Shown here in pieces: positions 1 to 64,000 of a DNA stretch of 64,000 nucleotides. The stretch spans positions 248,001 through 312,000 of the forward strand of contig NZ_CAMTTF010000001.1 of NCBI RefSeq assembly GCF_947077765.1. The letters run 5' to 3'. Each line of letters begins with the position of its first letter. Position 1 is the first letter of the stretch. A program made the position numbers and the translations under genes. The notes under the pieces are model-generated. The model saw nothing but the letters and a program-made list of their open reading frames with translations, was not told where the DNA came from and made no database searches. This stretch comes from Salinibacter grassmerensis. GTDB taxonomy: Bacteria; Bacteroidota; Rhodothermia; Rhodothermales; Salinibacteraceae.

Positions 1-1
1 A

Positions 2-1429
2 GGGGGGCTTTTGCAGAACGGCATCACACTGGCTACAATTGCCGGCATTCTCGTTCCGTACGGGCTCTGGATCCCACTAGTGCTCATCTTTAGCACCCTT
101 CCGGCCCTCTACGTGGTAGTCAAGCATAACCAGAAGTACCACGACTGGTGGGAGAGACGAACCATGAATCGCCGGCGGGCGCAGTACTACCATTTGATCC
201 TGACGTACGACTACGCGGCACAGGAAATGAGAGCCTTCGATCTGACCGATCACTTCGCCGAGGCGTACAGTGACATTCGGGACTGGCTTCGAGGTGAGCG
301 CATCGAGCTCGAAAAGAACAAGGGCTTGGCGACGATTGGGGCTGGGCTGACGGCTCTCGCCGCGATGGGGATTGTGATGGGAATCATGGCGTGGCGGGCC
401 ATGCGCGGGCTCGCGACAATCGGCGATCTGGGGCTGTTCTACCGGTCCTTCCGAGAAGGGCAGGGCTTGATGCGGAGTTTGCTCCAGAATGCGGGGAAGC
501 TCTACACGAATGCCATGTTTCTTGAACACCTGTTCGACTTCCTATCGTTCGAGCCGACAATCCAAAACCCGGATAAGCCACGAGATGACTTGCCCGTTCC
601 GCAACAGCACGTCGCCTTTGAAGACATCTCGTTTCACTACCCGGAGACCGATGCTCACGTGCTAAAAGACTTTTCCTTAACCATCCCTGCCCAAAAAGTA
701 ACGGCCATTGTCGGTGAAAATGGAGCCGGCAAAACGACTCTGTCGAAGCTTCTTGGCCGCCTCTACGACCCACAGGAGGGGCGTGTGCTCGTCGATGGGA
801 TTGACATCCGTGATTATCGTGTCGAAGATCTACGCAAACAGATCACGACGCTGTTTCAGCAGCCGATTCAATACCAGGCCACAGTAGCCAAGAACATAGT
901 TGTGGGTGACATCCGCCGTGAGCCCGATCCGGACGCGCTCAGGGATGCGGCCCGCCGGGCCATGATCCACGAGACAATCATGAAGCTTCCGGATGGATAC
1001 GAGACACAACTGGGCCAGTGGTTCAGGGGTGGGACAGATCTGAGCGGGGGGCAGTGGCAACGGATTGCCTTGGCTCGGGCGTACTACCGTGACGCCCCCA
1101 TCGTCATCCTCGACGAGCCGACGAGTGCGATGGACTCGTGGGCCGAGAACGAGTGGCTACAAAGCTTTGGCCGTCTCGTGGACGAGGGACGCACGGCGTT
1201 CATCATCACCCACCGCTTCACGACCGCGATGCACGCGGACATCATCCACGTGATGGACAACGGCGAGATCATTGAGTCGGGAACGCACGAAGAACTTGTG
1301 GACCAGGAGGGACACTACGCAGAATCCTGGCGGAATCAAGTAGAGCACGGATGGCGAGCGGCCGATACAGGACCGGAAAACGCTCCCGTCTCCCCACCGG
1401 TCTCATCGGGCACGCCCCCACAGTCCTGA
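2..1429 (+). CDS. ABC exporter with fused membrane and ATPase domains, 5' partial (lasso peptide D protein)
   Basis: The reading frame is open to the left edge, so the start lies outside the window; the TTG at 11 is only the first in-frame start-like codon, and residue numbers below count from it. The N-terminal part has hydrophobic segments near residues 5-35 and 108-130, fitting the second half of an ABC exporter membrane domain. The ATPase domain follows: Walker A GENGAGKTT at 235-243, signature LSGGQ at 344-348, Walker B IVILDEP at 364-370 and an H-loop in IITHR near 399. It probably exports, and gives immunity to, the peptide made by the next four genes, which lie on the same strand with a 63-bp gap. 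The domain call is secure; the substrate is inferred from context. Base composition is less GC-rich than the metabolic genes further right. Confidence 0.9.
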   Translation, partial: GGLLQNGITLATIAGILVPYGLWIPLVLIFSTLPALYVVVKHNQKYHDWWERRTMNRRRAQYYHLILTYDYAAQEMRAFDLTDHFAEAYSDIRDWLRGERIELEKNKGLATIGAGLTALAAMGIVMGIMAWRAMRGLATIGDLGLFYRSFREGQGLMRSLLQNAGKLYTNAMFLEHLFDFLSFEPTIQNPDKPRDDLPVPQQHVAFEDISFHYPETDAHVLKDFSLTIPAQKVTAIVGENGAGKTTLSKLLGRLYDPQEGRVLVDGIDIRDYRVEDLRKQITTLFQQPIQYQATVAKNIVVGDIRREPDPDALRDAARRAMIHETIMKLPDGYETQLGQWFRGGTDLSGGQWQRIALARAYYRDAPIVILDEPTSAMDSWAENEWLQSFGRLVDEGRTAFIITHRFTTAMHADIIHVMDNGEIIESGTHEELVDQEGHYAESWRNQVEHGWRAADTGPENAPVSPPVSSGTPPQS

Positions 1430-1492
1430 CGGCCATCCCTAGTTAAAATTCCTGCAGTACCCCCTATTCTCAAGCCCTAACGTCGACCCGAC

Positions 1493-1786
1493 ATGGCTTC
1501 CCTCGATGATTCCATCGCGGCAACGAATTCGTTCGCGAGCGCCGAGGTGGAGGACGAGCGCATCCTTCTGGATCCCGAGACGGGAACGTACTACGGCCTG
1601 AATCCGGTTGGCGACCACGTGCTCCGCATGGTGGAGGACGCAGAGACGGGGAGCCTCGCAATCCGCAGCGTCGTCGATGCCTTGCACGACGCGTTTCCGG
1701 ACGAAGACTACGAGCGTATCGCCGAAGACGTACTCACGTTCATCGATGAGATGGAAGACTTTGACCTTCTTCTCGTGCGCGACTGA
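1493..1786 (+). CDS. PqqD-like RiPP recognition protein (lasso B1)
   Basis: A 97-residue PqqD-family protein. The fold signature is visible: the strand-turn-strand ILLDPETGTYYGLNPVG near residues 24-40, followed by a helical, acidic C-terminal half. In lasso clusters with a split B protein, B1 binds the precursor leader and delivers it to the B2 peptidase and the cyclase. It lies 63 bp after the exporter gene and 64 bp before the cyclase gene, all on one strand, which supports that role. The ATG at 1493 opens the frame directly ahead of the conserved part. The family call is secure. The partner is inferred to be the precursor at 3834, but another B1-like gene lies at 6298-6606, so the two could share or divide substrates. 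Confidence 0.88.
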   Translation: MASLDDSIAATNSFASAEVEDERILLDPETGTYYGLNPVGDHVLRMVEDAETGSLAIRSVVDALHDAFPDEDYERIAEDVLTFIDEMEDFDLLLVRD

Positions 1787-1850
1787 CCATCTCATCCAGG
1801 CACCCCGCAAGCGTTAAAGTCCGCAGTGCCACCGTGAGTATCTAGCCTCT

Positions 1851-3758
1851 ATGAGCGGAATTGCTGGCATCTGCTACACGGACGAGCGCCCCGTAGACCG
1901 GGCCGTCCTTCATCGCCTCTTGGAGGCCCAGTCCCATCGAGGGCCAGACGGATGGGGAGTGCAGTGCAACGCGTCCGTCGGCGTCGGGCATCTCGCGCTA
2001 CGGACGACCCCGGAAGCGGCCCACGCCCCCCAGCCCCTCGTGGGCCCTGAGGGGGATCTTGTGCTGACCGCCGACGCCCGCATCGACAACCGGGACGAAC
2101 TGATCTCAGAGCTGGGCCTCCGGCGCAGCGACGATCCACAGGCAACGGACGCGGGGCTGATCCTGGATGCCTACCGGCAGTGGGGGGGCGAAGCGCCCAG
2201 GCACCTCCGAGGCGCGTTTGCCTTTGCCATCTGGGACGGGCGCAACGATCGTCTCTTCTGCGCCCGGGACCGGATGGGGCTGCGGCCGTTTCACTACTGC
2301 TGGTCTGAACCCCGCTTCGTGTTCGGGTCCGAGATCAACGCTGTACTCACCCATCCTGCGGTGTCCTGCGAGATCAACGACACCCGCGTCGCCGATTTTC
2401 TGGCTCGGATTCACTTGAGCAAAGAGTACACGTTCTACAACGACATCCTGCGGTTGCCTCCCGGTCACCGCGCCGTGATCAATCGCGGAGGCCTTCACGC
2501 CGACGCGTACTGGACGCTCACGCTTCCTGAGGAGCGGGCGCTTGGCTCCGATGAGGCGTACGCCGAGGCGTTCCGGGAGGTGTTCTCGAGTGCCGTCGAA
2601 GACCGACTGCGGGCCGAGGGAGACGCAGGGGCGTTCATGAGTGGGGGCCTCGACTCTTCCTCCGTCACCGTTACGGCCCACGAGGTGTCGTCGGACCCCC
2701 TTCACACCTTCTCGGCGATCTACAAGCAGGTCCCGGAAGTGGACGAGAGCGAATACATCCGCGCCGTGCTCGATCAGGGCGACTACCGGGCCCACTTCGT
2801 TGAGGGAGGCGACCACGACCTGCTGGAAGACTTTCCTGGCTATCTTGCGTCTCAGCAAAAGGCCACTCTCGCTCATACGCCGTCGCTGCTACAGTTGCTG
2901 CACCAGGAGGTGCAGGACGCCGGGCTCAACGTTGTTCTCGACGGTCACGGAGGAGACGAGGTTACGTCCCACGGACACGGCTACCCTGGGGAATTGGCCC
3001 GAAACCGACGGTGGGGGGCACTGATCCGTGATCTTCGCGGCAACCTCCGGGGTGAGGAAAGGTCTTGGCCAGGGGTGTTTGCCGCCTACTGGCTTCGCTA
3101 CGGGCGGCTGCCGAACCGAGTCGGGATGGGGGTGCTTCGCCTTCTCCAGTCGGCCGGGCTGTCTGTTGGGCAGAAGGAGACCCTCCCCCAGCTGATAGAC
3201 TCGGGCCTGGCCCAGCGCACGCAGATTGCCGACCGGCGGCACCGTCACCATAAGCAGGCCCCTGCGTCCGCTCCGACGGAACGCCGGTGTCATTTTCGTC
3301 AGGTATCCGGCACGATTCAGCCGGGCGCCCTGGAAGAGCTTAACCAAATGGCCAGCCTGCGGTCCGTGGAGCCGCGGTTCCCGTTCTGGGACCCGCGTGT
3401 CGTGGACTTCTGCCTCTCCCTGCCCTCCGAGGTGAAGCGCAAGCGAGGGGTTGGGCGGCAGATTCTGCGGTCCGGAGTGGGGTCGGTGCTCCCCGAGCAG
3501 GTTCGGACCCGCACGGACAAGGCCGAATTTCAACCCAGCGTGGTTCAAAGCCTCACCCGCTCCGCACTCGATGTGCAGACCGTCATCGAGGGCATGGAGG
3601 ATTCCTTTGCCCCGTACATGGACGTGGAGGTCGTTCGTTCTACGGTAGATCGGTTTACTCAGGCTCCATCAGCGGCCCGGTCGGTAGATCTCGTCTCGAT
3701 TTTACAGGTTCTCCGGCTTGGGTACTTCTTGGATCATCGAACGAAATCCAAAAGATGA
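1851..3758 (+). CDS. Asparagine-synthetase-like lasso cyclase (C protein)
   Basis: A 635-residue homologue of class B asparagine synthetase. The protein starts MSGIAGICY, so the Cys2 nucleophile used by true synthetases to hydrolyse glutamine is Ser here. Lasso cyclases commonly lose this residue because they join the precursor's own amino group to an acidic side chain. The N-terminal Ntn-like domain keeps SHRGPDGWG near 28-36. The PP-loop ATP motif SGGLDSS is at 264-270, and DGHGGDE near 363 is also conserved. It should adenylate the ring Asp of the core and close the macrolactam. It sits between B1 and the precursor gene, 75 bp upstream of the precursor ATG. A stand-alone asparagine synthetase is less likely given the lost Cys2 and the neighbours. 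Confidence 0.9.
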   Translation: MSGIAGICYTDERPVDRAVLHRLLEAQSHRGPDGWGVQCNASVGVGHLALRTTPEAAHAPQPLVGPEGDLVLTADARIDNRDELISELGLRRSDDPQATDAGLILDAYRQWGGEAPRHLRGAFAFAIWDGRNDRLFCARDRMGLRPFHYCWSEPRFVFGSEINAVLTHPAVSCEINDTRVADFLARIHLSKEYTFYNDILRLPPGHRAVINRGGLHADAYWTLTLPEERALGSDEAYAEAFREVFSSAVEDRLRAEGDAGAFMSGGLDSSSVTVTAHEVSSDPLHTFSAIYKQVPEVDESEYIRAVLDQGDYRAHFVEGGDHDLLEDFPGYLASQQKATLAHTPSLLQLLHQEVQDAGLNVVLDGHGGDEVTSHGHGYPGELARNRRWGALIRDLRGNLRGEERSWPGVFAAYWLRYGRLPNRVGMGVLRLLQSAGLSVGQKETLPQLIDSGLAQRTQIADRRHRHHKQAPASAPTERRCHFRQVSGTIQPGALEELNQMASLRSVEPRFPFWDPRVVDFCLSLPSEVKRKRGVGRQILRSGVGSVLPEQVRTRTDKAEFQPSVVQSLTRSALDVQTVIEGMEDSFAPYMDVEVVRSTVDRFTQAPSAARSVDLVSILQVLRLGYFLDHRTKSKR

Positions 3759-3833
3759 TATCTGTAGGCGTCTCCTTCTCTAGCCTGATTTTTAGTTAGA
3801 TTGTTTTACAAGTCAAAGACACAGCACACGAGT

Positions 3834-3995
3834 ATGGATTCCTACACTCCTCCCTCAGTAACGAAATACGGAGACGCCCATGAGATCACCGGTGCAGTCG
3901 GTCACGGGTGGCATTTCGACGGCTCTTTTTGTCAGTTAGACGAGGTGTTGGACCCAGACGAGTGGGGGCATACTCATCGGCAGGATCCTTCTTAA
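3834..3995 (+). CDS. Lasso peptide precursor, paeninodin-like (A protein)
   Basis: A 53-residue precursor; ATG 3834 is chosen over an in-frame TTG at 3801. The leader fits Y-x2-P-x-[LV]-x3-G-x5-T exactly: Tyr4, Pro7, Val9, Gly13, Thr19. Thr19 is the usual -2 residue, so cleavage after Gly20 gives a 33-residue core starting AVGHGWHFD. Ala1 and Asp9 of that core can form a nine-residue macrolactam ring. The tail has one Cys (core 13), an acidic LDPDEW stretch and three His, and ends QDPS with a free C-terminal Ser. Paeninodin is known to have an Ala1-Asp9 ring and a phosphorylated C-terminal Ser, and an HPr-kinase-like gene follows here at 4284. Position and motif make the precursor call strong; the topology and phosphorylation are predictions. 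Confidence 0.9.
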   Translation: MDSYTPPSVTKYGDAHEITGAVGHGWHFDGSFCQLDEVLDPDEWGHTHRQDPS

Positions 3996-4039
3996 ACGGC
4001 AACGGTGGCAAACCTAGGGCCTCTCACTGCATTAGATAC

Positions 4040-4198
4040 ATGGAAAGTCGTAGTGAATTTGCTCCTGCCCCATACTACGTTGAGGAGAAGCAGTGTCCCG
4101 TTTCCAGTCAGGTCATCGGGCTGGTTGATGGCTTCGAGTTGGATCCTTGCCAGAATAGACATCCCTCTTACCCCACAGGTATTTCACTGAACAGGTGA
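4040..4198 (+). CDS. Small unrecognised ORF between lasso precursor and kinase (doubtful)
   Basis: A 52-codon frame from ATG 4040 that fits between the precursor stop and the kinase start on the same strand. Its product starts MESRSEFAPAPYYVEEKQ and has two Cys. It lacks the leader spacing seen in the precursor at 3834 and matches no family I recognise. It may be non-coding spacer. It is listed because second precursors often sit in this position. Confidence 0.2.
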   Translation: MESRSEFAPAPYYVEEKQCPVSSQVIGLVDGFELDPCQNRHPSYPTGISLNR

Positions 4199-4283
4199 CC
4201 ACCTCACTTCTCATTAGTGAAAACACTGCCCGTCCCAAGACTCATCCTTTAAACACCCTCAACCACCATGACGCTTCTTGCCA

Positions 4284-5258
4284 ATGGATGTGTCGCATGA
4301 CAGTCCCCTCTTCAGCTATGAGGCACATGGGCTCTGTTTCTCATCCGACTTTTCGCTAAAACGGCTCCGTCCCCAGTCAACTTACGAAAAGTCTTCCACG
4401 GTAGAAGTCACTCTTCACCGCGGGGAAAAGCTAGAGACATCCGAAGTTGAGGCGAAAACATGCATAGAATGCTGCAGTGACTTCATTTGCATCCGTTCCC
4501 GGTTCGGGAGTGTGGAGATTGGGCAGGACACAGTGAAGCTCTTTCCCAGTCAAGGGACGACACATCAGTCTCTGTTTGAGTACTACGCTGTGTACATCGC
4601 AGCCTTTCTGCTCCACGACCGGGACTACCTGACGATCCATGCAAGCGCCGTTGAAATTGATGGTGGTACCATTGCCTTTGTCGGACCGAAGGGCGTGGGC
4701 AAGTCAACCACGGCTTCGCTATTCTACGAGCAGGGACACAGGCTCCTCTCCGACGATCTGATTGCCTGTCGCCCCTCCTCGACGGACGCTTCCCCACATG
4801 TCGACCCGGGATTCCCGTGGATGAAACTGGGCGAACGTTCGCTCAGCGAGGTTCTCGAACGGAGTGGCGACAAGTTGGAGTGGACAGTCCCGGGCTCTTC
4901 GAAACGGATCGTTCCCATCCACGAGCGTCAGCCGGATTCTCCCTTGCCCCTGCGACACGTCTACGTGCTCGGCTACCACGAAGAGAGCTCAGACCAGCAG
5001 GAGGTGAAGATCAGACAGGTTGGGACCAAGCAGGCGTGCTTGGTCCTGCTTTCGAACGCGTTCGTGCAGATGTTCTTGGAAGAGACCGGCGCAGATCCGG
5101 AGCACCTTGACCGGTGTGCGGCGCTGGCCCGGCGAATTCCCATGTCCGTACTTAGCCGCCCGCAGTCGATGGACGCTCTCCCTTCCGTATACCACACAAT
5201 TCTGGATGACATCAGGGCCACGCGCCCTTCGGACAGCTCTGAAGACCGCCCGCAGTAG
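4284..5258 (+). CDS. HPr-kinase-like protein, probable lasso peptide tail kinase
   Basis: A 324-residue protein of the HPr kinase/phosphorylase fold found in RiPP clusters. ATG 4284 is preferred over the TTG at 4278. The core runs from LTIHASAVEI near 117 through Walker A GPKGVGKST at 134-142 to the acidic SDD at 156-158, which HPr kinases use for metal and catalysis. The N-terminal 110 residues are less conserved. In the paeninodin cluster a homologue (PadeK) phosphorylates the C-terminal Ser of the precursor. The precursor just upstream ends in Ser, so the same reaction is likely. There is no PTS-type HPr gene in the window. The gene is less GC-rich than the genome-like genes to the right, which fits horizontal transfer of the cluster. 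Confidence 0.85.
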   Translation: MDVSHDSPLFSYEAHGLCFSSDFSLKRLRPQSTYEKSSTVEVTLHRGEKLETSEVEAKTCIECCSDFICIRSRFGSVEIGQDTVKLFPSQGTTHQSLFEYYAVYIAAFLLHDRDYLTIHASAVEIDGGTIAFVGPKGVGKSTTASLFYEQGHRLLSDDLIACRPSSTDASPHVDPGFPWMKLGERSLSEVLERSGDKLEWTVPGSSKRIVPIHERQPDSPLPLRHVYVLGYHEESSDQQEVKIRQVGTKQACLVLLSNAFVQMFLEETGADPEHLDRCAALARRIPMSVLSRPQSMDALPSVYHTILDDIRATRPSDSSEDRPQ

Positions 5259-6011
5259 AGAGGTGTTCTTCATCCTGTTCGGTTGGCTTCAGTCATCAGT
5301 TGGGAGAGCGTCCGCTCCTTAGTCTCCGCCTCACTGGGGAGAGCATCTTCGTTCCGGAAGCCTCCTTCGGAAGTGTGAGCAATACCCCTGTCGGGTCAGA
5401 CTGGTGAAGCCCTCTTCAGGGACTTTCTGATCTCCTCCCGCACAATTGCGGATGGCCAGCTCCGCTTCTGATAGGCGAGGGCTCGCTTCCTTGAGCTGTC
5501 GGCTGCACCGGCACCAACCTGTTTCAGTCCCGATGAGGATCGCCAGAACCCCGCGACAATCTCTCGTTGCCTGTTCTTGCTTAGGCGAACGTTCGGCACG
5601 CCGGTCATCGACCGAACAGCCGTCCGGCCGCGGGCCCCAGCTGTACTGCCTCGAGTCCTAAGAAGCGAGACCCTTGAGGTGGGTGCGGCCCGGGCCTGAA
5701 CCCGCTCATTCAGCGCCTTCATGCCCCGACATGCCGTCGAACCGGAGAACCCTCGTCCGTGTAACTCGGTGCTGAGGTCTTTGCCCAGACGGGCGTATAC
5801 GCCCTCCGTCACCATTGGCATCGGTGCCAGTACGCTTCTCAACGTCGGTATGTCTCCCTGGCCGAGCTTATGCTAACAAAACCCTTCTCCGAACCCTGAT
5901 ACTGTCCGAAGAAGGTCGGCTGAGAAGAGTCTTCTCGGTCGCGCGGCACTCCTGTGCCCCTTAGTCTCAGGGTGAATCGCCATCCGCGCGCGAGCCTACA
6001 CAAACTGGTGT
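5259..6011. other. Gene-poor gap after the lasso kinase, with a possible decayed ORF
   Basis: About 750 bp with no gene I can support. A minus-strand frame of 148 codons (5396-5842) is open, but its Arg/Ser-rich product matches nothing I recognise. It could be a decayed transposase or a chance frame in GC-rich DNA. Confidence 0.4.
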
Positions 6012-6077
6012 AAAAATCCTTTTCTACATGCGTAACATAATGAGTACGGTGTGAGTGCTCCCCCACGGCGGGGGAAG
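6012..6077 (+). repeat. Left copy of an imperfect inverted repeat
   Basis: This AT-rich then GC-rich segment reads aaaaat, a T-rich spacer, tacatgc, aatgagta and then a small hairpin of five C and five G ending ggggaag. The reverse complement of 16880-16937 has the same blocks in the same order. Both copies point inward. They could be ends of a 10.9-kb element or two members of a dispersed repeat. Confidence 0.45.
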
Positions 6078-6297
6078 GTCCCCAATATCCCAAACAATAA
6101 TATCGCTCTTGCGCTTAGTCATACATAACTTCTCTAAAGAGAATCGAAAGTGGCGCTCGAAGCAGAACATCGAGTCGGTGATTCCGGCCCAAAACGAGAA
6201 TATACCGGACTCCCGACCTGTGATGTGTAAAAATATGAACGCCGAGACGTTGTCGAGCGCACAGCGGTTCGCCTGAAGGAGCGACGGCGACTCCTCG

Positions 6298-6606
6298 CTA
6301 CGTCGTTTCGTTGTCGGGCACCTTCTCCACCAGTCCCTCTTCGCCTAGCTCCTGAAGAAACGAACGTACGTGCCGCAGCGCCTTGGCCTCCGGGGTCGCC
6401 CATTCCGCAGCAATCGCGGCCGCAATGGCGCTGGCATCGCGGCCCTGGGCAAGGAGCTGCCAGATGCGGTGCCCGGTCTCGTTGAGGGAGTAGTACTGCT
6501 GCGCCTCCAGGTGGAGCAGGACCGACTCGTCTTCGTCGATCGTGGTGGAGACGACCTGGGAACGGGGACGGTACGAACGCATGGGGGCTGCAGAGGCTTG
6601 TGACAT
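6298..6606 (-). CDS. PqqD-like RiPP recognition protein, second copy
   Basis: A 102-residue PqqD-family protein starting at ATG 6606 (MSQASAAPMRSYRPRSQVV). The family core is clear: VLLHLEAQQYYSLNETGHRIWQLLAQG near residues 27-53, then the helical half ending in a Leu/Glu-rich tail. It is divergent from an HPr-kinase-like gene starting 77 bp away at 6684, so the pair probably shares a control region. It differs from the B1 at 1493 in the Ser-rich N-terminus and Ala-rich helices, so it is not a recent duplicate. No cyclase is adjacent. Likely role: binding the leader of a peptide substrate, possibly that encoded at 9951-10118, for the neighbouring kinase or for B2 at 15532. Confidence 0.85.
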   Translation of the reverse strand: MSQASAAPMRSYRPRSQVVSTTIDEDESVLLHLEAQQYYSLNETGHRIWQLLAQGRDASAIAAAIAAEWATPEAKALRHVRSFLQELGEEGLVEKVPDNETT

Positions 6607-6683
6607 ATCATCGGTTAATTGAAAGAACGGCTCCGGCGACGAGGAAAAGCATTTTGTCGTAGGGACCGAAGAGGCTCGTGTCC
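6607..6683. promoter_or_regulatory. Divergent control region of the second PqqD/kinase pair
   Basis: Only 77 bp separates the two divergent start codons, so both promoters must lie here or overlap the coding starts. I could not assign convincing -33/-7 boxes. Confidence 0.4.
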
Positions 6684-7706
6684 ATGCTGCCCGACTACCA
6701 ACTCCACGGCCTTCGTCTGCGCGCCGCTGGTGGCAGCCCTGCGGTACGAGAGCGGCTGCGGCGGATTCTGCGCTACAAGGGCGCCGAACCAACCAGGGCG
6801 GACGCTGGCGCCGACATTCGACTCGCGTTCGACGTACACACGTCGCTCAAGACGCCCACAGGCACGGCGCGACACGTCGGCACAAGCGCCCAGTGCGGGA
6901 TTGAGGTCTGGGACGCGCCGGAGCAGATGGTCCTGGTCCACGAGAACGCGACCGCCGTGGTCGATCCGGAGAGCGGCTGGGCCGAAGGCCAGGTGCATCC
7001 GGCTCTGCTTGAGGACCCGGATCAGGAAGAGCGAGACCCGCTGTTTCATCTCGTGGTCCTTAGTCTCGGCCTCCTGCTCCGACACCAGGGCTGGTTTCCA
7101 CTGCACGCCGCGGCGCTCGCCCATGAGGGCCGTGGGGTCCTCCTGCCGGGCCGGAGCGGGCAGGGCAAGACGACAATTACCTTGAGCCTGCTCCGCCACG
7201 GGTGGGCGGCCCTGTCCGACGACACAGCGTTGCTTCGAGCCACAGGCAATGGAGTGAGGGCGCATGCCTTTCGGCGGCCCCTCTGCGTGGATCCGGGCGC
7301 AGCAAATTGCTTTCTCGAGCTCGACGGCCCCGACTGGCCCGCGTCCCTCAGCGACGCGTCGAAGTGGCAGGTCGGCATTGACCGTCTGTACCCCGGGCAG
7401 TCCGAATCGACCTGCACGCCCCGCCTCCTCGTTCTGCCCACGATTGCCGACGCGCCGACGAGCCGCGTGGAACCGATCGGGCCCAAGCCGGCGCTCGAAC
7501 AGCTCCTTGCCCAAAGCGCGTTTTTCCTGTCGTCGCGTCCTGATGTGGCCGGCCGGCACCTGTCCGTGCTCCGTCGGCTCGTCGACCAGACACACACCCA
7601 TCGCTTCTACGCGGGCCGCGACGTATTGGAGGAGCCCCGAACGGTGCACACGCGTCTGGCTCCGCTGCTGCCGGACGGACCAGCCTCCGACGCCGTGTCC
7701 GGGTAA
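6684..7706 (+). CDS. HPr-kinase-like protein, second copy
   Basis: A 340-residue protein; ATG 6684 is chosen over the GTG at 6678. The kinase core is PLHAAALAHEG near 139-149, Walker A GRSGQGKTT at 156-164 and SDD at 178-180. The N-terminal 120 residues hold two beta-rich stretches found in RiPP-associated HPr kinase relatives. The C-terminal third contains PRLLVLPTI and a His-rich segment. It is divergent from the PqqD-like gene at 6298-6606, and the pairing repeats that of the lasso cluster 1 kb to the left. The substrate is unknown. A peptide ending in Ser is encoded 2.2 kb further on (9951-10118). It is only distantly similar to the kinase at 4284, so it is probably an independent acquisition. 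Confidence 0.82.
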   Translation: MLPDYQLHGLRLRAAGGSPAVRERLRRILRYKGAEPTRADAGADIRLAFDVHTSLKTPTGTARHVGTSAQCGIEVWDAPEQMVLVHENATAVVDPESGWAEGQVHPALLEDPDQEERDPLFHLVVLSLGLLLRHQGWFPLHAAALAHEGRGVLLPGRSGQGKTTITLSLLRHGWAALSDDTALLRATGNGVRAHAFRRPLCVDPGAANCFLELDGPDWPASLSDASKWQVGIDRLYPGQSESTCTPRLLVLPTIADAPTSRVEPIGPKPALEQLLAQSAFFLSSRPDVAGRHLSVLRRLVDQTHTHRFYAGRDVLEEPRTVHTRLAPLLPDGPASDAVSG

Positions 7707-7931
7707 AGCCAGGGATTGGAAAACAGAGTCCATGTCTCCTATGGTCTTATCCGCTTCGAGAAGGAACCAATCTAGGACCGCGCGCCGGCGAGCCCGTACC
7801 GTTCGTCGCCTTGAGCCCGATCCAGGGCCCATTCGAACGTACGGGCAGGTTGTCTCTCCCAGACAGGGCTTTACAGAGGGGCCAGGCAGGTCCACGCATT
7901 ATCGTGGCGACACCTGCTCCCGTGGCGGTAC

Positions 7932-9923
7932 TCACTCCACCACCGTCAACTTCTGAGCTTGTGTGCGATTCTCCGCCGTCAGGCGCACGAAGTATGTGCC
8001 GCTCGGCAATCGGTTGGCGTCGAGGCGGACCGTTTTCATCCGCCCGGTCGGCGGAGGGCCGTCGTGCAGCGTCGCGACCTTGCGCCCGAGCACGTCGTAG
8101 ACCGCCACGGTGGCCGTGGAGGCTGTCTGGACGCCGAACCGGAGGGTCGCGGCCTGCCGGGCCGGATTGGGCGAGGGGGGCGTCAGGCGGAGGGGGGCGT
8201 CCAGGCCGAGCGTCACTGCCGCCACGTCGGAGAATGATTCGGTGCCGTCCAGGTCCCGTTGCCTCAAGCGAAAGCGGTGCGGGCCCGGAGGCAGGTCCGG
8301 TGTGCGGACCCGGTAGGTCTGCGGCCGCTGCGTGGTCCCGGCGCCCTTCACGAACTGCAGCGTCCGCCAGTCGGCCGCCACTGTCGAGTCGCCCGGCGCG
8401 TGCTGCACCGCAAAGCCTGCGTTGTTGGTTTCGGTGGCCGTTCGCCACCGCAAAAGAACGGCATCGTCGGTCGTCGAGGCCGCGAAGCGGGTCAGCTCGA
8501 CCGGCAGGACATCGCCCGTCTCGATGTTGAGGTAGCGCTCGAAGGTCTCAGTGCTAGAGCTCGTGTGTCCGATTAGGCGGGCGTGCCAGAACTCCTCGGA
8601 CGGGATTGGCGCGTCGGTCCAGAACAGATTTCCGCCGGAGAGGAGCGTCGTCAGCCGATCCGGTGGGTACGAATCGACGAGGTCCTGTCCGCCGTCGTTC
8701 AGCACAATCTGGAGCGCCTCGTCGCTGTCGATGAAGCCCTCCGGAATCGGGCCCATCTCTGGAAGAAGGCCGGGCCCCGAGGTCGTGTCTACGTCTGCGC
8801 TCAACGGATCGATCGTCACCGTTGTCCCCAGATCCTGCGACGGCGAGTAGAACCGGTACGTCCAGGCGTAGGCGGTGCCGTTGGGCCGTGGGCCCGTCTC
8901 GGCCTGCACCCACCGGAGCTGCGAGTCCGGCGCGTAGTGCGCCGCCGAGTCCCGGGCGACGGGCAGGTTGGGCGCGGCGCGGGCGGTGGTGCGCGGGAAC
9001 TCGAACAGTTGCAGGTCCACCCCGGTCTGCTCGCCCCCACCCATCTCCACCGCATTGGGCGAGCCGTCCCCGTCGGGGTCGTGGAAGCCGAGCGCGTCGA
9101 TCGTCGTGTTCGAGCCGTTGGTGTAGCGGACCGCGATGGGGACGTAGGTGCCCGGCCGCACGAACTCCACGCCATAGTCCCCGGACGATCCGATCAGCGC
9201 GTCCCCGCCCCGAATATTCCAGTCGGTTTCCTCGATCGAAAACTCGTCGAGCAGAAGGACCTGGGTAAACGGGCCGTTGCCCGCGGCCTTCGGTCCAATC
9301 GTTCGGACGCGGGCCTGAGGGGGGCTGGAAGGGAGTGATCTCGCCTCGTTCATCTCAGGGTCAGTTTCGGCGGCGTCGAAGACGAGGTGCCCGCGTCCAC
9401 GCTGCCGTAAGCCCTTGGCCAAAGTGCGAAGAGTCGGGCGCATGTCGGACGCCGGGGAGGAGAGGAATTTCTGAGCGGGCACGGGCGCGCTGACCGAGCC
9501 GGAGATCGTGCCCTCCCCAGCGTCCGGGGCGGTCGTGTAGCGCAGGGCGTACGGCTCCGCCATTGGCGTTCCGCCCGCACTTTCCACGGCGTACACCAGC
9601 CAGGTGTAGTCGACGTCCGGCTGGTGGCTGACCCGAAAGCGCACGTGGCGGGGGACATCGTCGCCCCCGCCACACGGACCCGCAAAATTGAGACAGAGGG
9701 AGACGCCATCGATCGACAGTGAGGCGCGGGGCGCCTCCACGAACCGCGAGTCCCAGTCGGTACTCACGCCGATCTCTTGGGCAAACGAGAAGGCCACGGT
9801 GTCGGCGAGGGACACACCGGCCGCGCCGTAGGCCGGAGCCGACTGCTCTACGACGAAGTCACTCTGCGCGTGGGCGCCGCCGCAGAGCAGCCCGAGAACG
9901 AAAAGACACGTCACATGTCGCAT
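7932..9923 (-). CDS. Secreted protein with type IX sorting domain
   Basis: A 663-residue protein from ATG 9923 (an in-frame TTG at 9935 is less likely). A signal peptide MRHVTCLFVLGLLCGGAHAQ starts it. The central region is acidic and beta-rich, with an N-terminal Ig-like stretch (VEQSAPAYGAAGVSLADTVAFSF). A typical VLPVELTRFAAS link then precedes a fibronectin-like segment, and the last 80 residues form a C-terminal sorting domain (SPNPARQ, VYDVLGRKVATL, LPSGTYFVRL). Such proteins cross the outer membrane by the type IX system. The function of the body is unknown. Its start is 27 bp after the stop of the small peptide gene 9951-10118, so the two are likely co-transcribed. Confidence 0.82.
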   Translation of the reverse strand: MRHVTCLFVLGLLCGGAHAQSDFVVEQSAPAYGAAGVSLADTVAFSFAQEIGVSTDWDSRFVEAPRASLSIDGVSLCLNFAGPCGGGDDVPRHVRFRVSHQPDVDYTWLVYAVESAGGTPMAEPYALRYTTAPDAGEGTISGSVSAPVPAQKFLSSPASDMRPTLRTLAKGLRQRGRGHLVFDAAETDPEMNEARSLPSSPPQARVRTIGPKAAGNGPFTQVLLLDEFSIEETDWNIRGGDALIGSSGDYGVEFVRPGTYVPIAVRYTNGSNTTIDALGFHDPDGDGSPNAVEMGGGEQTGVDLQLFEFPRTTARAAPNLPVARDSAAHYAPDSQLRWVQAETGPRPNGTAYAWTYRFYSPSQDLGTTVTIDPLSADVDTTSGPGLLPEMGPIPEGFIDSDEALQIVLNDGGQDLVDSYPPDRLTTLLSGGNLFWTDAPIPSEEFWHARLIGHTSSSTETFERYLNIETGDVLPVELTRFAASTTDDAVLLRWRTATETNNAGFAVQHAPGDSTVAADWRTLQFVKGAGTTQRPQTYRVRTPDLPPGPHRFRLRQRDLDGTESFSDVAAVTLGLDAPLRLTPPSPNPARQAATLRFGVQTASTATVAVYDVLGRKVATLHDGPPPTGRMKTVRLDANRLPSGTYFVRLTAENRTQAQKLTVVE

Positions 9924-9950
9924 GGCAGAGGGCAAGAGGCAGGGAGAGAA

Positions 9951-10118
9951 TCAGCTTGCGGTCGACTCGAAGAAATGGCGGTCCCCCGTGCCGCGGATCA
10001 GGTCCGTCTCGCGCCGCAGCTCCGGCTTGACAAACGGCTTGCGCGGGTCTTCGGGGGCGTCGGGCTCATCGGGCTGTGAAGAGGATTGGGCATCGGAGGA
10101 CGGAGTGTCGGAAGGCAT
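9951..10118 (-). CDS. Candidate RiPP precursor, 55 residues, with lasso-like leader spacing
   Basis: A 55-residue acidic peptide with GC-rich third codon positions, which supports real coding. The N-terminus is Ser/Asp/Pro rich. The C-terminal part reads KPFVKPELRRETDLIRGTG and then DRHFFESTAS. Phe29, Pro32, Leu34 and Thr44 match the lasso leader spacing [YF]-x2-P-x-L-x9-T; only the Gly position is Thr38. Cleavage after Gly45 would free a ten-residue peptide ending in Ser. The only acidic residue at a usable place is core Glu6, so a lasso ring of 7-9 residues cannot form. It lies between two secreted-protein genes on the same strand. B1-like, kinase and B2 genes lie within 6 kb. Precursor status is inference. 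Confidence 0.5.
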   Translation of the reverse strand: MPSDTPSSDAQSSSQPDEPDAPEDPRKPFVKPELRRETDLIRGTGDRHFFESTAS

Positions 10119-10188
10119 GGGCAGTTGAGGTCAGATTCGACAAAAAGCGTGTCCTGAACCGCGTGGAGGCGAGCGCCGAAACAGAGTC

Positions 10189-12951
10189 CTACCGGACGAG
10201 AGTCATCCGCCGGGTAAAGGCCTGCTCGCCTGTCCTCAGGCGCAGCAGGTAAACGCCGCTGGCCAGGGCCTGTCCGTCGCGGGTGCGCCCGGTCCAGGGG
10301 ATCTGATGCGTGCCGGCGCGCACGGGGCCATCTACGAGCGTGGCCACCCGTCGGCCCATCATGTCGTAGACCGTGAGCGTCACGTCGGTCTGTTCGGGAA
10401 GGGCAAACTTGATCGTCGTCCGGTCGCCGAAGGGATTCGGGGCGTTGCCTGCGAACTGCGCCGCGGCCGCGGGGGAGAGCTCGTGGACGGGATCGAAGTT
10501 GACCTCCAGTCGGCCGTCGTCCTTGGTCGGGCAGGTGCTGGCGGCGATGGCGAAGTACGTCGACGGGTCTCCGATCGTGGTCTGTGTCAGATCGAAGACG
10601 GCCGCCGCGGGCGGATTTTGTGGGTCGTCCGCCGTCCACGTGTCTCCGCTCCGCGTGAAGCCGCTTGGCTCGCCGGTCACCGTGAAGTTCTCCAGCTTCG
10701 TATACTCGATCTCTTCGAGGCCATCCGTGTTGGTAAAGGTGGCGGTCACCACGCCGGGGCTTCCGTCCTCAGGGGGCGTAACGGACTCGCCTAGGGTGGT
10801 GGCGGTGCACTCGGGCGTCGGGTCGCCGTCTGTGCAGGCCGCCACCGGCTCCGGGCTGAAGTCGACCGTCACGGCCCCTACGACCGCGTCGCCAGTGCCG
10901 GGGTAGTCACCGCTCGGCCCGCTGGACGCGCCCCAGTAGTTGCCGGAGGCGGTCAGAATTTGCCCGCCGGACGACCGTACGCCCACGCTGCTGTTGTTGG
11001 AGATGCAGTTGCCGGTGACCTGCACGTTTTGCCCGGGAGTGTCGGCGTCGACGCCGAAGGCCCAGTCGGAAATGTTGTTTTCCGTGATCTCCGTGCCGCT
11101 GACTCCAGATCGGATCCGGAGTCCCGCTCCGCTCCCCGGCCCCCCAAGATTGTTGGCCGAAAATGTGTGGCCGCTCGTGTTCGCTTGGACAAAAATCCCG
11201 GCTGTCTCCCCGCCAACGAGGCCGCCGGTGATCTTGAAGCCGTCAATCGTGACGTTGTCGGCGGCCACCTCGAAAGCGTCCACGGTGGGCGTAGACGCGT
11301 CCTGCAGGGTCAAGGCCTTGTCCACGGTCACGGTCTCCGCGTAGGTGCCGTCGTGGACCTCCACGGTCTCGCCGGGGGCCGCCGCGGTGACGGCCGGCGA
11401 AATCGGCGAGTAGATTTTCTGGACGCCGGATTCGTCTTTGACGTCTCCGTTCGCGTTCCGAATCACGACGGCCCGATCAAAGGTGTTGTCGGCGAGAAGG
11501 GCGTCTAAGTCCAGGGCTGCTGTTTTGTCCTCGACCTGCAATTCGGTGTTGTTAAAGCTGTTGCCTGCGACGGTCGTGGTGCCCGCAGTGCCGTCTTCAA
11601 ACCCGAATCCGACGCCGACCGTCGATGTGGTGGGGGCGGACTGGACCGTGGACACGTCGTTGCCGGACGCGTCGACCCCCGTGGGGGTTTGGCCGTGATT
11701 GTCGGTGCCCCGGACGACGATCCCGAACGCCCACGTCGTGGCGTCCATCCCGACGTTCGCAACCGTGTTGCCCGTGACGGTTGCGCCGTCCACGTGGCCC
11801 TGAATGCTGATGCCGGCCGCGCCCCCTTTTGTATCCCGCCCGTCCAGGTTTTGAACCTTGTTGTCGGCAATCGTCAGGTCGTCGATGGCGTCGCCGCTGT
11901 TGCCACCGAAGGCCACGATGCCCCCTAAGCCCTCCCAAGGGGGAAGCCCACTTTCTTCAAAATCGCGGACGACGGTGTTGGCCACCACCACATTGTCTGG
12001 GGCATTGCTGACGCGAAGCGCCTCCGCCGTCGTGTTAGAGGTCGCAGGGGGCGGGGCCACGTCGAACCCGTCGAGGGTCACGTCGGAGGCCGAGATCACC
12101 ACCTGTCCCTCGATGGTCGCCTCACCGCCGCGGGGACTGTCACCTGGCGTACCAGCGTTTGCGCCCTTGAGAGTGAGTTGTTTGTCCACGGTGACATTTT
12201 CGGTGTAAAGGCCCTCCAGTACCTGGATGGTGGTATTCGTCCCCGTCGCGTCGATGGCGTTTTGAATAGACGCGTAGTCGGCGGGCCCGTCGTCGTCGAC
12301 GGTGATCGTGACGCTGCTACTCAGGGTCTGGCTTGTGTTTGGCGTGCCCGGTGTGCTGGCAAGAGGGCCCGTCCAGGTGAAGTCGCTGTACGCGGTGCCG
12401 GATCCCTCCAGTTGTACAGACTCTCCGACGGGAGGAGGCGTGGACTCGTCGGCCCCAATCGGGGTGCTCGTTTTGCCGCCCGCACACCCGTCCCCGCTGG
12501 TGCCCGTGAGGGTGCCCTCGTAGCTCAGAAACTGGTCGGTGCCCCCACTGGACACCAGCGCCTCGAACGTGCCGTCGTCATTGCTGTCAAAGCAGAGCGC
12601 AAGCGCCTCCGTGCCGTTTTGAAGGGTCTCCCCGTTGTCCGTGTAGTTGTACGAGTACAGGGAGAACCCCCCGGTAGTCGCGCCAGGGGTAAACGCATCG
12701 AGGGGAACCGGGTCTGCGGCGTCGGAATCTCCATCCGCTCCGTTGTAGTGGAGAACCTGAAACCGGCCGAGGGCGACGCTGCCGGCGTCCTCGATCACAA
12801 CTTCGACAACCTCATCGGTGTCTCCGCCGGCATTGTCGTAGTGAACCTCATTGATCCAGGCGTTGGGCGTTTGGGCCTGCGCGGGCAGAGGCGACAGAGC
12901 AAAGAGCAGTGAAAGGAAGAGCGCACGTCCTGCGGGGTGAAGTGACCACAT
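10189..12951 (-). CDS. Secreted parallel beta-helix protein with lamin-tail-like and type IX sorting domains
   Basis: A 920-residue secreted protein. The signal peptide MWSLHPAGRALFLSLLFALS ends at PLPAQAQ. Residues about 27-210 resemble a lamin-tail domain (NAWINEVHYDNAGGDTDEVVEV). A right-handed beta-helix follows, with two pectinesterase-like openings (TVDDDGPADYASIQNAID and AAPGETVEVHDGTYAETVTVDKALTL) and many short Asn-rich turns such as NTVANVG. A Cys-containing segment precedes the C-terminal sorting domain (APNPFGDRTTIKFALPEQ, VYDMMGRRVATLVDGP, LASGVYLLRL). It may bind or process polysaccharide at the surface, but no catalytic motif is obvious. The product is strongly acidic. It is followed 70 bp downstream by the small peptide gene. 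Confidence 0.82.
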   Translation of the reverse strand: MWSLHPAGRALFLSLLFALSPLPAQAQTPNAWINEVHYDNAGGDTDEVVEVVIEDAGSVALGRFQVLHYNGADGDSDAADPVPLDAFTPGATTGGFSLYSYNYTDNGETLQNGTEALALCFDSNDDGTFEALVSSGGTDQFLSYEGTLTGTSGDGCAGGKTSTPIGADESTPPPVGESVQLEGSGTAYSDFTWTGPLASTPGTPNTSQTLSSSVTITVDDDGPADYASIQNAIDATGTNTTIQVLEGLYTENVTVDKQLTLKGANAGTPGDSPRGGEATIEGQVVISASDVTLDGFDVAPPPATSNTTAEALRVSNAPDNVVVANTVVRDFEESGLPPWEGLGGIVAFGGNSGDAIDDLTIADNKVQNLDGRDTKGGAAGISIQGHVDGATVTGNTVANVGMDATTWAFGIVVRGTDNHGQTPTGVDASGNDVSTVQSAPTTSTVGVGFGFEDGTAGTTTVAGNSFNNTELQVEDKTAALDLDALLADNTFDRAVVIRNANGDVKDESGVQKIYSPISPAVTAAAPGETVEVHDGTYAETVTVDKALTLQDASTPTVDAFEVAADNVTIDGFKITGGLVGGETAGIFVQANTSGHTFSANNLGGPGSGAGLRIRSGVSGTEITENNISDWAFGVDADTPGQNVQVTGNCISNNSSVGVRSSGGQILTASGNYWGASSGPSGDYPGTGDAVVGAVTVDFSPEPVAACTDGDPTPECTATTLGESVTPPEDGSPGVVTATFTNTDGLEEIEYTKLENFTVTGEPSGFTRSGDTWTADDPQNPPAAAVFDLTQTTIGDPSTYFAIAASTCPTKDDGRLEVNFDPVHELSPAAAAQFAGNAPNPFGDRTTIKFALPEQTDVTLTVYDMMGRRVATLVDGPVRAGTHQIPWTGRTRDGQALASGVYLLRLRTGEQAFTRRMTLVR

Positions 12952-13393
12952 GGCGTCGTCGGGGCAGGGAGACAGAAAGTGCGGAGAGGTGTGCTACAGA
13001 ATCAGAAGCGAGGGAGAGCTGAGAGCTGAGATGGCCGCTAGTCGACCGGACTACCGTTTGTTTTGTTTTGTTATTTTGTAACAAACAAATGTTTGGGGAG
13101 GGAGAGAAGCTATGAGATCTCGGATTGCCTGCGCTGCTCCTGTGACTCGTCCGTCCCACGCGGAGCAGAGTGGCGCTGTGGAAAGAAATGACGACGGAAG
13201 ACCGGTCGACGTGCTCCGGAAGGGCGTTAGTGAGTTCGCTACGGCGCAGACGGGAAATCGCCGTCCCCAAAAGGGCTGATCGGAGTCGAGAAATGGGCTC
13301 GGTCCGCCTGGGCGCGAACACAGAGGCCGCCTGCCCGATGAGGGGCTGGAGGAGGCAAAGCACCGAGACAGTTCGCCCCCTCCGGACGAACGG
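12952..13393. other. Intergenic region upstream of the beta-helix gene
   Basis: No gene is visible. An AT-rich run at about 13054-13092 contains TTTG and AACAAA blocks that partly pair with each other. It stands out sharply from the GC-rich surroundings and is the likely promoter region for the minus-strand gene starting at 12951. Confidence 0.4.
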
Positions 13394-15004
13394 CTACAGA
13401 TCGCCGTCCCGCTGTGGAATGGAGTCGGCGCGGCGGTTCTGTTCATCGGCGCCCTTCTTGCCGCCCGGGTCGCCGACGGCCCCTTCTCCGCTTGTCGTGA
13501 CGCGGTCGGGCGCGATGCCGTTGTCCTCGTAGAAGTCTGCCACGGCCTGAGCGCGGTCCCGAGAAAGCGGCAGGGGCGATGGTTCGTCCGGGGCCGCGAA
13601 GCCCTTTACGCGGACCGACAGGTTCGGGCAATTGCGGAGCACCTCCGCGTTCTCCTGGAGCTTCTTCCGCGCCTCAGAGCTAAGCGGGCTCGATCCCCGA
13701 GCAAAGTAGACCGTGTTGAGCTCCTGCACCGTTTTGCAGACGGCCGGGAGCGTCCGCTCCACCTGCAGGGCGATCGAGTCAGTGGCCGTCCCGTCCTCGT
13801 TGGTCGCGGTGAGGCGGACAGTGTACTCGCCCGGGGCACCGTAGGTGTGAGTGGGAGCGGGTCCCGTGACGGATCGCCCGTCGCCGAAGCTCCACTCCAG
13901 GGTGAGGGGTTTGGCGCCCTCCACCGTGCTCTCAAACTGAACCGGCTCGCCCGACGAGGCCGGACTGGGGGTGGCGGTGAGAGCAAGAATGCGGGGCGGC
14001 CGTGGGGCCGGAAGCACTTCCACGGTCAGCGAATCGATGGCGGTGCCGGCGTCATTACGGGCCGCAAACGCGACGGCGTAAGTGCCGGGAGCGTTATAGA
14101 CGTGCGACGGCGTGAGCCCGGTGGCCGTCCGCCCGTCGCCGAACGTCCACTCATAGGACAGTGGGCGCGTGGCCTCCTCCTCGTTGACGCGGGCGGCAAA
14201 GGCGGCCGCCTCGCCGGCCGTCACCTCAGCAGGACCGTTCAACTCTAAGATACGAGGCGGCACCGCGGGCCGGTCGAAGGTGTACTTCAGTCCGATGGCA
14301 GGCAGGGCGCTGAGGGCATCAGCACGGGTCTCACTGGTAATGCCGTCAACAGCGTCGTCCAGGAACGTAAAATTAAGGCGGCTCTCGACAAATAGTGACG
14401 TGCGGTCGGTGAGGGATACGTCTACCCCAATCCCAACTAGATGCCCAATTCCAGGGGAGCGCCCCCCGAGAGAGAGGTTGAGCCCTGCGTCGACATAAGG
14501 GCTCACCCGCAATCCTGAGGCTCCAACCATATACCGAGTCAGGAGCTGTACCGTGTGTCGCGACTGGCCGAGGTCACCGCCTTGTCCTGGGGCGCTCGAG
14601 GTGGTGGTGAAGGGGACGCCATCGGCGAAGGGATACTGCCCGAACTGGTAGCCCAGCCCGAGGCCGAACTCGGGTGAGAACTGGTAGCCCAGCTCCCCGA
14701 CGAGCACGTACGGAAACGCCGCCCGTTCGGTGAACTTGCGGGTGTCAAAAAACTCCCTCAGCTCAGTCGTCTGGTCGAGACCCAGGGATCCGTCATTGTC
14801 ACCGGCGTAGTCGGACAGCCCCCCACCAAGCTTGATGTAGAACGTGTCGCCGGCGCGCTTGCTCTGGGCCTGGGCCGGAGGAGAGAATGCGAGCCCGAAT
14901 AGCACGGCGGCGAGCAGGAGGCTGTAGAGACTCCTCTGCAGACCACCGGGACGACCAGAAGGCAAAAACGCCTGCGCGGTAGGGGAAGACGTGGGAAACG
15001 ACAT
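13394..15004 (-). CDS. Outer-membrane beta-barrel, two PKD domains and OmpA domain
   Basis: A 536-residue envelope protein starting at ATG 15004 (MSFPTSSPT); the longer frame to 15106 lacks a good signal peptide. A signal peptide ends at SPPAQAQS. Residues about 50-255 form an OmpA-like barrel (FYIKLGGGLSDYAG to GLKYTF). Two PKD domains follow, each with the hallmark YEWTFGDG or LEWSFGDG. The last 110 residues are an OmpA peptidoglycan-binding domain (TVYFARGSSPLSSEARKKL, VKGFAAPDEPSPLPLSRDRAQAV). It probably ties the outer membrane to the wall, with the PKD domains as spacers. A barrel followed by PKD and then OmpA is a plausible but less common order. A short AT-rich stretch near 15110-15135 may hold its promoter. 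Confidence 0.85.
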   Translation of the reverse strand: MSFPTSSPTAQAFLPSGRPGGLQRSLYSLLLAAVLFGLAFSPPAQAQSKRAGDTFYIKLGGGLSDYAGDNDGSLGLDQTTELREFFDTRKFTERAAFPYVLVGELGYQFSPEFGLGLGYQFGQYPFADGVPFTTTSSAPGQGGDLGQSRHTVQLLTRYMVGASGLRVSPYVDAGLNLSLGGRSPGIGHLVGIGVDVSLTDRTSLFVESRLNFTFLDDAVDGITSETRADALSALPAIGLKYTFDRPAVPPRILELNGPAEVTAGEAAAFAARVNEEEATRPLSYEWTFGDGRTATGLTPSHVYNAPGTYAVAFAARNDAGTAIDSLTVEVLPAPRPPRILALTATPSPASSGEPVQFESTVEGAKPLTLEWSFGDGRSVTGPAPTHTYGAPGEYTVRLTATNEDGTATDSIALQVERTLPAVCKTVQELNTVYFARGSSPLSSEARKKLQENAEVLRNCPNLSVRVKGFAAPDEPSPLPLSRDRAQAVADFYEDNGIAPDRVTTSGEGAVGDPGGKKGADEQNRRADSIPQRDGDL

Positions 15005-15531
15005 GAACGACTGGGGGAGATGTGCGTCGTCCGATGAGCGTATGTCCCGACTGGGATGCGATGTCATCGGAGGCGATCTGAGGCGAAGAGGGAATCGTTC
15101 AAGCAACAGAATTTATGATAATCAAAATATACTAACGCTCCTCTCGCTCTTCCTTTTGAGTCTCTGGATGAGTCGGGAGAAAAGAATGGGAAAATGGTCG
15201 CGACGATGGTCCCCAGTAGAGAGCTCTGGTCCAGGTTGCGGCTTTGAGAGCGGGAGCGAGACATCAGGCAGGTCGTCTCCTACGAAATATGTTGCATGAG
15301 AACGCCGTCGTTTGGTGCTCGACGCCGCGCTTCGTCACGTCAAGGAGTATCCTCCGTGCAGGGCTGGTGGGGACCTTCCACCCTCCAGCGAAGTTTTCTG
15401 AGGTTCGTTTTGGGATGCGGTCCCGACGGGAAGATGGGGCCGGGACGTGAAGAGGCCCCATCAGATCCTGCGCGCGCCCAACGCCCCAGTCTCGAAGTGA
15501 GACGGGCACAGTTCGCTGACCGCGAGCCGCA
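15005..15531. other. Intergenic region between B2 and the OmpA/PKD gene
   Basis: About 530 bp with no gene I can support. The left part (15100-15135) is AT-rich and probably carries the promoter of the OmpA/PKD gene; nothing else is recognisable. Confidence 0.35.
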
Positions 15532-16050
15532 TCAGGACGTCTGCCTGGGCGTGTTTGCGGCCTCAAGCTTCGTACCGAGGTCCTCGAACCGCTCGTATGT
15601 GTCGGGGGCTCCTGCGCCTCCAATCAGCACGCGCCCGCTGTGCTCGACCCAGGCGTGCGCCTGGAGGCCTGTATCTTCGTTCTTCGTCACCCCAATGTGC
15701 AGTTCGGCTGCGTCGTCCCCACGGCGAAGCAAAAGATACTGCAGGACGAGAGCCTGCGTGAGGCAGGGCCGCTCGGGCAGGAGGCGCTGGCCCACCGCGT
15801 GGGCGGCCCAGGCGGCGCGCAGGCGGTAGCGGGGTGTTGCCGCCGACCACCGGGGAAGCCCCGCCGCTACGCGCCGCAGGGTTCGGGTCATGCGGCTTAG
15901 AGAGGTGGCCGAGAGCCCGCCCCGGATGCACGCAGTGAGCGCAGCCGCGTACAGTAGCAGCCCCCAGTTTTGCCAGGGGTGGCGCCACAGTGTTTGGAGC
16001 CTGCGCACGAGGGCCTTCAAGGTGTTCAAGGGACTACGTGATTGAGGCAT
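15532..16050 (-). CDS. Lasso peptide B2, transglutaminase-like leader peptidase
   Basis: A 172-residue protein of the lasso B2 family. The catalytic Cys is in RPCLTQALVLQYLLLRRG (Cys96) and the catalytic His in QAHAWVE (His132). Their 36-residue separation matches what I know of McjB-type proteases, and IGVTK lies between them as usual. The N-terminal half is Arg-rich with one hydrophobic patch (WGLLLYAAALTACI). It should cut the leader after the residue following the conserved Thr. It is the only B2 in the window, but it is 10 kb from the lasso operon and on the opposite strand. It probably acts in trans on the precursor at 3834. It may also serve the 55-residue peptide at 9951-10118. Confidence 0.85.
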   Translation of the reverse strand: MPQSRSPLNTLKALVRRLQTLWRHPWQNWGLLLYAAALTACIRGGLSATSLSRMTRTLRRVAAGLPRWSAATPRYRLRAAWAAHAVGQRLLPERPCLTQALVLQYLLLRRGDDAAELHIGVTKNEDTGLQAHAWVEHSGRVLIGGAGAPDTYERFEDLGTKLEAANTPRQTS

Positions 16051-17305
16051 CGAATGGGTGAGGGGCAGAAGTCCCTTCCGCTCTTCGCCAGAGGATGTGG
16101 ACCTGGTGGCCCTGAGATCTTTCGCAATGGGAAGGCGAACGCGATGTGAGATTCCTCTTTCGGAGACCCATACGCGTTGTTCTACCGATGGAGCAATGCT
16201 AATCGATTAAGAATCATGCCGGAGAGGCCACCACACTGCCTGCGCAGTGAAGTACCACTTCGTGTGGTCCCCGAAGCGAAGGGCAAGTGTGCTCAAAGAG
16301 AACGTAGCAAGCTGCTCGGAAGAAGCACTTCGTGGGAGAGCCAAGGAGCGCGACTGAAAGGTAAGTGTCTCGGCAATCCAAGCTAGTCATGTCCGTTCCC
16401 TTGTACAGAGAAACACTCGCCATGCTCCCCGTCAAATCATTCCCCGAGTCAGAGGAACTGTCACACACGTCCTCCACGCGTCTGCCCTCCGCACAGACTT
16501 CCGTCTCAGATGGCTCAGAGGACGGGCAACCCGACAGGTGAGGCGGTATAAGGCACCGGCCTGACCAATCGCCTCTGCCAAGAGCTCCGCGAGGGAGTCG
16601 AGGATCTTCTCAGGCAGGCAAATGGCCCTGAGGACGTCGGCGCAGGACACCTGAAAGAGGATATTTGCCGGCGCACTGCGGCGTAGGTAGAGGCCTTCAA
16701 GAAGGCGATCCGAGACAGGGGGGCTCTTCGGTAGGCGACAAGATCAACTTACCGGAATGAACAGGTCACCTGATGACGAAACCATCTACGGAGGGGGACA
16801 AGGAAGCCGCTCCCTAATATATACCTGATGTCAAATGTATTATTTATTAGTACACAAATACTAAAACAAAGGAGAGGTTCTTCCCCCGCCGGGGTTTAAT
16901 TACTCCATACTCATTGTGCATGTAATAAATAATTTTTTGCAATCGTAAAAATCGACGTTGCAGAGAGAGTGCGCTCGCGTGAGCGGCCGACACGCTCGTC
17001 ACTGATTGAGAAGAGCGCAGGAGGAGCAGAAAGAGACCCGTGCTTTAAAGGACCCGCGTTTTTTCTGAAGGGGCATTCTCCGAGCGGCCGGGGGAGCAGT
17101 CAGTTCACAGGGCGCTTGTCAAGAACGGCTCCCTTGAAACGTCGACTGGTAGCTGGTGTCACTCTCCTTCAACAGCGCTGAAGAAAAGCTGGGGGAACTG
17201 TTCTCCTTCTTTCAAGCGCGCCCTCCCGGGCCTGACCGGTCCGCTCGTCGTTTTGACCCTGTCGCTTTCGCCCGTGCGCGCTCCTTGGGGGCCTGCGCGC
17301 TCAGC
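16051..17305. other. Large gene-poor, partly AT-rich gap
   Basis: About 1.25 kb without a gene I can support. Short minus-strand frames near 16214-16477 and 16432-16650 match nothing. The part 16815-16960 is strikingly AT-rich and contains the right copy of the inverted repeat (16880-16937). Confidence 0.5.
16880..16937 (-). repeat. Right copy of an imperfect inverted repeat
   Basis: Read on the minus strand this gives aaaaat, a T-rich spacer, tacatgc, aatgagta and a CCCC-GGC-GGGG hairpin ending gaag. That is the same order as the plus-strand copy at 6012-6077. The first 20 bases match in 16 positions by eye. Confidence 0.45.
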
Positions 17306-19258
17306 TCAGTCGGCGAGGTCAGGAATGCCATTAATGACAGAAATGACACTCTCTGCCCCGGCCGGGCCCTCCGGTTCTGGGTCTCGCTTGGCCCACGTCC
17401 CGCGTTTTGGCTTCCGCAGCAGGCCGGCTTCCTTCCACGCCTTGAGCCACCGCTGTACGCCCCGCTCGCTTGCGCCAACGCTCTGGGCCCGCTCCTTCGC
17501 CTCTGCCGTCGAGAACGTTCCTTCCGGGAGCGCCTCCAGGTACTCACGCTGCCGTTCGGTAAGGTCCTGCCTCCTCTCATCGAGTGTCGCTCGGAGGCCG
17601 GTCCCTTCCTGCAGATCTGCACCCCGTAGACCATCGCCTCCGTGATCGCGACTACCGACCCCGATTGCATGGAGAAGATATGTCAGAGACAGGCGAAGGC
17701 CCGCCTCCAGGTCTCTAGCCCCCAGCTCCACCGACTGAGCCGATGGAACTCCGGTTTCCGCAAGCCGAACGCCCCGAAGGATCACGGCGATTTTTACCGC
17801 CTGAAGCCCTGCTCGGGTGAGGGAGGCCTGCATGGGCCGGGGCACGTTCCCGTCTTCACGCCACTTCTCAGTAAGGGAGCGAAACGCCCAGGTGTGCACT
17901 TCCTGCAGGGCCTCCGGCACCCTGATCCAGAGCGGCTCCTCTCTCGCGATGAGCCCACGGTACGCGCTCCGAAATGCCTCGCTGGCGTCCTGGAGGCGCT
18001 GTCCCAGGCTTCCACTTCTCTTTCCGAACTGTGAGCTCCACTCAAACTCCCGGTCGAACCGGTAGAAGAGAAACCGACTGAAAAGCCCGTTTCCTGCCCC
18101 GGGCGTGTCCCCACCGCCGGGCATGGCACCGTCGCCGGACAGGACTTCGCCGAGCGCGGCTGGCGTGCCGGCCAGCGCGATGGAGGGAGCTGGATGAGGA
18201 ATGGTCACCGTACCCTTCGAGGACCGGCTCATCTTTATGGTTTCGTTCTGAAACCCCTTCAGGAGCACGTCAGTGAAGGAGCCCCAAGAGCTTCCCAGGG
18301 CCTGGCTAAGCGACTGGAATTCCGTCTCGAAGATGACCCCATGGGGGCTTTCCTCAAGCCGTCGCTTGAGGGCAGCGGCGCTGCTGTCTGCGGCTAGAAA
18401 GAGGTGCCGGCCGGGCTGGCTGCCAGACCGATTCCGGCGAGAGGGCGTGCCTTCATGTCTCTCTCGGGCGCCAGGCTCTTCTGCAGTATGTGGCTCTTTT
18501 TCGATGGACGACCCTCTTGGAGCGGTGCCGCTGCGTAGCTCCTTGCGGAGCGTCCGGCCGTACTTGCGGGCATGGCGGAGCGCGCTTTTGCCGGAGGCGG
18601 GTGGGGCGACCACCGCGCTGTAGAGGTTGGGGCTCACCCTGCTTCCGCCGTAGCGAAACTGGATGTTTGGGAGCGCGCCGGCCCACATCGGAAGCGCGCC
18701 GGTCAGGAAGACGTCTCGCTTCCGGCGGTCGGCGAGTTGGGAAGCCGGCTCCGCGAGGAGCGTCGGCAAAAGCTCCAGCGCGCGCTGGGAAAGATATCCT
18801 TGGTGGAGAGGATTCAGGTCGCCGGAGCCTGTGCCATCAGATGCTTGGTGGCCAGAGGTCAAGTTGCCGGACCTGCCAGCATTCTTGAAGCTGCCGGTGT
18901 CTTCAGTGCCACTGGAGCCCTTGGGGTCGCCAGCGGCCCGCTTCTCGTCGAAATTAGAGATCTCGCTGGGAGTGGATGTCTCGCTGGGACTGGACGTCTT
19001 GCCGGCATCGAGACCAAAAATGCTGGTCCGCTCGGCATTTCCGTCATGTCCGGCGTCTTCTCTGCACCTGACGTCTTTCCTATGCTCGGCGGCCGACTTG
19101 AGGGGCGGGAACGGAAGGAGAGCACCCAGCTGGCCCTGAGCCTGCGGGTAGCCGAAGGAACGTTGGTTCGCGGCAGAAGAAGAAAACTGGTTTTCGCTAG
19201 AGGGTACCATGGTAGAATTGAGCTGAACGAAAGATAAACGGATCGGCGGTTTGGCCAT
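17306..19258 (-). CDS. DUF3987-type helicase/primase-like protein of mobile elements
   Basis: A 650-residue protein. Residues 1-150 are Ser/Gly/Thr-rich low complexity. The DUF3987 part follows: FLTGALPMWAGALPNIQFRYGG near 184-205, Walker A APPASGKS at 218-225, and FLAADSS with a GVIFETEFQSLSQALG Walker-B-like acidic motif near 315. The C-terminus has a winged-helix-like segment (TFSTAEAKERAQSVGASERGVQRWLKAW). Such proteins are common on plasmids and integrated elements and are thought to act in replication. The first ATG (19258) is used; an internal ATG at 19210 is also possible. It diverges from the Rad52-like gene at 20405, leaving an 1.1-kb spacer. No integrase or phage gene is adjacent, so the element may be a remnant. 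Confidence 0.75.
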   Translation of the reverse strand: MAKPPIRLSFVQLNSTMVPSSENQFSSSAANQRSFGYPQAQGQLGALLPFPPLKSAAEHRKDVRCREDAGHDGNAERTSIFGLDAGKTSSPSETSTPSEISNFDEKRAAGDPKGSSGTEDTGSFKNAGRSGNLTSGHQASDGTGSGDLNPLHQGYLSQRALELLPTLLAEPASQLADRRKRDVFLTGALPMWAGALPNIQFRYGGSRVSPNLYSAVVAPPASGKSALRHARKYGRTLRKELRSGTAPRGSSIEKEPHTAEEPGARERHEGTPSRRNRSGSQPGRHLFLAADSSAAALKRRLEESPHGVIFETEFQSLSQALGSSWGSFTDVLLKGFQNETIKMSRSSKGTVTIPHPAPSIALAGTPAALGEVLSGDGAMPGGGDTPGAGNGLFSRFLFYRFDREFEWSSQFGKRSGSLGQRLQDASEAFRSAYRGLIAREEPLWIRVPEALQEVHTWAFRSLTEKWREDGNVPRPMQASLTRAGLQAVKIAVILRGVRLAETGVPSAQSVELGARDLEAGLRLSLTYLLHAIGVGSRDHGGDGLRGADLQEGTGLRATLDERRQDLTERQREYLEALPEGTFSTAEAKERAQSVGASERGVQRWLKAWKEAGLLRKPKRGTWAKRDPEPEGPAGAESVISVINGIPDLAD

Positions 19259-19561
19259 TCGAGAGGCTTGTGCTCACCGCCTGCGCCCAAAATCGGAAAC
19301 GATGGAACCCCCGTTGTTGACCCCCGAGCACCGGCTGCTCAGACGCCAGCAAAGGTCCTCGAAGTCAAATGCGCTCCTTCTCTCGCGAGGGTTGCTGCGT
19401 CTGAATCCGTCCCAGCTGGGGCACCCTGCGTGAAGTCCAGGGCACAGAGCATCCAATCCACAGGAAGCATGCGGCAGGCCACAATCTCGCCGTCGCGCGC
19501 AGGAGGGCATGTCACCCACGGTTCGGCTCGCACCGCCGTCTTTCGCGCTCGCTCATGTCCG

Positions 19562-19608
19562 TGGCGCACCTATCTGCGACGCACCTACTCCGCAGCGCAC
19601 TTACGCCA
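19562..19608. repeat. Three imperfect ~16-bp direct repeats
   Basis: The core cgcaccta occurs twice and cgcactta once at 15-16 bp spacing. A further cgcacc lies about 35 bp upstream. The spacing resembles iterons or repeated operator sites. Confidence 0.3.
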
Positions 19609-20093
19609 ATAGAGCCATGCGGCAGTGGTGGGAGCAGAGGGAAGGAGATGAAGATAAGTCCCTGGTCACCTGTACTTGCTGTCTCCACTTGCTGTCTCTG
19701 CTGGCGCCTTCTATCTGCATTGCCGCTTGCCAGTCTGACCTGGGCCTGGAGCCGAGGCTATTCAGCAGGACTGATCTTCTGTTTAACCGGGAATGCTAGT
19801 GCGAGCTGTCCAGAAACAGAGTCGCCGCCGCAGGCAAAGGCGACATGTCAACCGCTACGCAAAATGAATAAGAGGACAATATGTGTTTTATCCCGCAGAG
19901 AAGGACGTTCAGCCCTCTGCTGGCGCGCGGCGGAGGTGAAAAGCTCTGGTAGTGTGCTGTCCGGAAAAATCCATATACGGCATATATGAGAACCCGGATG
20001 CACTTTTCTGCACATTTTTCCCAGCAAATAAATTGTTCCGGAGGGTATATTATTCGCCGCCGCTCTTGGCCGAATTAGCCTCTGTCTGCCCCG

Positions 20094-20160
20094 AGACAGT
20101 CTCTCTTTGACACGGTCTTCTTTCGACACGGGCTCGATCTGACACGAGCTTGATCCGACC
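20094..20160. repeat. Degenerate GACACG-type tandem repeats
   Basis: Successive blocks ttgacacgg, tcgacacggg, ctgacacgag and ccgacc recur about every 15-17 bp upstream of the gene at 20405. They could be a regulator-binding array or iterons; the match is loose. Confidence 0.25.
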
Positions 20161-20404
20161 CCGCCTGGGCGCGTGTGCGCAGGTTTGATATGCCACCATC
20201 TGCGCTTGCTGGCTGTGGGGCCGTTCGTCTAAAGGGCTGTCGCTTAGGGGCCTGCCCGTGTGTGCCACCGCCCTGCAAGTATTCAGGGGCGCCTCCCACC
20301 ATAGTCATGACAGGAGGCCCTGTGCCCTGGTGCGCTAAGGCATGTGCCGGTGCCCCGGCGCCTCCTGTCTCGATACCACTGATTAACAGACTGATCCCCA
20401 ACCG

Positions 20405-21160
20405 ATGAACATCCCAACCGAGAATGACTTCAGCTTTGCCAATCCAAACGGAGGTGACTCAAGTGAAGGCGATTCAGGCGAGGGCGACCCGGACGGAGGC
20501 AGTGGAAACGAAGACTACGTAGGAGGGAGAGAGGCAACCGGAAGCGGCGACAATGAAGTCGCCCTGGGGCCCGACGGTCCTGCAGCGGAGCGCCAGGTTA
20601 CACCGGAGGAGTGGCGCCGCCTGCGCGCGCCATTCTCCCGGAAGGCCTACGTCGTAGGCAGCCGGGCGACCGGGCGTACCGCGGCGAACCTTCCGCTGGA
20701 GGCCTTTTCCAGTGAATCCCGTAGGTCCCAGCCTGGAGATGAACAGGAGGAGTCAAGTCAAGATTTAAATCAGGCAGTCGTCGACCTGCGGCTCCGCCCG
20801 GAGGCAATCCGCGACCGCCTCGACCTGGTTTTATGTCCCGGGCGCTACGGCTACCGGCTGGAGCCGGGCCCGGAGGCAAGCGGCACCTTTTCGATGCGCT
20901 GCCACCTCCGGGTGGGGCCCGGGCGGCGGACCGGCATAGGGACTGCCTCGAGTCCCCGAGTAGCCGGCCAGGTCGCGCTGGCGAGCGCGGCGGAGGCGTT
21001 CGGGATGGGGGCCTCTGGCAAGATCGCCGGGCCGCTCGTGGCCGACCGCAAGAGCTGGCACCGGCTGCCGGATCCAGTGCTCGAGCGGCTCGAGCAACGA
21101 GAAGAGCCCTCCCCATGGACACCGGACTCAGGGCCGCCCGGAAACACGGGGCAGACGTGA
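20405..21160 (+). CDS. Rad52-like single-strand annealing protein (probable)
   Basis: A 251-residue protein. The first 75 residues are Gly/Asp/Glu-rich. The region from about 120 to 210 fits the pattern of Rad52/Redbeta-type annealing proteins: RPEAIRDRLDLVLCPGRYGYRLEPG, then a strand pair with RCHLRVG and RTGIGTASS, then an alanine-rich helix QVALASAAEAFGMGASGK. The last part corresponds to the usual 'dAlKRAAk.fGiG' helix. Such proteins load on single strands in phage and plasmid recombination. It is divergent from the DUF3987 gene, which supports a mobile-element replication and recombination module. No exonuclease partner or SSB is nearby. The assignment rests on pattern recognition only and could be wrong. 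Confidence 0.5.
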   Translation: MNIPTENDFSFANPNGGDSSEGDSGEGDPDGGSGNEDYVGGREATGSGDNEVALGPDGPAAERQVTPEEWRRLRAPFSRKAYVVGSRATGRTAANLPLEAFSSESRRSQPGDEQEESSQDLNQAVVDLRLRPEAIRDRLDLVLCPGRYGYRLEPGPEASGTFSMRCHLRVGPGRRTGIGTASSPRVAGQVALASAAEAFGMGASGKIAGPLVADRKSWHRLPDPVLERLEQREEPSPWTPDSGPPGNTGQT

Positions 21161-21426
21161 GCCCTCACAGTCCGGCTCTCTTTTTTTGTCGAAGGCTTTT
21201 TTGCCAGGGGCTTTTTGCTGGGATGTCTTCTTCGTGAGGGTGTGCCTCGTCGGTCACTTCCGTGCTCTCAACCCGCAAGTGGTGAACATCGAAAGAGCCT
21301 TCGGTCAGAAACTGGAAAGAAGCCGGCTGGGAAAAGCGGGAAGAGAGATACTACCTGGAAGTGCTACCCGGAAGTGCTGCACAGAGGCGTCACCCACCGC
21401 GGAGGACAGGAGAAAGACCCCCGGAC

Positions 21427-22704
21427 CTACGGGGCAACTGGGTTTTCCTCTGCCTTCTGCTCATCGGCCGACTGGTCCTGCGTGGCCTCAGGAACGGCGC
21501 CATCGCCTCTTGCTGGCACCGTGTCGCCCGTCGCGGTGATGTCAATGGATGCCGGAATATCGTTTTCGGCCAGCACCCTGGTGGAGTACTGTCGCGTGTC
21601 CATCTCGTCGGTGGCCGGGGCGGGCGTGAGGCACCCGAGGCGCCAGGCCCACACGACGGCAATCGTTACGGTGCTGCCGGCCAGAAGGAAGCCCCACCCC
21701 GTAGGCAGCACGCCCATCAGCACGGCCGCACTTCCGAACCACGCCCCAACCCCGTAGAGGATGAGCACGGCGCCCTGCTCGGTCCCGCGATCGACCAGGC
21801 GGTGATGCACGTGGCGACGATCGGGGGCGAAGATGGTGCGGGCCGAGCCGAAGCGCCGGATAATTGCCGTGCCGGTATCCAGAAGCGGGACGCCCAGAAG
21901 GACAGGAAGAATGAGGAGGGCCATCACCGGGTCGGTGTGGAGAGGCCCCTGCAGCGTGTACCCGGCCAGCAGGTAGCCCAGGAGGAGGCTCCCGGAGTCC
22001 CCCATGAAAATGGTGGCGGGCTTGAAGTTATGCGGCAGGAAGCCGATGAGCGCTCCGGCCATCACGACGCCGACGGCCATCAGGGCGATTTCCCCTTTGA
22101 CCCCGAAGAGCGCCGCGCACGCCAGAAAGGCAATGCCAATGATGCCCGTCGCCAGACCGTCGAGGCCGTCAATGAGGTTGACCGCATTGATGATGCCCAC
22201 GATCCACAGCATCGAGAGCGGGATAATGTACAGCGCTTCGCTGAAGGGAAGGGCCCCGGCGGCAACGGTCCCCGAAACCGCGTTGGTGGCCAGTGCGCCG
22301 GTGCCTCCTCCAGGAAGAGGCAGAATCGTGCCTGAGTGGAGAAGGAGGTAGGCGGCGACGAGTTGGAAGGCAAATTTGCCCTTCGCGTCGAGGGCGTGCC
22401 GATCGTCCCAGTACCCCGTGGCGAGCATGATCGCCGCCCCGCCCCAGAACGAGAGGGACTGAACGGCCCCGGGGAATGGGCCCCAGAATCCCCAGAGCGC
22501 CCCAAGCCCCACCGCCAACCCTACGGCAATCGCAAGGCCGCCCCCCGTTGGCGTGGTGCGGGTGTGGACCTTCCGGGCCTGCGTCGGGCGGTCCAGTAGA
22601 CCGAGGCGTGGGGCCTGCTCGCAGACGAGACCGGTGAGAAGCACCGTCACCAGAAACCCGGCGACCACGCTCCCGACAAGTCCGAAGAACAGAGGTGTGG
22701 CCAT
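21427..22704 (-). CDS. MraY/WecA-family undecaprenyl-phosphate sugar-1-phosphate transferase
   Basis: A 425-residue integral membrane enzyme with about eleven hydrophobic segments; ATG 22704 (MATPLFFGLVG) is chosen because the longer frame to 23013 is Arg-rich non-coding-like sequence. Key motifs are the cytoplasmic GYWDDRHAL, the Asp motif NAVNLIDGLDGLATG, FMGDSGSLLLGYLLAG and the loop RHVHHRLV. The HHR loop points to WecA/TagO-type enzymes that start O-antigen, teichoic acid or exopolysaccharide chains, rather than MraY. The C-terminal ~80 residues form an acidic tail past the last membrane segment (DEMDTRQYS onward), likely cytoplasmic. No sugar-biosynthesis cluster is next to it, so the polymer it starts is unknown. 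Confidence 0.85.
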   Translation of the reverse strand: MATPLFFGLVGSVVAGFLVTVLLTGLVCEQAPRLGLLDRPTQARKVHTRTTPTGGGLAIAVGLAVGLGALWGFWGPFPGAVQSLSFWGGAAIMLATGYWDDRHALDAKGKFAFQLVAAYLLLHSGTILPLPGGGTGALATNAVSGTVAAGALPFSEALYIIPLSMLWIVGIINAVNLIDGLDGLATGIIGIAFLACAALFGVKGEIALMAVGVVMAGALIGFLPHNFKPATIFMGDSGSLLLGYLLAGYTLQGPLHTDPVMALLILPVLLGVPLLDTGTAIIRRFGSARTIFAPDRRHVHHRLVDRGTEQGAVLILYGVGAWFGSAAVLMGVLPTGWGFLLAGSTVTIAVVWAWRLGCLTPAPATDEMDTRQYSTRVLAENDIPASIDITATGDTVPARGDGAVPEATQDQSADEQKAEENPVAP

Positions 22705-23327
22705 GAATCGCAGCGTGAGTGCAGAGAGGAGATGTGGGCGGCAGAGGCAACGAAGACGTGGGCGTCGGGGCACTTCAGTTGCCCGGTGTTGCCTCGCTGG
22801 AGAAGATGTGCCAGGATCTCTGCTCACAATGGTACGAGCGCGTGCCCGAGAACAGATAAGCATATAGAGGGGCCATGCGCTTATCTTTGGAGCACGAGGG
22901 TTGTCAAAATCCCCTCTCGGTCGTGGTAGATTTGGATGACCGGTATTAGTCCGGGAGCCCGGCAGGGCCTGGGAGTGCCCAGGAGAGGCGAGCGTGTAGG
23001 GAGCTTCGGGCATGCGCGGTCCTCGGCATTCCGCTGCTGTCTACGAGCATGTGGACCCTCCCGAGACGCCGTTCTGACGGGAAGAGGTTTCGAAACGAAA
23101 ACGCGTCGGGCAATAGGGAACGGATTCTATGCTCCGAATTCTCGGCAAACCATTATCTTTTAGATGACACGCAGAATGACTGAACGCCCCTATGACAGCC
23201 CAATCCTGCTGGTTATAGGGGGCTAAAGCAGCATGAGTGCACCCTGCGGCGGCGCTCGCATGCCCTGATTCCCCGTGTCAACACGGTATAACGGAGGAAG
23301 AAGCCGCCGAGGGAGTGTTAGGAATAG
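22705..23327. other. Intergenic region between divergent genes
   Basis: About 620 bp before the inverted repeat. No gene or RNA is recognisable. It should hold the promoters of the divergent WecA-like and secreted-protein genes. Confidence 0.4.
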
Positions 23328-23377
23328 ATGTTGTGATCCATAAGATTGGAAGCTGAAGACCTAAAGGATCACAACAT
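23328..23377 (+). promoter_or_regulatory. 12-bp perfect inverted repeat ending 3 nt before a start codon
   Basis: The arm atgttgtgatcc (23328-23339) pairs perfectly with ggatcacaacat (23366-23377), separated by 26 nt. The right arm ends three bases before ATG 23381. In RNA this stem-loop would cover the ribosome-binding region; in DNA it could be a dimeric operator. The TGTGA/TCACA halves recall CRP-family sites, but their spacing is far too wide for one. Confidence 0.7.
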
Positions 23378-23380
23378 AAA

Positions 23381-24994
23381 ATGACTGCCCGCCCATTTGC
23401 TTTGGTGTTTGCCGCCCTATTCGGGGTCGGGATCCTGGTGCCCGCCGCGGCCCTGGGACAATCATTCACCTACGCCAAAGAGTGCATCACGAACGTCGAC
23501 AACGCGACGGTGCACGTCCCGGCGACGGCGGCCCCGGCCCTTCCCGATGGAACGCCCGTGGCGGCGGGGGACACAATCGCGGTGTACACGGCCGGCGGGA
23601 CGTGCGCGGGCTACGGGGTATGGACGGACGGGAATGGCGCTACGCTCGCCGCCGCGGGGTCGGATTCGATCAGTGTCTCCCCGGACGGATACGCGTCGGG
23701 CGCGTCCCTGCAGTTTGAGGTTTTCGACGTGTCGGAGGGAACCGCCGTCGCTGTAGACTCATCCGCCACGTTCGAGGCGTGCAGTGGCGTTGGCGTGCCC
23801 GTCTGCGCTGAGGGAGTCTACGACCCGGGGACGTTCCACCAGGTGACCAGCTTCCAGGCCGACTCCTCCGAGACGGTAACGCGCACGATCGCGCTGACGG
23901 AGGGCTGGAACTTTGTCTCGGTGCCCATAGAGTCAGACTCGACGTTCGGGACCCTCTTCCCGGAGTGCTCAGGAGGGTTCTCGTACACGCCGGGAAGCGG
24001 GTACGCGCCGCTGTCGAAAGAAAACCCTTTGCCGGCGGGGACAGGGATTGCCGTGCAGTGTCAGGCAGACACCACGAGCGTGACAGGGACGGTGGCGCCT
24101 GCGACGGTTGAGGTGGAGCCGGGATGGAATCTGATTGGAAGCGTCGAGGATACGGTGTCGGTCAGTGCAGTGACCGCCTCCCCGACCGGGATTATGGAGT
24201 CGGAGTTCTTCATGCTGCCGGTGGGCCAGGGGTACACGGCCACCACGGCGCTGCGTCCCGGCGAGGGGTACTGGGTCAAGATCGCCGAAGCCGGAACACT
24301 GGACGTGTCCGGGGCCACGAAGGCGCTGATGGCCAGTTCGGAGACGTCCAAGCAGGGGCCAGCGGATGAAGCGCGCCTCCGGGTCACGGACGCTGAGGGG
24401 CAACAGTCCACGCTTCGGCTGAAGGAAGGACTGACTGACCCGCAGCGCAGCCGCTCGGAGCTGCCCCCCATTCCGCCGGGCGATGTGTTCGACGTCCGGT
24501 TTGCGAGCGGACACGCGGCGGCGGCGTTTGCGCCGGAGGAGACCTCGGAGCACGCCGTGCAGCTTCAGGGCGCGACGTTCCCTGTAGAGGTCCGGTTGGA
24601 GACGGGCGGAAGCGACCGACGGGTCAAAATTTCGGCCGGGGAGGAGCGCCACGCGTTGTCGGCGGCCCAGCCCGCCGCACAGATCCAGCAGTCGACGGGG
24701 CGGATTGCCGTTACGGCCGCCCCGAGCCCGGACGAATTCCGGCTCGGAAAGGCCAGCCCCAACCCGATCCGCAGGGGCGCCGAACTTGAGTACACGCTTC
24801 CGGAGGAGTCAGAAGTCTCGATCGCCGTCTACGACGTGCTGGGACGGCGCGTCGCTCGGCTCGTGGACAAAAAGCGCCGGACTGGGGTGCATCAGGCCCA
24901 GATCGATGCGGGCACCCTGCCGAGCGGGAAGTACTTCGTCCGGATGCGGGCCGGGACGTTCCAGCAGACGCGCCAGCTGACGGTCGTCCGATAG
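23381..24994 (+). CDS. Secreted protein with type IX sorting domain and GWN repeats
   Basis: A 537-residue secreted protein. The signal peptide MTARPFALVFAALFGVGILV ends near AALGQS. Residues 27-130 form a beta-rich domain with four Cys. Two related segments follow, each opening with a tryptophan signature: ALTEGWNFVSVPIES near 175 and EVEPGWNLIGSVEDT near 247. This style is often seen in Bacteroidota surface proteins. The last 85 residues are a sorting domain (LGKASPNPIRRGAELEYTLPEE, VYDVLGRRVARLVD, LPSGKYFVRM). The function is unknown. Expression may be controlled at the 12-bp inverted repeat that abuts its start codon. It converges with the PEGA-protein gene at 25074, 79 bp away. Confidence 0.82.
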   Translation: MTARPFALVFAALFGVGILVPAAALGQSFTYAKECITNVDNATVHVPATAAPALPDGTPVAAGDTIAVYTAGGTCAGYGVWTDGNGATLAAAGSDSISVSPDGYASGASLQFEVFDVSEGTAVAVDSSATFEACSGVGVPVCAEGVYDPGTFHQVTSFQADSSETVTRTIALTEGWNFVSVPIESDSTFGTLFPECSGGFSYTPGSGYAPLSKENPLPAGTGIAVQCQADTTSVTGTVAPATVEVEPGWNLIGSVEDTVSVSAVTASPTGIMESEFFMLPVGQGYTATTALRPGEGYWVKIAEAGTLDVSGATKALMASSETSKQGPADEARLRVTDAEGQQSTLRLKEGLTDPQRSRSELPPIPPGDVFDVRFASGHAAAAFAPEETSEHAVQLQGATFPVEVRLETGGSDRRVKISAGEERHALSAAQPAAQIQQSTGRIAVTAAPSPDEFRLGKASPNPIRRGAELEYTLPEESEVSIAVYDVLGRRVARLVDKKRRTGVHQAQIDAGTLPSGKYFVRMRAGTFQQTRQLTVVR

Positions 24995-25073
24995 GAATGG
25001 TCGTCCGGTGGGAGCAATTGCCCGGCCCGAAGTGCACGGGTGGACCTCTGCGCCAGTCTCCGCCGCGGAGGCG

Positions 25074-26120
25074 CTACTGCTCACGCAGGTCCATGATAAC
25101 CGACTGGGTGTCTTGGGGAGCGACGGTCACGGACCGACTCTGTTCTCCCAGTGCCGGGTGGCGGGCGGTGACAGTGTGGGCGCCGGCGGGAAGCGCCGTA
25201 TCGTACCACACGTCCGAGTTTTCGGCGCGGCGTTGGTCGTCGATGTAGATGGAGCCCCAGGGGCGGACTAGCACGCGAAGGTGCCCCGTCTGCTGCTCCA
25301 GTGTCGCCGTCACCGTCGCTGTGTCACTGGCGGTGATGTCAACCCGCCGGGCCACGGTTCCGTACCCGGAACGGGAGAAGGTGACGTCGTAGGTTCCTGT
25401 TGGTACCTCGTCGAGGGTTGCTGGCGTGCCCCCAACCTCCTCTCCGTCGAACGTCACCGTTGCGCGCTCGGGCGTTGCCCGCAGCACGAGAGTGCCGGTC
25501 ACCGGCGCGATGTCGCCGTCCGTGGCGGCAGAAGAGGTCCCCGGGCGGCTATTGGCCGTGGGCCTGCCGGGAGCCGGGTCCGGTGTCTCGTCGGAGGAGG
25601 CGGGGGCATCGGGCGAGGGGGGAGGCGAAGCCGCCGGTTCGTCGGAGGAACGGCCGGAAGGGGGCTCGTCCCGAGAAAAGCGGGGCGCGAGTGCGGCGGA
25701 CTGGCCTGCGGACAGCGTCAGCACGGTGTCCAGGCTCCCGTAGTTCGCCCGGTCGACCGTCACCAGGTATGTGCCCGGGGGGAGCGGGTAATCGTTGATC
25801 GGAGTGACACCAGCGGTGTCGGCGCCCACGATGACCACGGCGCTGCTGGGTTGGGAAGACACCGACAGGGTGGACGCCGCCTGGCCCCTGTCCGACTGGG
25901 ACGCGCTCGGGGCGGGCCCGAGACGGGTGGGGGCGAAGTAGATCAGCAGCCCAATCGCGAGGGCGGCTGCCCCCGCTGTGATGGAGAAGGCATGGCGGCG
26001 CAACAGGCGCAGCGCGCCCCCCCTGCTGCCCTGTGGGGACTGGTACGGTTCCCAGGACGCAGAGTCGGGGTCCGAACGAGCAGCGTCATCTGGCTCCGGA
26101 AACGGGGCATCGTCGGCCAT
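25074..26120 (-). CDS. PEGA-domain protein with one membrane anchor
   Basis: A 348-residue protein from ATG 26120 (MADDAPFPEPDD). The first 45 residues are acidic and probably cytoplasmic. One hydrophobic segment (FSITAGAAALAIGLLIYF, near 46-63) anchors it. Outside are a first PEGA repeat (TLSVSSQPSSAVVIVGADTAGVTPI), a Pro/Ser/Asp-rich linker, a second PEGA repeat (GTLVLRATPERATVTFDGEEVGGTPATLDEVPTGTYDVTFSR) and a final related repeat (GHLRVLVRPWGSIYIDDQ). PEGA repeats are surface beta modules often tied to sensing or wall contact. The upstream 278 bp to recG contain an 18-bp tandem direct repeat (26279-26310). The exact role is unknown. Confidence 0.8.
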   Translation of the reverse strand: MADDAPFPEPDDAARSDPDSASWEPYQSPQGSRGGALRLLRRHAFSITAGAAALAIGLLIYFAPTRLGPAPSASQSDRGQAASTLSVSSQPSSAVVIVGADTAGVTPINDYPLPPGTYLVTVDRANYGSLDTVLTLSAGQSAALAPRFSRDEPPSGRSSDEPAASPPPSPDAPASSDETPDPAPGRPTANSRPGTSSAATDGDIAPVTGTLVLRATPERATVTFDGEEVGGTPATLDEVPTGTYDVTFSRSGYGTVARRVDITASDTATVTATLEQQTGHLRVLVRPWGSIYIDDQRRAENSDVWYDTALPAGAHTVTARHPALGEQSRSVTVAPQDTQSVIMDLREQ

Positions 26121-26278
26121 CCGCGTGCCACGTGCGACGTTCGTTGGGAGAAATGACCTAACTCCTACCTCAGGCGCGGGGGAAGGTTCGTCGTGCAGGC
26201 TGTGGGGCGACCACGAGCCCGGCGAGAACATGGATCGAATCGGACCCGTCGGGCCGGGCGGAGAATCTCTCGCCTCCC

Positions 26279-26310
26279 ACGAAGAGCCAAACTCCTACGA
26301 AGAGCCAAAC
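26279..26310. repeat. Two-copy 14-bp direct repeat, 18-bp period
   Basis: The sequence acgaagagccaaac occurs at 26279-26292 and again at 26297-26310, upstream of the PEGA-protein start. It is a short tandem duplication or a repeated regulator site. Confidence 0.5.
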
Positions 26311-26398
26311 CACAATCGCGGGTCCGGGAGACTACGGGTGCGGAATCGCGGGTGCAGGAACGCTGGCGTCGGGAAGAATCTGTCTCCTCGCTGGGTCG

Positions 26399-28501
26399 TC
26401 ATCCTACCCGCGCGAAGCCGAGGCCGTGCTCAGCGTAGTCCTCCTGGTAGCGCTGGCGGAGCCGTTCGTGCTCGTCGGCCCGCAAGTGCGGGTCTTTCTC
26501 AATGAGGGCGAAGGCGGCCTCGCGGGCGACCTCCAGAATCTCGTCGTCCTCGGTGAGGTCGGCGATCTTGAGGTCGGGCATCCCGCTCTGGCGGGTGCCG
26601 AAGAAGTCCCCGGCGCCGCGGATCTGGAGGTCCGTCTCGCTGATCTCGAACCCGTCGTTGGTGCGGGCCATCGCCTCCAGGCGCTGCTTGGCCTCCTGGC
26701 TCCGCTTGTAGCTGGCCATGAGGACGCAGTAGCTCTGCTGGTCGGACCGCCCCACCCGGCCGCGCAGCTGGTGGAGCTGACTAAGTCCAAACCGCTCGGC
26801 GTGCTCCACGAGCATCACCGTCGCGTTCGGCACGTCGACCCCCACCTCGATCACAGTCGTGGCCACGAGGAGGTCGATCTCTCCCTCCTTGAACCGGCGC
26901 ATCGTCGCGTCCTTTTCGTCGGACCCGAGCTGGCCGTGGACGAGCCCGACCGTGTAGTCCGAAAATGTCTCCTGGAGCTCCTGCGCCCCGCTTTCCGCGT
27001 CCTTGAGGTCCATCTTCTCGCTCTCCTCTACGAGCGGGTACACCACGAACGCCTGCTCGCCCTGCTCCAGCCGGTCGTTCAGGAAGGCGTATACCTCCCC
27101 CCGCCGCTTCTCGGCGCGCAGGCGCGTCTCGACCGGCTTGCGGCCCGGCGGCATCTCGTCGATCTTCGACACGTCGAGGTCGCCGTAGAGCGTGAGGGCG
27201 AGGGAGCGGGGAATGGGCGTGGCCGTCATGAGGAGCATGTGGGGCCGCTCGCCCTTCTCGAACATCTCGGCGCGCTGGGCCACCCCGAAGCGGTGCTGCT
27301 CGTCGACCACCGCGAGGCCGAGGTTGTCGAACGCGACCTCTTCCTGAATCAAGGCGTGCGTGCCGACGGCGACCGGGCTCTCGCCGCTGCGGAGGGCCCG
27401 AAGCGCCTCCTCCCGCTCCGCCTTGGTCTGGCTCCCGATCAGTAGGCGCGGCTCCAGCCCCAGTGGGTGGAGGTAGTCCTGCAGGCTAGCGTGGTGCTGC
27501 TCGGCGAGGATCTCGGTAGGGGCCATGAAGGCGCTCTGATAGCCGCTGTCGTAGGCGTGCATCATGGCCGCCACGGCGACGACCGTCTTTCCGCTGCCCA
27601 CGTCCCCCTGGAGAAGGCGGTTCATCTGCGTGCCCGTCTGCACGTCGCCGATGATCTCGCGCAGGGCCCGGGTCTGGGCGCCCGTGAGCTCGAAGGGGAG
27701 CACCTCTCGCACAAACTCGCGGGTGTACGCGTCGGGGTCGCCGAAGGCAGGCCCCGCCACCTCCTCCTGCTGCTCGTGCATCTGGGCCAGCAGGAGCTGG
27801 ATGAAGAAGAGCTCCTCGAACTTCAGGCGACGCCGCGCCCGCGAGAGCTCCTGCTGGTTCTTCGGGAAGTGAATGGCCCGCAGCGCCACGCGGCCCTCCA
27901 TCAGGTCGTACCCGTCTACGAGCCAGCCGGGCATCGTCTCCGTGAGCTTCAGGCCGTGCTCCTTGAACAGGTCGTACAGGACGCGGCGCACGGTCCGGCT
28001 CGTGAGGCCGACGTTGCTCATGGCCTCCCCACCCGGGTAAAGCGGCACGATGCGGCCTGTATCGAGCAGCGGACCCTCGTCGTTGAGGCGGTCGAAGTCC
28101 GGGTGTGTCATCGAGTGCCAGCGGCCGTACTTCTCCACCGTTCCGTGGAAGGCCACGCGGTCGCCCTCGTCGAACGCCTTCCGCACCCACCAGACCCCCT
28201 GAAACCAGGTGCCCTTCATGCGCCCGCCCTGCTCCCCCTCCAGAATGATTTCGAGCCGCTTCTGGTTGTTGCTGGGCACTACGTTGACAGAGCGGACGGT
28301 GCCCACGACCGTGACCGAGTCCGGACTCTCCTGAAGACGCCGCACCGGGGTTACGGTCGTGCGGTCAAGGTAGCGGCGGGGGTAGAAGTGGAGCAGGTCC
28401 TGCACGGTGCGCACGCCGTGCTGCTCGGCCCACACGTCGGCCCGTTTCTCCCCCACGCCCTTCACGTAGCGGACGTCTTGCTGAAGAAAGTCCTCACTCA
28501 T
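26399..28501 (-). CDS. recG: ATP-dependent DNA helicase RecG
   Basis: A 700-residue protein of normal RecG length. The N-terminal wedge/OB part runs to about residue 270 (VTVVGTVRSVNVVPSNNQKRLEII). The helicase part follows: FELTGAQTRALREI, Walker A LLQGDVGSGKT near 300, DEQHRFG near 400 (the DExH box) and MTATPIPRSLALTLYGDLDVS. The C-terminal helicase motifs include LVATTVIEVGVDVPNATVMLVEHAERFGLSQLHQLRGRVGR. RecG remodels stalled replication forks and Holliday junctions in the cytoplasm. ATG 28501 gives MSEDFLQQDVRYVKGVGEKRA, a typical start. The order recG then PEGA gene on the minus strand may allow co-transcription across 278 bp. Confidence 0.97.
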   Translation of the reverse strand: MSEDFLQQDVRYVKGVGEKRADVWAEQHGVRTVQDLLHFYPRRYLDRTTVTPVRRLQESPDSVTVVGTVRSVNVVPSNNQKRLEIILEGEQGGRMKGTWFQGVWWVRKAFDEGDRVAFHGTVEKYGRWHSMTHPDFDRLNDEGPLLDTGRIVPLYPGGEAMSNVGLTSRTVRRVLYDLFKEHGLKLTETMPGWLVDGYDLMEGRVALRAIHFPKNQQELSRARRRLKFEELFFIQLLLAQMHEQQEEVAGPAFGDPDAYTREFVREVLPFELTGAQTRALREIIGDVQTGTQMNRLLQGDVGSGKTVVAVAAMMHAYDSGYQSAFMAPTEILAEQHHASLQDYLHPLGLEPRLLIGSQTKAEREEALRALRSGESPVAVGTHALIQEEVAFDNLGLAVVDEQHRFGVAQRAEMFEKGERPHMLLMTATPIPRSLALTLYGDLDVSKIDEMPPGRKPVETRLRAEKRRGEVYAFLNDRLEQGEQAFVVYPLVEESEKMDLKDAESGAQELQETFSDYTVGLVHGQLGSDEKDATMRRFKEGEIDLLVATTVIEVGVDVPNATVMLVEHAERFGLSQLHQLRGRVGRSDQQSYCVLMASYKRSQEAKQRLEAMARTNDGFEISETDLQIRGAGDFFGTRQSGMPDLKIADLTEDDEILEVAREAAFALIEKDPHLRADEHERLRQRYQEDYAEHGLGFARVG

Positions 28502-28742
28502 GCCTGTAGGTTACGGGCCAGGTAACGGGCCGACCGGTCAATGCGGGATGTGCGGACGATGTGTCCGCTCTTTCTCACACGAACTGCGGGGTGGCGTTCC
28601 CGGCGCCGGAGGCCCACTTTCCCCCAGCCTACGGCGGATGGGTTCTCTGGATTCTGCGGTGCGGTCGCCCGAGCGGCATTCATCCCACTTCGGGCAAGGA
28701 GCGCGTCCTCCCATGGAAACGGCTCTTTACGAGAGCGATCCC

Positions 28743-29573
28743 TCACGAGAACGGCACGCTCGTTCCCACGCTCAGGGCGAACCGATCCCCGAAGACGTGC
28801 TTGCCGAGCACGCTGACCCAGGTTGGCGACAGCGTGAGCGGAACCGGCTCCGGCACGACGACCGAGACGCCAATGTTTAGGTCCTGTCCGTGCCATGTGC
28901 CCGACACGTTTACGCGATCGGCCAGCTGGACGCTCAGCGCCCCGAACAGGGCGGCCTGATTTGTGTCGTTCGAAAGGCTTTTCATCGTGTTGAATCGCCC
29001 GTCTCCCACGCCAGCGGTGGCCGACGCCTCGGTGAGAATATCGTTGTCGAGCCGCAAGACCTGACTCGCCACCACGTACGCGCTTTTGCTGTCCCACCCG
29101 CCGTACTGAATCACGTCCTCTATGCCTGCGGCGATGGAGAGCCCCCCGTAGACATGGCGGTGGACCTTTAGGCTGAGACTCCCCTCACTCAGCGGGTCGT
29201 CCACCAGGTCGTACACCGCGTACCGGACGTCGAGCCCAACTGTTTGGCGGGCCTCCCCTACGCCGAAGCCGAGAAATGCGGCCCCGTCGTCTCGCTGCGG
29301 GAGGCCCGGCTTCAAGAAGTGCTGGTAGGAGACGCCTCCGTAGAGGTCGCCAAACTCAGCGCCGTGCGCCGCCGGAATGCCGGCCGTAATGGCGGGGTCC
29401 GGCCCTTCGTCCCTGCGCATCCCCCCAGCGATCTCGCTTCCCGCGTAGCCGGCAGACTCGTTCTGCAGGAACGGAAGGCGGGTCTCGATGGGCTGGGCAC
29501 TCGCGCTACAGAGAGAAGCTCCGACCACCGCGAGCACCGCCAGTATCCCGCTTCGGAGCAGATCGCAAGTCAC
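28743..29573 (-). CDS. Putative outer-membrane beta-barrel protein
   Basis: A 276-residue protein from GTG 29573, with a signal peptide ending near SLCSASAQ. The rest alternates polar and aromatic residues in short strands (GDLYGGVSYQHFLKP, FLGFGVGEARQTVGLDVRYAVYDLV, VHRHVYGGLSIAAGIEDV, VNVSGTWHGQDLNIGVSVVVP) and ends in VGTSVPFS with a terminal-aromatic pattern typical of barrels. The repeated Gly plus aromatic pattern suggests 8-12 strands. I do not recognise a specific family. It lies 241 bp upstream of recG on the same strand; a shared transcript is possible but not required. Confidence 0.65.
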   Translation of the reverse strand: MTCDLLRSGILAVLAVVGASLCSASAQPIETRLPFLQNESAGYAGSEIAGGMRRDEGPDPAITAGIPAAHGAEFGDLYGGVSYQHFLKPGLPQRDDGAAFLGFGVGEARQTVGLDVRYAVYDLVDDPLSEGSLSLKVHRHVYGGLSIAAGIEDVIQYGGWDSKSAYVVASQVLRLDNDILTEASATAGVGDGRFNTMKSLSNDTNQAALFGALSVQLADRVNVSGTWHGQDLNIGVSVVVPEPVPLTLSPTWVSVLGKHVFGDRFALSVGTSVPFS

Positions 29574-29946
29574 GACTGGAGGAAGCTGGGGGCAGGACAG
29601 CAGCGAAGAGAGCCGACTGGAGATTGAGCGCTTCCCATATGGGCTTTTTGAAGGGAACGGCGGAGACGCCGACGCAAGACCTAACTATACACCTGTGTCC
29701 ACTACCATGCATCCTACACCAGTGAAGATCCGAGGGGGCATTTGCCCACCGTGGCTGGTAGAGAGCGTGTAGCGGCCCGAAAGGAGGGGGCTTTCTTCTG
29801 GGTATGAAGAGGAATCCTGGGCACCAAGCTCATGGCCCTAACCCCCGGGGATATGGCTCTGAGTCCCGATCGTCTCCAAGATGTTCTCATTGATCCCACC
29901 CGGGACAATTCTATGCCCGAGAGCATCCTGTCGCTGGCCCAATCCT
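29574..29946. other. Intergenic region after the PPGQ-repeat gene
   Basis: About 370 bp with no gene. A short palindrome cccatatggg followed by a T-run (29635-29650) and a gaaag/ctttc pair near 29780-29800 are weak terminator-like signals. Confidence 0.3.
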
Positions 29947-30381
29947 TTAGTCGTCTACGCCGTAGTCGCTGCTGCTGTAATCTTTCTCTCCGTGAATGCT
30001 ACGGCTCCGATTGCCGTCAACATAGTCATCGCTGCCATACCTCTCGCTCACATAATCGGTGCTGGTGGCACCTTTCTGACCAGGGGAGCCTTTGTGGTCG
30101 TCGCTTTGACCAGGAGGATCCTCGCACTGACCCGGAGGAGTACTCCCTTGACCCGGAGGAGTGCCTCCCTGACCGGGGGGTTTATTGCATGGAGATCCAC
30201 TAGATGCGAACGCCGGCACGCTTCCGATGGTCATGATCGCCGGTGCGGCGTACGCCCCTTTCTTGAGCGCGTCTCGCCTTGACATCGTCGAGTTCTCGGA
30301 ACCGTCGTCGGGAGTAAATTCCTCTCCGTCTCTCTGTCCCGTGCTCTCTGGTCGCTGAGAATCATCCCTACCGTCGTCCAT
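29947..30381 (-). CDS. PPGQ-repeat protein with TAT-like N-terminus, candidate kinase/RRE substrate
   Basis: A 144-residue protein from ATG 30381. An acidic N-terminus of about 30 residues precedes SRRDALKKGAYAAPAIMTIG, which looks like a twin-arginine signal (SRRDALKK plus a short hydrophobic run). It then has SVPAFASSGSPC, a Pro-Pro-Gly-Gln repeat region with five PGQ units and two Cys (about 70-110), and an acidic Tyr/Ser/Asp-rich tail. Inside the hydrophobic run, Y-A-A-P-A-I-M-T-I-G matches the lasso leader spacing Y-x2-P-x-[LI]-x3-G. It follows the PqqD-HPr-kinase fusion gene by 105 bp on the same strand, so it may be that enzyme's substrate rather than an ordinary secreted protein. The function is unknown. 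Confidence 0.6.
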   Translation of the reverse strand: MDDGRDDSQRPESTGQRDGEEFTPDDGSENSTMSRRDALKKGAYAAPAIMTIGSVPAFASSGSPCNKPPGQGGTPPGQGSTPPGQCEDPPGQSDDHKGSPGQKGATSTDYVSERYGSDDYVDGNRSRSIHGEKDYSSSDYGVDD

Positions 30382-30486
30382 CGCTTCAAGCAAGAGGTTT
30401 GCTACCAGAATACGCAGAAAGGAGTATGAGGAGACGGAGCGATTATTCCGAAAGAGGACTTTTATCTACAAAGACGTTCCAAAAGA

Positions 30487-31668
30487 CTAAATCCGGGCAT
30501 CTGCCTTCCGCAGGGCGGATGTCAGCAGACCGGAAATGCTACTTCGACTGTTATAGCACAACTGGAAGGCGGGGACCTGCCCGGCCAACCGGCACAGCCG
30601 GTCCACGGCGTCGCCGTGGTGGCGGCCCGCGTTCTGGCAGCGTTCCACGAGTGACACTGCAGCCTCGGCCGCGCCCTGTCGTTCCACTTCCGCTGGCCGA
30701 CCTGGATTGAAGACCGGGAGAAACACAGCGTCCGGCTGGACGGGAGCGTCCCGAATGCGCGCCGGTTCTAAGGTGACGCGTGTTTTGGGCCGTCCGGCCA
30801 GCTCCTCCCTGGAGAGTGCCTCTTTCCCAGACTCGCGGTAGGCGATGGTGGTGGGGAAGGGCAAAATCGCTCCGGAGTTAGGGTCATGCGGGGCCATGTT
30901 GTCCGACAGGTATGTCCACCCCGAGCGGCACAGGGCCGCGATCACTGTGCTTTTGCCGCTGCCCCACGGGCCGGCGACCAGAACGGAGGTGTCGTCTCGG
31001 GTCGCCGCCCCGGCGTGGAGCCAAATCAGGTCCGGTCGCGCCTCCATGAATCGCCGCAGGGCCGTGTGCTTCAGGTCGCGGATCGCGCTGTCCAATGTGT
31101 GTTCTTCTGTCTGGTCGCCTCCAGCGCCGCGCACGTAATACTGCTCCCCTGACCTCCCTGCGGCAAGCACGTCGACCGTTTCGGGGCGCGAGTCGTCGCC
31201 GCGCCGCCCGCCGAGCATCCCATGAAAAACACGCCGCACGGCCCGCGCAAGCTTGGGGGCATCGGTCCGGACCTTGACCTGATGCGCCCCGAACACAACG
31301 CGCAGGGTCTCTCCATTTTTGGCGTCCGGTGGCCCGTCCTGGCCGGTCCTGGATATGTCTCCGCTAGGTACGAAGAGGAGCCCTTGGTCGCGCAGACGAG
31401 AGGCCATCTGCCGCAACGTCTCCATGACCTCGGGAGGGGGCGCGTTGGCCGTCCCTCCAATCGCACGACCCATTTCTACCAGGGGGGTGTTCCCGTCACA
31501 ACGCTCCCACAGCTCCCGCGCAAGGGCCGTGATTGCAAAGACCTGGTCCCGCTCCGAATCGTGCAGGACCGCGTCGCCGTCGACCCGGTAGGCGGTCACC
31601 GATGGGTTGCGGAGAGGGACGTCGTGACTCTGAACGTCACCATCCTGACTGTCGTCGCGTTCGGCCAT
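30487..31668 (-). CDS. PqqD-HPr-kinase fusion protein
   Basis: A 393-residue protein from ATG 31668 (MAERDDSQDGD). The N-terminal ~100 residues are PqqD-like (PSVTAYRVDGDAVLHDSERDQVFAITALARELWERCDG, with a helical half ending RLRDQGLLFV). The remainder is HPr-kinase-like: LIWLHAGAATRDDTS, Walker A GPWGSGKST and LSDN. The last Asp of the usual SDD is Asn here. Near the C-terminus is PVQPDAVFLPVFNPG. The fusion joins in one chain the two activities that are separate genes in the clusters at 1.5-5.3 kb and 6.3-7.7 kb, which implies that they normally work together on one peptide. The SDD-to-SDN change may lower or alter kinase activity. The next gene encodes a PPGQ-repeat protein with a leader-like motif. 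Confidence 0.82.
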   Translation of the reverse strand: MAERDDSQDGDVQSHDVPLRNPSVTAYRVDGDAVLHDSERDQVFAITALARELWERCDGNTPLVEMGRAIGGTANAPPPEVMETLRQMASRLRDQGLLFVPSGDISRTGQDGPPDAKNGETLRVVFGAHQVKVRTDAPKLARAVRRVFHGMLGGRRGDDSRPETVDVLAAGRSGEQYYVRGAGGDQTEEHTLDSAIRDLKHTALRRFMEARPDLIWLHAGAATRDDTSVLVAGPWGSGKSTVIAALCRSGWTYLSDNMAPHDPNSGAILPFPTTIAYRESGKEALSREELAGRPKTRVTLEPARIRDAPVQPDAVFLPVFNPGRPAEVERQGAAEAAVSLVERCQNAGRHHGDAVDRLCRLAGQVPAFQLCYNSRSSISGLLTSALRKADARI

Positions 31669-32147
31669 GGGCTTAAAGTGTCTGTCTATTCGAAGTCGGC
31701 CATCGGGCGCGCACTTGAGAGCCTGCACCCCCCCAAGCGTCTCAGAAGTGCGATAATCCGATACAGCCCGCCTAAGTGCGGCGACTCGCGCCCCCTGTGC
31801 GGCCTCGGGATCACTGCGATGACGGTGAGTGCCGTTACTCCCGCAAAAAGCATGACGTCCGCAAAAAGTGTCGGCACGAAGACCACCAAGCCCACGCCGA
31901 CGCTGCCGGTGCTCGTCTCGATCTGTAGGATGGGTCCGGCTTTCGGGCGAAAATGGTCTGGCCAAACGGCCTGTGATTGAAGCGCACGGCTTCCTTATGC
32001 CGGCGGATCGAACGGATTCGTCGGCAGGCCCGGCCGTGGAGAGAGGACCGCAAAGAGAGGATCATAACGCTGAGATGATGATTTTCTCCCTGTTCGCCTT
32101 GCACCTTATGAAAACGGTACTTTGTCTCCACCAACTTCGCCCGGCCT
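31669..32147. other. Intergenic region between divergent genes, with hydrophobic ORF remnant
   Basis: About 480 bp. A minus-strand frame (31686-31895) encodes a hydrophobic run (VFVPTLFADVMLFAGVTALTVIAVI) and then an Arg-rich stretch. It has no good start and no match, so it is probably not a gene, or is a worn membrane-protein fragment. The plus-strand promoter of the phosphoesterase gene should lie near 32050-32140. Confidence 0.35.
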
Positions 32148-33659
32148 ATGCAGTCTACGCGTCGCGACTTCCTCAAGTATCTTGGCCTCACTGGAGCCGC
32201 GCTCGGCGTTCCGGGGATGGCCGCGGGAGCCCCTCGCCTAGGCGTTGGTCGGAAGTCGGTAACAGTCACCGGTCGCGTCACAGGGCCGGACGGGGGACTG
32301 GAGGGTGTGCCCATAACCGACGGCGTCACTGTTACGCAGACCGGCGCCGACGGGCGCTACGAGCTGGCCGCCTCACCCCGCCGGCCGTTTGTCTACCTCT
32401 CGGTGCCGAGCGGGTACCGGCTCCCCACGCACGAGACGGGCACCGCCCGGTTCTACCGGCCCTTAGGCGCGGCGGGGGGCACCGCGGAGGCCTCGTTTCG
32501 GCTCACGCCCCTCGACCGCGACGACGAGCGGCACGCGTTCCTCTTCCTGGCCGACCCACAGACTCGGACGGAAGCGGAGGTGCAGCAATTTCAGGACGAG
32601 ACGGTGCCCGACGTGCAGGGTGCCGTGCAGGCGCTCGGCGACCGCCCGGTCTTTGGGGTGGGCGGGGGCGACCTCGTGTTCGACGACCTGTCGCTCTTTT
32701 CCGGCTACGAGGCGGCGGTTCAGGAGATGGGCATCCCGTTCGTGCAGGCAGTGGGCAACCACGACCTTGACTTCGACGCGCCGGGCGACCCGGGCTCCAC
32801 GGCCACCTTCCGGCAGCACTTCGGCCCCGAGTACTACTCGTTCGACCGCGGGGCCGCCCACTACGTGGTGCTCGACGACGTATACTGGCCGGGGAGCGAC
32901 GGCTTCGGGCGGGAGACGGGCGACTACCACGGCCACCTCGACGCGGCCCAGCTCGCGTGGCTGGAGCAGGACCTCGCGCTCGTCGAGAAGGGTCGTCCCG
33001 TCGTCGTGTTCACGCACATCCCGCCCCTTAGCACTGCCTACGAGCGGCAGGGAGAGGCGAGCCCGTCGGTCCGGGGCCGGATTGGAAACCGCGCTGCGCT
33101 CTACGAGCTCCTCGATCCGTTTGACGCCCACATCATCAGCGGGCACGTCCACGAAAACGAACACCGCTTCGCCGACGGCCCGCACGAGCATGTGGTCGGC
33201 ACGGTGTGCGGCGCGTGGTGGACCGGCCCGGTCTGCTACGACGGCACGCCCAAGGGCTACGCGGTCTACGAGGTGGACGGCGAGTCCGTCAAGTGGCGCT
33301 ACAAGTCCACCGGCCACGAGGCCGACCACCAAATGCGGGCCTACCCGGCCGGGGCCGATCCCGAGGCGCCGGGCGAGTGGGTTGCCAACGTGTGGGACGC
33401 CACCGACGACTGGACGGTAGTGTGGTACGAGGACGGCATCCGCACCGGCGCCATGGCCCGCCGCGTGGGGCTCGACCCGATGAGCCGGCGCCGCCACGCG
33501 GGGGGCGACCAGCCGGAGAAGCACACGTGGGTGGAGCCACAGCCCACCGCGCATCTGTACTACGCCCCCGACAACCCGGACGCGAACCGGGTGCGGGTAG
33601 AGGCCACCGATCCCGCCGGGCGCACCTACGTGGCCCGCCCGTCTTCCGGCAGGGGCTGA
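32148..33659 (+). CDS. Secreted calcineurin-like phosphoesterase with flanking beta domains
   Basis: A 503-residue metallophosphoesterase. It begins with a twin-arginine signal (STRRDFLKYLGLTGAALG). A carboxypeptidase-regulatory-like domain follows (VTVTGRVTGPDGGLEGVPITDGV to about 85). The catalytic core has the five metal-binding blocks: FLADPQT, VGGGDLVFDD, VGNHD, FTHIP and SGHVHENEHR. The C-terminal ~140 residues are a beta domain (KGYAVYEVDGESVKWRYKSTG onward). This three-part layout is that of the MetallophosN/C family in Bacteroidota. It probably hydrolyses a phosphoester in the periplasm or outside; the exact substrate is unknown. A PhoD-like enzyme is encoded next, so the two may form a phosphate-scavenging pair. 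Confidence 0.88.
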   Translation: MQSTRRDFLKYLGLTGAALGVPGMAAGAPRLGVGRKSVTVTGRVTGPDGGLEGVPITDGVTVTQTGADGRYELAASPRRPFVYLSVPSGYRLPTHETGTARFYRPLGAAGGTAEASFRLTPLDRDDERHAFLFLADPQTRTEAEVQQFQDETVPDVQGAVQALGDRPVFGVGGGDLVFDDLSLFSGYEAAVQEMGIPFVQAVGNHDLDFDAPGDPGSTATFRQHFGPEYYSFDRGAAHYVVLDDVYWPGSDGFGRETGDYHGHLDAAQLAWLEQDLALVEKGRPVVVFTHIPPLSTAYERQGEASPSVRGRIGNRAALYELLDPFDAHIISGHVHENEHRFADGPHEHVVGTVCGAWWTGPVCYDGTPKGYAVYEVDGESVKWRYKSTGHEADHQMRAYPAGADPEAPGEWVANVWDATDDWTVVWYEDGIRTGAMARRVGLDPMSRRRHAGGDQPEKHTWVEPQPTAHLYYAPDNPDANRVRVEATDPAGRTYVARPSSGRG

Positions 33660-33735
33660 ACGCGCCACAGGAGCTGGCAAAGGTGCAAAGAGCCCCGCCC
33701 TCTCTTTACTTTTCCGCACACACCGACTGGCCCGC

Positions 33736-34821
33736 ATGTACGAACCGCCGATGTCATGGACGCATTTTGCCGGAGCGCTCCTCCTTTTGGGGTGGGGACT
33801 GGTCGGGCTCGGCTGCACCGGTCCGGAGGAGCCGTCGTCCACCGCGGGGGGCGATGCGGCGACGCCGATCACACGCATCGCGTTTGGCTCGTGCAACGAC
33901 CAGACGGCCTCTCAGCCCCTCTGGGATCCCATCCGTGCCGCTGATCCCGACCTCTGGGTGTGGATGGGGGACAACGTTTACGCGGACACGCTCAACATGA
34001 CGGCCCTCGACTCAATCTACGCCCGGCAGAACCGCCGGCCCGGCTACCGTGCCCTGCGCGAGTCGACGCGGGTGATCGGCACGTGGGACGACCACGACTA
34101 CGGGGCCAACGACGCGGGTCGCTCCTACCCGAAGCGGGATCGCAGTCAGGAGCACTTCCTCGACTTCATAGGCGTTCCGGAGGACCATCCGCGACGGGAG
34201 CGTGCGGGCGTCTACAGCGCCCACACCTACGGGCCGCCCGGGCGGCGCGTGAAGGTAATCCTGCTGGATACGCGCTACCACCGCGACCCCATTACGCGAG
34301 ATCCGATCAGCGGCCAGCGCTACTTTCCCAATGAGGAGGGGGACATCCTGGGCGAGACGCAGTGGACGTGGCTGAAGGACGAGCTGCGCTCAAGCACCGC
34401 GCAGGTTCATCTCATCGGGACCAGCATCCAGGCCGTCTCCAGCCAACACCCGTGGGAGAAGTGGGCCAACTTTCCCCAGGCCCGAGCGCGCCTCTTCCGC
34501 GTCATCAACGACGCCGACGTGCCGGGAGCCGTCCTCCTCAGCGGGGACCGCCACATTTCTGAGATCTCCCGCCACGACGAGGCCGCCGAATATCCGCTAT
34601 ACGAGTTTACGTCCAGCGGCCTCACGCACCATGCCCCGATGCATGAGGAGGCGAACCGGCACCGTGTCGGGTCGCTCGTCGCGGCGCTTAACTATGGCCT
34701 CGTGACGATCGACTGGGCCGCCGACCCCGTAACCCTTCGGTTCGAGGTGCGGGGCACCGACAACGAGACGCTGCTCGACCATACCCTCTCGCTCTCCGAC
34801 CTGCAGCCGTCGAGTGGGTAG
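33736..34821 (+). CDS. PhoD-like phosphatase lipoprotein
   Basis: A 361-residue protein (ATG 33736, or 33751 at MSWTHF). A lipobox GLVGLGC gives a lipoprotein anchor. The core has the PhoD-type metal-binding motifs: IAFGSCNDQ, WVWMGDNVYADT, GTWDDHDYGAND, LLDTRYHRD and GDRHISEISRH near the C-terminal third. At about 340 mature residues it is a compact form, lacking the N-terminal PhoD domain. Such enzymes release phosphate from phosphodiesters or teichoic-type polymers. It starts 76 bp after the calcineurin-like gene and is likely co-transcribed with it. Related to alkaline phosphatase D; the natural substrate is not determined. Confidence 0.88.
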   Translation: MYEPPMSWTHFAGALLLLGWGLVGLGCTGPEEPSSTAGGDAATPITRIAFGSCNDQTASQPLWDPIRAADPDLWVWMGDNVYADTLNMTALDSIYARQNRRPGYRALRESTRVIGTWDDHDYGANDAGRSYPKRDRSQEHFLDFIGVPEDHPRRERAGVYSAHTYGPPGRRVKVILLDTRYHRDPITRDPISGQRYFPNEEGDILGETQWTWLKDELRSSTAQVHLIGTSIQAVSSQHPWEKWANFPQARARLFRVINDADVPGAVLLSGDRHISEISRHDEAAEYPLYEFTSSGLTHHAPMHEEANRHRVGSLVAALNYGLVTIDWAADPVTLRFEVRGTDNETLLDHTLSLSDLQPSSG

Positions 34822-34840
34822 CGCGGGCGAGCAGTCGTTC

Positions 34841-35305
34841 TCAATCCGCGACCCTGACCGTGTCGGTCACGGGAGTCCCGTTCTTCTGAAGGGCCGTCAC
34901 GGAGAGAGGGCCGCTCTCGAACGGCGGGGAGGCCGCGTAGGTCGTGTCGAGCGGTACGATTGCCATCGTGCACGGCCGGTCGCCCGATGTCGGGGGCTGC
35001 ACCAGTGGCGTCAGGGTGATCCGGCCGGGGACACGAGCCTCGTCAATCCGAGCGAGCGCGTAGCAGCCGTTGGGCCCCACGGTGCCGGACAGACGGATCC
35101 GAAGGGTGTCGGAAGTTGCAATCTGATCGGGCACGTCAATCCGGGCAACCCGGGCCGTATCGAGGGCGGGCGCGTTGGGAATGGCTGATGGAGCAGTGGT
35201 GGCCGTGGAGGCGCATCCTGCCCCGCTTCCGAAGAACAGAAGCCCGATGAGTACCGCGATCAGCGAGCACAAGCGAAGGGGCATGGGACCGGGCAGAGCC
35301 ATCAT
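34841..35305 (-). CDS. Small lipoprotein of unknown function
   Basis: A 154-residue protein. Two ATGs adjoin at the start (MMALPG), and MPLRLCSLIAVLIG six residues later is an equally good start. The lipobox GSGAGC gives a lipoprotein. A Thr/Ala-rich linker and a beta-rich segment (RVARIDVPDQIATSDTLRIRLSGTVGPNGCYALARID) follow, with two further Cys. It converges with the PhoD-like gene (19-bp gap) and lies 42 bp downstream of the YihY-type gene on the same strand. No family is recognised. Confidence 0.7.
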   Translation of the reverse strand: MMALPGPMPLRLCSLIAVLIGLLFFGSGAGCASTATTAPSAIPNAPALDTARVARIDVPDQIATSDTLRIRLSGTVGPNGCYALARIDEARVPGRITLTPLVQPPTSGDRPCTMAIVPLDTTYAASPPFESGPLSVTALQKNGTPVTDTVRVAD

Positions 35306-35347
35306 GAGGAGAAAGTCGGGGTTGGACGTGCAACGCGAACGGGCGGA

Positions 35348-36319
35348 TCACCGCCGGAAGAAGTGCGCCAGCACGACGCCGAGTGCAACCCAGCCCAGGC
35401 GGGCGGGCCAGGAGGAGGACCGGGACTGCTCGGAGCGCGGCGACGATGAGCTCTCAACAGGGGACACGGTCTCCTCGGAGGAGAACGCCAGGTGCGCAGT
35501 TCGACGGGCGTAGACGGTCGTCAGTTCGGCCCCGAGAAAAAAGATCTGTGCTGAGTAATAGACCCACAGCAGCAGGGCGACGAGCGCTCCCGCGGCTCCG
35601 TACGACGAGGTGACGGAGGCCCGCCCCAGGTACCAGCCGAGGCCCCAGGTGCCAACCGTCATGAGGGCCGCCGCTCCCGCGGCGCCCAGCCACACGTCTG
35701 CCCAGCGGACCGGCGCATCGGGGAGCGTGCGGTACAGCACGGCGAAGAGGAGCGTGAGGATGACGAGTGCGCCCAGTCGCTCCATCCCCAGCAGGAGCCC
35801 TTGTACCCCCAACTGGTCGGCCAGCCCGACGAGAAGGGTGCTCACCAGTAGGCTGGCGACCACTGTAAGCCCGGCCCCGACGACCAGCAGCAGCGAGAGG
35901 CCCCGGCTCCACAAAAACCCCACGACCCCCGTGAAGCGGGGCGTGGCGCCCCAGATCGTATTGAGTGCGTCCTGTAGGCGGGCGAACAGGGCCGTGGCCC
36001 CGACGACCAGCGCGAGACTACTGAGGGCCGTTGCCCAGAGGCCAGTGTCGGGGGCGGCCGCGGCCCCTTCCAGGATGGTCTCCATTAGGGCAGCCCCCTC
36101 GGGCCCGACCACGTCTTGGACCAGTGCCTTGAGCTCTGTCTGCGCCGCCTCGGACCGTTGGCCGTACAGGAGCCCGGCGACGGACAGGGCCAGGACCAGA
36201 AGGGGCGCCAGCGAAAACGTCGCGTAGTAGGCGACCGCCGCCGCCAGCCGCTCCCCGTGGTCGTCGCTGTAGGCGGAAAGCGTATCGAGAACGAGCTGCT
36301 TCGCGTCGGCGAGAGACAT
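35348..36319 (-). CDS. YihY/virulence factor BrkB family membrane protein
   Basis: A 323-residue membrane protein with about six hydrophobic segments. It begins MSLADAKQLVLDTLSAYSDDHGERLAAAVAYYATFSLAPLLVLALS, the family's typical N-terminal hairpin. Later segments include WGATPRFTGVVGFLWSRGLSLLLVVG and GAAGALVALLLWVYYSAQIFFLGAELTTVYA, also family-typical. A Ser-rich loop precedes the final segment (LGWVALGVVLAHFF). These proteins were once called RNase BN but are now regarded as membrane proteins of uncertain function. A following lipoprotein gene may belong to the same transcript. Confidence 0.9.
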   Translation of the reverse strand: MSLADAKQLVLDTLSAYSDDHGERLAAAVAYYATFSLAPLLVLALSVAGLLYGQRSEAAQTELKALVQDVVGPEGAALMETILEGAAAAPDTGLWATALSSLALVVGATALFARLQDALNTIWGATPRFTGVVGFLWSRGLSLLLVVGAGLTVVASLLVSTLLVGLADQLGVQGLLLGMERLGALVILTLLFAVLYRTLPDAPVRWADVWLGAAGAAALMTVGTWGLGWYLGRASVTSSYGAAGALVALLLWVYYSAQIFFLGAELTTVYARRTAHLAFSSEETVSPVESSSSPRSEQSRSSSWPARLGWVALGVVLAHFFRR

Positions 36320-36426
36320 GGCCCCCGGAAAGTGTCTGTCAGAGGTGGCAAGAGAAGCGCCACTCGTGCCCGACGGGCAGGATCACGGAGAGAACCGGCG
36401 AGAGTCCTGCCCGCATAGGCCCTGGA

Positions 36427-37110
36427 TTACTGAACCTCTACCTCGTCGCTGATCTCCATTAGGTCCTCCGGAATAGAGGCGGGAACGGTCCAGAGATAGA
36501 CCGTTTCCTGCCCGATCTTGCCGGGCCCGAGGTCGATGACCCGGTCCGGCTCCCAGTCGCCCATCCGGAAGTCGTGTGAGACGATCCGGTCCCCAGGGTC
36601 GAGCGCCCGAAGCAGTTTCGGGCGCAGCTTCACGTTGATCTCCGGCCACAGGTACAGGGCCACGACCGTCGCCTCGCTCAGGTCGGCCTTGAACAGGTCC
36701 CCCTGTCGAAACTCGACGAGGTCGGAGACCCCGGCCGTCTCCGCGTTTTCGCGGGCCTTGGCGATCAGCTTCGGATCGATCTCGACACCGATGCCGCGGG
36801 CACCGTGTCGCTGGGCGGCGGCGATCGGGATGCGCCCGTCGCCGCTGCCGAGGTCAATCACCACGTCGTTGCTCGTCACGTTGGCCGCCTCGAGCATCTG
36901 GTTCACGACGCGCTGGGACGTGGAGACGTACGGGGCGTCCTTCTCGACGGTGTCTGAGTCAGAGATGACGGCCGACTCGGCCAGAGATTCCTCCTGCAGG
37001 CTTGGGGGAAGCGGGTCTACGGTCTGGCCGGCTCCCCGTTGGGGCAGAACGGCCGCGAGGACGAGGAGAGTCGCGAGGAGGGAAATCGTTGCGGGACGCA
37101 AACGGGACAT
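36427..37110 (-). CDS. Secreted class I SAM-dependent methyltransferase-like protein
   Basis: A 227-residue protein from ATG 37110. It starts with a signal peptide (MSRLRPATISLLATLLVLAAVLP ending near RGAGQT), which is unusual for a methyltransferase because SAM is cytoplasmic. The core has SAM motif I VVIDLGSGDGRIPIAAAQ, GIGVEID, the acidic pair QGDLFKADL and a following YLWPEINVKLRP segment. The length and this last motif resemble the methyltransferase-like proteins near membrane components in several proteobacteria. Possibly the segment is a membrane anchor facing the cytoplasm, with the catalytic domain inside. Substrate unknown. Confidence 0.75.
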   Translation of the reverse strand: MSRLRPATISLLATLLVLAAVLPQRGAGQTVDPLPPSLQEESLAESAVISDSDTVEKDAPYVSTSQRVVNQMLEAANVTSNDVVIDLGSGDGRIPIAAAQRHGARGIGVEIDPKLIAKARENAETAGVSDLVEFRQGDLFKADLSEATVVALYLWPEINVKLRPKLLRALDPGDRIVSHDFRMGDWEPDRVIDLGPGKIGQETVYLWTVPASIPEDLMEISDEVEVQ

Positions 37111-37464
37111 TACCGACGGAGAGAAAACAGTCGACAGAACAGCGTGAGTAAGACGCAAAGGCTGAATGCACCGGGCAGACAGCCTGGGTATTGCTTCTCC
37201 CAAACGAGGCGGGCGGAGGGCAGGTCCCGACCCTCACGGCGTGCACCCCTGACGGGTTGGTCAGCGCGGACTGGTGCTGGTGTCGAGGGCACGCCCCCGA
37301 TATCGAGGTTGGGGGGACGGGCGGATCACGGAAAAGTAATCGAATCCTACGAGACCAACTCCTATAATGCCGTTGGTCGATTTTCCCATCCCGCAAACCA
37401 AAACCACGTGCGGGGCGGCACGCGTTACGCTCTTGTCCCCGTGGCGAACGGGAATGCCTGCCTT

Positions 37465-37491
37465 TTGTATCGTACGATGGTTGTATCGTAC
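37465..37491. promoter_or_regulatory. Two 11-bp direct repeats upstream of transketolase
   Basis: The sequence ttgtatcgtac is repeated exactly at 16-bp spacing, with the palindrome atcgtacgat formed within the first copy. It lies about 150 bp before ATG 37642. The layout fits a repeated operator; the regulator is unknown. Confidence 0.4.
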
Positions 37492-37512
37492 CAAAGCTGG
37501 TAGAGACAATGC

Positions 37513-37553
37513 CCAGCCCTGCTTCTGCCTGCGGCAGGCGGGCGGAGGGCTGG
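37513..37553 (+). promoter_or_regulatory. GC-rich stem-loop in the transketolase leader
   Basis: Arms ccagccct (37513-37520) and agggctgg (37546-37553) pair perfectly. Inside is a second hairpin gcctg-cgg-caggc (37527-37539). It could be part of an mRNA control element or an upstream terminator, but no U-run follows. Confidence 0.3.
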
Positions 37554-37641
37554 CTCCCTGCGACCCGGCCGTCCCATCCGAGGAGCGATTTATTCTCTGG
37601 GGGGCAGTTTGATCCCACACTCCAACACACAGCAATACTCC

Positions 37642-39672
37642 ATGGCCACGGACCTTTTTGAGGAGACAGACATCGAGACGCAGACCATCAACACCATTCG
37701 GTTTTTGTCGGCCGATGCGGTCCAGAGGGCCCAGAGCGGCCATCCGGGAACGCCGATGGGGCTGGCGCCGGTGGCCTACGTCCTATGGACGCGGCACCTG
37801 CGGCACAACCCGAAGGACCCGGAGTGGCCGGGGCGGGACCGGTTCGTGCTCTCGGCGGGCCACGCCTCGATGCTTCTGTACAGCCTGCTGCACCTGACCG
37901 GGTACGACCTCTCGATGGAGGAGATCAAGGACTTTCGGCAGTGGGGGAGCCGGACGCCGGGCCATCCGGAGGCCCACATCACAGAAGGTGTGGAGACGAC
38001 GACCGGCCCGCTCGGGCAGGGCTTCGCCAACGGAATCGGCATGGCGATCGCCGAGCGGCTTCTGGCCGACGAGTTCAACGAAGAGGGCTTCCCGCTTTTC
38101 GACCACCGGACCTACGCGATCTGCTCCGATGGGGACCTGATGGAGGGCATCTCGCAGGAGGCCGCCTCCTTGGCGGGCCACCTCGGGCTGGGCAAGCTCG
38201 TCTACTTCTTCGACGACAACGACATCACGATCGATGGGTCCACGGATCTGGCCTTCACCGAGGACGTGGCCGCCCGCTTTGAGGCCTACGGCTGGCACGT
38301 GGCCCACGTGGACGATGCCAATGACCTCGAGGCGGTCGACAGCGCCATTGAAGAGGCGAAGGCCGAGACGGAGCGTCCCTCCTTGATCCGGGTCCAGTCC
38401 CACATCGGCTACGGAAGCCCAAACAAGCAGGACACCGCTGCGGCCCACGGGGCGCCCCTGGGCGAGGAGGAGGTGCGCGGGGCGAAAGAGGCCCTCGGGT
38501 GGCCCACCGACGAGACGTTCTACGTCCCGGACCCAGTCTACGACCACATGCGGGAGGCCGTCTCCGAGGGGGAAGAGGCCCAGACCGAGTGGGAGTCGCT
38601 CCGTGAGGGCTACGCGGAGGCCCACCCCGAGCAGTCTGCCCGGATGGACCGGTGGATGGCGCGGGGGCTGCCGGAGGGCTGGGAGGAGACCCTTCCTACG
38701 TTTGAACCGACCGCGGAGACGGGGGAGGAACTGGCCACCCGCAAGGCCAGCGGCCTGACCCTCGAGGAGTTGGCCCCGGAGCTGGGATACCTGATCGGGG
38801 GCTCGGCGGACCTCACCGGGTCGAACAAGACCGATGTGGAGGAGCGCGGGGACTTTCAGAAGGACAGCCCTGATGGGCGGTACTTCCGGTTCGGGGTGCG
38901 GGAGCACGCGATGGCGGGATTGTCGAACGGGATGGCCCTGCACGGGGGCATTCAGCCCTACGCCGGTACGTTTTTGATTTTTAGCGACTACCTGCGGCCG
39001 TCCCTCCGGCTGAGTGCCCTGATGGAGCAGCCGGTCGTGTACGTGTTTACCCACGACTCAATCGGGCTCGGGGAGGATGGGCCGACCCACCAGCCGGTTG
39101 AGCACCTGATGGCCCTGCGGGCAATTCCGGGGGCGACCCTGATCCGGCCGGCTGACGCGAACGAGGCGGCCCAGGCGTGGGGGGCGGCCGTGACCCAGAC
39201 GGACGGGCCGACGGCGCTGGCCTTGACGCGGCAGACCCTGCCCATCGTCGACCGGACGGAGCTGACAACGGCGGAGGGGCTGCACCGAGGCGCCTACATC
39301 CTGCGGGAGGCGGCGGGCCAGCCGGACGTGGTGCTGATCGGAACCGGGAGCGAGGTGACCTGCGCCCTGCAGGCGGCCCGCGATCTGGAGGCGGAGGGCA
39401 TCGGGGCGCAGGTGGTGTCGATGCCGTCATGGGAGCTGTTTGAGGCCCAGTCGGAGACGTACCGGCGGAAGGTGCTGCCGCCGTCGGTGGAGGCGCGCGT
39501 CTCGATCGAGGCGGGGGTGACGCAGGGATGGGAGCGCTACGTTGGCATGGGCGGCACCGCGATCGGTGTGGACCGGTTTGGGGCCTCGGCGCCCGGAGAA
39601 ACCGTCATGGAAAAGTACGGCCTGACCGCCGAGCGGGTCGCCGAGGAAGCCCGAACACTGGTACAGGGGTAA
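37642..39672 (+). CDS. tkt: Transketolase
   Basis: A 676-residue transketolase; ATG 37642 ([14 protein letters not shown]) is chosen over an upstream TTG at 37609. The enzyme transfers two-carbon units between sugar phosphates, with thiamine diphosphate, in the non-oxidative pentose phosphate pathway. Visible motifs: [12 protein letters not shown] near 32-43, the TPP motif with CSDGDLMEG near 160 and a following N near [10 protein letters not shown], and the catalytic Glu in [22 protein letters not shown] near 421. LTRQTLP and GTGSEV occur in the C-terminal domain. Length and motifs match full-length bacterial enzymes. The transaldolase gene follows 100 bp downstream, giving a pentose phosphate pair. 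Strongly acidic composition fits a halophile. Confidence 0.96.
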
Positions 39673-39772
39673 GGTCACGAGGCCTGTCCCCTGCCCGCCG
39701 GGTGGGGGAGATCGGCCCGCCCCCTGACTCCTCAGCAAGACACATTCTCAGGTCAATCAAACCCGACGCACC

Positions 39773-40453
39773 ATGAAATTCTTTGTAGACACCGCCAACC
39801 TTGAGGAAATCCGCGAGGCCAACGACATGGGCGTGCTCGACGGGGTCACCACGAACCCCTCCCTGGTAAAGGCGGAGGGCAACGTGGACTTCCACGAGCG
39901 CGTGCTGGAGATCTGCCAGACCGTCGACGGGGACGTGTCCGCGGAGGTGACGGCGACGGAGTTCGACGGCATGATGGAGGAGGCCCACACCCTGGCCCAG
40001 ATCCACGATAACGTCGTCGTCAAAATTCCGCTCATCAAAGAGGGCATCAAGGCGCTCCGCGCCCTCGACGACGAGGGGATTCCCACGAACTGCACGCTCT
40101 GCTTCTCGCCGACGCAGGCCCTGCTGGCGGCCAAGGCCGGGGCGGACTACATCAGTCCGTTCATCGGGCGCATCGACGACATCTCGTCCGACGGCATGGG
40201 CCTAATCGAGGAGATCGTGCAGATCTACGACAACTACGAGTTTGAGACCGATATCCTTGCCGCCTCCATCCGACACCCCACCCACGTGAAACGGGCGGCC
40301 CTGGCCGGCGCCGACGTGGCGACGATGCCGTTCGAGACGATGACGACCCTGCTGGAGCACCCGCTAACGGACCGCGGGCTGGAGCGCTTTCTGGAGGACT
40401 GGGAGGACTACAGGGAAACCCGAGACGAGGAGCCCGCCACTCCGACGGCGTAG
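39773..40453 (+). CDS. tal: Transaldolase (small TalC/MipB type)
   Basis: A 226-residue transaldolase of the compact single-domain type. The start [16 protein letters not shown] is the classic N-terminus of this family. The Schiff-base lysine is in [12 protein letters not shown] (Lys84), and GVTTNPSLV (residues 24-32), with [26 protein letters not shown] at 106-131, completes the site. The family includes true transaldolases and fructose-6-phosphate aldolases; a Tyr versus Phe at one active-site position separates them, and I cannot decide this by eye. Transketolase lies just upstream, so pentose phosphate transaldolase is favoured. Confidence 0.93.
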
Positions 40454-40473
40454 TGTGACCCGCAACGACCGCA

Positions 40474-40487
40474 CTGCGGGCCCGCAG
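40474..40487. terminator. Palindrome between convergent transaldolase and symporter genes
   Basis: ctgcggg is directly followed by its complement cccgcag, giving a perfect 14-bp palindrome in the 92-bp convergent gap. It could act as a bidirectional terminator stem, but there is no U-run. Confidence 0.25.
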
Positions 40488-40545
40488 GGCGTCATGGGGG
40501 TGAACTCTGTCCCGCCCCGCGGACGCGTCACCGTGAGCGAGCGCC

Positions 40546-42168
40546 CTACCAGAAGAAGGCATAGAGCGCGGCGGTGATGGCGAGGATGCCAAAGGCCGCC
40601 ACGTTGTAAATTGGGTCTCGCTCGTGTTCGATGCTTCCGACGTCGATCGCCTTCGGGTGGTCCTCCCCTTTGTTCTCCACCAGGGAAATCGCGACGATCA
40701 GGGCGACGGAGATAAAGAACACGATCAGCATGCGGTTCAGGAACGCAATCCCCGGCGTCCAGAACTTGAAGGCCGCCGAGAGCGGAATGCTCAGGACCGC
40801 GGAGACCAGGGCCGCGTTTGGGGTTGCCTTGCTCCAGAAGAGGCCCAGAACGAAGATGGCCAGCACCCCGGGGCTCACAAACCCGGTGTACTCCTGAATG
40901 TACTGGAAGACCTGGTCGAGGTCGGCTAGCTGTGGGGCCAGGGCGGCGGCCACCACAATGCAAACCAGCGCGACCGCCCGCCCAATCCGTACCAGGCGCC
41001 GCTCGGACACCGTCTCCTGGCTGGTGTAGTTGCGGTAGAGATCCATCGTGAAAATCGTGGAGGCGCTGTTCATCATCGACGCCAGCGACGAGATGATTGC
41101 CGCCACCAGCGCCGCGAAGGCGAGCCCACGGAAGCCAGATCCCACGTACTCGCCCAACAGCCAGGGATAGGCCTCGTCGCCCCGCTGGATGGGGGCGTCC
41201 AACGCGAACGCCACGATGCCCGGCACCACCACGATGAGGGGCAGGAGCAGCTTCAGGTAGGCGGCGAAGGCCAGGCCGCGCTGGGCCTCCTTCAGGCTCT
41301 TGGCCGCCAGGGCACGCTGGATGATGTACTGGTTGCAGCCCCAGTAGAACAGGTTGGCCACCCACAGGCCGCCGAGCAGCACGCTCAGGCCGGGAAGGAG
41401 CTGGTAGGCATCCTGCAGCTGCCCCTCGTCGTTGCGGTACATCAGCTCCCCCTCGAACAGAATCATGTTGAAGCGATTGCCCGCGTCGCCCATCAATTGC
41501 GTGAAGCCCCCGATGACCCCGGCCTCACTGCCGCCGTAGGCGTCGAGCGCCACCCAGGTCGTGAGAAGCCCCCCGCCGACCAGCACCACCACCTGCACCA
41601 CGTCGGTCCAGGCCACCGCCTTCAGGCCCCCGTACAGGCTGTAGGCGGTGGCGACGAGGGCGAGCCCGAAGACCGACGCCCAGAGCGGAAAGCCCATGAT
41701 GACGTTGATCGACAGGCCGCCCATGTAGAGCACGGAGGTGAGGTTCACGAACACGTACACCAGCAGCCAGAAAATGGCGAGCAGCATCCGTACTCGCCCG
41801 TCGTAGCGCTCTTCCAGGAACTGCGGCATCGTGTAGATCTCCTTCTCCAGGTAAATCGGGAGAAAGAACCAGGCGATCACCAGTAGGGTCACCGCTGCCA
41901 TCCACTCGTAGGAGGCGATGGCCAGGCCCACCCGAAAGCCCGAGCCGCTCATGCCGATGAACTGCTCGGCGGAAATGTTGGCCGCGATCAGTGAGGAGCC
42001 GATCGCCCAGAACGGGAGCGCCTTGCTGGCCAGGAAGTAGTCGGCACTGTCTTTCTCCTCCCCCTCCTCCTCCTGAGACACCCAGAGGCCGAGGCCGACG
42101 ATGACGAAGAGGTAGACGCCGAAGATGAGGTAGTCCAGCGTCGTGAACGCAACGGCGGCGGAGTCCAT
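40546..42168 (-). CDS. Sodium/solute symporter (SSS family, sugar-type)
   Basis: A 540-residue membrane protein with about 13-14 hydrophobic segments, matching SGLT-like symporters. Landmarks: FTTLDYLIFGVYLFVIVGLGLWVS at the start, FFLPIYLEKEIYTMPQFLEERYDGRVRM, YGGLKAVAWTDVVQVVVLVGGG, NLFYWGCNQYIIQRALAAKSLKEAQRGLAFAAYLKLLLPLI and LASMMNSASTIFTMDLYRNY. The NQY-IQRALAAKSL segment is characteristic of sodium-sugar (galactose/glucose) members. A decayed galactokinase piece lies 280 bp upstream on the other strand, suggesting that the transporter once worked beside a galactose pathway. In a halophile the sodium gradient would drive uptake. Confidence 0.9.
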   Translation of the reverse strand: MDSAAVAFTTLDYLIFGVYLFVIVGLGLWVSQEEEGEEKDSADYFLASKALPFWAIGSSLIAANISAEQFIGMSGSGFRVGLAIASYEWMAAVTLLVIAWFFLPIYLEKEIYTMPQFLEERYDGRVRMLLAIFWLLVYVFVNLTSVLYMGGLSINVIMGFPLWASVFGLALVATAYSLYGGLKAVAWTDVVQVVVLVGGGLLTTWVALDAYGGSEAGVIGGFTQLMGDAGNRFNMILFEGELMYRNDEGQLQDAYQLLPGLSVLLGGLWVANLFYWGCNQYIIQRALAAKSLKEAQRGLAFAAYLKLLLPLIVVVPGIVAFALDAPIQRGDEAYPWLLGEYVGSGFRGLAFAALVAAIISSLASMMNSASTIFTMDLYRNYTSQETVSERRLVRIGRAVALVCIVVAAALAPQLADLDQVFQYIQEYTGFVSPGVLAIFVLGLFWSKATPNAALVSAVLSIPLSAAFKFWTPGIAFLNRMLIVFFISVALIVAISLVENKGEDHPKAIDVGSIEHERDPIYNVAAFGILAITAALYAFFW

Positions 42169-42505
42169 GTATCAGTGCGCAGTGGTGAAATGGACACAGA
42201 GAAGTGAAGGCGCGCTTCCAGTTCCGAGCGAGCGCCTCCAAAAAAGCGCTCCCAAAGCGCAGGCGCAAGGGGGAGGGCGACCGTTGGCGAAAATAAAGCA
42301 GCAGCACGACCTCTGGAGCCGGGGGCGCGATAGGCAAAAATGAGCCTGCATTCGTCGGTGAGGGACCTACACCGCCGGTGTGGATGCCTCGGGCAGAGAT
42401 ATTGCACCGGCCCCGAGGGACGGCCTGTGGAAATGAAAAATGGACAGAGCGCGGAGGTGCACATCAATCGCTGTCCGGGCCGACTACTGAAATTATTTTC
42501 CCTCC
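42169..42505. other. Intergenic part beside the galactokinase relic
   Basis: About 340 bp with no gene. It should hold the symporter promoter on the minus strand. Confidence 0.3.
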
Positions 42506-42550
42506 TTGCCGGGCCCTTGTCGGGCAAAGGTCCGTGCTCACAGATTTCAG

Positions 42551-42705
42551 AGGGCGTGGACACTGAGCAGCAGCGCGGCCCTGGAGGTGGCCACTGCATG
42601 TGCCCTTGACGAGGCGTTCGGGAGCGAATTTGACCGAATGGCGCTGGCGGAGGCGTACGCGGACCGGTTCGGCGAAGAGTTGGAGGTGCTGGCCTGTCGG
42701 CCCGC
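42551..42705 (+). pseudogene. Galactokinase (GHMP kinase) remnant
   Basis: In one plus-strand frame the DNA reads WTLSSSAALEVATACALDEA and then FGSEFDRMALAEAYADRFGEEL. LSSSAALEVA is the ATP-binding motif II of galactokinase and other GHMP kinases, followed by the usual helix. The N-terminal GEHTDY part is not visible and the expected EN.(V)G..GIMDQ segment is absent after it, so this is a decayed piece, not a working gene. The frame runs on, but without recognisable galactokinase sequence. Its place beside a sugar symporter supports the reading. Confidence 0.65.
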
Positions 42706-42862
42706 CCCCGGTCCCCGTACGGCCCGTCGCTGCATCCCGGGCCCTGGTTGGGATGTCCAGCCCGCATCCCGGCGAGTGCGTTGGCTTTGGACCCCGAACG
42801 CACTTCGCCCGGGCGGGCGGGGCGAGCGCAGCGGAAGTCATGGGACCTGGACGTCCTGCACA

Positions 42863-43861
42863 CTACTCAATTTCCTCGGGGATCGACAGGTCGTCGAGGT
42901 CCTCCATGTCGTCCCCCACCGCCTCGGCGGCGGTCGTCCCCGTGTAGGCGAGGAAGTTGAGGCCGCGGTCGAGCAGGCTCTGGGCCAGAAGCATGCTCGC
43001 GAGGGGCGCCTCCGGAATTTGGAGCGGTCCGGACAGGCCGACGCCGGCACTCATGAACACGAGGCCCCGGGATGGCACGAACGGGACCTGCTGGATCACG
43101 ATGTAAAGCGCGAGCAGGGTGATCCAGGTGCCCGCCGAGACCTCCGGGATGACGACGGCCCACTGCGTTACCTGCAGGCCATTGTTGAGGACGAAGCGAG
43201 CAAAGTGGCCGGCGGCGAAAAGCCAGAGCAGCGACGACGGGAGGGAGAGGATGGAGCGCCGAAAGGCCACGACGACGCTCACGAGGATAATCAGCACGGC
43301 GACGCCGGCCCCGAGCGTGTAGGCTTCCGACGGCAAATACTGGCGGAGCAGTTCGATCTGGCCCGTGAGGAAGAACACGGCCAGCAGCCCAAAGGCCACG
43401 CTGGTGGACGCGACCGAGGAGATCACCACGTTGTCCTTCACGGTGCGGAGCACGGTTCCCGTGCCCAGATTGGTCTCGCGGCGGGCCCAGAGGTAGAAAT
43501 AGGCCTCTCCGGAGTAGCCGAGCACGTCGTTGTTCAGGACCCGCTTTCGGAAGAGGACCGGCAGGAGGTCGCGGTAGTGGGCGCCCCAGGCCGTGCCGTA
43601 GAGGACCGCCTCCGTGAGGGGCAGGGTGCCGTACATCAGCAGCAGCAGGACGTAGAACCAGGGCGTGGCGGGGAGGGAGCGCGCCACCTCCCCCCACCCG
43701 ATGGTCGTGAGCTCGTAGGCCAGATAGGCCACGATTCCCCCTATGAACAGCCAGCGGAGGCCGGTCAGAATCCACGCTCCTGCCTTGCTTTCGGCAAACC
43801 GAGTCCAGCGGGCACGGAGGGAGGATAGGGCGTCGTAGAACCGCTGGAGCATGAAGCCCAA
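42863..43861 (-). CDS. Integral membrane protein, lysyl-PG synthase-like membrane region (uncertain)
   Basis: A 332-residue protein with about eight hydrophobic segments (ILTGLRWLFIGGIVAYLAYE, PWFYVLLLLMYGTLPLTEAVLY, SVASTSVAFGLLAVFFLTG, LGAGVAVLIILVSVVVAF and others), starting MGFMLQRFY (or MLQRFY three residues in). The C-terminus is acidic and soluble. Its layout resembles the UPF0104 / flippase-like membrane part of phosphatidylglycerol lysyltransferases but I cannot confirm that. It is the last gene of a minus-strand block of sulfotransferase and membrane genes and starts 36 bp after the sulfotransferase stop, so it may take part in the same surface-modification pathway. Confidence 0.6.
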   Translation of the reverse strand: MGFMLQRFYDALSSLRARWTRFAESKAGAWILTGLRWLFIGGIVAYLAYELTTIGWGEVARSLPATPWFYVLLLLMYGTLPLTEAVLYGTAWGAHYRDLLPVLFRKRVLNNDVLGYSGEAYFYLWARRETNLGTGTVLRTVKDNVVISSVASTSVAFGLLAVFFLTGQIELLRQYLPSEAYTLGAGVAVLIILVSVVVAFRRSILSLPSSLLWLFAAGHFARFVLNNGLQVTQWAVVIPEVSAGTWITLLALYIVIQQVPFVPSRGLVFMSAGVGLSGPLQIPEAPLASMLLAQSLLDRGLNFLAYTGTTAAEAVGDDMEDLDDLSIPEEIE

Positions 43862-43897
43862 AGAGCCGAGCGAAAGAGACGGGGAGGGCGATCGAGA

Positions 43898-44971
43898 TTA
43901 GAGGGCAGCGCGCTGCTTCAGCGTATCGTGTAGCGCAGCGGCGCGCTGTTGCGTTTCCGAAGAAAGGCCGGCGGTCTCCACAGAATGGGAGCGGGCCGGG
44001 CGCAACTGATCAGCCTGACCGGTGAACGGGGGTGAATCCATGGAAATGAGACCAGCCAAACGAGAAAGGGCTGTGCGCGGTTCGTCGACGAGACGATCGT
44101 ATGAGAGAAGAACAGTATTTTCGTCGGCGTGGGCCAGTACATGCTCGTAGGCAGCAATCCAGTACTGGACCCAGAAGGAGAGGCACGTGGGTTCGGGGGC
44201 GCTGTCGACCCAGCCGCCGAAGTTTACAGGGCAGAGGCCGTGCCCGAATTCATGGTGCCCGATGGCTTCCATGTATTCCCGCACGAAGTCATCGTCGTCG
44301 TGGAGCCGAAGGAAGCGCTCATGCTGCTGAAGCATGGAGGCTGCCTGCTGAAGTGGGGCCCGGAAAGGGATCAACAACGTACCGTTCTCGAGCGGCCGGG
44401 GTAGAGCCCCGAGGCGGGCAATATTAAGGTTGTTCTTTGAGAGGTAGCGCAAATCGGCCGAAGGGGTCTCCCTCCGTACGGCCACGACCTTGCGCATGTG
44501 AGACTCGTAGAAGGCATCGAATTCAGGGTCGTGGTCGTCAGCCGACCAGGGGTGGATACAACTCCCCCGGTACGCCTCTGGCCAGAAGTGCTTCCAGATC
44601 ATCTCCTCGAAGGCTTCGGGGCTCTCGCCCGACACCTGAAGCCCATCCCCGTGCGCCCGTTCGGTCGTTTGGGTCCCCCCATCGAACTGGTTGGAGAACT
44701 GGTCCCAGAACAGCGGACACAGCAGAAACGGCATGTCCTGATACGTGTGGCTTGCAAACCGGCCCGTATTCCACAGCAGGCGCAGCAAAATGGTCGTGCC
44801 TGAGCGGGGGAGCGCCGTGATAAAGACCGGGTCGTCGACCGAGATCGAGCTGAGGGCATCCCGGTACAGAATGTTCTCCACGTCGGACAGGGCGTGCTGG
44901 GCCGTGCCGGTGCGGAAGGCCGTGCGGTGGAGAAGCCGATCGAGCCATCCGTAGCGGTCCTCGAAGGTCAT
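43898..44971 (-). CDS. Sulfotransferase family protein
   Basis: A 357-residue cytoplasmic-type sulfotransferase. The PAPS-binding P-loop-like motif is ITALPRSGTTILLRLLWNTG near 51-70. A second motif resembling the 3'-phosphate-binding site is in IPFRAPLQQAASMLQQHERFL near 202-222. The C-terminal third has LLSYDRLVDEPRTALSRLAGLI, typical of the family's final beta-strand and helix. It transfers sulfate from PAPS to a lipid, sugar or small molecule; the acceptor is unknown. It overlaps the next upstream gene by 4 bp (ATGA), so those genes are translationally coupled. Confidence 0.82.
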   Translation of the reverse strand: MTFEDRYGWLDRLLHRTAFRTGTAQHALSDVENILYRDALSSISVDDPVFITALPRSGTTILLRLLWNTGRFASHTYQDMPFLLCPLFWDQFSNQFDGGTQTTERAHGDGLQVSGESPEAFEEMIWKHFWPEAYRGSCIHPWSADDHDPEFDAFYESHMRKVVAVRRETPSADLRYLSKNNLNIARLGALPRPLENGTLLIPFRAPLQQAASMLQQHERFLRLHDDDDFVREYMEAIGHHEFGHGLCPVNFGGWVDSAPEPTCLSFWVQYWIAAYEHVLAHADENTVLLSYDRLVDEPRTALSRLAGLISMDSPPFTGQADQLRPARSHSVETAGLSSETQQRAAALHDTLKQRAAL

Positions 44972-45351
44972 GATGCGCGAGTGCGTTGAACGAGGACGTA
45001 TGCGAGCAGCCCCACGGCCGTCGTGACGGCGAGAAAATCAATTCGCTGCAGGGTGGCGAAGGTCTCGCCAAACGAGCCGATGCCTGCATGGCTGAGAAGC
45101 CAAACGCCCCCCAGGGGAAGGCCAAGTGCGAGGGCACTCCCCCCTGCCAGGCGCCCCAACAGCCCAAAAAGCTGTCGGGCACGGTTTTGCAGGGCCGTTT
45201 CCTTCGCCGCGTCGTCCAGGGAATCGTCGCGAAGCACCCGAAGACAGGTGGTGCTGTGCCGCCCTACCTCACGGGCGTGCCCGGGAAGGTGGAGGCGCTC
45301 GATGATGAGGGCAAAACCGACTACGACGCCGGCGGCGAGGACGGTGTTCAT
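44968..45351 (-). CDS. Small membrane protein of unknown function
   Basis: A 127-residue protein from ATG 45351 (MNTVLAAGVVVGFALIIERL). Hydrophobic segments are at the N-terminus, near 70-90 and at the C-terminus (FLAVTTAVGLLAYVLV). An Arg/Asp-rich loop lies between the first two. Its stop overlaps the sulfotransferase start by 4 bp, and its start overlaps the stop of the gene before it, so three genes are tightly coupled. No family is recognised. Confidence 0.7.
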   Translation of the reverse strand: MNTVLAAGVVVGFALIIERLHLPGHAREVGRHSTTCLRVLRDDSLDDAAKETALQNRARQLFGLLGRLAGGSALALGLPLGGVWLLSHAGIGSFGETFATLQRIDFLAVTTAVGLLAYVLVQRTRAS

Positions 45352-45623
45352 TCGGCCGACGGGTCCTTGTCCGATGGTGAAGCTGCTGACGCTGCGTGCT
45401 CCGTTTCCTCGTCGGTCGTGCTCTGGAGGAGGCGCTTCAGGGGAAACCAGATAAAGCCGAAGAGGGAGGCGAGAAGGGCCGCAATCGCCGCGAGAAGCGC
45501 CCCGATACCTGAGATTACGCTTCCCGGGCCGCCGTACGCGTAGGCACTGTCCGGAAGCACCAGGCAAAGAAGCGTGAAAGCGACAACGGCGACGAGGAAT
45601 CGAGGTGCGGATCGTGTACTCAT
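45348..45623 (-). CDS. Small membrane protein of unknown function
   Basis: A 91-residue protein from ATG 45623. It has a signal-like N-terminal helix ending DSAYAYGG and a second helix (ISGIGALLAAIAALLASLFGFIWF), then an acidic tail. It resembles small membrane partners found in polysaccharide or sulfolipid operons, but no specific family is recognised. It lies between the arylsulfotransferase-like gene and the 127-residue membrane protein, with a 4-bp overlap to the latter. Confidence 0.65.
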   Translation of the reverse strand: MSTRSAPRFLVAVVAFTLLCLVLPDSAYAYGGPGSVISGIGALLAAIAALLASLFGFIWFPLKRLLQSTTDEETEHAASAASPSDKDPSAE

Positions 45624-45642
45624 GGTGGTGTTGGTTGAGCGA

Positions 45643-46980
45643 TTATGATGTTGGCGTGCGAACGTAATCTTTCGAAGAGCAGGGCCAGTCGCTGAGGTCG
45701 TCGGGAGAAAGGTCGTACCGGGTCCCCTCCTGCACCGCAGGAACCATTGAGTCACCATGGGGGGCGTGGGTCCACTCCCAAACCGTGCGCCCGTCCGGGG
45801 CGATCTCCAAGACCCGCCCCGCGTGGCTTTCGGTCAGAAGCAAGTTGGCGTTGTCCAGCATCTGCCACTTTCCTCCCGCCTCTGTGTAGAAGGGGTTGGA
45901 CTTCGGCGTGGGGAAGAGCACCTCCGTAGAGTCTGTGTGGGGCTGGAGGGCCACGACACGACTTCCGCCCTGCATGGTGCCCCGGGCCGTGAAGTCCCGG
46001 TTGTTATCGAAGACTCCAATCCAGCCGTCGCCGATGAAGTCAGGGTCGTGCTGCATGGTAAAAGGATCGGAGGCATGCCACTTCACCGTTTCCGTCTCGG
46101 GGTCGAGGACGAACACGAGATGGATATTGCGCAGGGAAACCAGCAGGTCCCCGGCCTCGAACAGCGGGTACTCCTCGGCCATGGAAGGGGACAAAGACTC
46201 TACGTCGTTGAGGTGGGTTGGGTCTGCCCCGGGGAGGCGGGCCGCAGGGTCCTCCACACGGCCCGCAATGAAAGACTTGCTGATGTAGCGGGCCAGATCG
46301 TTGGCGTAAAGCACCTTGAGCACGTTGATGGTGCGGAGCACCTGTCCGTCTGGAGAAACGTGCGTGAGCCGGTCGAGGTACGCCGTCTTTAGCCCGGAAT
46401 CGTCGTCGCGCACGGCGGTGCCCGCCGGACGAGGGGACTGGGTAATGTCGGAAATCCAAAACGATCCGTCCGCGGCCCGGTCGATGGAGTGGTGTGTGCC
46501 GATGGGCAGACGCCACTTCACGTTGCCACAGGCATCTACGCGTGCCGTCCCCCCGTGCTCTACATTGAAGAGGACGTCTCCGTCGGGAAGCAGGTGGGAT
46601 CCGTGAAGGTAATGCTTTCGGCTTAAATCGAGGGAGTCGGCGAAGAGGGCCGTCTCGTCGATCCGCCATTCATGCAAGACATCGCCGGCCCGGTTGATGA
46701 GTCGAACGCGAGGCGACCAGCCGTCCGGGCCCTGCCACGTAGAGGTCAGAAGGGTTACGCCGTCCTGCACTGCGTCCGGGTCGGCGAGCCGGACGCCGCT
46801 GCGGTTGTGCACCTTGGACTTCAAGAACGTTGGGGGGGCGACCGCCGACCGGGCCTGCATCCACGCCTGCTTCAGAAAGTCATTGGGAGGCACCCGCGCC
46901 GCCCGCACTGCGAAGCCGACCAGAAAGGCCAACAGTGCCACCGAGGCAACGAACCAAATTTTCGAAGGGGTGCTTTGCAT
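45643..46980 (-). CDS. Arylsulfotransferase-family (ASST-like) membrane-anchored protein
   Basis: A 445-residue protein from ATG 46980. One N-terminal membrane helix (IWFVASVALLAFLVGFAV) anchors a beta-propeller. ASST-type repeats are clear: HYLHGSHLLPDGDVLFNVEHGG, KWRLPIGTHHSIDRAADGSFWISD, HASDPFTMQHDPDFIGDGWIGVFDNN and GRVLEIAPDGRTVWEWTHAPHG. Arylsulfate sulfotransferases move sulfate between phenolic donors and acceptors in the periplasm, but many members of the family are non-enzymatic propellers. Being in the same block as a PAPS sulfotransferase (43898) suggests a shared sulfur-related surface process. The catalytic His of the enzyme subgroup cannot be assigned by eye. Confidence 0.75.
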   Translation of the reverse strand: MQSTPSKIWFVASVALLAFLVGFAVRAARVPPNDFLKQAWMQARSAVAPPTFLKSKVHNRSGVRLADPDAVQDGVTLLTSTWQGPDGWSPRVRLINRAGDVLHEWRIDETALFADSLDLSRKHYLHGSHLLPDGDVLFNVEHGGTARVDACGNVKWRLPIGTHHSIDRAADGSFWISDITQSPRPAGTAVRDDDSGLKTAYLDRLTHVSPDGQVLRTINVLKVLYANDLARYISKSFIAGRVEDPAARLPGADPTHLNDVESLSPSMAEEYPLFEAGDLLVSLRNIHLVFVLDPETETVKWHASDPFTMQHDPDFIGDGWIGVFDNNRDFTARGTMQGGSRVVALQPHTDSTEVLFPTPKSNPFYTEAGGKWQMLDNANLLLTESHAGRVLEIAPDGRTVWEWTHAPHGDSMVPAVQEGTRYDLSPDDLSDWPCSSKDYVRTPTS

Positions 46981-47171
46981 CAAATACGACGGGAGGGCTA
47001 GCAGACTTTGCGGAAGATTAGACTACCTCTCACAAAATGTATGCAAAGTGAGGTGACGAAGGCAACTGTTGTTACAAGGATGTTGTGCCTGCTGATACGG
47101 AAGGGAGACAGTCGGCGGCCGCCCGGCCAAGCTAGACGATGTGGCGTCGAGCCCTCCGTAGAGGGTGCGTG

Positions 47172-48317
47172 CTATGCCCCTTCCGCCAACAGCGCGTGGA
47201 CGTTCCGTGCGACCTCCTCCCAGTTGGCCGTGCGCAGGATGCGTGCACGGCCTTGGCAACCCAAGGTCGCGATCCGCTCCGGAGTGTGCAGCAGGGACGC
47301 GAGGGCGGAGGCCAGAGCGGTCGGCGCGGACGGGGGCACGAGCAGGCCGGTCTCCCCGTCGACGATCGCGTCGGGGACGCCCCCGGACCGCGCTCCGATG
47401 GCGGGTGTGCCGCAGGCATTGGCCTCCAGAAAGACGAGTCCGAATCCCTCCACGTCGGGCGGGGCCTCGCGGGCCGGCATCACGAAGAGATCGGCCGCAG
47501 AGTAGTAGAAGGGCAGTGCGGCGTCGGCCACGTACCCGACAAAATGAACGCGGTCGCGCACACCCTTCCGGACGGCCAGCCGCTCCAGCCGACTGCGGTC
47601 GGGACCCGTGCCGGCGACCACATACTGGACATCCGGCACGGATGCGACGATTCGGGGGAGGGCCCGCAGGACCGTGTCGACGCCCTTTCGCGGGACCAGG
47701 CGGCCCACCGTGAGCAGCATCGGGCGGGTGCCGATTCCGAGCCGGTCGCGAAGGGCCGTGCCGCCCCGAGGCCAGAAGCGGTTTGGGTTCGTGCCGTTCG
47801 GAACCACGTGGAGGCGGGTCGGCGGGACGCCCCGGTCCCGAAGGAGGCCCGCCGTGTACCGGCTCACCGGGAGGAGGGCGTCGGGCTGGGCCAGCGTCCA
47901 CCGCCGCAGTCGATCGTACGCCGCCCGCGCTCCCGGCAGTCCCGACAGCGGGTTGAAGAGCACCTCGCGCCCATGGGCGGCACAGACGATGCGGCGCGGG
48001 TAGCCGGTCAGCCATCGGGCAAGTACGGACGCCCCGACCGTCTGCCACTGGGCGTGAAAGGAAACGTCGGCCCGCAGACGAGCAGCCCGCCGGATGACGG
48101 AGGGGAGGGCGGCAACTGGCAACAGGTCGGGCCGTCCTGAAACCCGTGTGACGGGGAAGGAGACGGCCCGGTCGATCGCTTCGGCGGAGGGGCGGTGAGG
48201 GACGATAACCTCGAGGACCTCCGTCCGCGTGGCAAGGCGGGTTGCCAGCTCCCAGGAGTACGTCTGAATCCCCCCGACGTCCGGAGGGAAATCCTGGGTC
48301 ACGAACAAGAGCCGCAT
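47172..48317 (-). CDS. Family 4 glycosyltransferase
   Basis: A 381-residue GT4/GT-B enzyme. The N-terminal domain opens MRLLFVTQDFPPDVGGIQTYSWELA. The C-terminal domain has MLLTVGRLVPRKGVDTVLRALP and DLFVMPAREAPPDVEGFGLVFLEANACGTPAIG, containing the E-x7-E pair that binds the nucleotide sugar. It transfers a sugar in the cytoplasm, probably onto a lipid-linked or surface glycan. It lies 191 bp downstream of the ASST-like gene's start region with opposite-block neighbours on the same strand. The acceptor is unknown. Confidence 0.9.
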   Translation of the reverse strand: MRLLFVTQDFPPDVGGIQTYSWELATRLATRTEVLEVIVPHRPSAEAIDRAVSFPVTRVSGRPDLLPVAALPSVIRRAARLRADVSFHAQWQTVGASVLARWLTGYPRRIVCAAHGREVLFNPLSGLPGARAAYDRLRRWTLAQPDALLPVSRYTAGLLRDRGVPPTRLHVVPNGTNPNRFWPRGGTALRDRLGIGTRPMLLTVGRLVPRKGVDTVLRALPRIVASVPDVQYVVAGTGPDRSRLERLAVRKGVRDRVHFVGYVADAALPFYYSAADLFVMPAREAPPDVEGFGLVFLEANACGTPAIGARSGGVPDAIVDGETGLLVPPSAPTALASALASLLHTPERIATLGCQGRARILRTANWEEVARNVHALLAEGA

Positions 48318-48363
48318 AAGACGCGAGAGATGAGAACAGAACAGAGGACGGGGGACAAGCCGA

Positions 48364-49260
48364 CTACGCCGACGGCACGGGCGTCCGGAAGCGATCGATC
48401 ACGTAATCGATGATGTGATGCCACGGGAGGCTCAGCAGGATGAGGAGATACGTGGATGCGTGGAAGAAGATGTTCATCGTCAGGAGGATCCCGATGTGCA
48501 TCCCCACCACGAGTATGACCACCACATACCGAAGTTTGCGCCACCACATCAAGAAGCTAATCGCTTCGGTAAGGAGGCCGACCAGCAGAAAGAGGGTCCC
48601 GAAGTGGTAGTCGTGCAGCACCATTTCTTGCAGGACCGACGGGTCGAAGGCCCCAAATCTGGAGAGGGTATCCACCTTTCGCTCGCCGATCCACATCAGG
48701 AGATGCCGGCCGTCGGGCCACGTGATGCCGGTTCCAATGAGCTTACAGACGGCGGCGGACGTGTAGCCGAGCCCGATGAAGAAGTACAGGAAGCCGAAAG
48801 TAAAGCGGCGCCGGCGCTCTTCGCTCCGGAAGGCCAGCAGGGCGATCCCGAGCCCGAGTATCCCCATCCCGACGAGGTTGGATCCGTGCGAGATCTCACC
48901 GAGGCTGTACCGGGCCACATACTGCAGGTGAAAGGCGAAGAGGGCCAGCAGGTAGGCCGGCCGCCAGAGCCGAAAGAAGCCGACGAGCCCGAGCACGCCC
49001 ACCAGGACGGTGTTGATGAGGGCCACGTTGTGGTCGAACATGAAAGACACGTCGATGTAATTCGCCAGGCCCAGGGGGAGTAGTACCGAGCTGATATTTT
49101 GCTGGATGTACACCCCCCAGTTCCAGCAGAAGTAGACGGTATACGTCAGAAGGAAGAGCTCTACCCCCCGAAAGTAGAGCCACGTCCCGGGCGTATCCGA
49201 GGCGAGGCCACCGAAAAGTTCATGGCGGAGTGTGTGAGAGATGCGAGAGAGAGTAGACAT
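48364..49260 (-). CDS. HTTM-like integral membrane protein
   Basis: A 298-residue protein with about seven hydrophobic segments: VELFLLTYTVYFCWNWGVYI near the N-terminus, LINTVLVGVLGLVGFF, FGFLYFFIGLGYTSAAVCKLIG and others. A conserved HDYHFGTLFLLVGLLTEAISF segment is followed by VVVILVVGMHIGILLTMNIFFHASTYLLILLSLPW. The layout resembles the HTTM membrane domain of vitamin-K-dependent carboxylase relatives. The 168-residue partner upstream (49318) is a common neighbour of such proteins. Function unknown. Confidence 0.65.
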   Translation of the reverse strand: MSTLSRISHTLRHELFGGLASDTPGTWLYFRGVELFLLTYTVYFCWNWGVYIQQNISSVLLPLGLANYIDVSFMFDHNVALINTVLVGVLGLVGFFRLWRPAYLLALFAFHLQYVARYSLGEISHGSNLVGMGILGLGIALLAFRSEERRRRFTFGFLYFFIGLGYTSAAVCKLIGTGITWPDGRHLLMWIGERKVDTLSRFGAFDPSVLQEMVLHDYHFGTLFLLVGLLTEAISFLMWWRKLRYVVVILVVGMHIGILLTMNIFFHASTYLLILLSLPWHHIIDYVIDRFRTPVPSA

Positions 49261-49317
49261 GGAGGCGACGGCGGGAAAGGCGAAAACACAGCGGACCGAT
49301 AACCGACAGAGAAGGGA

Positions 49318-49824
49318 TCAGGAGGGAGGAGGCGCAGAGGCCACCGTGCGGGCCGCTGGGGAGGGGTTGAGCCGAGTTGTATCGGGGGCAAAGAGAAGCA
49401 CCGGCGTGGCGGTAACCGCCACGGAATCCGACACCAGTTCGCCCCGTACCCGAAAGATGAACAGCGGTGCCGAGAGCGTTCGCCCTTTGGTGAAGAGACT
49501 CCGTAGTCCCTGTACGCGCTCACTGGTCCACTGGTCGGTCTTCGACACGTAGTTGGCCACGTCGTTCTGGTTGATGCCCTTCGGGGCCAACGGATAGGAC
49601 GTCCCGGGAAGGGTCTGAAGCGATACCGCGTCCCAGGAAAGGGTATCGGGGTCGGCCTGGGATGGCATTTCGCGGACCATCGCCCGGGTCCAGGGATCGC
49701 CCGCCTGCGAGAACATCGGATAAATGCTGAAAGGCCAGAACTCGCCGAGGTGGGTGGCTACGAGCAGGGCGTAGACCACCAACACCCCGCCCACAATTTG
49801 AAGAGCACGCTTCGGGAAACCCAT
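49318..49824 (-). CDS. Membrane-anchored partner of HTTM-like protein
   Basis: A 168-residue protein. One N-terminal membrane helix (ALQIVGGVLVVYALLVATHL) is followed directly by GEFWPFSIYPMFSQAGDPWTRAMVRE, a motif typical of small proteins encoded beside HTTM membrane proteins. The rest is a beta-rich domain probably outside the cytoplasm, with a Pro/Ala-rich end. It lies 57 bp upstream of the HTTM-like gene. The pair's role is not known. Confidence 0.65.
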   Translation of the reverse strand: MGFPKRALQIVGGVLVVYALLVATHLGEFWPFSIYPMFSQAGDPWTRAMVREMPSQADPDTLSWDAVSLQTLPGTSYPLAPKGINQNDVANYVSKTDQWTSERVQGLRSLFTKGRTLSAPLFIFRVRGELVSDSVAVTATPVLLFAPDTTRLNPSPAARTVASAPPPS

Positions 49825-50270
49825 GGGGCACGAAGTCGGCTGTTGAAAGAGATCCTGTCGGGAAAGGAGACGCCGCTGGTCTGGCGCTTGGCGCCGGGTG
49901 ATCTTTCACCTGGGAGACCGAGGAGAGCCATCCCCGGAAAGACATCGATGGCGCATCACCGTAAGTTTCAGCACAGCGAAACGTGGAAGTCAAACCGTCC
50001 GGTCCGCAGACAGGCACGAGGATGAGGGTGTTTGAGACGAGGGCGGGTGGGCAATTGGTCTCAGAATTTGGTGTAAACGTTCCGGTTGGGGACGTGGAGG
50101 AGTCAAGCGCATGCGGATGTGCGGGGCACTTCGCGGTCGAGGGATAAGAAGAAGAGCAGCATTCCGGTACCCGGTCCCGTTACTTCTAGGGGGTCGGATG
50201 CGACATACTAGACGGAACACTGCTATGGTAAGGACAAAAATCTTACTGCTTCCCAACGATATTCCTCTAC
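49825..50270. other. Divergent intergenic region
   Basis: About 445 bp between divergent genes. No gene or RNA recognisable; the promoters of the minus-strand 49.8-43 kb block and of the gene at 50271 should be here. Confidence 0.4.
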
Positions 50271-51050
50271 ATGACCCACTTTGTTCTGCGGGCACACTCA
50301 ACGCGTTCTGGCAGGGCGGTTCAGCAATTAGGGCTGTGGATCGGAGTGGTGGCATTGGGGGTCGCCCTCTCCTTTCCCGTAACTGGACGCGCACAGAGCA
50401 CGTCCTCCCACGAAGACCTGGCACCCACGATTGTCGATAACTTTGAAGACGATGCGCCGGGGACGTTTCCTGAGGGATGGGTGTTCGTAGAGTCGGATGA
50501 GAACATCCGGTCGTACGAGGAGACTCGCGATCCGGGCGAAATCATGGAGGTGCGGGAGGAAGACGGCAACCGCTACGTTCAGCTCGTCACGGAGGGCGAG
50601 GCGCTGCGCTACACAAAGCGCAACGGCGTCGACTTTGAGTGGAACCTGAAGGACCACCCCCGCCTCAAGTGGCGCTGGCGCGCCCACCAGCTGCCGGAGG
50701 GCGCCAGCGAGCGGGACCAGAACGACACCGGGGGGGCGGTGTACGTGACGTTCGGGTCCGACTGGCTAGGGCGGCCGAAGAGCATCAAGTACACCTACAG
50801 CTCCTCCCTTCCGGTCGGCACGACGGTCTCCTTTGGGCCGCTGAAGGTCATCGTCGTCGACTCGGCCCGCGAGCCGCGCACGGGGGAGTGGAAGACGGTC
50901 CAGCGGCGCATCCGGGACGACTACCGGCAGGTGTTTGGCGAGCGCCCCCCCGATCGGCCGGTGTCGATCACCCTGTGGAGCGACTCGGACACCACCGGCG
51001 ACGAGGCGAAGGTCGACGTCGACGACATCGAACTGCTCCCGGCCCGGTGA
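50271..51050 (+). CDS. Secreted DUF3047-family protein
   Basis: A 259-residue protein with a cleavable-looking N-terminal hydrophobic stretch (LGLWIGVVALGVALSFPVTGRAQ). The remainder matches the DUF3047 pattern: IVDNFEDDAPGTFPEGW, LKWRWRAHQLPEGASERDQNDTGGAVYVTFG, GRPKSIKYTYSSSLPVGT and the late DDIELLPAR. This is a beta-sandwich that may bind carbohydrate; the function is not established. The glycosyltransferase gene starts 113 bp later. Confidence 0.82.
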   Translation: MTHFVLRAHSTRSGRAVQQLGLWIGVVALGVALSFPVTGRAQSTSSHEDLAPTIVDNFEDDAPGTFPEGWVFVESDENIRSYEETRDPGEIMEVREEDGNRYVQLVTEGEALRYTKRNGVDFEWNLKDHPRLKWRWRAHQLPEGASERDQNDTGGAVYVTFGSDWLGRPKSIKYTYSSSLPVGTTVSFGPLKVIVVDSAREPRTGEWKTVQRRIRDDYRQVFGERPPDRPVSITLWSDSDTTGDEAKVDVDDIELLPAR

Positions 51051-51162
51051 GGAGGCCCCGCACGTCTGGCCCGCGTGGCTGGCCCGGGGAGCACGGACCA
51101 ATCAACGGGGCACGGGTCTTGAAGGGCGTGTCCCGTCAAGTCGGCTTGCCTTTTCTGTTTTC

Positions 51163-52167
51163 ATGTCCTCCCCCCGCGAAGGCTACGTCCTTCACAGCTA
51201 CGGCCCCGATCGGTACGTGAAGCACGTCGTGGCGTCGGTCCACACGCTTCGTCGGCACGATCCCGACCGGCCCGTGGCGCTTTTCTGCCCGGAGCACCAC
51301 CAGGCCTTGTTAGAGCGTCGGGGGCTGGATGCACACTTCGACGTGCTCGGCGACCTGCCTCAGGAGCACCGGTCCATCGTTGGGTTCAAGCATCACCTCC
51401 ACCGCTTCAAGGCCTTCGAGCGGTCGCTCTTCGTAGACGCGGACATCGTGTGGTGCCGCAACCCGGATCCCCTCTGGCGGCAGTTTTCGGCCTTCCCGTT
51501 CACCGCCACCGGCCTGCAGAACGCCGATCACTTTTTTGGGGGGCCGAAGGGGCTCGGGGTGGTCATCGACATACTGCTGGGGCGCCGCCGCCGCACGCTG
51601 CGCCGGCTCGGCCTCACCCGGCTGCCCCGCGTGCAGGCAGGCATGATCTACGCCCAGGACAACGCCTGCACCCGACAAGTGGACGAGGCCGCCGCGGCGC
51701 TCCTCAATCGGATGGACGAGACGCACTTCCGAAGCCGACTCGACGAGGGGCGCAGTGAAGAGACCTGCGAGTGGAGCATTGCACTGGCCATGAGCAAGCT
51801 CGACCTGCACGTATTCCCGTGGCTGCAGGGGCGCAACAGCCCGCAGCTCGACTACATCGACAGCCTGACCGACCACGACCCGGACTTCAATGAGGTGTCC
51901 TATCGCCTCTACACCAACCAGTTCGTGTACAGCCTCCGCGGCATTTCGAACGCGTCGCTGCGCAACGCCCTGCTGAGTGTGGCCGAGTCGTTGCCAAGGG
52001 CCGGCGAGTACATGGAACTGACGCCGTACGCGCTCCACTTCGGGTGGCTCCACCAGAAAGAGACGTTCCAGGAGTTCACCGAGCGCACCTGGGCCCGGCT
52101 CACCGACGAGCGCACCCGGCCCCGACAGGTAACGCCCCAAAATTCGGACTCGGGGTCCGCGGAGTGA
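51163..52167 (+). CDS. Glycosyltransferase with DxD motif (GT8-like)
   Basis: A 334-residue protein from ATG 51163 (MSSPREGYVLHSYG). The metal/nucleotide-sugar motif FVDADIVW lies near residues 87-94, after AFERSL. The N-terminal HVVASVHTLRRHDPDRPVALFC fits the GT-A fold. The remainder is charged and variable. It resembles nucleotide-diphospho-sugar transferases of the GT8 kind but I cannot name an acceptor. It lies in a run of plus-strand genes and follows the DUF3047 gene. A longer frame starting at 50935 overlaps the DUF3047 gene and is not used. Confidence 0.75.
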   Translation: MSSPREGYVLHSYGPDRYVKHVVASVHTLRRHDPDRPVALFCPEHHQALLERRGLDAHFDVLGDLPQEHRSIVGFKHHLHRFKAFERSLFVDADIVWCRNPDPLWRQFSAFPFTATGLQNADHFFGGPKGLGVVIDILLGRRRRTLRRLGLTRLPRVQAGMIYAQDNACTRQVDEAAAALLNRMDETHFRSRLDEGRSEETCEWSIALAMSKLDLHVFPWLQGRNSPQLDYIDSLTDHDPDFNEVSYRLYTNQFVYSLRGISNASLRNALLSVAESLPRAGEYMELTPYALHFGWLHQKETFQEFTERTWARLTDERTRPRQVTPQNSDSGSAE

Positions 52168-52209
52168 GAGGCCCCTGCGACTTGCATTCCAAAAAGCGAA
52201 AAGGGCGCC

Positions 52210-52674
52210 ATGGCGGGCGCACACGAGACCGACTTCCGGGCCCACCCGGAGGCCTACCGGTACGACTCCAGTGAACAGGGCGTGTTCAAGGTGCAGCCGT
52301 ACAAGGACGAGCTGCTCCCGGACTGGGGCTTCAAGGACGAGGCCGCCGCGGAGGCCGCGGTGGAGGCCCTCCGGGGGGCGTACGAGCAGTACCGGGCCGC
52401 AGACGACTTCGTGGGCATGGACATGGCGCGGAAGTACCTGCAGATGGGCTTCACGCGGGCCATGCGGTACGCGAAGTATCCGGGCGGGCGGAAGTACGAG
52501 GACGACGGCACCGAGCGGGCCCCCGAACAGTGGGCCGACCCCGAGAAACGAGCGGCGGCTATTATCTTCCGCGACGCGTGGCAGGCCCTTACGGACGACC
52601 CCGAGTACGAGCGCCTGAAAGAGCGGCACCAGAACGAGGTGTACGATCCGGACGCGAGTCCCATGGCCGAGTAA
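52210..52674 (+). CDS. DUF4385-family protein
   Basis: A 154-residue soluble protein of the DUF4385 family. The diagnostic pieces are FKVQPYKDELLPDWGFKDE, YRAADDFVGMDMARKYLQMGFTRAMRYAKYPGGRKY and AAAIIFRDAWQALTDDPEY. The family is found in many bacteria and some phages; its function is unknown. It lies 42 bp after the glycosyltransferase gene. Confidence 0.9.
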   Translation: MAGAHETDFRAHPEAYRYDSSEQGVFKVQPYKDELLPDWGFKDEAAAEAAVEALRGAYEQYRAADDFVGMDMARKYLQMGFTRAMRYAKYPGGRKYEDDGTERAPEQWADPEKRAAAIIFRDAWQALTDDPEYERLKERHQNEVYDPDASPMAE

Positions 52675-52705
52675 CAGTCCGCACCCCCCGTCCCCAGACG
52701 CCCCT

Positions 52706-53599
52706 ATGCCACAACGAAATCCCGCCGAGCAGATCCCGGTCCCCCTCGACCGCCGTTGGGTGCAGACGCGCGGTGTGCAGTTGCATGTGCGGGTGGCGGG
52801 CCCCAGGGATGGCCCGCTCGTCGTGCTCCTGCACGGCTTCCCCGAGTTCTGGTACGGGTGGCGCCGTCAGATCCCGGCCCTCGCCGAGGCGGGCTACCGT
52901 GTCGTCGTGCCGGACCAGCGCGGCTACAACCGAAGCGAGGCGCCGCGCGCCGTCGCCGCCTACGATCTGGAGCCCCTCGTGGACGATGTGTGCGCGGTCA
53001 TCGACGCCACGGGCCACGACCGGGCCTCGGTTGTGGGGCACGACTGGGGGGCGATGGTGGCGTGGCACCTCGCCCACGCCCGCCCGGAGCGCCTCCGGCG
53101 TCTCGCGGTGCTCAATGTGCCCCATCCGCACGTCTTTCGGGAGACGCTCCGCACGAGCCCCGCGCAGTTGCTGCGGAGCACGTACGCGCTGTTCTTTCAG
53201 GTGCCCGGCCTGCCGGAGTGGCTGCTCGGGCGCAATGACGGGCAGGGACTTGCCACGATGCTGCGGTGGAGCGGGCACCCCGGCACGTTCACCGAGGCGG
53301 ACCTCGCGGCCTACCGCCGGGCATGGCGCCGACCGGGCCGGCTTCGGGGCATGCTAAACTGGTACCGGGCCGCGGCCCGCCGGGCACTGCGCAGTTCTCC
53401 GCCGTCCGGGGCCATCGACGTGCCGGCGCTCGTGGTGTGGGGCGCGCAGGACATCGCCCTCAGCCGGCAGATGGCGGCCCCCAGCGCCGCGATGTGCACC
53501 GACGGGCGCCTCCGAGTGCTCGACGATGCCACCCACTGGGTGCAGCACGACGCCCCGACGGCCGTCAATCGGCTGTTGCTCGACCACCTGGAGACGTAA
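52706..53599 (+). CDS. Epoxide-hydrolase-like alpha/beta hydrolase
   Basis: A 297-residue alpha/beta hydrolase. The oxyanion-hole motif is LLHGFPEFWYGWR near 38-50. The nucleophile elbow is VVGHDWGAMVAW with Asp as nucleophile, as in epoxide hydrolases and haloalkane dehalogenases. A cap region follows (LPEWLLGRNDGQGLATMLRWSG). The catalytic His is probably in ATHWVQHD near the C-terminus. The HGFPE and HDWG pattern favours epoxide hydrolase over a haloalkane dehalogenase. Cytoplasmic; substrate unknown. It lies 32 bp after the DUF4385 gene. Confidence 0.87.
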   Translation: MPQRNPAEQIPVPLDRRWVQTRGVQLHVRVAGPRDGPLVVLLHGFPEFWYGWRRQIPALAEAGYRVVVPDQRGYNRSEAPRAVAAYDLEPLVDDVCAVIDATGHDRASVVGHDWGAMVAWHLAHARPERLRRLAVLNVPHPHVFRETLRTSPAQLLRSTYALFFQVPGLPEWLLGRNDGQGLATMLRWSGHPGTFTEADLAAYRRAWRRPGRLRGMLNWYRAAARRALRSSPPSGAIDVPALVVWGAQDIALSRQMAAPSAAMCTDGRLRVLDDATHWVQHDAPTAVNRLLLDHLET

Positions 53600-53692
53600 G
53601 AGCAAAGATGGCGTGCGTGGCCGTAACAGTTAACGGGCCCGACACGTGGTAGGGGTAGAGCCCAGAATTCTCATTCGGTCCGTCCGTCTCTC

Positions 53693-54010
53693 ATGCCGAC
53701 CGTTCAGGATGCAGTGGGGCCGGTCGTCCAGCGGCTTCGAGCCGTACCGCTTGAGGCGGTCTTCTGGACGGCGGCCCTGATCGCCGCGGCAAGCATCAAT
53801 CCCCAGGCCCCCGGCGGGATCAACCTGTGCCTGATTGAGCAGCTCGGCCTTCCGTGTCCCGGCGACGGCCTCGGGACGGCCATCGCGCACCTGGCCCGTG
53901 GGCACTGGGGCGCGTCGTGGAGCGCACACCCGTTGGCCGCCCCCGTCGTCGGCGTGCTCGCGGCTCATGTCGTGTCGCTGTGTTGGACGACGTCCGGACT
54001 GGGCCGCTGA
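53693..54010 (+). CDS. DUF2752-family membrane protein
   Basis: A 105-residue protein. An N-terminal helix (FWTAALIAAASINP) precedes the DUF2752 signature, here NLCLIEQLGLPCPGDGLGTAIAHLARGHWGASWSAHPLAAP, which the family shows as C-x-x-x-x-x-x-G-x-x-C-P-G-x-G. A second hydrophobic segment follows. The family has no established function. It is followed by the TM2-domain gene, a pairing common in bacteria. Confidence 0.85.
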   Translation: MPTVQDAVGPVVQRLRAVPLEAVFWTAALIAAASINPQAPGGINLCLIEQLGLPCPGDGLGTAIAHLARGHWGASWSAHPLAAPVVGVLAAHVVSLCWTTSGLGR

Positions 54011-54044
54011 CCCTCCTGTTTTTCGCACTACTGTCTCCCCTCCG

Positions 54045-54419
54045 ATGTCCAAAGTGCTCCGCCACCTCCCCGAACTTGAAGGCGACGAACAGGTCGAGGT
54101 CGCCCGCCTGCTCAACGACATGAGCGATGCGCAAGCCGAGCACTTCGCGCGCATCTACCGGTCGCGCCGCCGCGACCCCTCCCACCTTCTGATTCTCGCG
54201 GCGGTGGGATTTATCGGCGCCGCGGGGCTGCAGCGGTTCTACGCAGAAGAGTTTGCGCTGGGACTCGTCTACTTCTTCACGGGTGGGCTGTGCGTGATTG
54301 GGACGATCTACGACGTCATCAAGTACCAGGACCTTGCCTTCCGCTACAACCGGGACGTGGCGCTGGAGGTCGCCGAGACGGTCCGCACCGTGTACGACAC
54401 GAGGGCCGACGACGCGTAG
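54045..54419 (+). CDS. TM2-domain membrane protein
   Basis: A 124-residue protein from ATG 54045; the longer frame from 53835 overlaps the DUF2752 gene. An acidic helical N-terminal half (LPELEGDEQVEVARLLNDMSDAQ) precedes the two TM2 helices: HLLILAAVGFIGAAGLQRFYAEEFALGLVYFFTGGLCVIGTIYDVIKY. The G-x-x-x-x-Q-R-F-Y turn between them is the family mark. Function unknown; it converges with the mltD-like gene. Confidence 0.85.
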   Translation: MSKVLRHLPELEGDEQVEVARLLNDMSDAQAEHFARIYRSRRRDPSHLLILAAVGFIGAAGLQRFYAEEFALGLVYFFTGGLCVIGTIYDVIKYQDLAFRYNRDVALEVAETVRTVYDTRADDA

Positions 54420-54434
54420 AACCGCTTAGCCGGG

Positions 54435-56201
54435 CTAGTCGCGAATCTGCAGGCGCTGACCGGGGCGGATGCGGGTGTCACTGAGGTCATTCCAGGCCTG
54501 AAGGTCGCGGATGGACACGCCGAACCGTTGTGCAATCTCCCCGAGCGTATCGCCCCGGGTGACGCGATAGGTCGTGGCGGCGGAGGCCGTTTGGGGACGA
54601 GAGGCGGGAGGTGCGTCGGACGGGGGGGATGTCGTGTCCGGCGGGGCGGCACGGGCCGTCTCGATCGCGTCGAGCGGGCGCGTGGGGGGCGACGTGTCGT
54701 ACTGCACGCGCAGGGGCCGCTGCTGGTCGGCGGCGCCGAGGGCGCTCGCGTATTCCTGGACCGGCACGACCAGGCGCTCACCCGGGCGGATGATGGCCCC
54801 GTCGATGCCGTTGAGCCGCTTCAGCGTAGCGGTGGAGGTGCCGAAGCGCACGGCAATCTCGGAGAGCGTGTCGCCCCCGCGCACCGCGTACGTGGTGGCC
54901 GGCTGCTTCTTCTCGTCCGGCAGTTCGGCGTAGTTCCAGGCGAACCGTGGGTAGCTGCCCAGCGGAATGCGCACGTAGTACCGCTCTTTAGAGGGCGGCA
55001 CGCGGCCCCGCCGCAGCTCCGGGTTGAGCGACTCGATGGCACTGCGCGTGGTGTCGGCGAGGCGGGCCACGGTGCGAAGCGATAGGCGGCTTCCGTGCAC
55101 CGGCACGTAGTCGTAGGCGAGCGGCGAGCCCGCCTCGGGCGGGGCGAGGTCGAACGCCTCGGGGTTCTCCATCACGCGGGCCGCGGCGATGAACATGGGC
55201 ACGTAGCCCTGGGTCTCGCGCGGCAGGTACTCGTGGGCGTCCCAGTACGACGGGTCCTCGGCGTCGGCCCGGCGGAGCGCGGAGCGCACGCAGCCGGCCC
55301 CACAATTAAAGCCCGCCAGGGCGAGGTGCCAGTCCCCGAACTCGTCGTAGAGGTCGCCCAGGTGCCGGGCGGCCGCCCGGGTGGCCTTCTCCGGGTCGCG
55401 CCGCTCGTCGACCCACGCGTTCACGGTGAGGCCGTACCGCCGGCCGGTGCTGGGCATAAACTGCCACATGCCCACGGCGCCGGCCCAGCTCCGCGCGTCG
55501 GGGTTGAGGCCGCTCTCGATCATGGCGAGGTACTTCAGTTCCTGGGGCACGTCCTCTTCCGCCAGGATGTGCTCGATCATGGGCCCGTACACCTGTACGC
55601 GTCGCCGCCAGTGGTCGACGTGCTCGCTGGGGTCCTCCTCCAGGGCGGTCGTGCTCTGTTTCACCAGCCGGTTGGAGGTCATTGGAATCTCGGCGCCCTC
55701 TACTTCGGCCTCCGGCCGGACGGGCTCCACCTCCAGGAGCGGGTTGTCCACGTCGTCGAGCGAGGCAAACAGGCGAGCACGGACGGAGAAGATCTGTCCC
55801 CGGGCCAGAAGTGTCGAGTCCGGGTCACTGGGGTAGCCGTGGAAGCGTCGGTACTCGGCCGTGAGGCCCCCGTAGACCGACCGGACGGCGTTCCGCTGAA
55901 GGGCCTCCGGCCGGGTGCGGAGCAGGGTGGCCAGCTCCGCCATGGCCTGGTTGAGGAGGTGGGCCCGGCGTGTACTGTCGTCCGCGGCGAGAAGCTCCGA
56001 CTCCAGGACGTACAGGCGGGCCACCTCCGGGTCGAGGGCGGTGGTGTCGGTGTCCGCCACCAGAATTGTATCCTCGGGCACCCGTTCCGGCTCGGGCGTC
56101 GGGGCGAGGGAGGAAAGCGAGCCGCCGCAGCCGGCAAGCACCAGCAGAACGAGGCCGGCGCAGCCGCCGCGGAAGAGAGCGCGGGTGAGAACGGTCGACA
56201 T
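54435..56201 (-). CDS. mltD: MltD-type lytic transglycosylase lipoprotein
   Basis: A 588-residue protein from ATG 56201 (MSTVLTRALFRGG). The lipobox LVLLVLAGC anchors it to a membrane. The SLT domain lies near 220-350, with the catalytic Glu in IESGLNPDARSWAGAVGMWQFMPSTGRRYGL and later HLALAGFNCGAGCVRSAL. Two LysM domains follow at the C-terminus: TTYAVRGGDTLSEIAVRFGTS and TTYRVTRGDTLGEIAQRFGVS, joined by a Pro/Thr/Ala-rich linker. It cuts peptidoglycan at the MurNAc-GlcNAc bond to make 1,6-anhydro ends, for wall remodelling. MltD proteins usually have one to four LysM repeats; two is normal. Confidence 0.93.
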   Translation of the reverse strand: MSTVLTRALFRGGCAGLVLLVLAGCGGSLSSLAPTPEPERVPEDTILVADTDTTALDPEVARLYVLESELLAADDSTRRAHLLNQAMAELATLLRTRPEALQRNAVRSVYGGLTAEYRRFHGYPSDPDSTLLARGQIFSVRARLFASLDDVDNPLLEVEPVRPEAEVEGAEIPMTSNRLVKQSTTALEEDPSEHVDHWRRRVQVYGPMIEHILAEEDVPQELKYLAMIESGLNPDARSWAGAVGMWQFMPSTGRRYGLTVNAWVDERRDPEKATRAAARHLGDLYDEFGDWHLALAGFNCGAGCVRSALRRADAEDPSYWDAHEYLPRETQGYVPMFIAAARVMENPEAFDLAPPEAGSPLAYDYVPVHGSRLSLRTVARLADTTRSAIESLNPELRRGRVPPSKERYYVRIPLGSYPRFAWNYAELPDEKKQPATTYAVRGGDTLSEIAVRFGTSTATLKRLNGIDGAIIRPGERLVVPVQEYASALGAADQQRPLRVQYDTSPPTRPLDAIETARAAPPDTTSPPSDAPPASRPQTASAATTYRVTRGDTLGEIAQRFGVSIRDLQAWNDLSDTRIRPGQRLQIRD

Positions 56202-56317
56202 GGAGATGAAGATGGAACAGAAGAACAACGTGAGCGGCCGGGGACGGGGAGGATGATGAATACGGAATCCGCGGCCCATCGTCAATGCGGCTCCCCGCCA
56301 CCGACGGTGAATATTGT

Positions 56318-57307
56318 TTACGAGGGCGGACCGGTGGTCGAAGAAGTCCCCGAGTCCGCGGCCGGTGTGCGTGAGAGCCCGCCCGCCTCCACAAAAATGT
56401 ACCGGATGGTGGGGTGGGCCTCCCGGATGGCGCGTTCCAGCCGATCGACGGCACCCTCCACGGTGTCGGCGTCGAGGTCGTCGCGGAAGCGCAGGTCCAT
56501 GTTCAGAAGCAGGGCGCGAGGCCCCATGTGCATCGTCAGCAGGCGCTCGACCGACGCGATGTCCGCGTCGGCACGGGCCATGCGGCGAATGTCGTCCCGA
56601 ACCTCAGGGGACGCCGCCTCGCCGATCAGGAGCTTTTTGCTCTCCCAGATGAGAAAGGCGGCCACGCCACATAGAATGAGCCCAATGATGATGGAGGCAA
56701 TCCCGTCGATCACGGGCATGTGCAGAAGACTTGCAAGGTGGATGCCAACGAGCGCGACGACGAGGCCGGCCAGGGCGGCGGTGTCCTCGAAGATCACGGT
56801 GAAGGTCGTCGGGTCCTTGCTCGTCACGATGGCCTCGAAGAACGGCGTGTCGCCGCGCTGCTTCCTGAACTCCTGGAGGGCGGTGCGCAGGGCGAGGGCC
56901 TCGAACACGATGGCGGCGCCGAGGACGATCGTGTTGAGGGTGAGGCCGCCGAGTGTGATGCCGAGGACGGAGGCGGTGCCGGGGCCGCCGTGGCCGGGGT
57001 CGAGTGTGTGGAGGATCCCTTCGTAGAGGGAGATTCCGCCCCCGAGCCCAAAGATGAGCACCGCGACGACCAGGGTGTAGAAGTAGAGCGACTTGCCGTA
57101 GCCGTACGGGTGATTCTCGTCCGGGGGGCGTTTGCTGCGACGGATGCCGAGCAGGAGCAGGCCGCCGTTGCCCGTGTCGACGAGCGAGTGGATGCCTTCG
57201 GCCAGCATCGCGGAGCTGCCGCTGACGGCCGCCCCGAGAAACTTGGTGACGGCGATGGCGAAGTTGCCGAGGATGGCGGCGTAGATCGCCTTCTTCGACG
57301 AGGCCAT
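56318..57307 (-). CDS. Cation diffusion facilitator family transporter
   Basis: A 329-residue protein from ATG 57307 (MASSKKAIYAAILGN). Six membrane segments are visible. The metal site of segment II is SAMLAEGIHSLVDTGNGGLLL (His-x3-Asp). Segment V has the other half near DTAALAGLVVALVGIHLASL. A cytoplasmic C-terminal domain of about 90 residues (VRDDIRRMARADADIASVERLL, FRDDLDADTVEGAVDRLERAI) matches CDF dimer domains. It exports Zn, Mn, Fe or Co; His then Asp in segment II is typical of zinc/cadmium or iron members. The exact metal is uncertain. Confidence 0.9.
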   Translation of the reverse strand: MASSKKAIYAAILGNFAIAVTKFLGAAVSGSSAMLAEGIHSLVDTGNGGLLLLGIRRSKRPPDENHPYGYGKSLYFYTLVVAVLIFGLGGGISLYEGILHTLDPGHGGPGTASVLGITLGGLTLNTIVLGAAIVFEALALRTALQEFRKQRGDTPFFEAIVTSKDPTTFTVIFEDTAALAGLVVALVGIHLASLLHMPVIDGIASIIIGLILCGVAAFLIWESKKLLIGEAASPEVRDDIRRMARADADIASVERLLTMHMGPRALLLNMDLRFRDDLDADTVEGAVDRLERAIREAHPTIRYIFVEAGGLSRTPAADSGTSSTTGPPS

Positions 57308-57462
57308 AGGTCGGGCGTGAGGGTGTGGAGAGAGAGTACGGGAGTGCGAGAGAGCCGGAGGAGGGGGGCGAGGAGGGAGCCCAAGCGCCCGCGCCCCCGT
57401 GCTTCCGCTTGAGTTTGTGGGAGGCAGTCCGTGTGGGAGGGAGAACCTGACAGGGAGGACCG

Positions 57463-57639
57463 TCAACTGGCCGCGAACCCGATCTCGGGGTCGGCCTGGT
57501 CGGGCTGGATCCATGGGCGCCGCTCCGGGTCGAAGACGCTCGGCAGGCCCTCCACGCAGGCTTCGGCGTGAGTGCAGCGTTCCCAATCCCACGTGACGGT
57601 GACGTCGTTGCCCTCGTGGGTGTAGACGTTGGCGTCCAT
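57463..57639 (-). CDS. Shortened YjdI-like (4Fe-4S) mono-cluster protein
   Basis: A 58-residue protein from ATG 57639. The match to YjdI-type proteins is clear from VTVTWDWERCTHAEACVEGLPSVFDPERRPWIQPDQAD: two Cys in C-x5-C, then the RPWI and PD marks. Full-length members end with a segment containing another Cys pair like CPSGAL, which is missing here: the frame stops at EIGFAAS. With two Cys it could not hold a 4Fe-4S cluster on its own. Either it is a truncated or degenerate copy or it binds with a partner. It lies downstream of the ABC ATPase gene. Confidence 0.75.
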   Translation of the reverse strand: MDANVYTHEGNDVTVTWDWERCTHAEACVEGLPSVFDPERRPWIQPDQADPEIGFAAS

Positions 57640-57760
57640 GGCAGGAGGTGTGAAGGGGGGAAGAATCAACGCCGTTGGTACGGAGGCAGGGGAGAGGCGT
57701 TCGCCCGGCGCGCGACGAGGCTTTGCCCGGAAACCGCCCGGACGTCTCTGCTGGATTCGG

Positions 57761-58453
57761 CTACGAGCGGGTGGCCGCATCGTCCTGGAAATAGCCCATC
57801 TCCACGAGTTGGTCGTGGAGGGCGGCGTCTCCATTGAGGGGGGCACACTGCTTCTGGCGCAGGACGTACGCGTCGTCGGCGAGGGGCATCACGTGCTGGT
57901 GGTAGTGGTCGGTGAGGAGGACGCCGGTCCCCTGTGCGGCCGCCTGCTCGATGCGCCGGCCGATGGCGTCGATCAGGAGGGGCTCGACGCCCGTGAAGGG
58001 CTCGTCCAGCAGGACGTAGTCGCGCTCCAGGCCCAGCACAATCGCGACCTCCAAAAGCCGCCGCTCGCCCCCGGACAGAGTGCGCACCTTTTGGTTTAAG
58101 GATGAGGCGAGGCGGTCCGGCACCTGGTCGGGCGACAGGCCCGCACTCCGGGCGAGGGCCTGCACTGATGCGTCCGCAGGAAGCATTGACGCCTGGGGCA
58201 GGTAGGCGATCTTCGCGAACCGTTGCCGTTTCGACGGCTTGTGCAGGCGCGTGCCGTCGATGATGGTGAGGCCGCTGTTGGGTTGAATCTGCCCCGCGGC
58301 CACCTTCAGTAGGGTTGTCTTGCCACTGCCATTGCGCCCGAAAAGGCCGGTGACGGCTCCGGCGGAGGCCTTCAGATGCACGCCCTGGAGGATGCTGAGG
58401 CCCGGAACCCGGTAGAACACCCCGTCCAGAACGAGGGCCGCGTCGGTGTCCAT
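57761..58453 (-). CDS. ABC transporter ATP-binding protein
   Basis: A 230-residue ATPase. Walker A GRNGSGKTT is near 39-47, the Q-loop in YLPQAS near 84, signature TLSGGERRLLEVA near 125-137, Walker B YVLLDEPFTGVEP near 145-157 and the H-loop in LLTDHYHQHV. It lies 8 bp downstream of a small membrane-protein gene, so the two probably form an export or lipid-handling module, though that membrane protein is small for a full permease. It resembles LptB/YadG-like ATPases. No substrate is evident. The short length and lack of a fused membrane domain are normal for this type. Confidence 0.9.
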   Translation of the reverse strand: MDTDAALVLDGVFYRVPGLSILQGVHLKASAGAVTGLFGRNGSGKTTLLKVAAGQIQPNSGLTIIDGTRLHKPSKRQRFAKIAYLPQASMLPADASVQALARSAGLSPDQVPDRLASSLNQKVRTLSGGERRLLEVAIVLGLERDYVLLDEPFTGVEPLLIDAIGRRIEQAAAQGTGVLLTDHYHQHVMPLADDAYVLRQKQCAPLNGDAALHDQLVEMGYFQDDAATRS

Positions 58454-58461
58454 GGTGGGGC

Positions 58462-58740
58462 CTACAGGTAGAGGGCGAGCGCCAGGGTGAGCGGCTGGAG
58501 CGCGAGAAACAGCGCCCCGAGGAGTACGACCGGCGACAGTCGGAGGTTGTCGTATAGCGGCCACACCTTCTTTTTCCGGAAGCGCCAGTAGGTGTAGCCG
58601 GCGGCCGCCGCACTTCCCCAGAACAGGGCGGGCGCGAGGACAGCGGTCCACGAGCCGCCGAAGAGGATAGGAAAAAGCCCAAAGATGGCCGCAAATACTA
58701 GCGTGTTTGCAAGGTACTTACGCGCCAGGTAGAAAATCAT
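58462..58740 (-). CDS. Small membrane protein, probable ABC partner
   Basis: A 92-residue protein with three hydrophobic segments (LANTLVFAAIFGLFPILFGGSWT, VLAPALFWGSAAAAGYTYW and LLGALFLALQPLTLALALYL). A KKK cluster between them favours the cytoplasmic loop. It lies 8 bp upstream of the ABC ATPase gene and 22 bp after the S41 peptidase. No family recognised; it may be a subunit of the transporter. Confidence 0.7.
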   Translation of the reverse strand: MIFYLARKYLANTLVFAAIFGLFPILFGGSWTAVLAPALFWGSAAAAGYTYWRFRKKKVWPLYDNLRLSPVVLLGALFLALQPLTLALALYL

Positions 58741-58762
58741 GCTGCGTGGTGGGACGGTCGGA

Positions 58763-61099
58763 TCAGTTGGGCGCAGTGGCCCCACGCTCGCTGGACCGGA
58801 GCACCTCTAGTGCTTTTTCCAACACTTCGTCTTTCCCACTCTGAACGCCTTCGATCGTGCGCTCGACCTGCACGTCGGGCCGGATACCGACGAGGTGGTG
58901 CTGGGAGCCGTCGTGCTTCCGGACACGCATGCCGGTCCAGCGGGCCTTGTGTCCTCCGGGGAGGGAGACCGGATTTACGTTTCCGTTCGCCCCGGCGGTC
59001 GGCTGGCCTACGATCGTGCCCAGCTCGTATTGCTCGACGATGCCCATGATGCTCTCGGCGTAGCTAATGGCGCGCGCGTCAGTCAGAAACGCGACCTCGC
59101 CCGCAAACTGCGGCGTCCGTGGGGGGAGTGTCCACCGGCTGCCGGCGTATCCCACGATCTCCTCCTGATCTGGATAGATGATCTTCGGCACTTCGAAGTG
59201 GGCCGACCGGAGCGTATCGGGCGACAGGTGGGGAAGGAGTTTCTGCATTCCGCCTTCCGGGTACCCGCGCATGTCGAACACGACCCCGCGCGCTTCGGAG
59301 AGTGTGTCCAGCCGGTCCTGTATCCGGCTCCAAGGCAGGCGCGTCAGGTCTGCGTAGTAGATCCCATCGGAAAGCTTCTCGAACGACGCAGGGCGAGGCT
59401 CTGTCTGCATCGATCCGGTGGGGACTGCGCGGCGAGGTTGAACCGAACACTCAATCTGTTTTTCTTCACGACGAAGCAGAAGGGAGACGGACGACGGGTC
59501 CATGTAGTGCTCGACATCCCGAAGCGCCCTGACGTCTCGGTACTGCGAAGATCCAGAGATATGGCGTTTTGCCCTGCGCAGCCTCGCCTCGATCGGCGCT
59601 CCGTCGACGGAGACGACCACATCGCCAATCTCAGGACATATGCTACGGTCCATGCCGGCCGGGCGCGCAGTGTCCCCCACCACTACATTTCCGCCGGCCC
59701 GCTCCAGAAGAATCGGCCAGTCGGAGCCACCCCCTGGAGACGGAGACACCCTTCCGTGTCCGTCCTTCAGACGGGCGATCATCTGCTGGAGCGTACGTTG
59801 GAATGCCTTTGGGGTGTCGTCGGTGAGGGCGCGGCGTAGGCTTTTTGTAAGCACTCGGCCCCACTCGACATCAACCACGTCGAAGTACGGGTAGAAGTGC
59901 TGGAAGACATTCCAGGCGACCACCACGTTGGCCGAGGAGAAGTCCGGGCCTGAGTGCGATGTCTCCAAAGAGCCGAGTCGGCCTCGCAGATTATCGGGGG
60001 AGGGCGTACCATCTGGTCGTAGCGTCCGCCCGTCCCGGCCGTAGAGTGCGAGTGGTATTTGTGCTGCAAGCCCCCGGCCAATTAGCTTCCTGGCCGTTTC
60101 GCCCGGTTGCGGGTGGGCCTCGAATAGCTGCAGTTCTGATGGTGGCGCAACGCTGAGTTTCAGGGACTGCCGCCCCCTGAAGGCGTCCTCTGTAGTAGCA
60201 GACGCCCGGACTCCGGGACTGTCCGAAAGTCTCCACTGGGTCGTTCCGGACTCAAAGCCTGCGTTGTCAAGGGACACACGCCTCCAGGAGGCGTCCGACG
60301 AGTCGCGAACCAGGAGCTCCATCTCATCAAACTGGGTGGCCCCAGGGTCTCGTACAAACAGGCCCGCTCTGAACTGACTGGCTCTGGGTGGAACCGTCAC
60401 TGTCCGGTCGTGCACGCTCCATGAGCGAGAGGAAATGGGGGCACTTAGAGGGTCGTTTGGGCTGCGGGGGACGTGGAGGTAGAGGTGGCCTGTGCTTTTC
60501 CGGTCGAGGGTACGCACAGCGGCTCGAAGCCGAACCTGTTTGCCCTGGAATCGCCGAGCATCAAACTGCTTCGTTGCCCAGGCGAATGGTCCGTCCTCGA
60601 AGGTGCCGCCCGAGGCAGGGTCCGTCGTCGCGTTGATACGGACGCTGTGGTACGGTTGGCCGTCGCTGTGAAGACCAAGACCTTGGTGCTGCCAGGCCAC
60701 GAGATTCAGTCCCGCCGTATCCGACGGCGTGAGGACGTCGGCGGGTGGGGGTGGCTCGTTTCCAGCCCGGTACAGCTGCACGGTCGGGGCGATGGGCCTG
60801 AAGAGCCCCTCCAGGGTCGACCGGAGCTCCGCCCGGCTGGCAGCGTTCTTTACCTCCTGCGCGCCGTACATCGCAAACTGATTCCAGTCGGTGCCCGCCG
60901 CCGCGTCGCTGGGATGGAAGTAGCGGACGTACCCGTAGAGCTTCGCGAAGGCGCGGAGGTTTTCGACCTGCTCGTCTCGCGGCGGCTCGGCCAGGCCGAG
61001 CGTGTCGCGGTACGCGTATGTGAGGGCGGCGGCCCCGACGAGAAACAAGAGTCCCGCGGCGACCAGCGTAGATCGGCGCAACCTGCTGAGTAGAGCCAT
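58763..61099 (-). CDS. S41-family (C-terminal-processing-like) peptidase, secreted
   Basis: A 778-residue protein from ATG 61099. One N-terminal helix (STLVAAGLLFLVGAAALTYAY) anchors or secretes it. It begins with LRAFAKLYGYVRYFHPSDAAAGTDWNQFA, a beta-sandwich of about 230 residues (including ARRFQGKQVRLRAAV) follows, then the repeat VVAWNVFQHFYPYFDVVDVEWGRVL. A PDZ-like part has GDVVVSVDGAPIE. The S41 fold has VVFDMRGYPEGG, VAFLTDARAISYAESIMGIV with the probable nucleophile Ser, and GTIVGQPTAGANGNVNP. It is a paralogue of the M56-S41 fusion just upstream (41-bp gap). The role may be to degrade or process surface proteins or peptides. Confidence 0.85.
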   Translation of the reverse strand: MALLSRLRRSTLVAAGLLFLVGAAALTYAYRDTLGLAEPPRDEQVENLRAFAKLYGYVRYFHPSDAAAGTDWNQFAMYGAQEVKNAASRAELRSTLEGLFRPIAPTVQLYRAGNEPPPPADVLTPSDTAGLNLVAWQHQGLGLHSDGQPYHSVRINATTDPASGGTFEDGPFAWATKQFDARRFQGKQVRLRAAVRTLDRKSTGHLYLHVPRSPNDPLSAPISSRSWSVHDRTVTVPPRASQFRAGLFVRDPGATQFDEMELLVRDSSDASWRRVSLDNAGFESGTTQWRLSDSPGVRASATTEDAFRGRQSLKLSVAPPSELQLFEAHPQPGETARKLIGRGLAAQIPLALYGRDGRTLRPDGTPSPDNLRGRLGSLETSHSGPDFSSANVVVAWNVFQHFYPYFDVVDVEWGRVLTKSLRRALTDDTPKAFQRTLQQMIARLKDGHGRVSPSPGGGSDWPILLERAGGNVVVGDTARPAGMDRSICPEIGDVVVSVDGAPIEARLRRAKRHISGSSQYRDVRALRDVEHYMDPSSVSLLLRREEKQIECSVQPRRAVPTGSMQTEPRPASFEKLSDGIYYADLTRLPWSRIQDRLDTLSEARGVVFDMRGYPEGGMQKLLPHLSPDTLRSAHFEVPKIIYPDQEEIVGYAGSRWTLPPRTPQFAGEVAFLTDARAISYAESIMGIVEQYELGTIVGQPTAGANGNVNPVSLPGGHKARWTGMRVRKHDGSQHHLVGIRPDVQVERTIEGVQSGKDEVLEKALEVLRSSERGATAPN

Positions 61100-61140
61100 C
61101 TGCTGGGCAGAGCCATCGTGAGGGAGAGTGGAGGAATCGT

Positions 61141-64000
61141 TTACGGGGACCGGTCGAGAGCGCGGAGCGCCGCCCGCAGCACTTCGTCCGTGCCGGCCCG
61201 CACCCCCTCGACCGTCCGCGTGGCCCGTACGTCCGGACGGATGCCGACGAGGTGGTGCTGGGACCGGTCGTGCTTCTGAACGCGCATGCCCGTCCAGTAG
61301 ACCTGATAGTTTCCGGGAAGCGTGAATGGATTTACGTTTCCGTTCGCCCCGGCGGTCGGCTGGCCGACGATGGTGCCCAGGTCGTAGTGTTCGACGATGC
61401 CCATGATGCTCTCGGCGTAGCTGATGGCACGCCCATCGGTCAGAAATGCGACCTTGCCCGTAAACTGCGGCGTCTTTGAGGGGAGTGTCCACCGGCCGCC
61501 GGTGTAGCCTGCGATGTTCTCCTGGTCCGGATAGATGATCTTCGGCACCTCGAAGTGGGCCGACCGGAGCGTCTCGGGCGACAGGTGGGGAAGCAGTTCT
61601 TGGGCGCCGCCCTCCGGATACCCGCGCACGTCGAAGATTACCGCCTCGGCCTGGGCCAACGTGTCGATGTGGGGCTGAAGCGCCTCCATTCCCACCCGGG
61701 TGAGGTCGACGTAGTGGGTGCCGCCAGAGAGCACGTCGATCGAGTCGGGCCGGGGCTCGGGGTGGAGCTGGCGCCGCCAGCGCCCGCGGCCCATGTCGTC
61801 AGCGCGGGGGACCCGGCACTCGACCGCCTGCCCGTCGCGGCGGAGCGTGAGGCGGACGGACGTACCGGGCGGCCCCGCGGCGAATGTCCGCAGGGCACGG
61901 ACCGTCCGCCACTGTGGGGAGCCGGAAATGGACCGTTTTGTGTTTCGGAGTGTCTCCTCGATTGGTGCGCCGTCAACGGCCGTGACCACGTCGCCGGGCC
62001 GGGCGCAGTTCTGTGTCCCGCTGTAGGAGGCGGTGTCGGTCACCGCTACGCCCTCCTCAACCCAGTCGAACCGGAGGGGAAGGCCGGCCCGCAGGGTGTC
62101 GGCGGGATGCGACACCCGCGCGTGCCCGTCTTCGAGGGGCACGAGCATCCGCCGAAGCGTACGCAGGAACTCGCGGCTGGACGTGTCGGCCGCGGCGCGG
62201 CGGAGGCTGCGGGTCAGCACTGGGTCCCAGTCGGCGTCCACGACGTCGAAGTACGGGTAGAAGTGTTGGAAGACGTTCCACGCAATGATGATGTTGGCCC
62301 GGCGAAGGGCGTCGTCCTCGGCCGTGAGGCGATTTAGGGAGACATCGCCGAGCGCCCCCCGAAGTGCAGCTGGGGAGGGGGCGCCATCTGAGCGAAGCGT
62401 CTGCTTGTCGTCGCTGTAGAGCGCGAGCGGGATCTGTGCGGAGAGGCCGTGCCCGAGCGGCGTGGTAACCGTCTCCCCAGCGGCCGGGCGCGTCTCGAAG
62501 AGGCCCTCTGCCCCAACTGCGACCGAGGAGGTGTCCAGCGCAATCGACAGGAACTGTTGACCCTCGGCGGGATCCCCCTGCGTCGTCCGAAACGCGTAGC
62601 GGTCTGATCGCCCGCCCCACCCTGCCGGAGGCTCGCCTGCGGCCCCGTCCTCCAAGCCTGCGTTTTCCAGGGATACGTTCGTCCACGCCGCTCCGCTGCT
62701 GTCTCGCACCTGGAGCTGGAACGCGTCGAACTGCGCCGTGCCGCGGCCACGCAGGAATCCGCCGAGCATGATGTGCGTGGCATCCTCGGCGACCGTTCCG
62801 GTAATTTGATAGGTCTCCCAGCTTGGCTTGGTGATCGGCCGGTCGCTCATGTTGTCGAAGAATCCCTGCCTGTCGTTCGTCCGGTCGACGCGGAGCCAGA
62901 GCTGGGCCCGATTGCCGGCGCCGCTCACCTCGGCCCGAACGGCGGCGCGGAGCCGCACCTGCTTGCCCCGATGCGGCATCGCGTCCACACTCTGAGCCAC
63001 CGTTCCGAAGCCCGGGCCGCCAGACGATTCCTCCTGCTCCATCTGACGGTGGAGGCGCGCGCTCTCGTACGGCCCGCGGTTGCCGAGGTCGACGCCCTTA
63101 TGCTGCCAGGATACGAGGCTGAGCCCGGTCGTGTCGGCGGGCGCAAGCACCTCGGGCGGGGCGGGCGACTGCTCGCCCGTCTCGTACAGCTGGACCGTGG
63201 GGGCAATAGGGGCGAAGAGCTCGTGCAGGGTCGAACGCAACTCGGACCGGCTGCCAGCATCCGTCACCTCCCGCACGCCGTGGACGGCAAACGCGTCCCA
63301 GTTGGTCTCCGCCGCCGCGTCGCTAGGATGGAAGTAGCGGACGTAGCCGTAAAGCGTGGCGAAGGCGCGCAGATTTTGAATCTTCTGCTCCGCACCCGCG
63401 GCCCCGCGGCCTGCCGTCTCCGCGTCAGACATTGTGGCGGCAACCAGGCTGCTCCCCGACCGCTCCGCACGAGGATACCAGTCGTCGGGGAGAGGGCGGA
63501 CGGCCACCACCAAAAGCGCCAGCATTAGACCGAGCGTTCCGAGAAGAGACTTGCGTCTGGGTGACCAGGACGCAGCGTCCTCCCGGCTCACGATTGCGAG
63601 AATGCGCTCTCGGAGCCGCGTAGGCCGGGCGATCTGCAGGGCGGGGGCGGGGACGTGGTCGTCCACTGCCCGGCGCGCGGCCGCCAGCAGTTGATGGGCG
63701 TACGTCTCAGGATCTTCGCCCGCGGCAAGCACCGTCTCATCGCAGGCCGCCTCCCGGGCCTGGAGGAGCTGCGACCACCCCGTCCAGGCCAGCGGATTGG
63801 GCCAGTGCAGCGCGCGCCCGAGCTGCCCGACGAGCCCCAGAAGCAGGTCCCTACGCTTCAGGTGCGCCATCTCGTGGAGAAGGACGAGCCGGCGCCGCTC
63901 GGAGGGCCACTCCCGAGCGGAGTCTGGGAGAAGGATTGTCGGAGAGAAAAGACCGAGCGACATCGGCGTCGCCCCCTTGTGAAACCGAATCTCGGCGGTA
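61141..64000 (-). CDS. M56 metallopeptidase-S41 peptidase fusion, 5' partial
   Basis: The frame runs to the right edge; the codons before the ATG at 63963 read EIRFHKGATP, which continues a BlaR1/M56 domain, so the start is outside. Counting from that Met, the zinc site is LVLLHEMAHLKRRD (HEMAH at 30-34), with REAACDETVLAAG following at about 69-81. A membrane helix (LLGTLGLMLALLVVAVRP) then leads to an S41 half much like the 778-residue paralogue: LYGYVRYFHPSDAAAE, FQHFYPYFDVVDADW, VIFDVRGYPEGG, ISYAESIMGIVEHYDLGTIVGQPTAGANGNVNP. BlaR1-type proteins act as membrane sensors that cleave a repressor. A periplasmic S41 domain in the same chain could link sensing to wall or surface proteolysis. 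BlaI would be outside the window. Confidence 0.88.
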   Translation of the reverse strand, partial: TAEIRFHKGATPMSLGLFSPTILLPDSAREWPSERRRLVLLHEMAHLKRRDLLLGLVGQLGRALHWPNPLAWTGWSQLLQAREAACDETVLAAGEDPETYAHQLLAAARRAVDDHVPAPALQIARPTRLRERILAIVSREDAASWSPRRKSLLGTLGLMLALLVVAVRPLPDDWYPRAERSGSSLVAATMSDAETAGRGAAGAEQKIQNLRAFATLYGYVRYFHPSDAAAETNWDAFAVHGVREVTDAGSRSELRSTLHELFAPIAPTVQLYETGEQSPAPPEVLAPADTTGLSLVSWQHKGVDLGNRGPYESARLHRQMEQEESSGGPGFGTVAQSVDAMPHRGKQVRLRAAVRAEVSGAGNRAQLWLRVDRTNDRQGFFDNMSDRPITKPSWETYQITGTVAEDATHIMLGGFLRGRGTAQFDAFQLQVRDSSGAAWTNVSLENAGLEDGAAGEPPAGWGGRSDRYAFRTTQGDPAEGQQFLSIALDTSSVAVGAEGLFETRPAAGETVTTPLGHGLSAQIPLALYSDDKQTLRSDGAPSPAALRGALGDVSLNRLTAEDDALRRANIIIAWNVFQHFYPYFDVVDADWDPVLTRSLRRAAADTSSREFLRTLRRMLVPLEDGHARVSHPADTLRAGLPLRFDWVEEGVAVTDTASYSGTQNCARPGDVVTAVDGAPIEETLRNTKRSISGSPQWRTVRALRTFAAGPPGTSVRLTLRRDGQAVECRVPRADDMGRGRWRRQLHPEPRPDSIDVLSGGTHYVDLTRVGMEALQPHIDTLAQAEAVIFDVRGYPEGGAQELLPHLSPETLRSAHFEVPKIIYPDQENIAGYTGGRWTLPSKTPQFTGKVAFLTDGRAISYAESIMGIVEHYDLGTIVGQPTAGANGNVNPFTLPGNYQVYWTGMRVQKHDRSQHHLVGIRPDVRATRTVEGVRAGTDEVLRAALRALDRSP

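Follow-up and report, generated by a model that had tools for sequence, protein, structure and literature searches.

The kind of system considered here, an RRE combined with an HprK-like kinase that acts on a ribosomal precursor, is already known. In the linear polyphosphorylated peptide (LPP) systems of Bacillota (LppA/K/B/S/D/N), LppK phosphorylates S3 of the core (AQSNWK), the precursors combine a conserved N-terminus with a variable C-terminus, and a signal-peptidase homologue removes the leader (PMC13381572, Nat Commun 2026). Among lasso peptides, the kinases PadeK, ThcoK and PsmK phosphorylate the precursors and PsmN adds hexoses (PMC9266682). NCBIfam also names an HPr-rel-A system, with a kinase (TIGR04352) and a PqqD protein (TIGR04353, PqqD_rel_X), for which open-access full text gave no matches and no described target.

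We compare these systems with two adjoining genes of the window, that is, the whole stretch of 64,000 nucleotides that was analysed. The two genes probably form a phosphorylated-peptide (RiPP-like) export system, in which an RRE-kinase acts on the Tat-like leader precursor encoded by its neighbour. The initial annotation suggested that the system could be one not yet described, which is true only in part. LPP is of the same kind (PMC13381572) and HPr-rel-A already has a name in NCBIfam; the open-access papers searched contain no account of the Tat-leader variant, of a fusion arranged with such a neighbour, or of a distribution across Rhodothermota/Bacteroidota and Proteobacteria.

The fusion kinase and its small neighbour

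Both genes, with all the features given here, are on the reverse strand. The larger (30487-31668, 393 aa, ATG at 31668) encodes a PqqD (RRE) domain fused to an HprK-like kinase. The PqqD domain covers residues 34-98 (31375-31569), where PF05402 scores 25.9 bits against a gathering threshold of 23.4. In a profile made from 12 fusions, the N-terminal 85 or so positions match the lasso RRE structures TbiB1 (6e-8) and TfuB1 (1e-7). The HprK-related kinase domain covers residues 210-378 (30535-31041); it is assigned from the kinase tree and from TIGR04352 (HprK-related kinase A), whose score of 82.5 bits is below the curated cut-off of 200. Around the P-loop GPWGSGKST (residues 233-241, 30946-30972), the core of which (G236, G238, K239, T241) is invariant in the alignment, the 12-fusion profile matches the HPr kinase/phosphatase 1KO7 (1.8e-5). 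His218 and Asp256 are, like the P-loop, invariant across the fusion family. A single-sequence AlphaFold2 model of the fusion had a mean pLDDT of 34 and was discarded.

About 105 bp downstream lies an ORF of 148 aa from a TTG (29947-30393), the likely start of which is the ATG at 30381, giving 144 aa. The encoded protein (MDDGRDD...MSRRDALKKGAYAAPAIMTIGSVPAFASSGSPCNKPPGQGGTPPGQGSTPPGQCEDPPGQ...SPGQ...DYVDG...DYSSSDYGVDD) starts with an acidic prefix and a Tat-like SRRDALKKGAYAAPAIMTIGSVPAFA leader, continues with PPGQ repeats and ends in an acidic Tyr/Ser tail. The prefix (30286-30381), with 12 D/E and 3 K/R in the 38 residues preceding the RR, is followed by the leader MSRRDALKKGAYAAPAIMTIGSVPAFA (30205-30285), which the leader models described below recognise. 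Inside the leader, YAAPAI (30235-30252) fits the RRE-binding motif [Y/W]xxPx[L/V/I/F/A] of lasso and LPP leaders (PMC13381572). The PPGQ/SPGQ repeats (30070-30180) are, from the translation and a comparison of two congeners, the counterpart of a hypervariable core, and the tail (STDYVSERYGSDDYVDG...DYSSSDYGVDD, 29950-30069) is partly conserved, in congeners only. The protein matches no family in Pfam or NCBIfam. It has an RR motif, a hydrophobic stretch and an AxA site, as expected of a Tat substrate, and TatC is present in the genome; the generic Tat signal models TIGR01409 and PF10518 do not call it at threshold. The initial annotation had described the fusion and this neighbour correctly in coordinates, strand, domains, leader, repeats and tail.

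Directly 3' of the predicted AFA cleavage site is an SSG (30196-30204) with a candidate phospho-acceptor Ser. A Ser lies within three residues of the AxA site (+1 to +3) in 10 of the 16 sampled partners, against a shuffled mean of 3.6 (P of at least the observed count 0.0002, the relatedness of the 16 partners being ignored), and in the partners of both congeners the candidate Ser is outside +1 to +3. We regard the Ser right past the predicted cleavage site as a better candidate acceptor than the repeats or the tail. The multiple phosphorylation of repeats and tail that had been proposed finds no comparative support, because the PPGQ region is hypervariable and absent in other lineages; the tails there are Gly-rich or Lys/Arg-rich, and the acidic Tyr/Ser type is not shared.

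The pair resembles LPP (PMC13381572) in these points: an RRE and an HprK-like kinase (here fused) with no cyclase at the locus, a short precursor with a conserved N-terminus, a variable C-terminus and a Ser just past the cleavage site, and a leader core of the form Y-x-x-P-x-[V/I]. Leader cleavage of the signal-peptidase type is also shared, if what we propose for the window system is right, and an NTP transferase accompanies most of its relatives in Proteobacteria and Bacteroidota. Unlike LPP, the window leader has a Tat-like RR and an acidic prefix, and it shares just the YxxPx[I/V] part of the LPP motif YxxPxVLxHQxIxFETxxS. The SpI (SipW-like) peptidase and the MsbA-like transporter of LPP clusters are without counterpart in the segment that carries the pair (28505-32150), which has no NTP_transf_5, peptidase or transporter gene; the nearest PF14907 gene is about 40 kb off. 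The two types also differ in distribution, with LPP in Bacillota and the window type in Rhodothermota/Bacteroidota and Proteobacteria.

Linkage of the pair among congeners

The fusion is found in 3 of the 13 genomes of the genus, with the Tat-leader protein right behind it in those same 3, and a search of 114 genomes of the order gave no comparable match to the partner outside them. Among the three genomes the pair occupies two non-homologous sites. In the window it sits in an inserted segment of 3.6 kb (28505-32150) between a recG-like gene (26399-28501) and a metallophosphoesterase gene (32148-33659). The same site is empty in 7 congeners, where the two flanking genes adjoin with a gap of about 0.1-1.2 kb; these include G014 and G015, whose pair sits elsewhere (about 157 kb off in G015). 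Because both genes are present in the same three genomes, at two sites, with the window site empty in seven relatives, the fusion and the Tat-leader protein are a real unit that has relocated together. The segment contains, besides the pair, one ORF without a family, a predicted secreted protein of 276 aa (28743-29573, reverse strand); a secreted ORF close to the G015 pair resembles it without significance (E 0.11). No end repeats or integrase were recognised in the segment.

A comparison of G014 with G015 separates the parts of the pair. At the DNA level the kinase is 97.9% identical, the leader part 93.8% and the tail 100%, and the middle of the small protein is 55.6% identical with 27 gap columns. 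The window PPGQ repeats correspond to this hypervariable middle, which is seen at L003 978-1364 and L004 969-1364 (both reverse strand) in the two near-identical genomes. Judged from the sequences, such a pattern suggests diversifying selection or cassette exchange.

The window also has a lasso peptide cluster (1851-16050), spread out and interrupted by large secreted proteins. It comprises a lasso cyclase (1851-3758, forward strand), two HprK-like kinases (4278-5258 and 6678-7706, both forward), a PqqD/B1 protein (6301-6606, reverse) and a B2 protein (15532-16050, reverse). One NTP_transf_5 gene is located about 9 kb upstream of the window.

Relatives, kinase clade and leader family

Beyond the order, the searches covered the same phylum and a plasmid collection, the records of which were searched iteratively: the fusion served as first query, and every relative so obtained as a further one. 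PqqD-HprK fusions are found on plasmids of Methylobacterium tardum, Rhizobium, Sinorhizobium, Ensifer, Leisingera, Parasedimentitalea and Novosphingobium. Several of them have an N-terminal half so divergent that Pfam does not recognise it, and this half is called PqqD-like from the alignment only. Each plasmid locus contains a protein of 70-146 aa in which a short acidic prefix precedes an RR leader and the tail is of low complexity. In M. tardum this is an unannotated ORF of 94 aa (GRRSALKAMGAVAAYTAPVLLATSIPTRAARASGS), 5 bp before the fusion ORF, the kinase gene there being annotated. Genome annotation can miss such partners because they are tiny and often unannotated. Scans of genome contigs with the fusion and the Tat protein as queries, and a scan of viral contigs, gave no confirmed locus, and plasmid records queried with just the window leader gave nothing useful.

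Sphingomonas (228 bits) and Vibrio (324 bits) have true NCBIfam HPr-rel-A kinases, with PqqD and kinase as split genes and an acidic-prefix Tat-leader protein just upstream; the PqqD-like ORF of Vibrio matches no family. To judge from the sequences, the window genus is probably Salinibacter-like, in the Rhodothermota, and the same-phylum genomes G249 and G055 are probably Bacteroidota. These two Bacteroidota genomes have partners of 53 and 58 aa (TRKEAIxKxG...KYAALTA...) with RK replacing RR, and an NTP_transf_5 gene is confirmed in one of the two. In all other sampled lineages the RR is kept, and a hydrophobic stretch and AxA-like site accompany it. In G242, a relative at the level of the order, it is the Tat-leader protein to which PqqD is fused, and several copies of this fusion surround two kinases. 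These copies (L022 on contig C181, at 302-904, 1192-1773, 3046-3663 and 4788-5264) carry Ser/Cys-rich cores such as CASDSDSGCESQC, which gives the appearance of a multi-substrate locus. That PqqD is fused to the kinase in some lineages and to the substrate in another is strong evidence that the three parts act together. The idea of the initial annotation that recognition of the leader goes together with kinase activity is borne out by the recurrence of fusions with a small Tat-leader neighbour in Alphaproteobacteria and by the split versions, which are HPr-rel-A.

Some loci depart from this arrangement. On pSymB of Sinorhizobium meliloti and related replicons (L127-L130), members of the rhizobial leader family occur as orphan copies away from any kinase, and one of them adjoins UDP-galactopyranose mutase and glycosyltransferase genes. 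The orphan copies may possibly be substrates in trans, linked to surface polysaccharide. In L090 and L091 (G334 and G114, same phylum) the kinase is accompanied by a nucleotidyltransferase-like gene and by a lipoprotein-like gene of 308-309 aa (YWYDGNAEISSYKLSQARYGE...), without a Tat-leader partner.

A tree of the kinases, with 49 rows and rooted at the midpoint without a canonical HPr kinase as outgroup, separates 23 lasso-cluster rows from a clade of 26 rows with support 97/95. The 26-row clade holds the window fusion, the HPr-rel-A kinases of Sphingomonas and Vibrio, and every sampled kinase with a Tat-leader partner; both kinases of the window lasso cluster are on the lasso side. A small Tat-leader protein is beside nearly every kinase examined in this clade, from Alpha- and Gammaproteobacteria and Bacteroidota, and four members (L020, L028, L090, L091) have no partner seen. 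The window system shares with HPr-rel-A the kinase clade (under the midpoint root only), a PqqD partner and, as seen in the true members of Sphingomonas and Vibrio, the neighbouring acidic-prefix Tat-leader protein. It differs in its sub-cut-off kinase score, in the fusion of PqqD and in a segment without NTP transferase. With the phosphorylated lasso systems (paeninodin PadeK, ThcoK, SyanK and pseudomycoidin PsmK/PsmN; PMC9266682) it shares an RRE of the lasso B1 type and an HprK-like kinase, which in the window system would likewise be directed at a precursor Ser. Unlike them, the pair is without macrolactam cyclase or B2, its kinase belongs to the other clade, and the Ser that lasso kinases modify is C-terminal.

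Leader models were built by leaving out one lineage at a time, and the partner is the top-scoring ORF of the locus in 11 of 13 lineages; the exceptions are Sphingomonas (11th) and Vibrio (2nd). With the window genus left out of training, the window partner comes first, at 14.3 bits, when all 619 ORFs of the window are scored irrespective of length; the next ORF has 6.8, and an ordinary Tat signal of the window scores 3.4. At 20 kinase loci of the lasso side no ORF exceeds 7.8 bits even with the full leader model. The alphaproteobacterial lineages are not fully independent, so that the distant tests are those of the window genus, M. tardum, Bacteroidota and G242. A profile of alphaproteobacterial leaders only, used in a whole-genome search of 113 genomes, does not single out the window protein. 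Leader homology across the phyla is therefore suggested, not proven: it rests on synteny and on rank within the locus, because the alphaproteobacterial profile gives no significant score.

These results favour the earlier reading that the Tat-like signal conceals a RiPP-like leader. Chance occurrence had been named as the danger to it; the leader stands out beyond chance by its rank in the window, and the neighbour is conserved in all three congeners with the fusion. The lasso spacing is a different matter. Y-x2-P-x-I-x3-G is indeed present in the window protein, but it finds no support as the defining motif: among the lineages sampled, [YW]xxPx[LVIFA] occurs only in the window genus (YAAPAI) and M. 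tardum (YTAPVL), and the leaders of the other lineages have F/Y with Pro at different spacings, or no Pro.

Proposed mechanism and alternatives

We propose that, in the cytoplasm, the RRE (PqqD) half takes hold of the Tat-like leader of the small protein, and that this grip would delay export and present the precursor to the kinase half. The kinase would then phosphorylate, perhaps polyphosphorylate, a Ser near the leader/core junction, which in the window protein would be in the SSG. Upon release the precursor would leave by the Tat pathway and a housekeeping signal peptidase would remove the leader, so that the product may be a phosphorylated, variable, low-complexity peptide at the surface or secreted. 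In most other lineages, the NTP_transf_5 protein of the operon might decorate the phosphate, as has been proposed for PsmN and the lasso peptide pseudomycoidin.

Tat proofreading chaperones of the DmsD/TorD type are cytoplasmic proteins that stay bound to a Tat signal until its protein has matured. The RRE-kinase would resemble them as a cytoplasmic binder of a Tat signal, and it differs from them in having a PqqD/RRE fold fused to a kinase.

Should the leader merely resemble a Tat signal, it would be an RRE-binding RiPP leader only, and the phosphorylated peptide would be cleaved and exported otherwise or kept in the cell. An acidic prefix before the RR is atypical of Tat n-regions, and the partners have such prefixes; the subthreshold score with the generic Tat models and the RK of the two Bacteroidota partners point the same way. 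We nevertheless find this unlikely, given that RR, hydrophobic stretch and AxA-like site are retained together in all the remaining lineages, that TatC is present, and that the segment has neither peptidase nor exporter gene.

The role of the small protein as substrate may also be doubted. The kinase is within the HPr kinase superfamily and could be a regulator that acts on HPr or another cell protein, with the Tat protein as unrelated cargo or a hitchhiker, much as the unrelated ORF at 28743-29573 shares the segment. This is very unlikely in our view: a partner of the same build is beside the clade kinases in about a dozen lineages, it is fused to PqqD in G242, and the nearest characterised relatives bearing an RRE modify RiPP precursors (PMC9266682, PMC13381572). 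It is also conceivable that the pair is a stray part of the lasso pathway, the small protein serving the cluster 15-30 kb off as lasso precursor or as additional substrate. YAAPAI does fit the lasso RRE motif, and cyclase, B1, B2 and two kinases are at 1.8-16 kb of the window. However, the supported clade of the fusion kinase contains neither of those kinases, the pair is in a separately inserted segment, cyclase and B2 are absent beside it in the window, G014 and G015, and related lineages use the pair without adjoining lasso genes. We reject the pair as lasso parts on the kinase tree and the insertion site, and consider that origin extremely improbable. The reading that we prefer remains a RiPP-like system in which the neighbour of the RRE-kinase is its exported substrate.

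A broader proposal, to which we give about even chances, is that of a RiPP-like class, spread over several phyla, whose Tat signal is at the same time the RiPP leader. The RRE-kinase would be a Tat proofreading chaperone that, while still in the cytoplasm, phosphorylates the mature N-terminus, and Tat would export hypervariable phosphopeptides to the surface. Our analysis offers a concrete candidate substrate for a widespread kinase/PqqD system and extends the 2026 idea of phosphorylated linear peptides past Bacillota. It suggests that a single peptide segment could serve both RiPP leader recognition and Tat export. If the multi-phylum Tat-leader class is true, the HPr-rel-A systems would gain a substrate.
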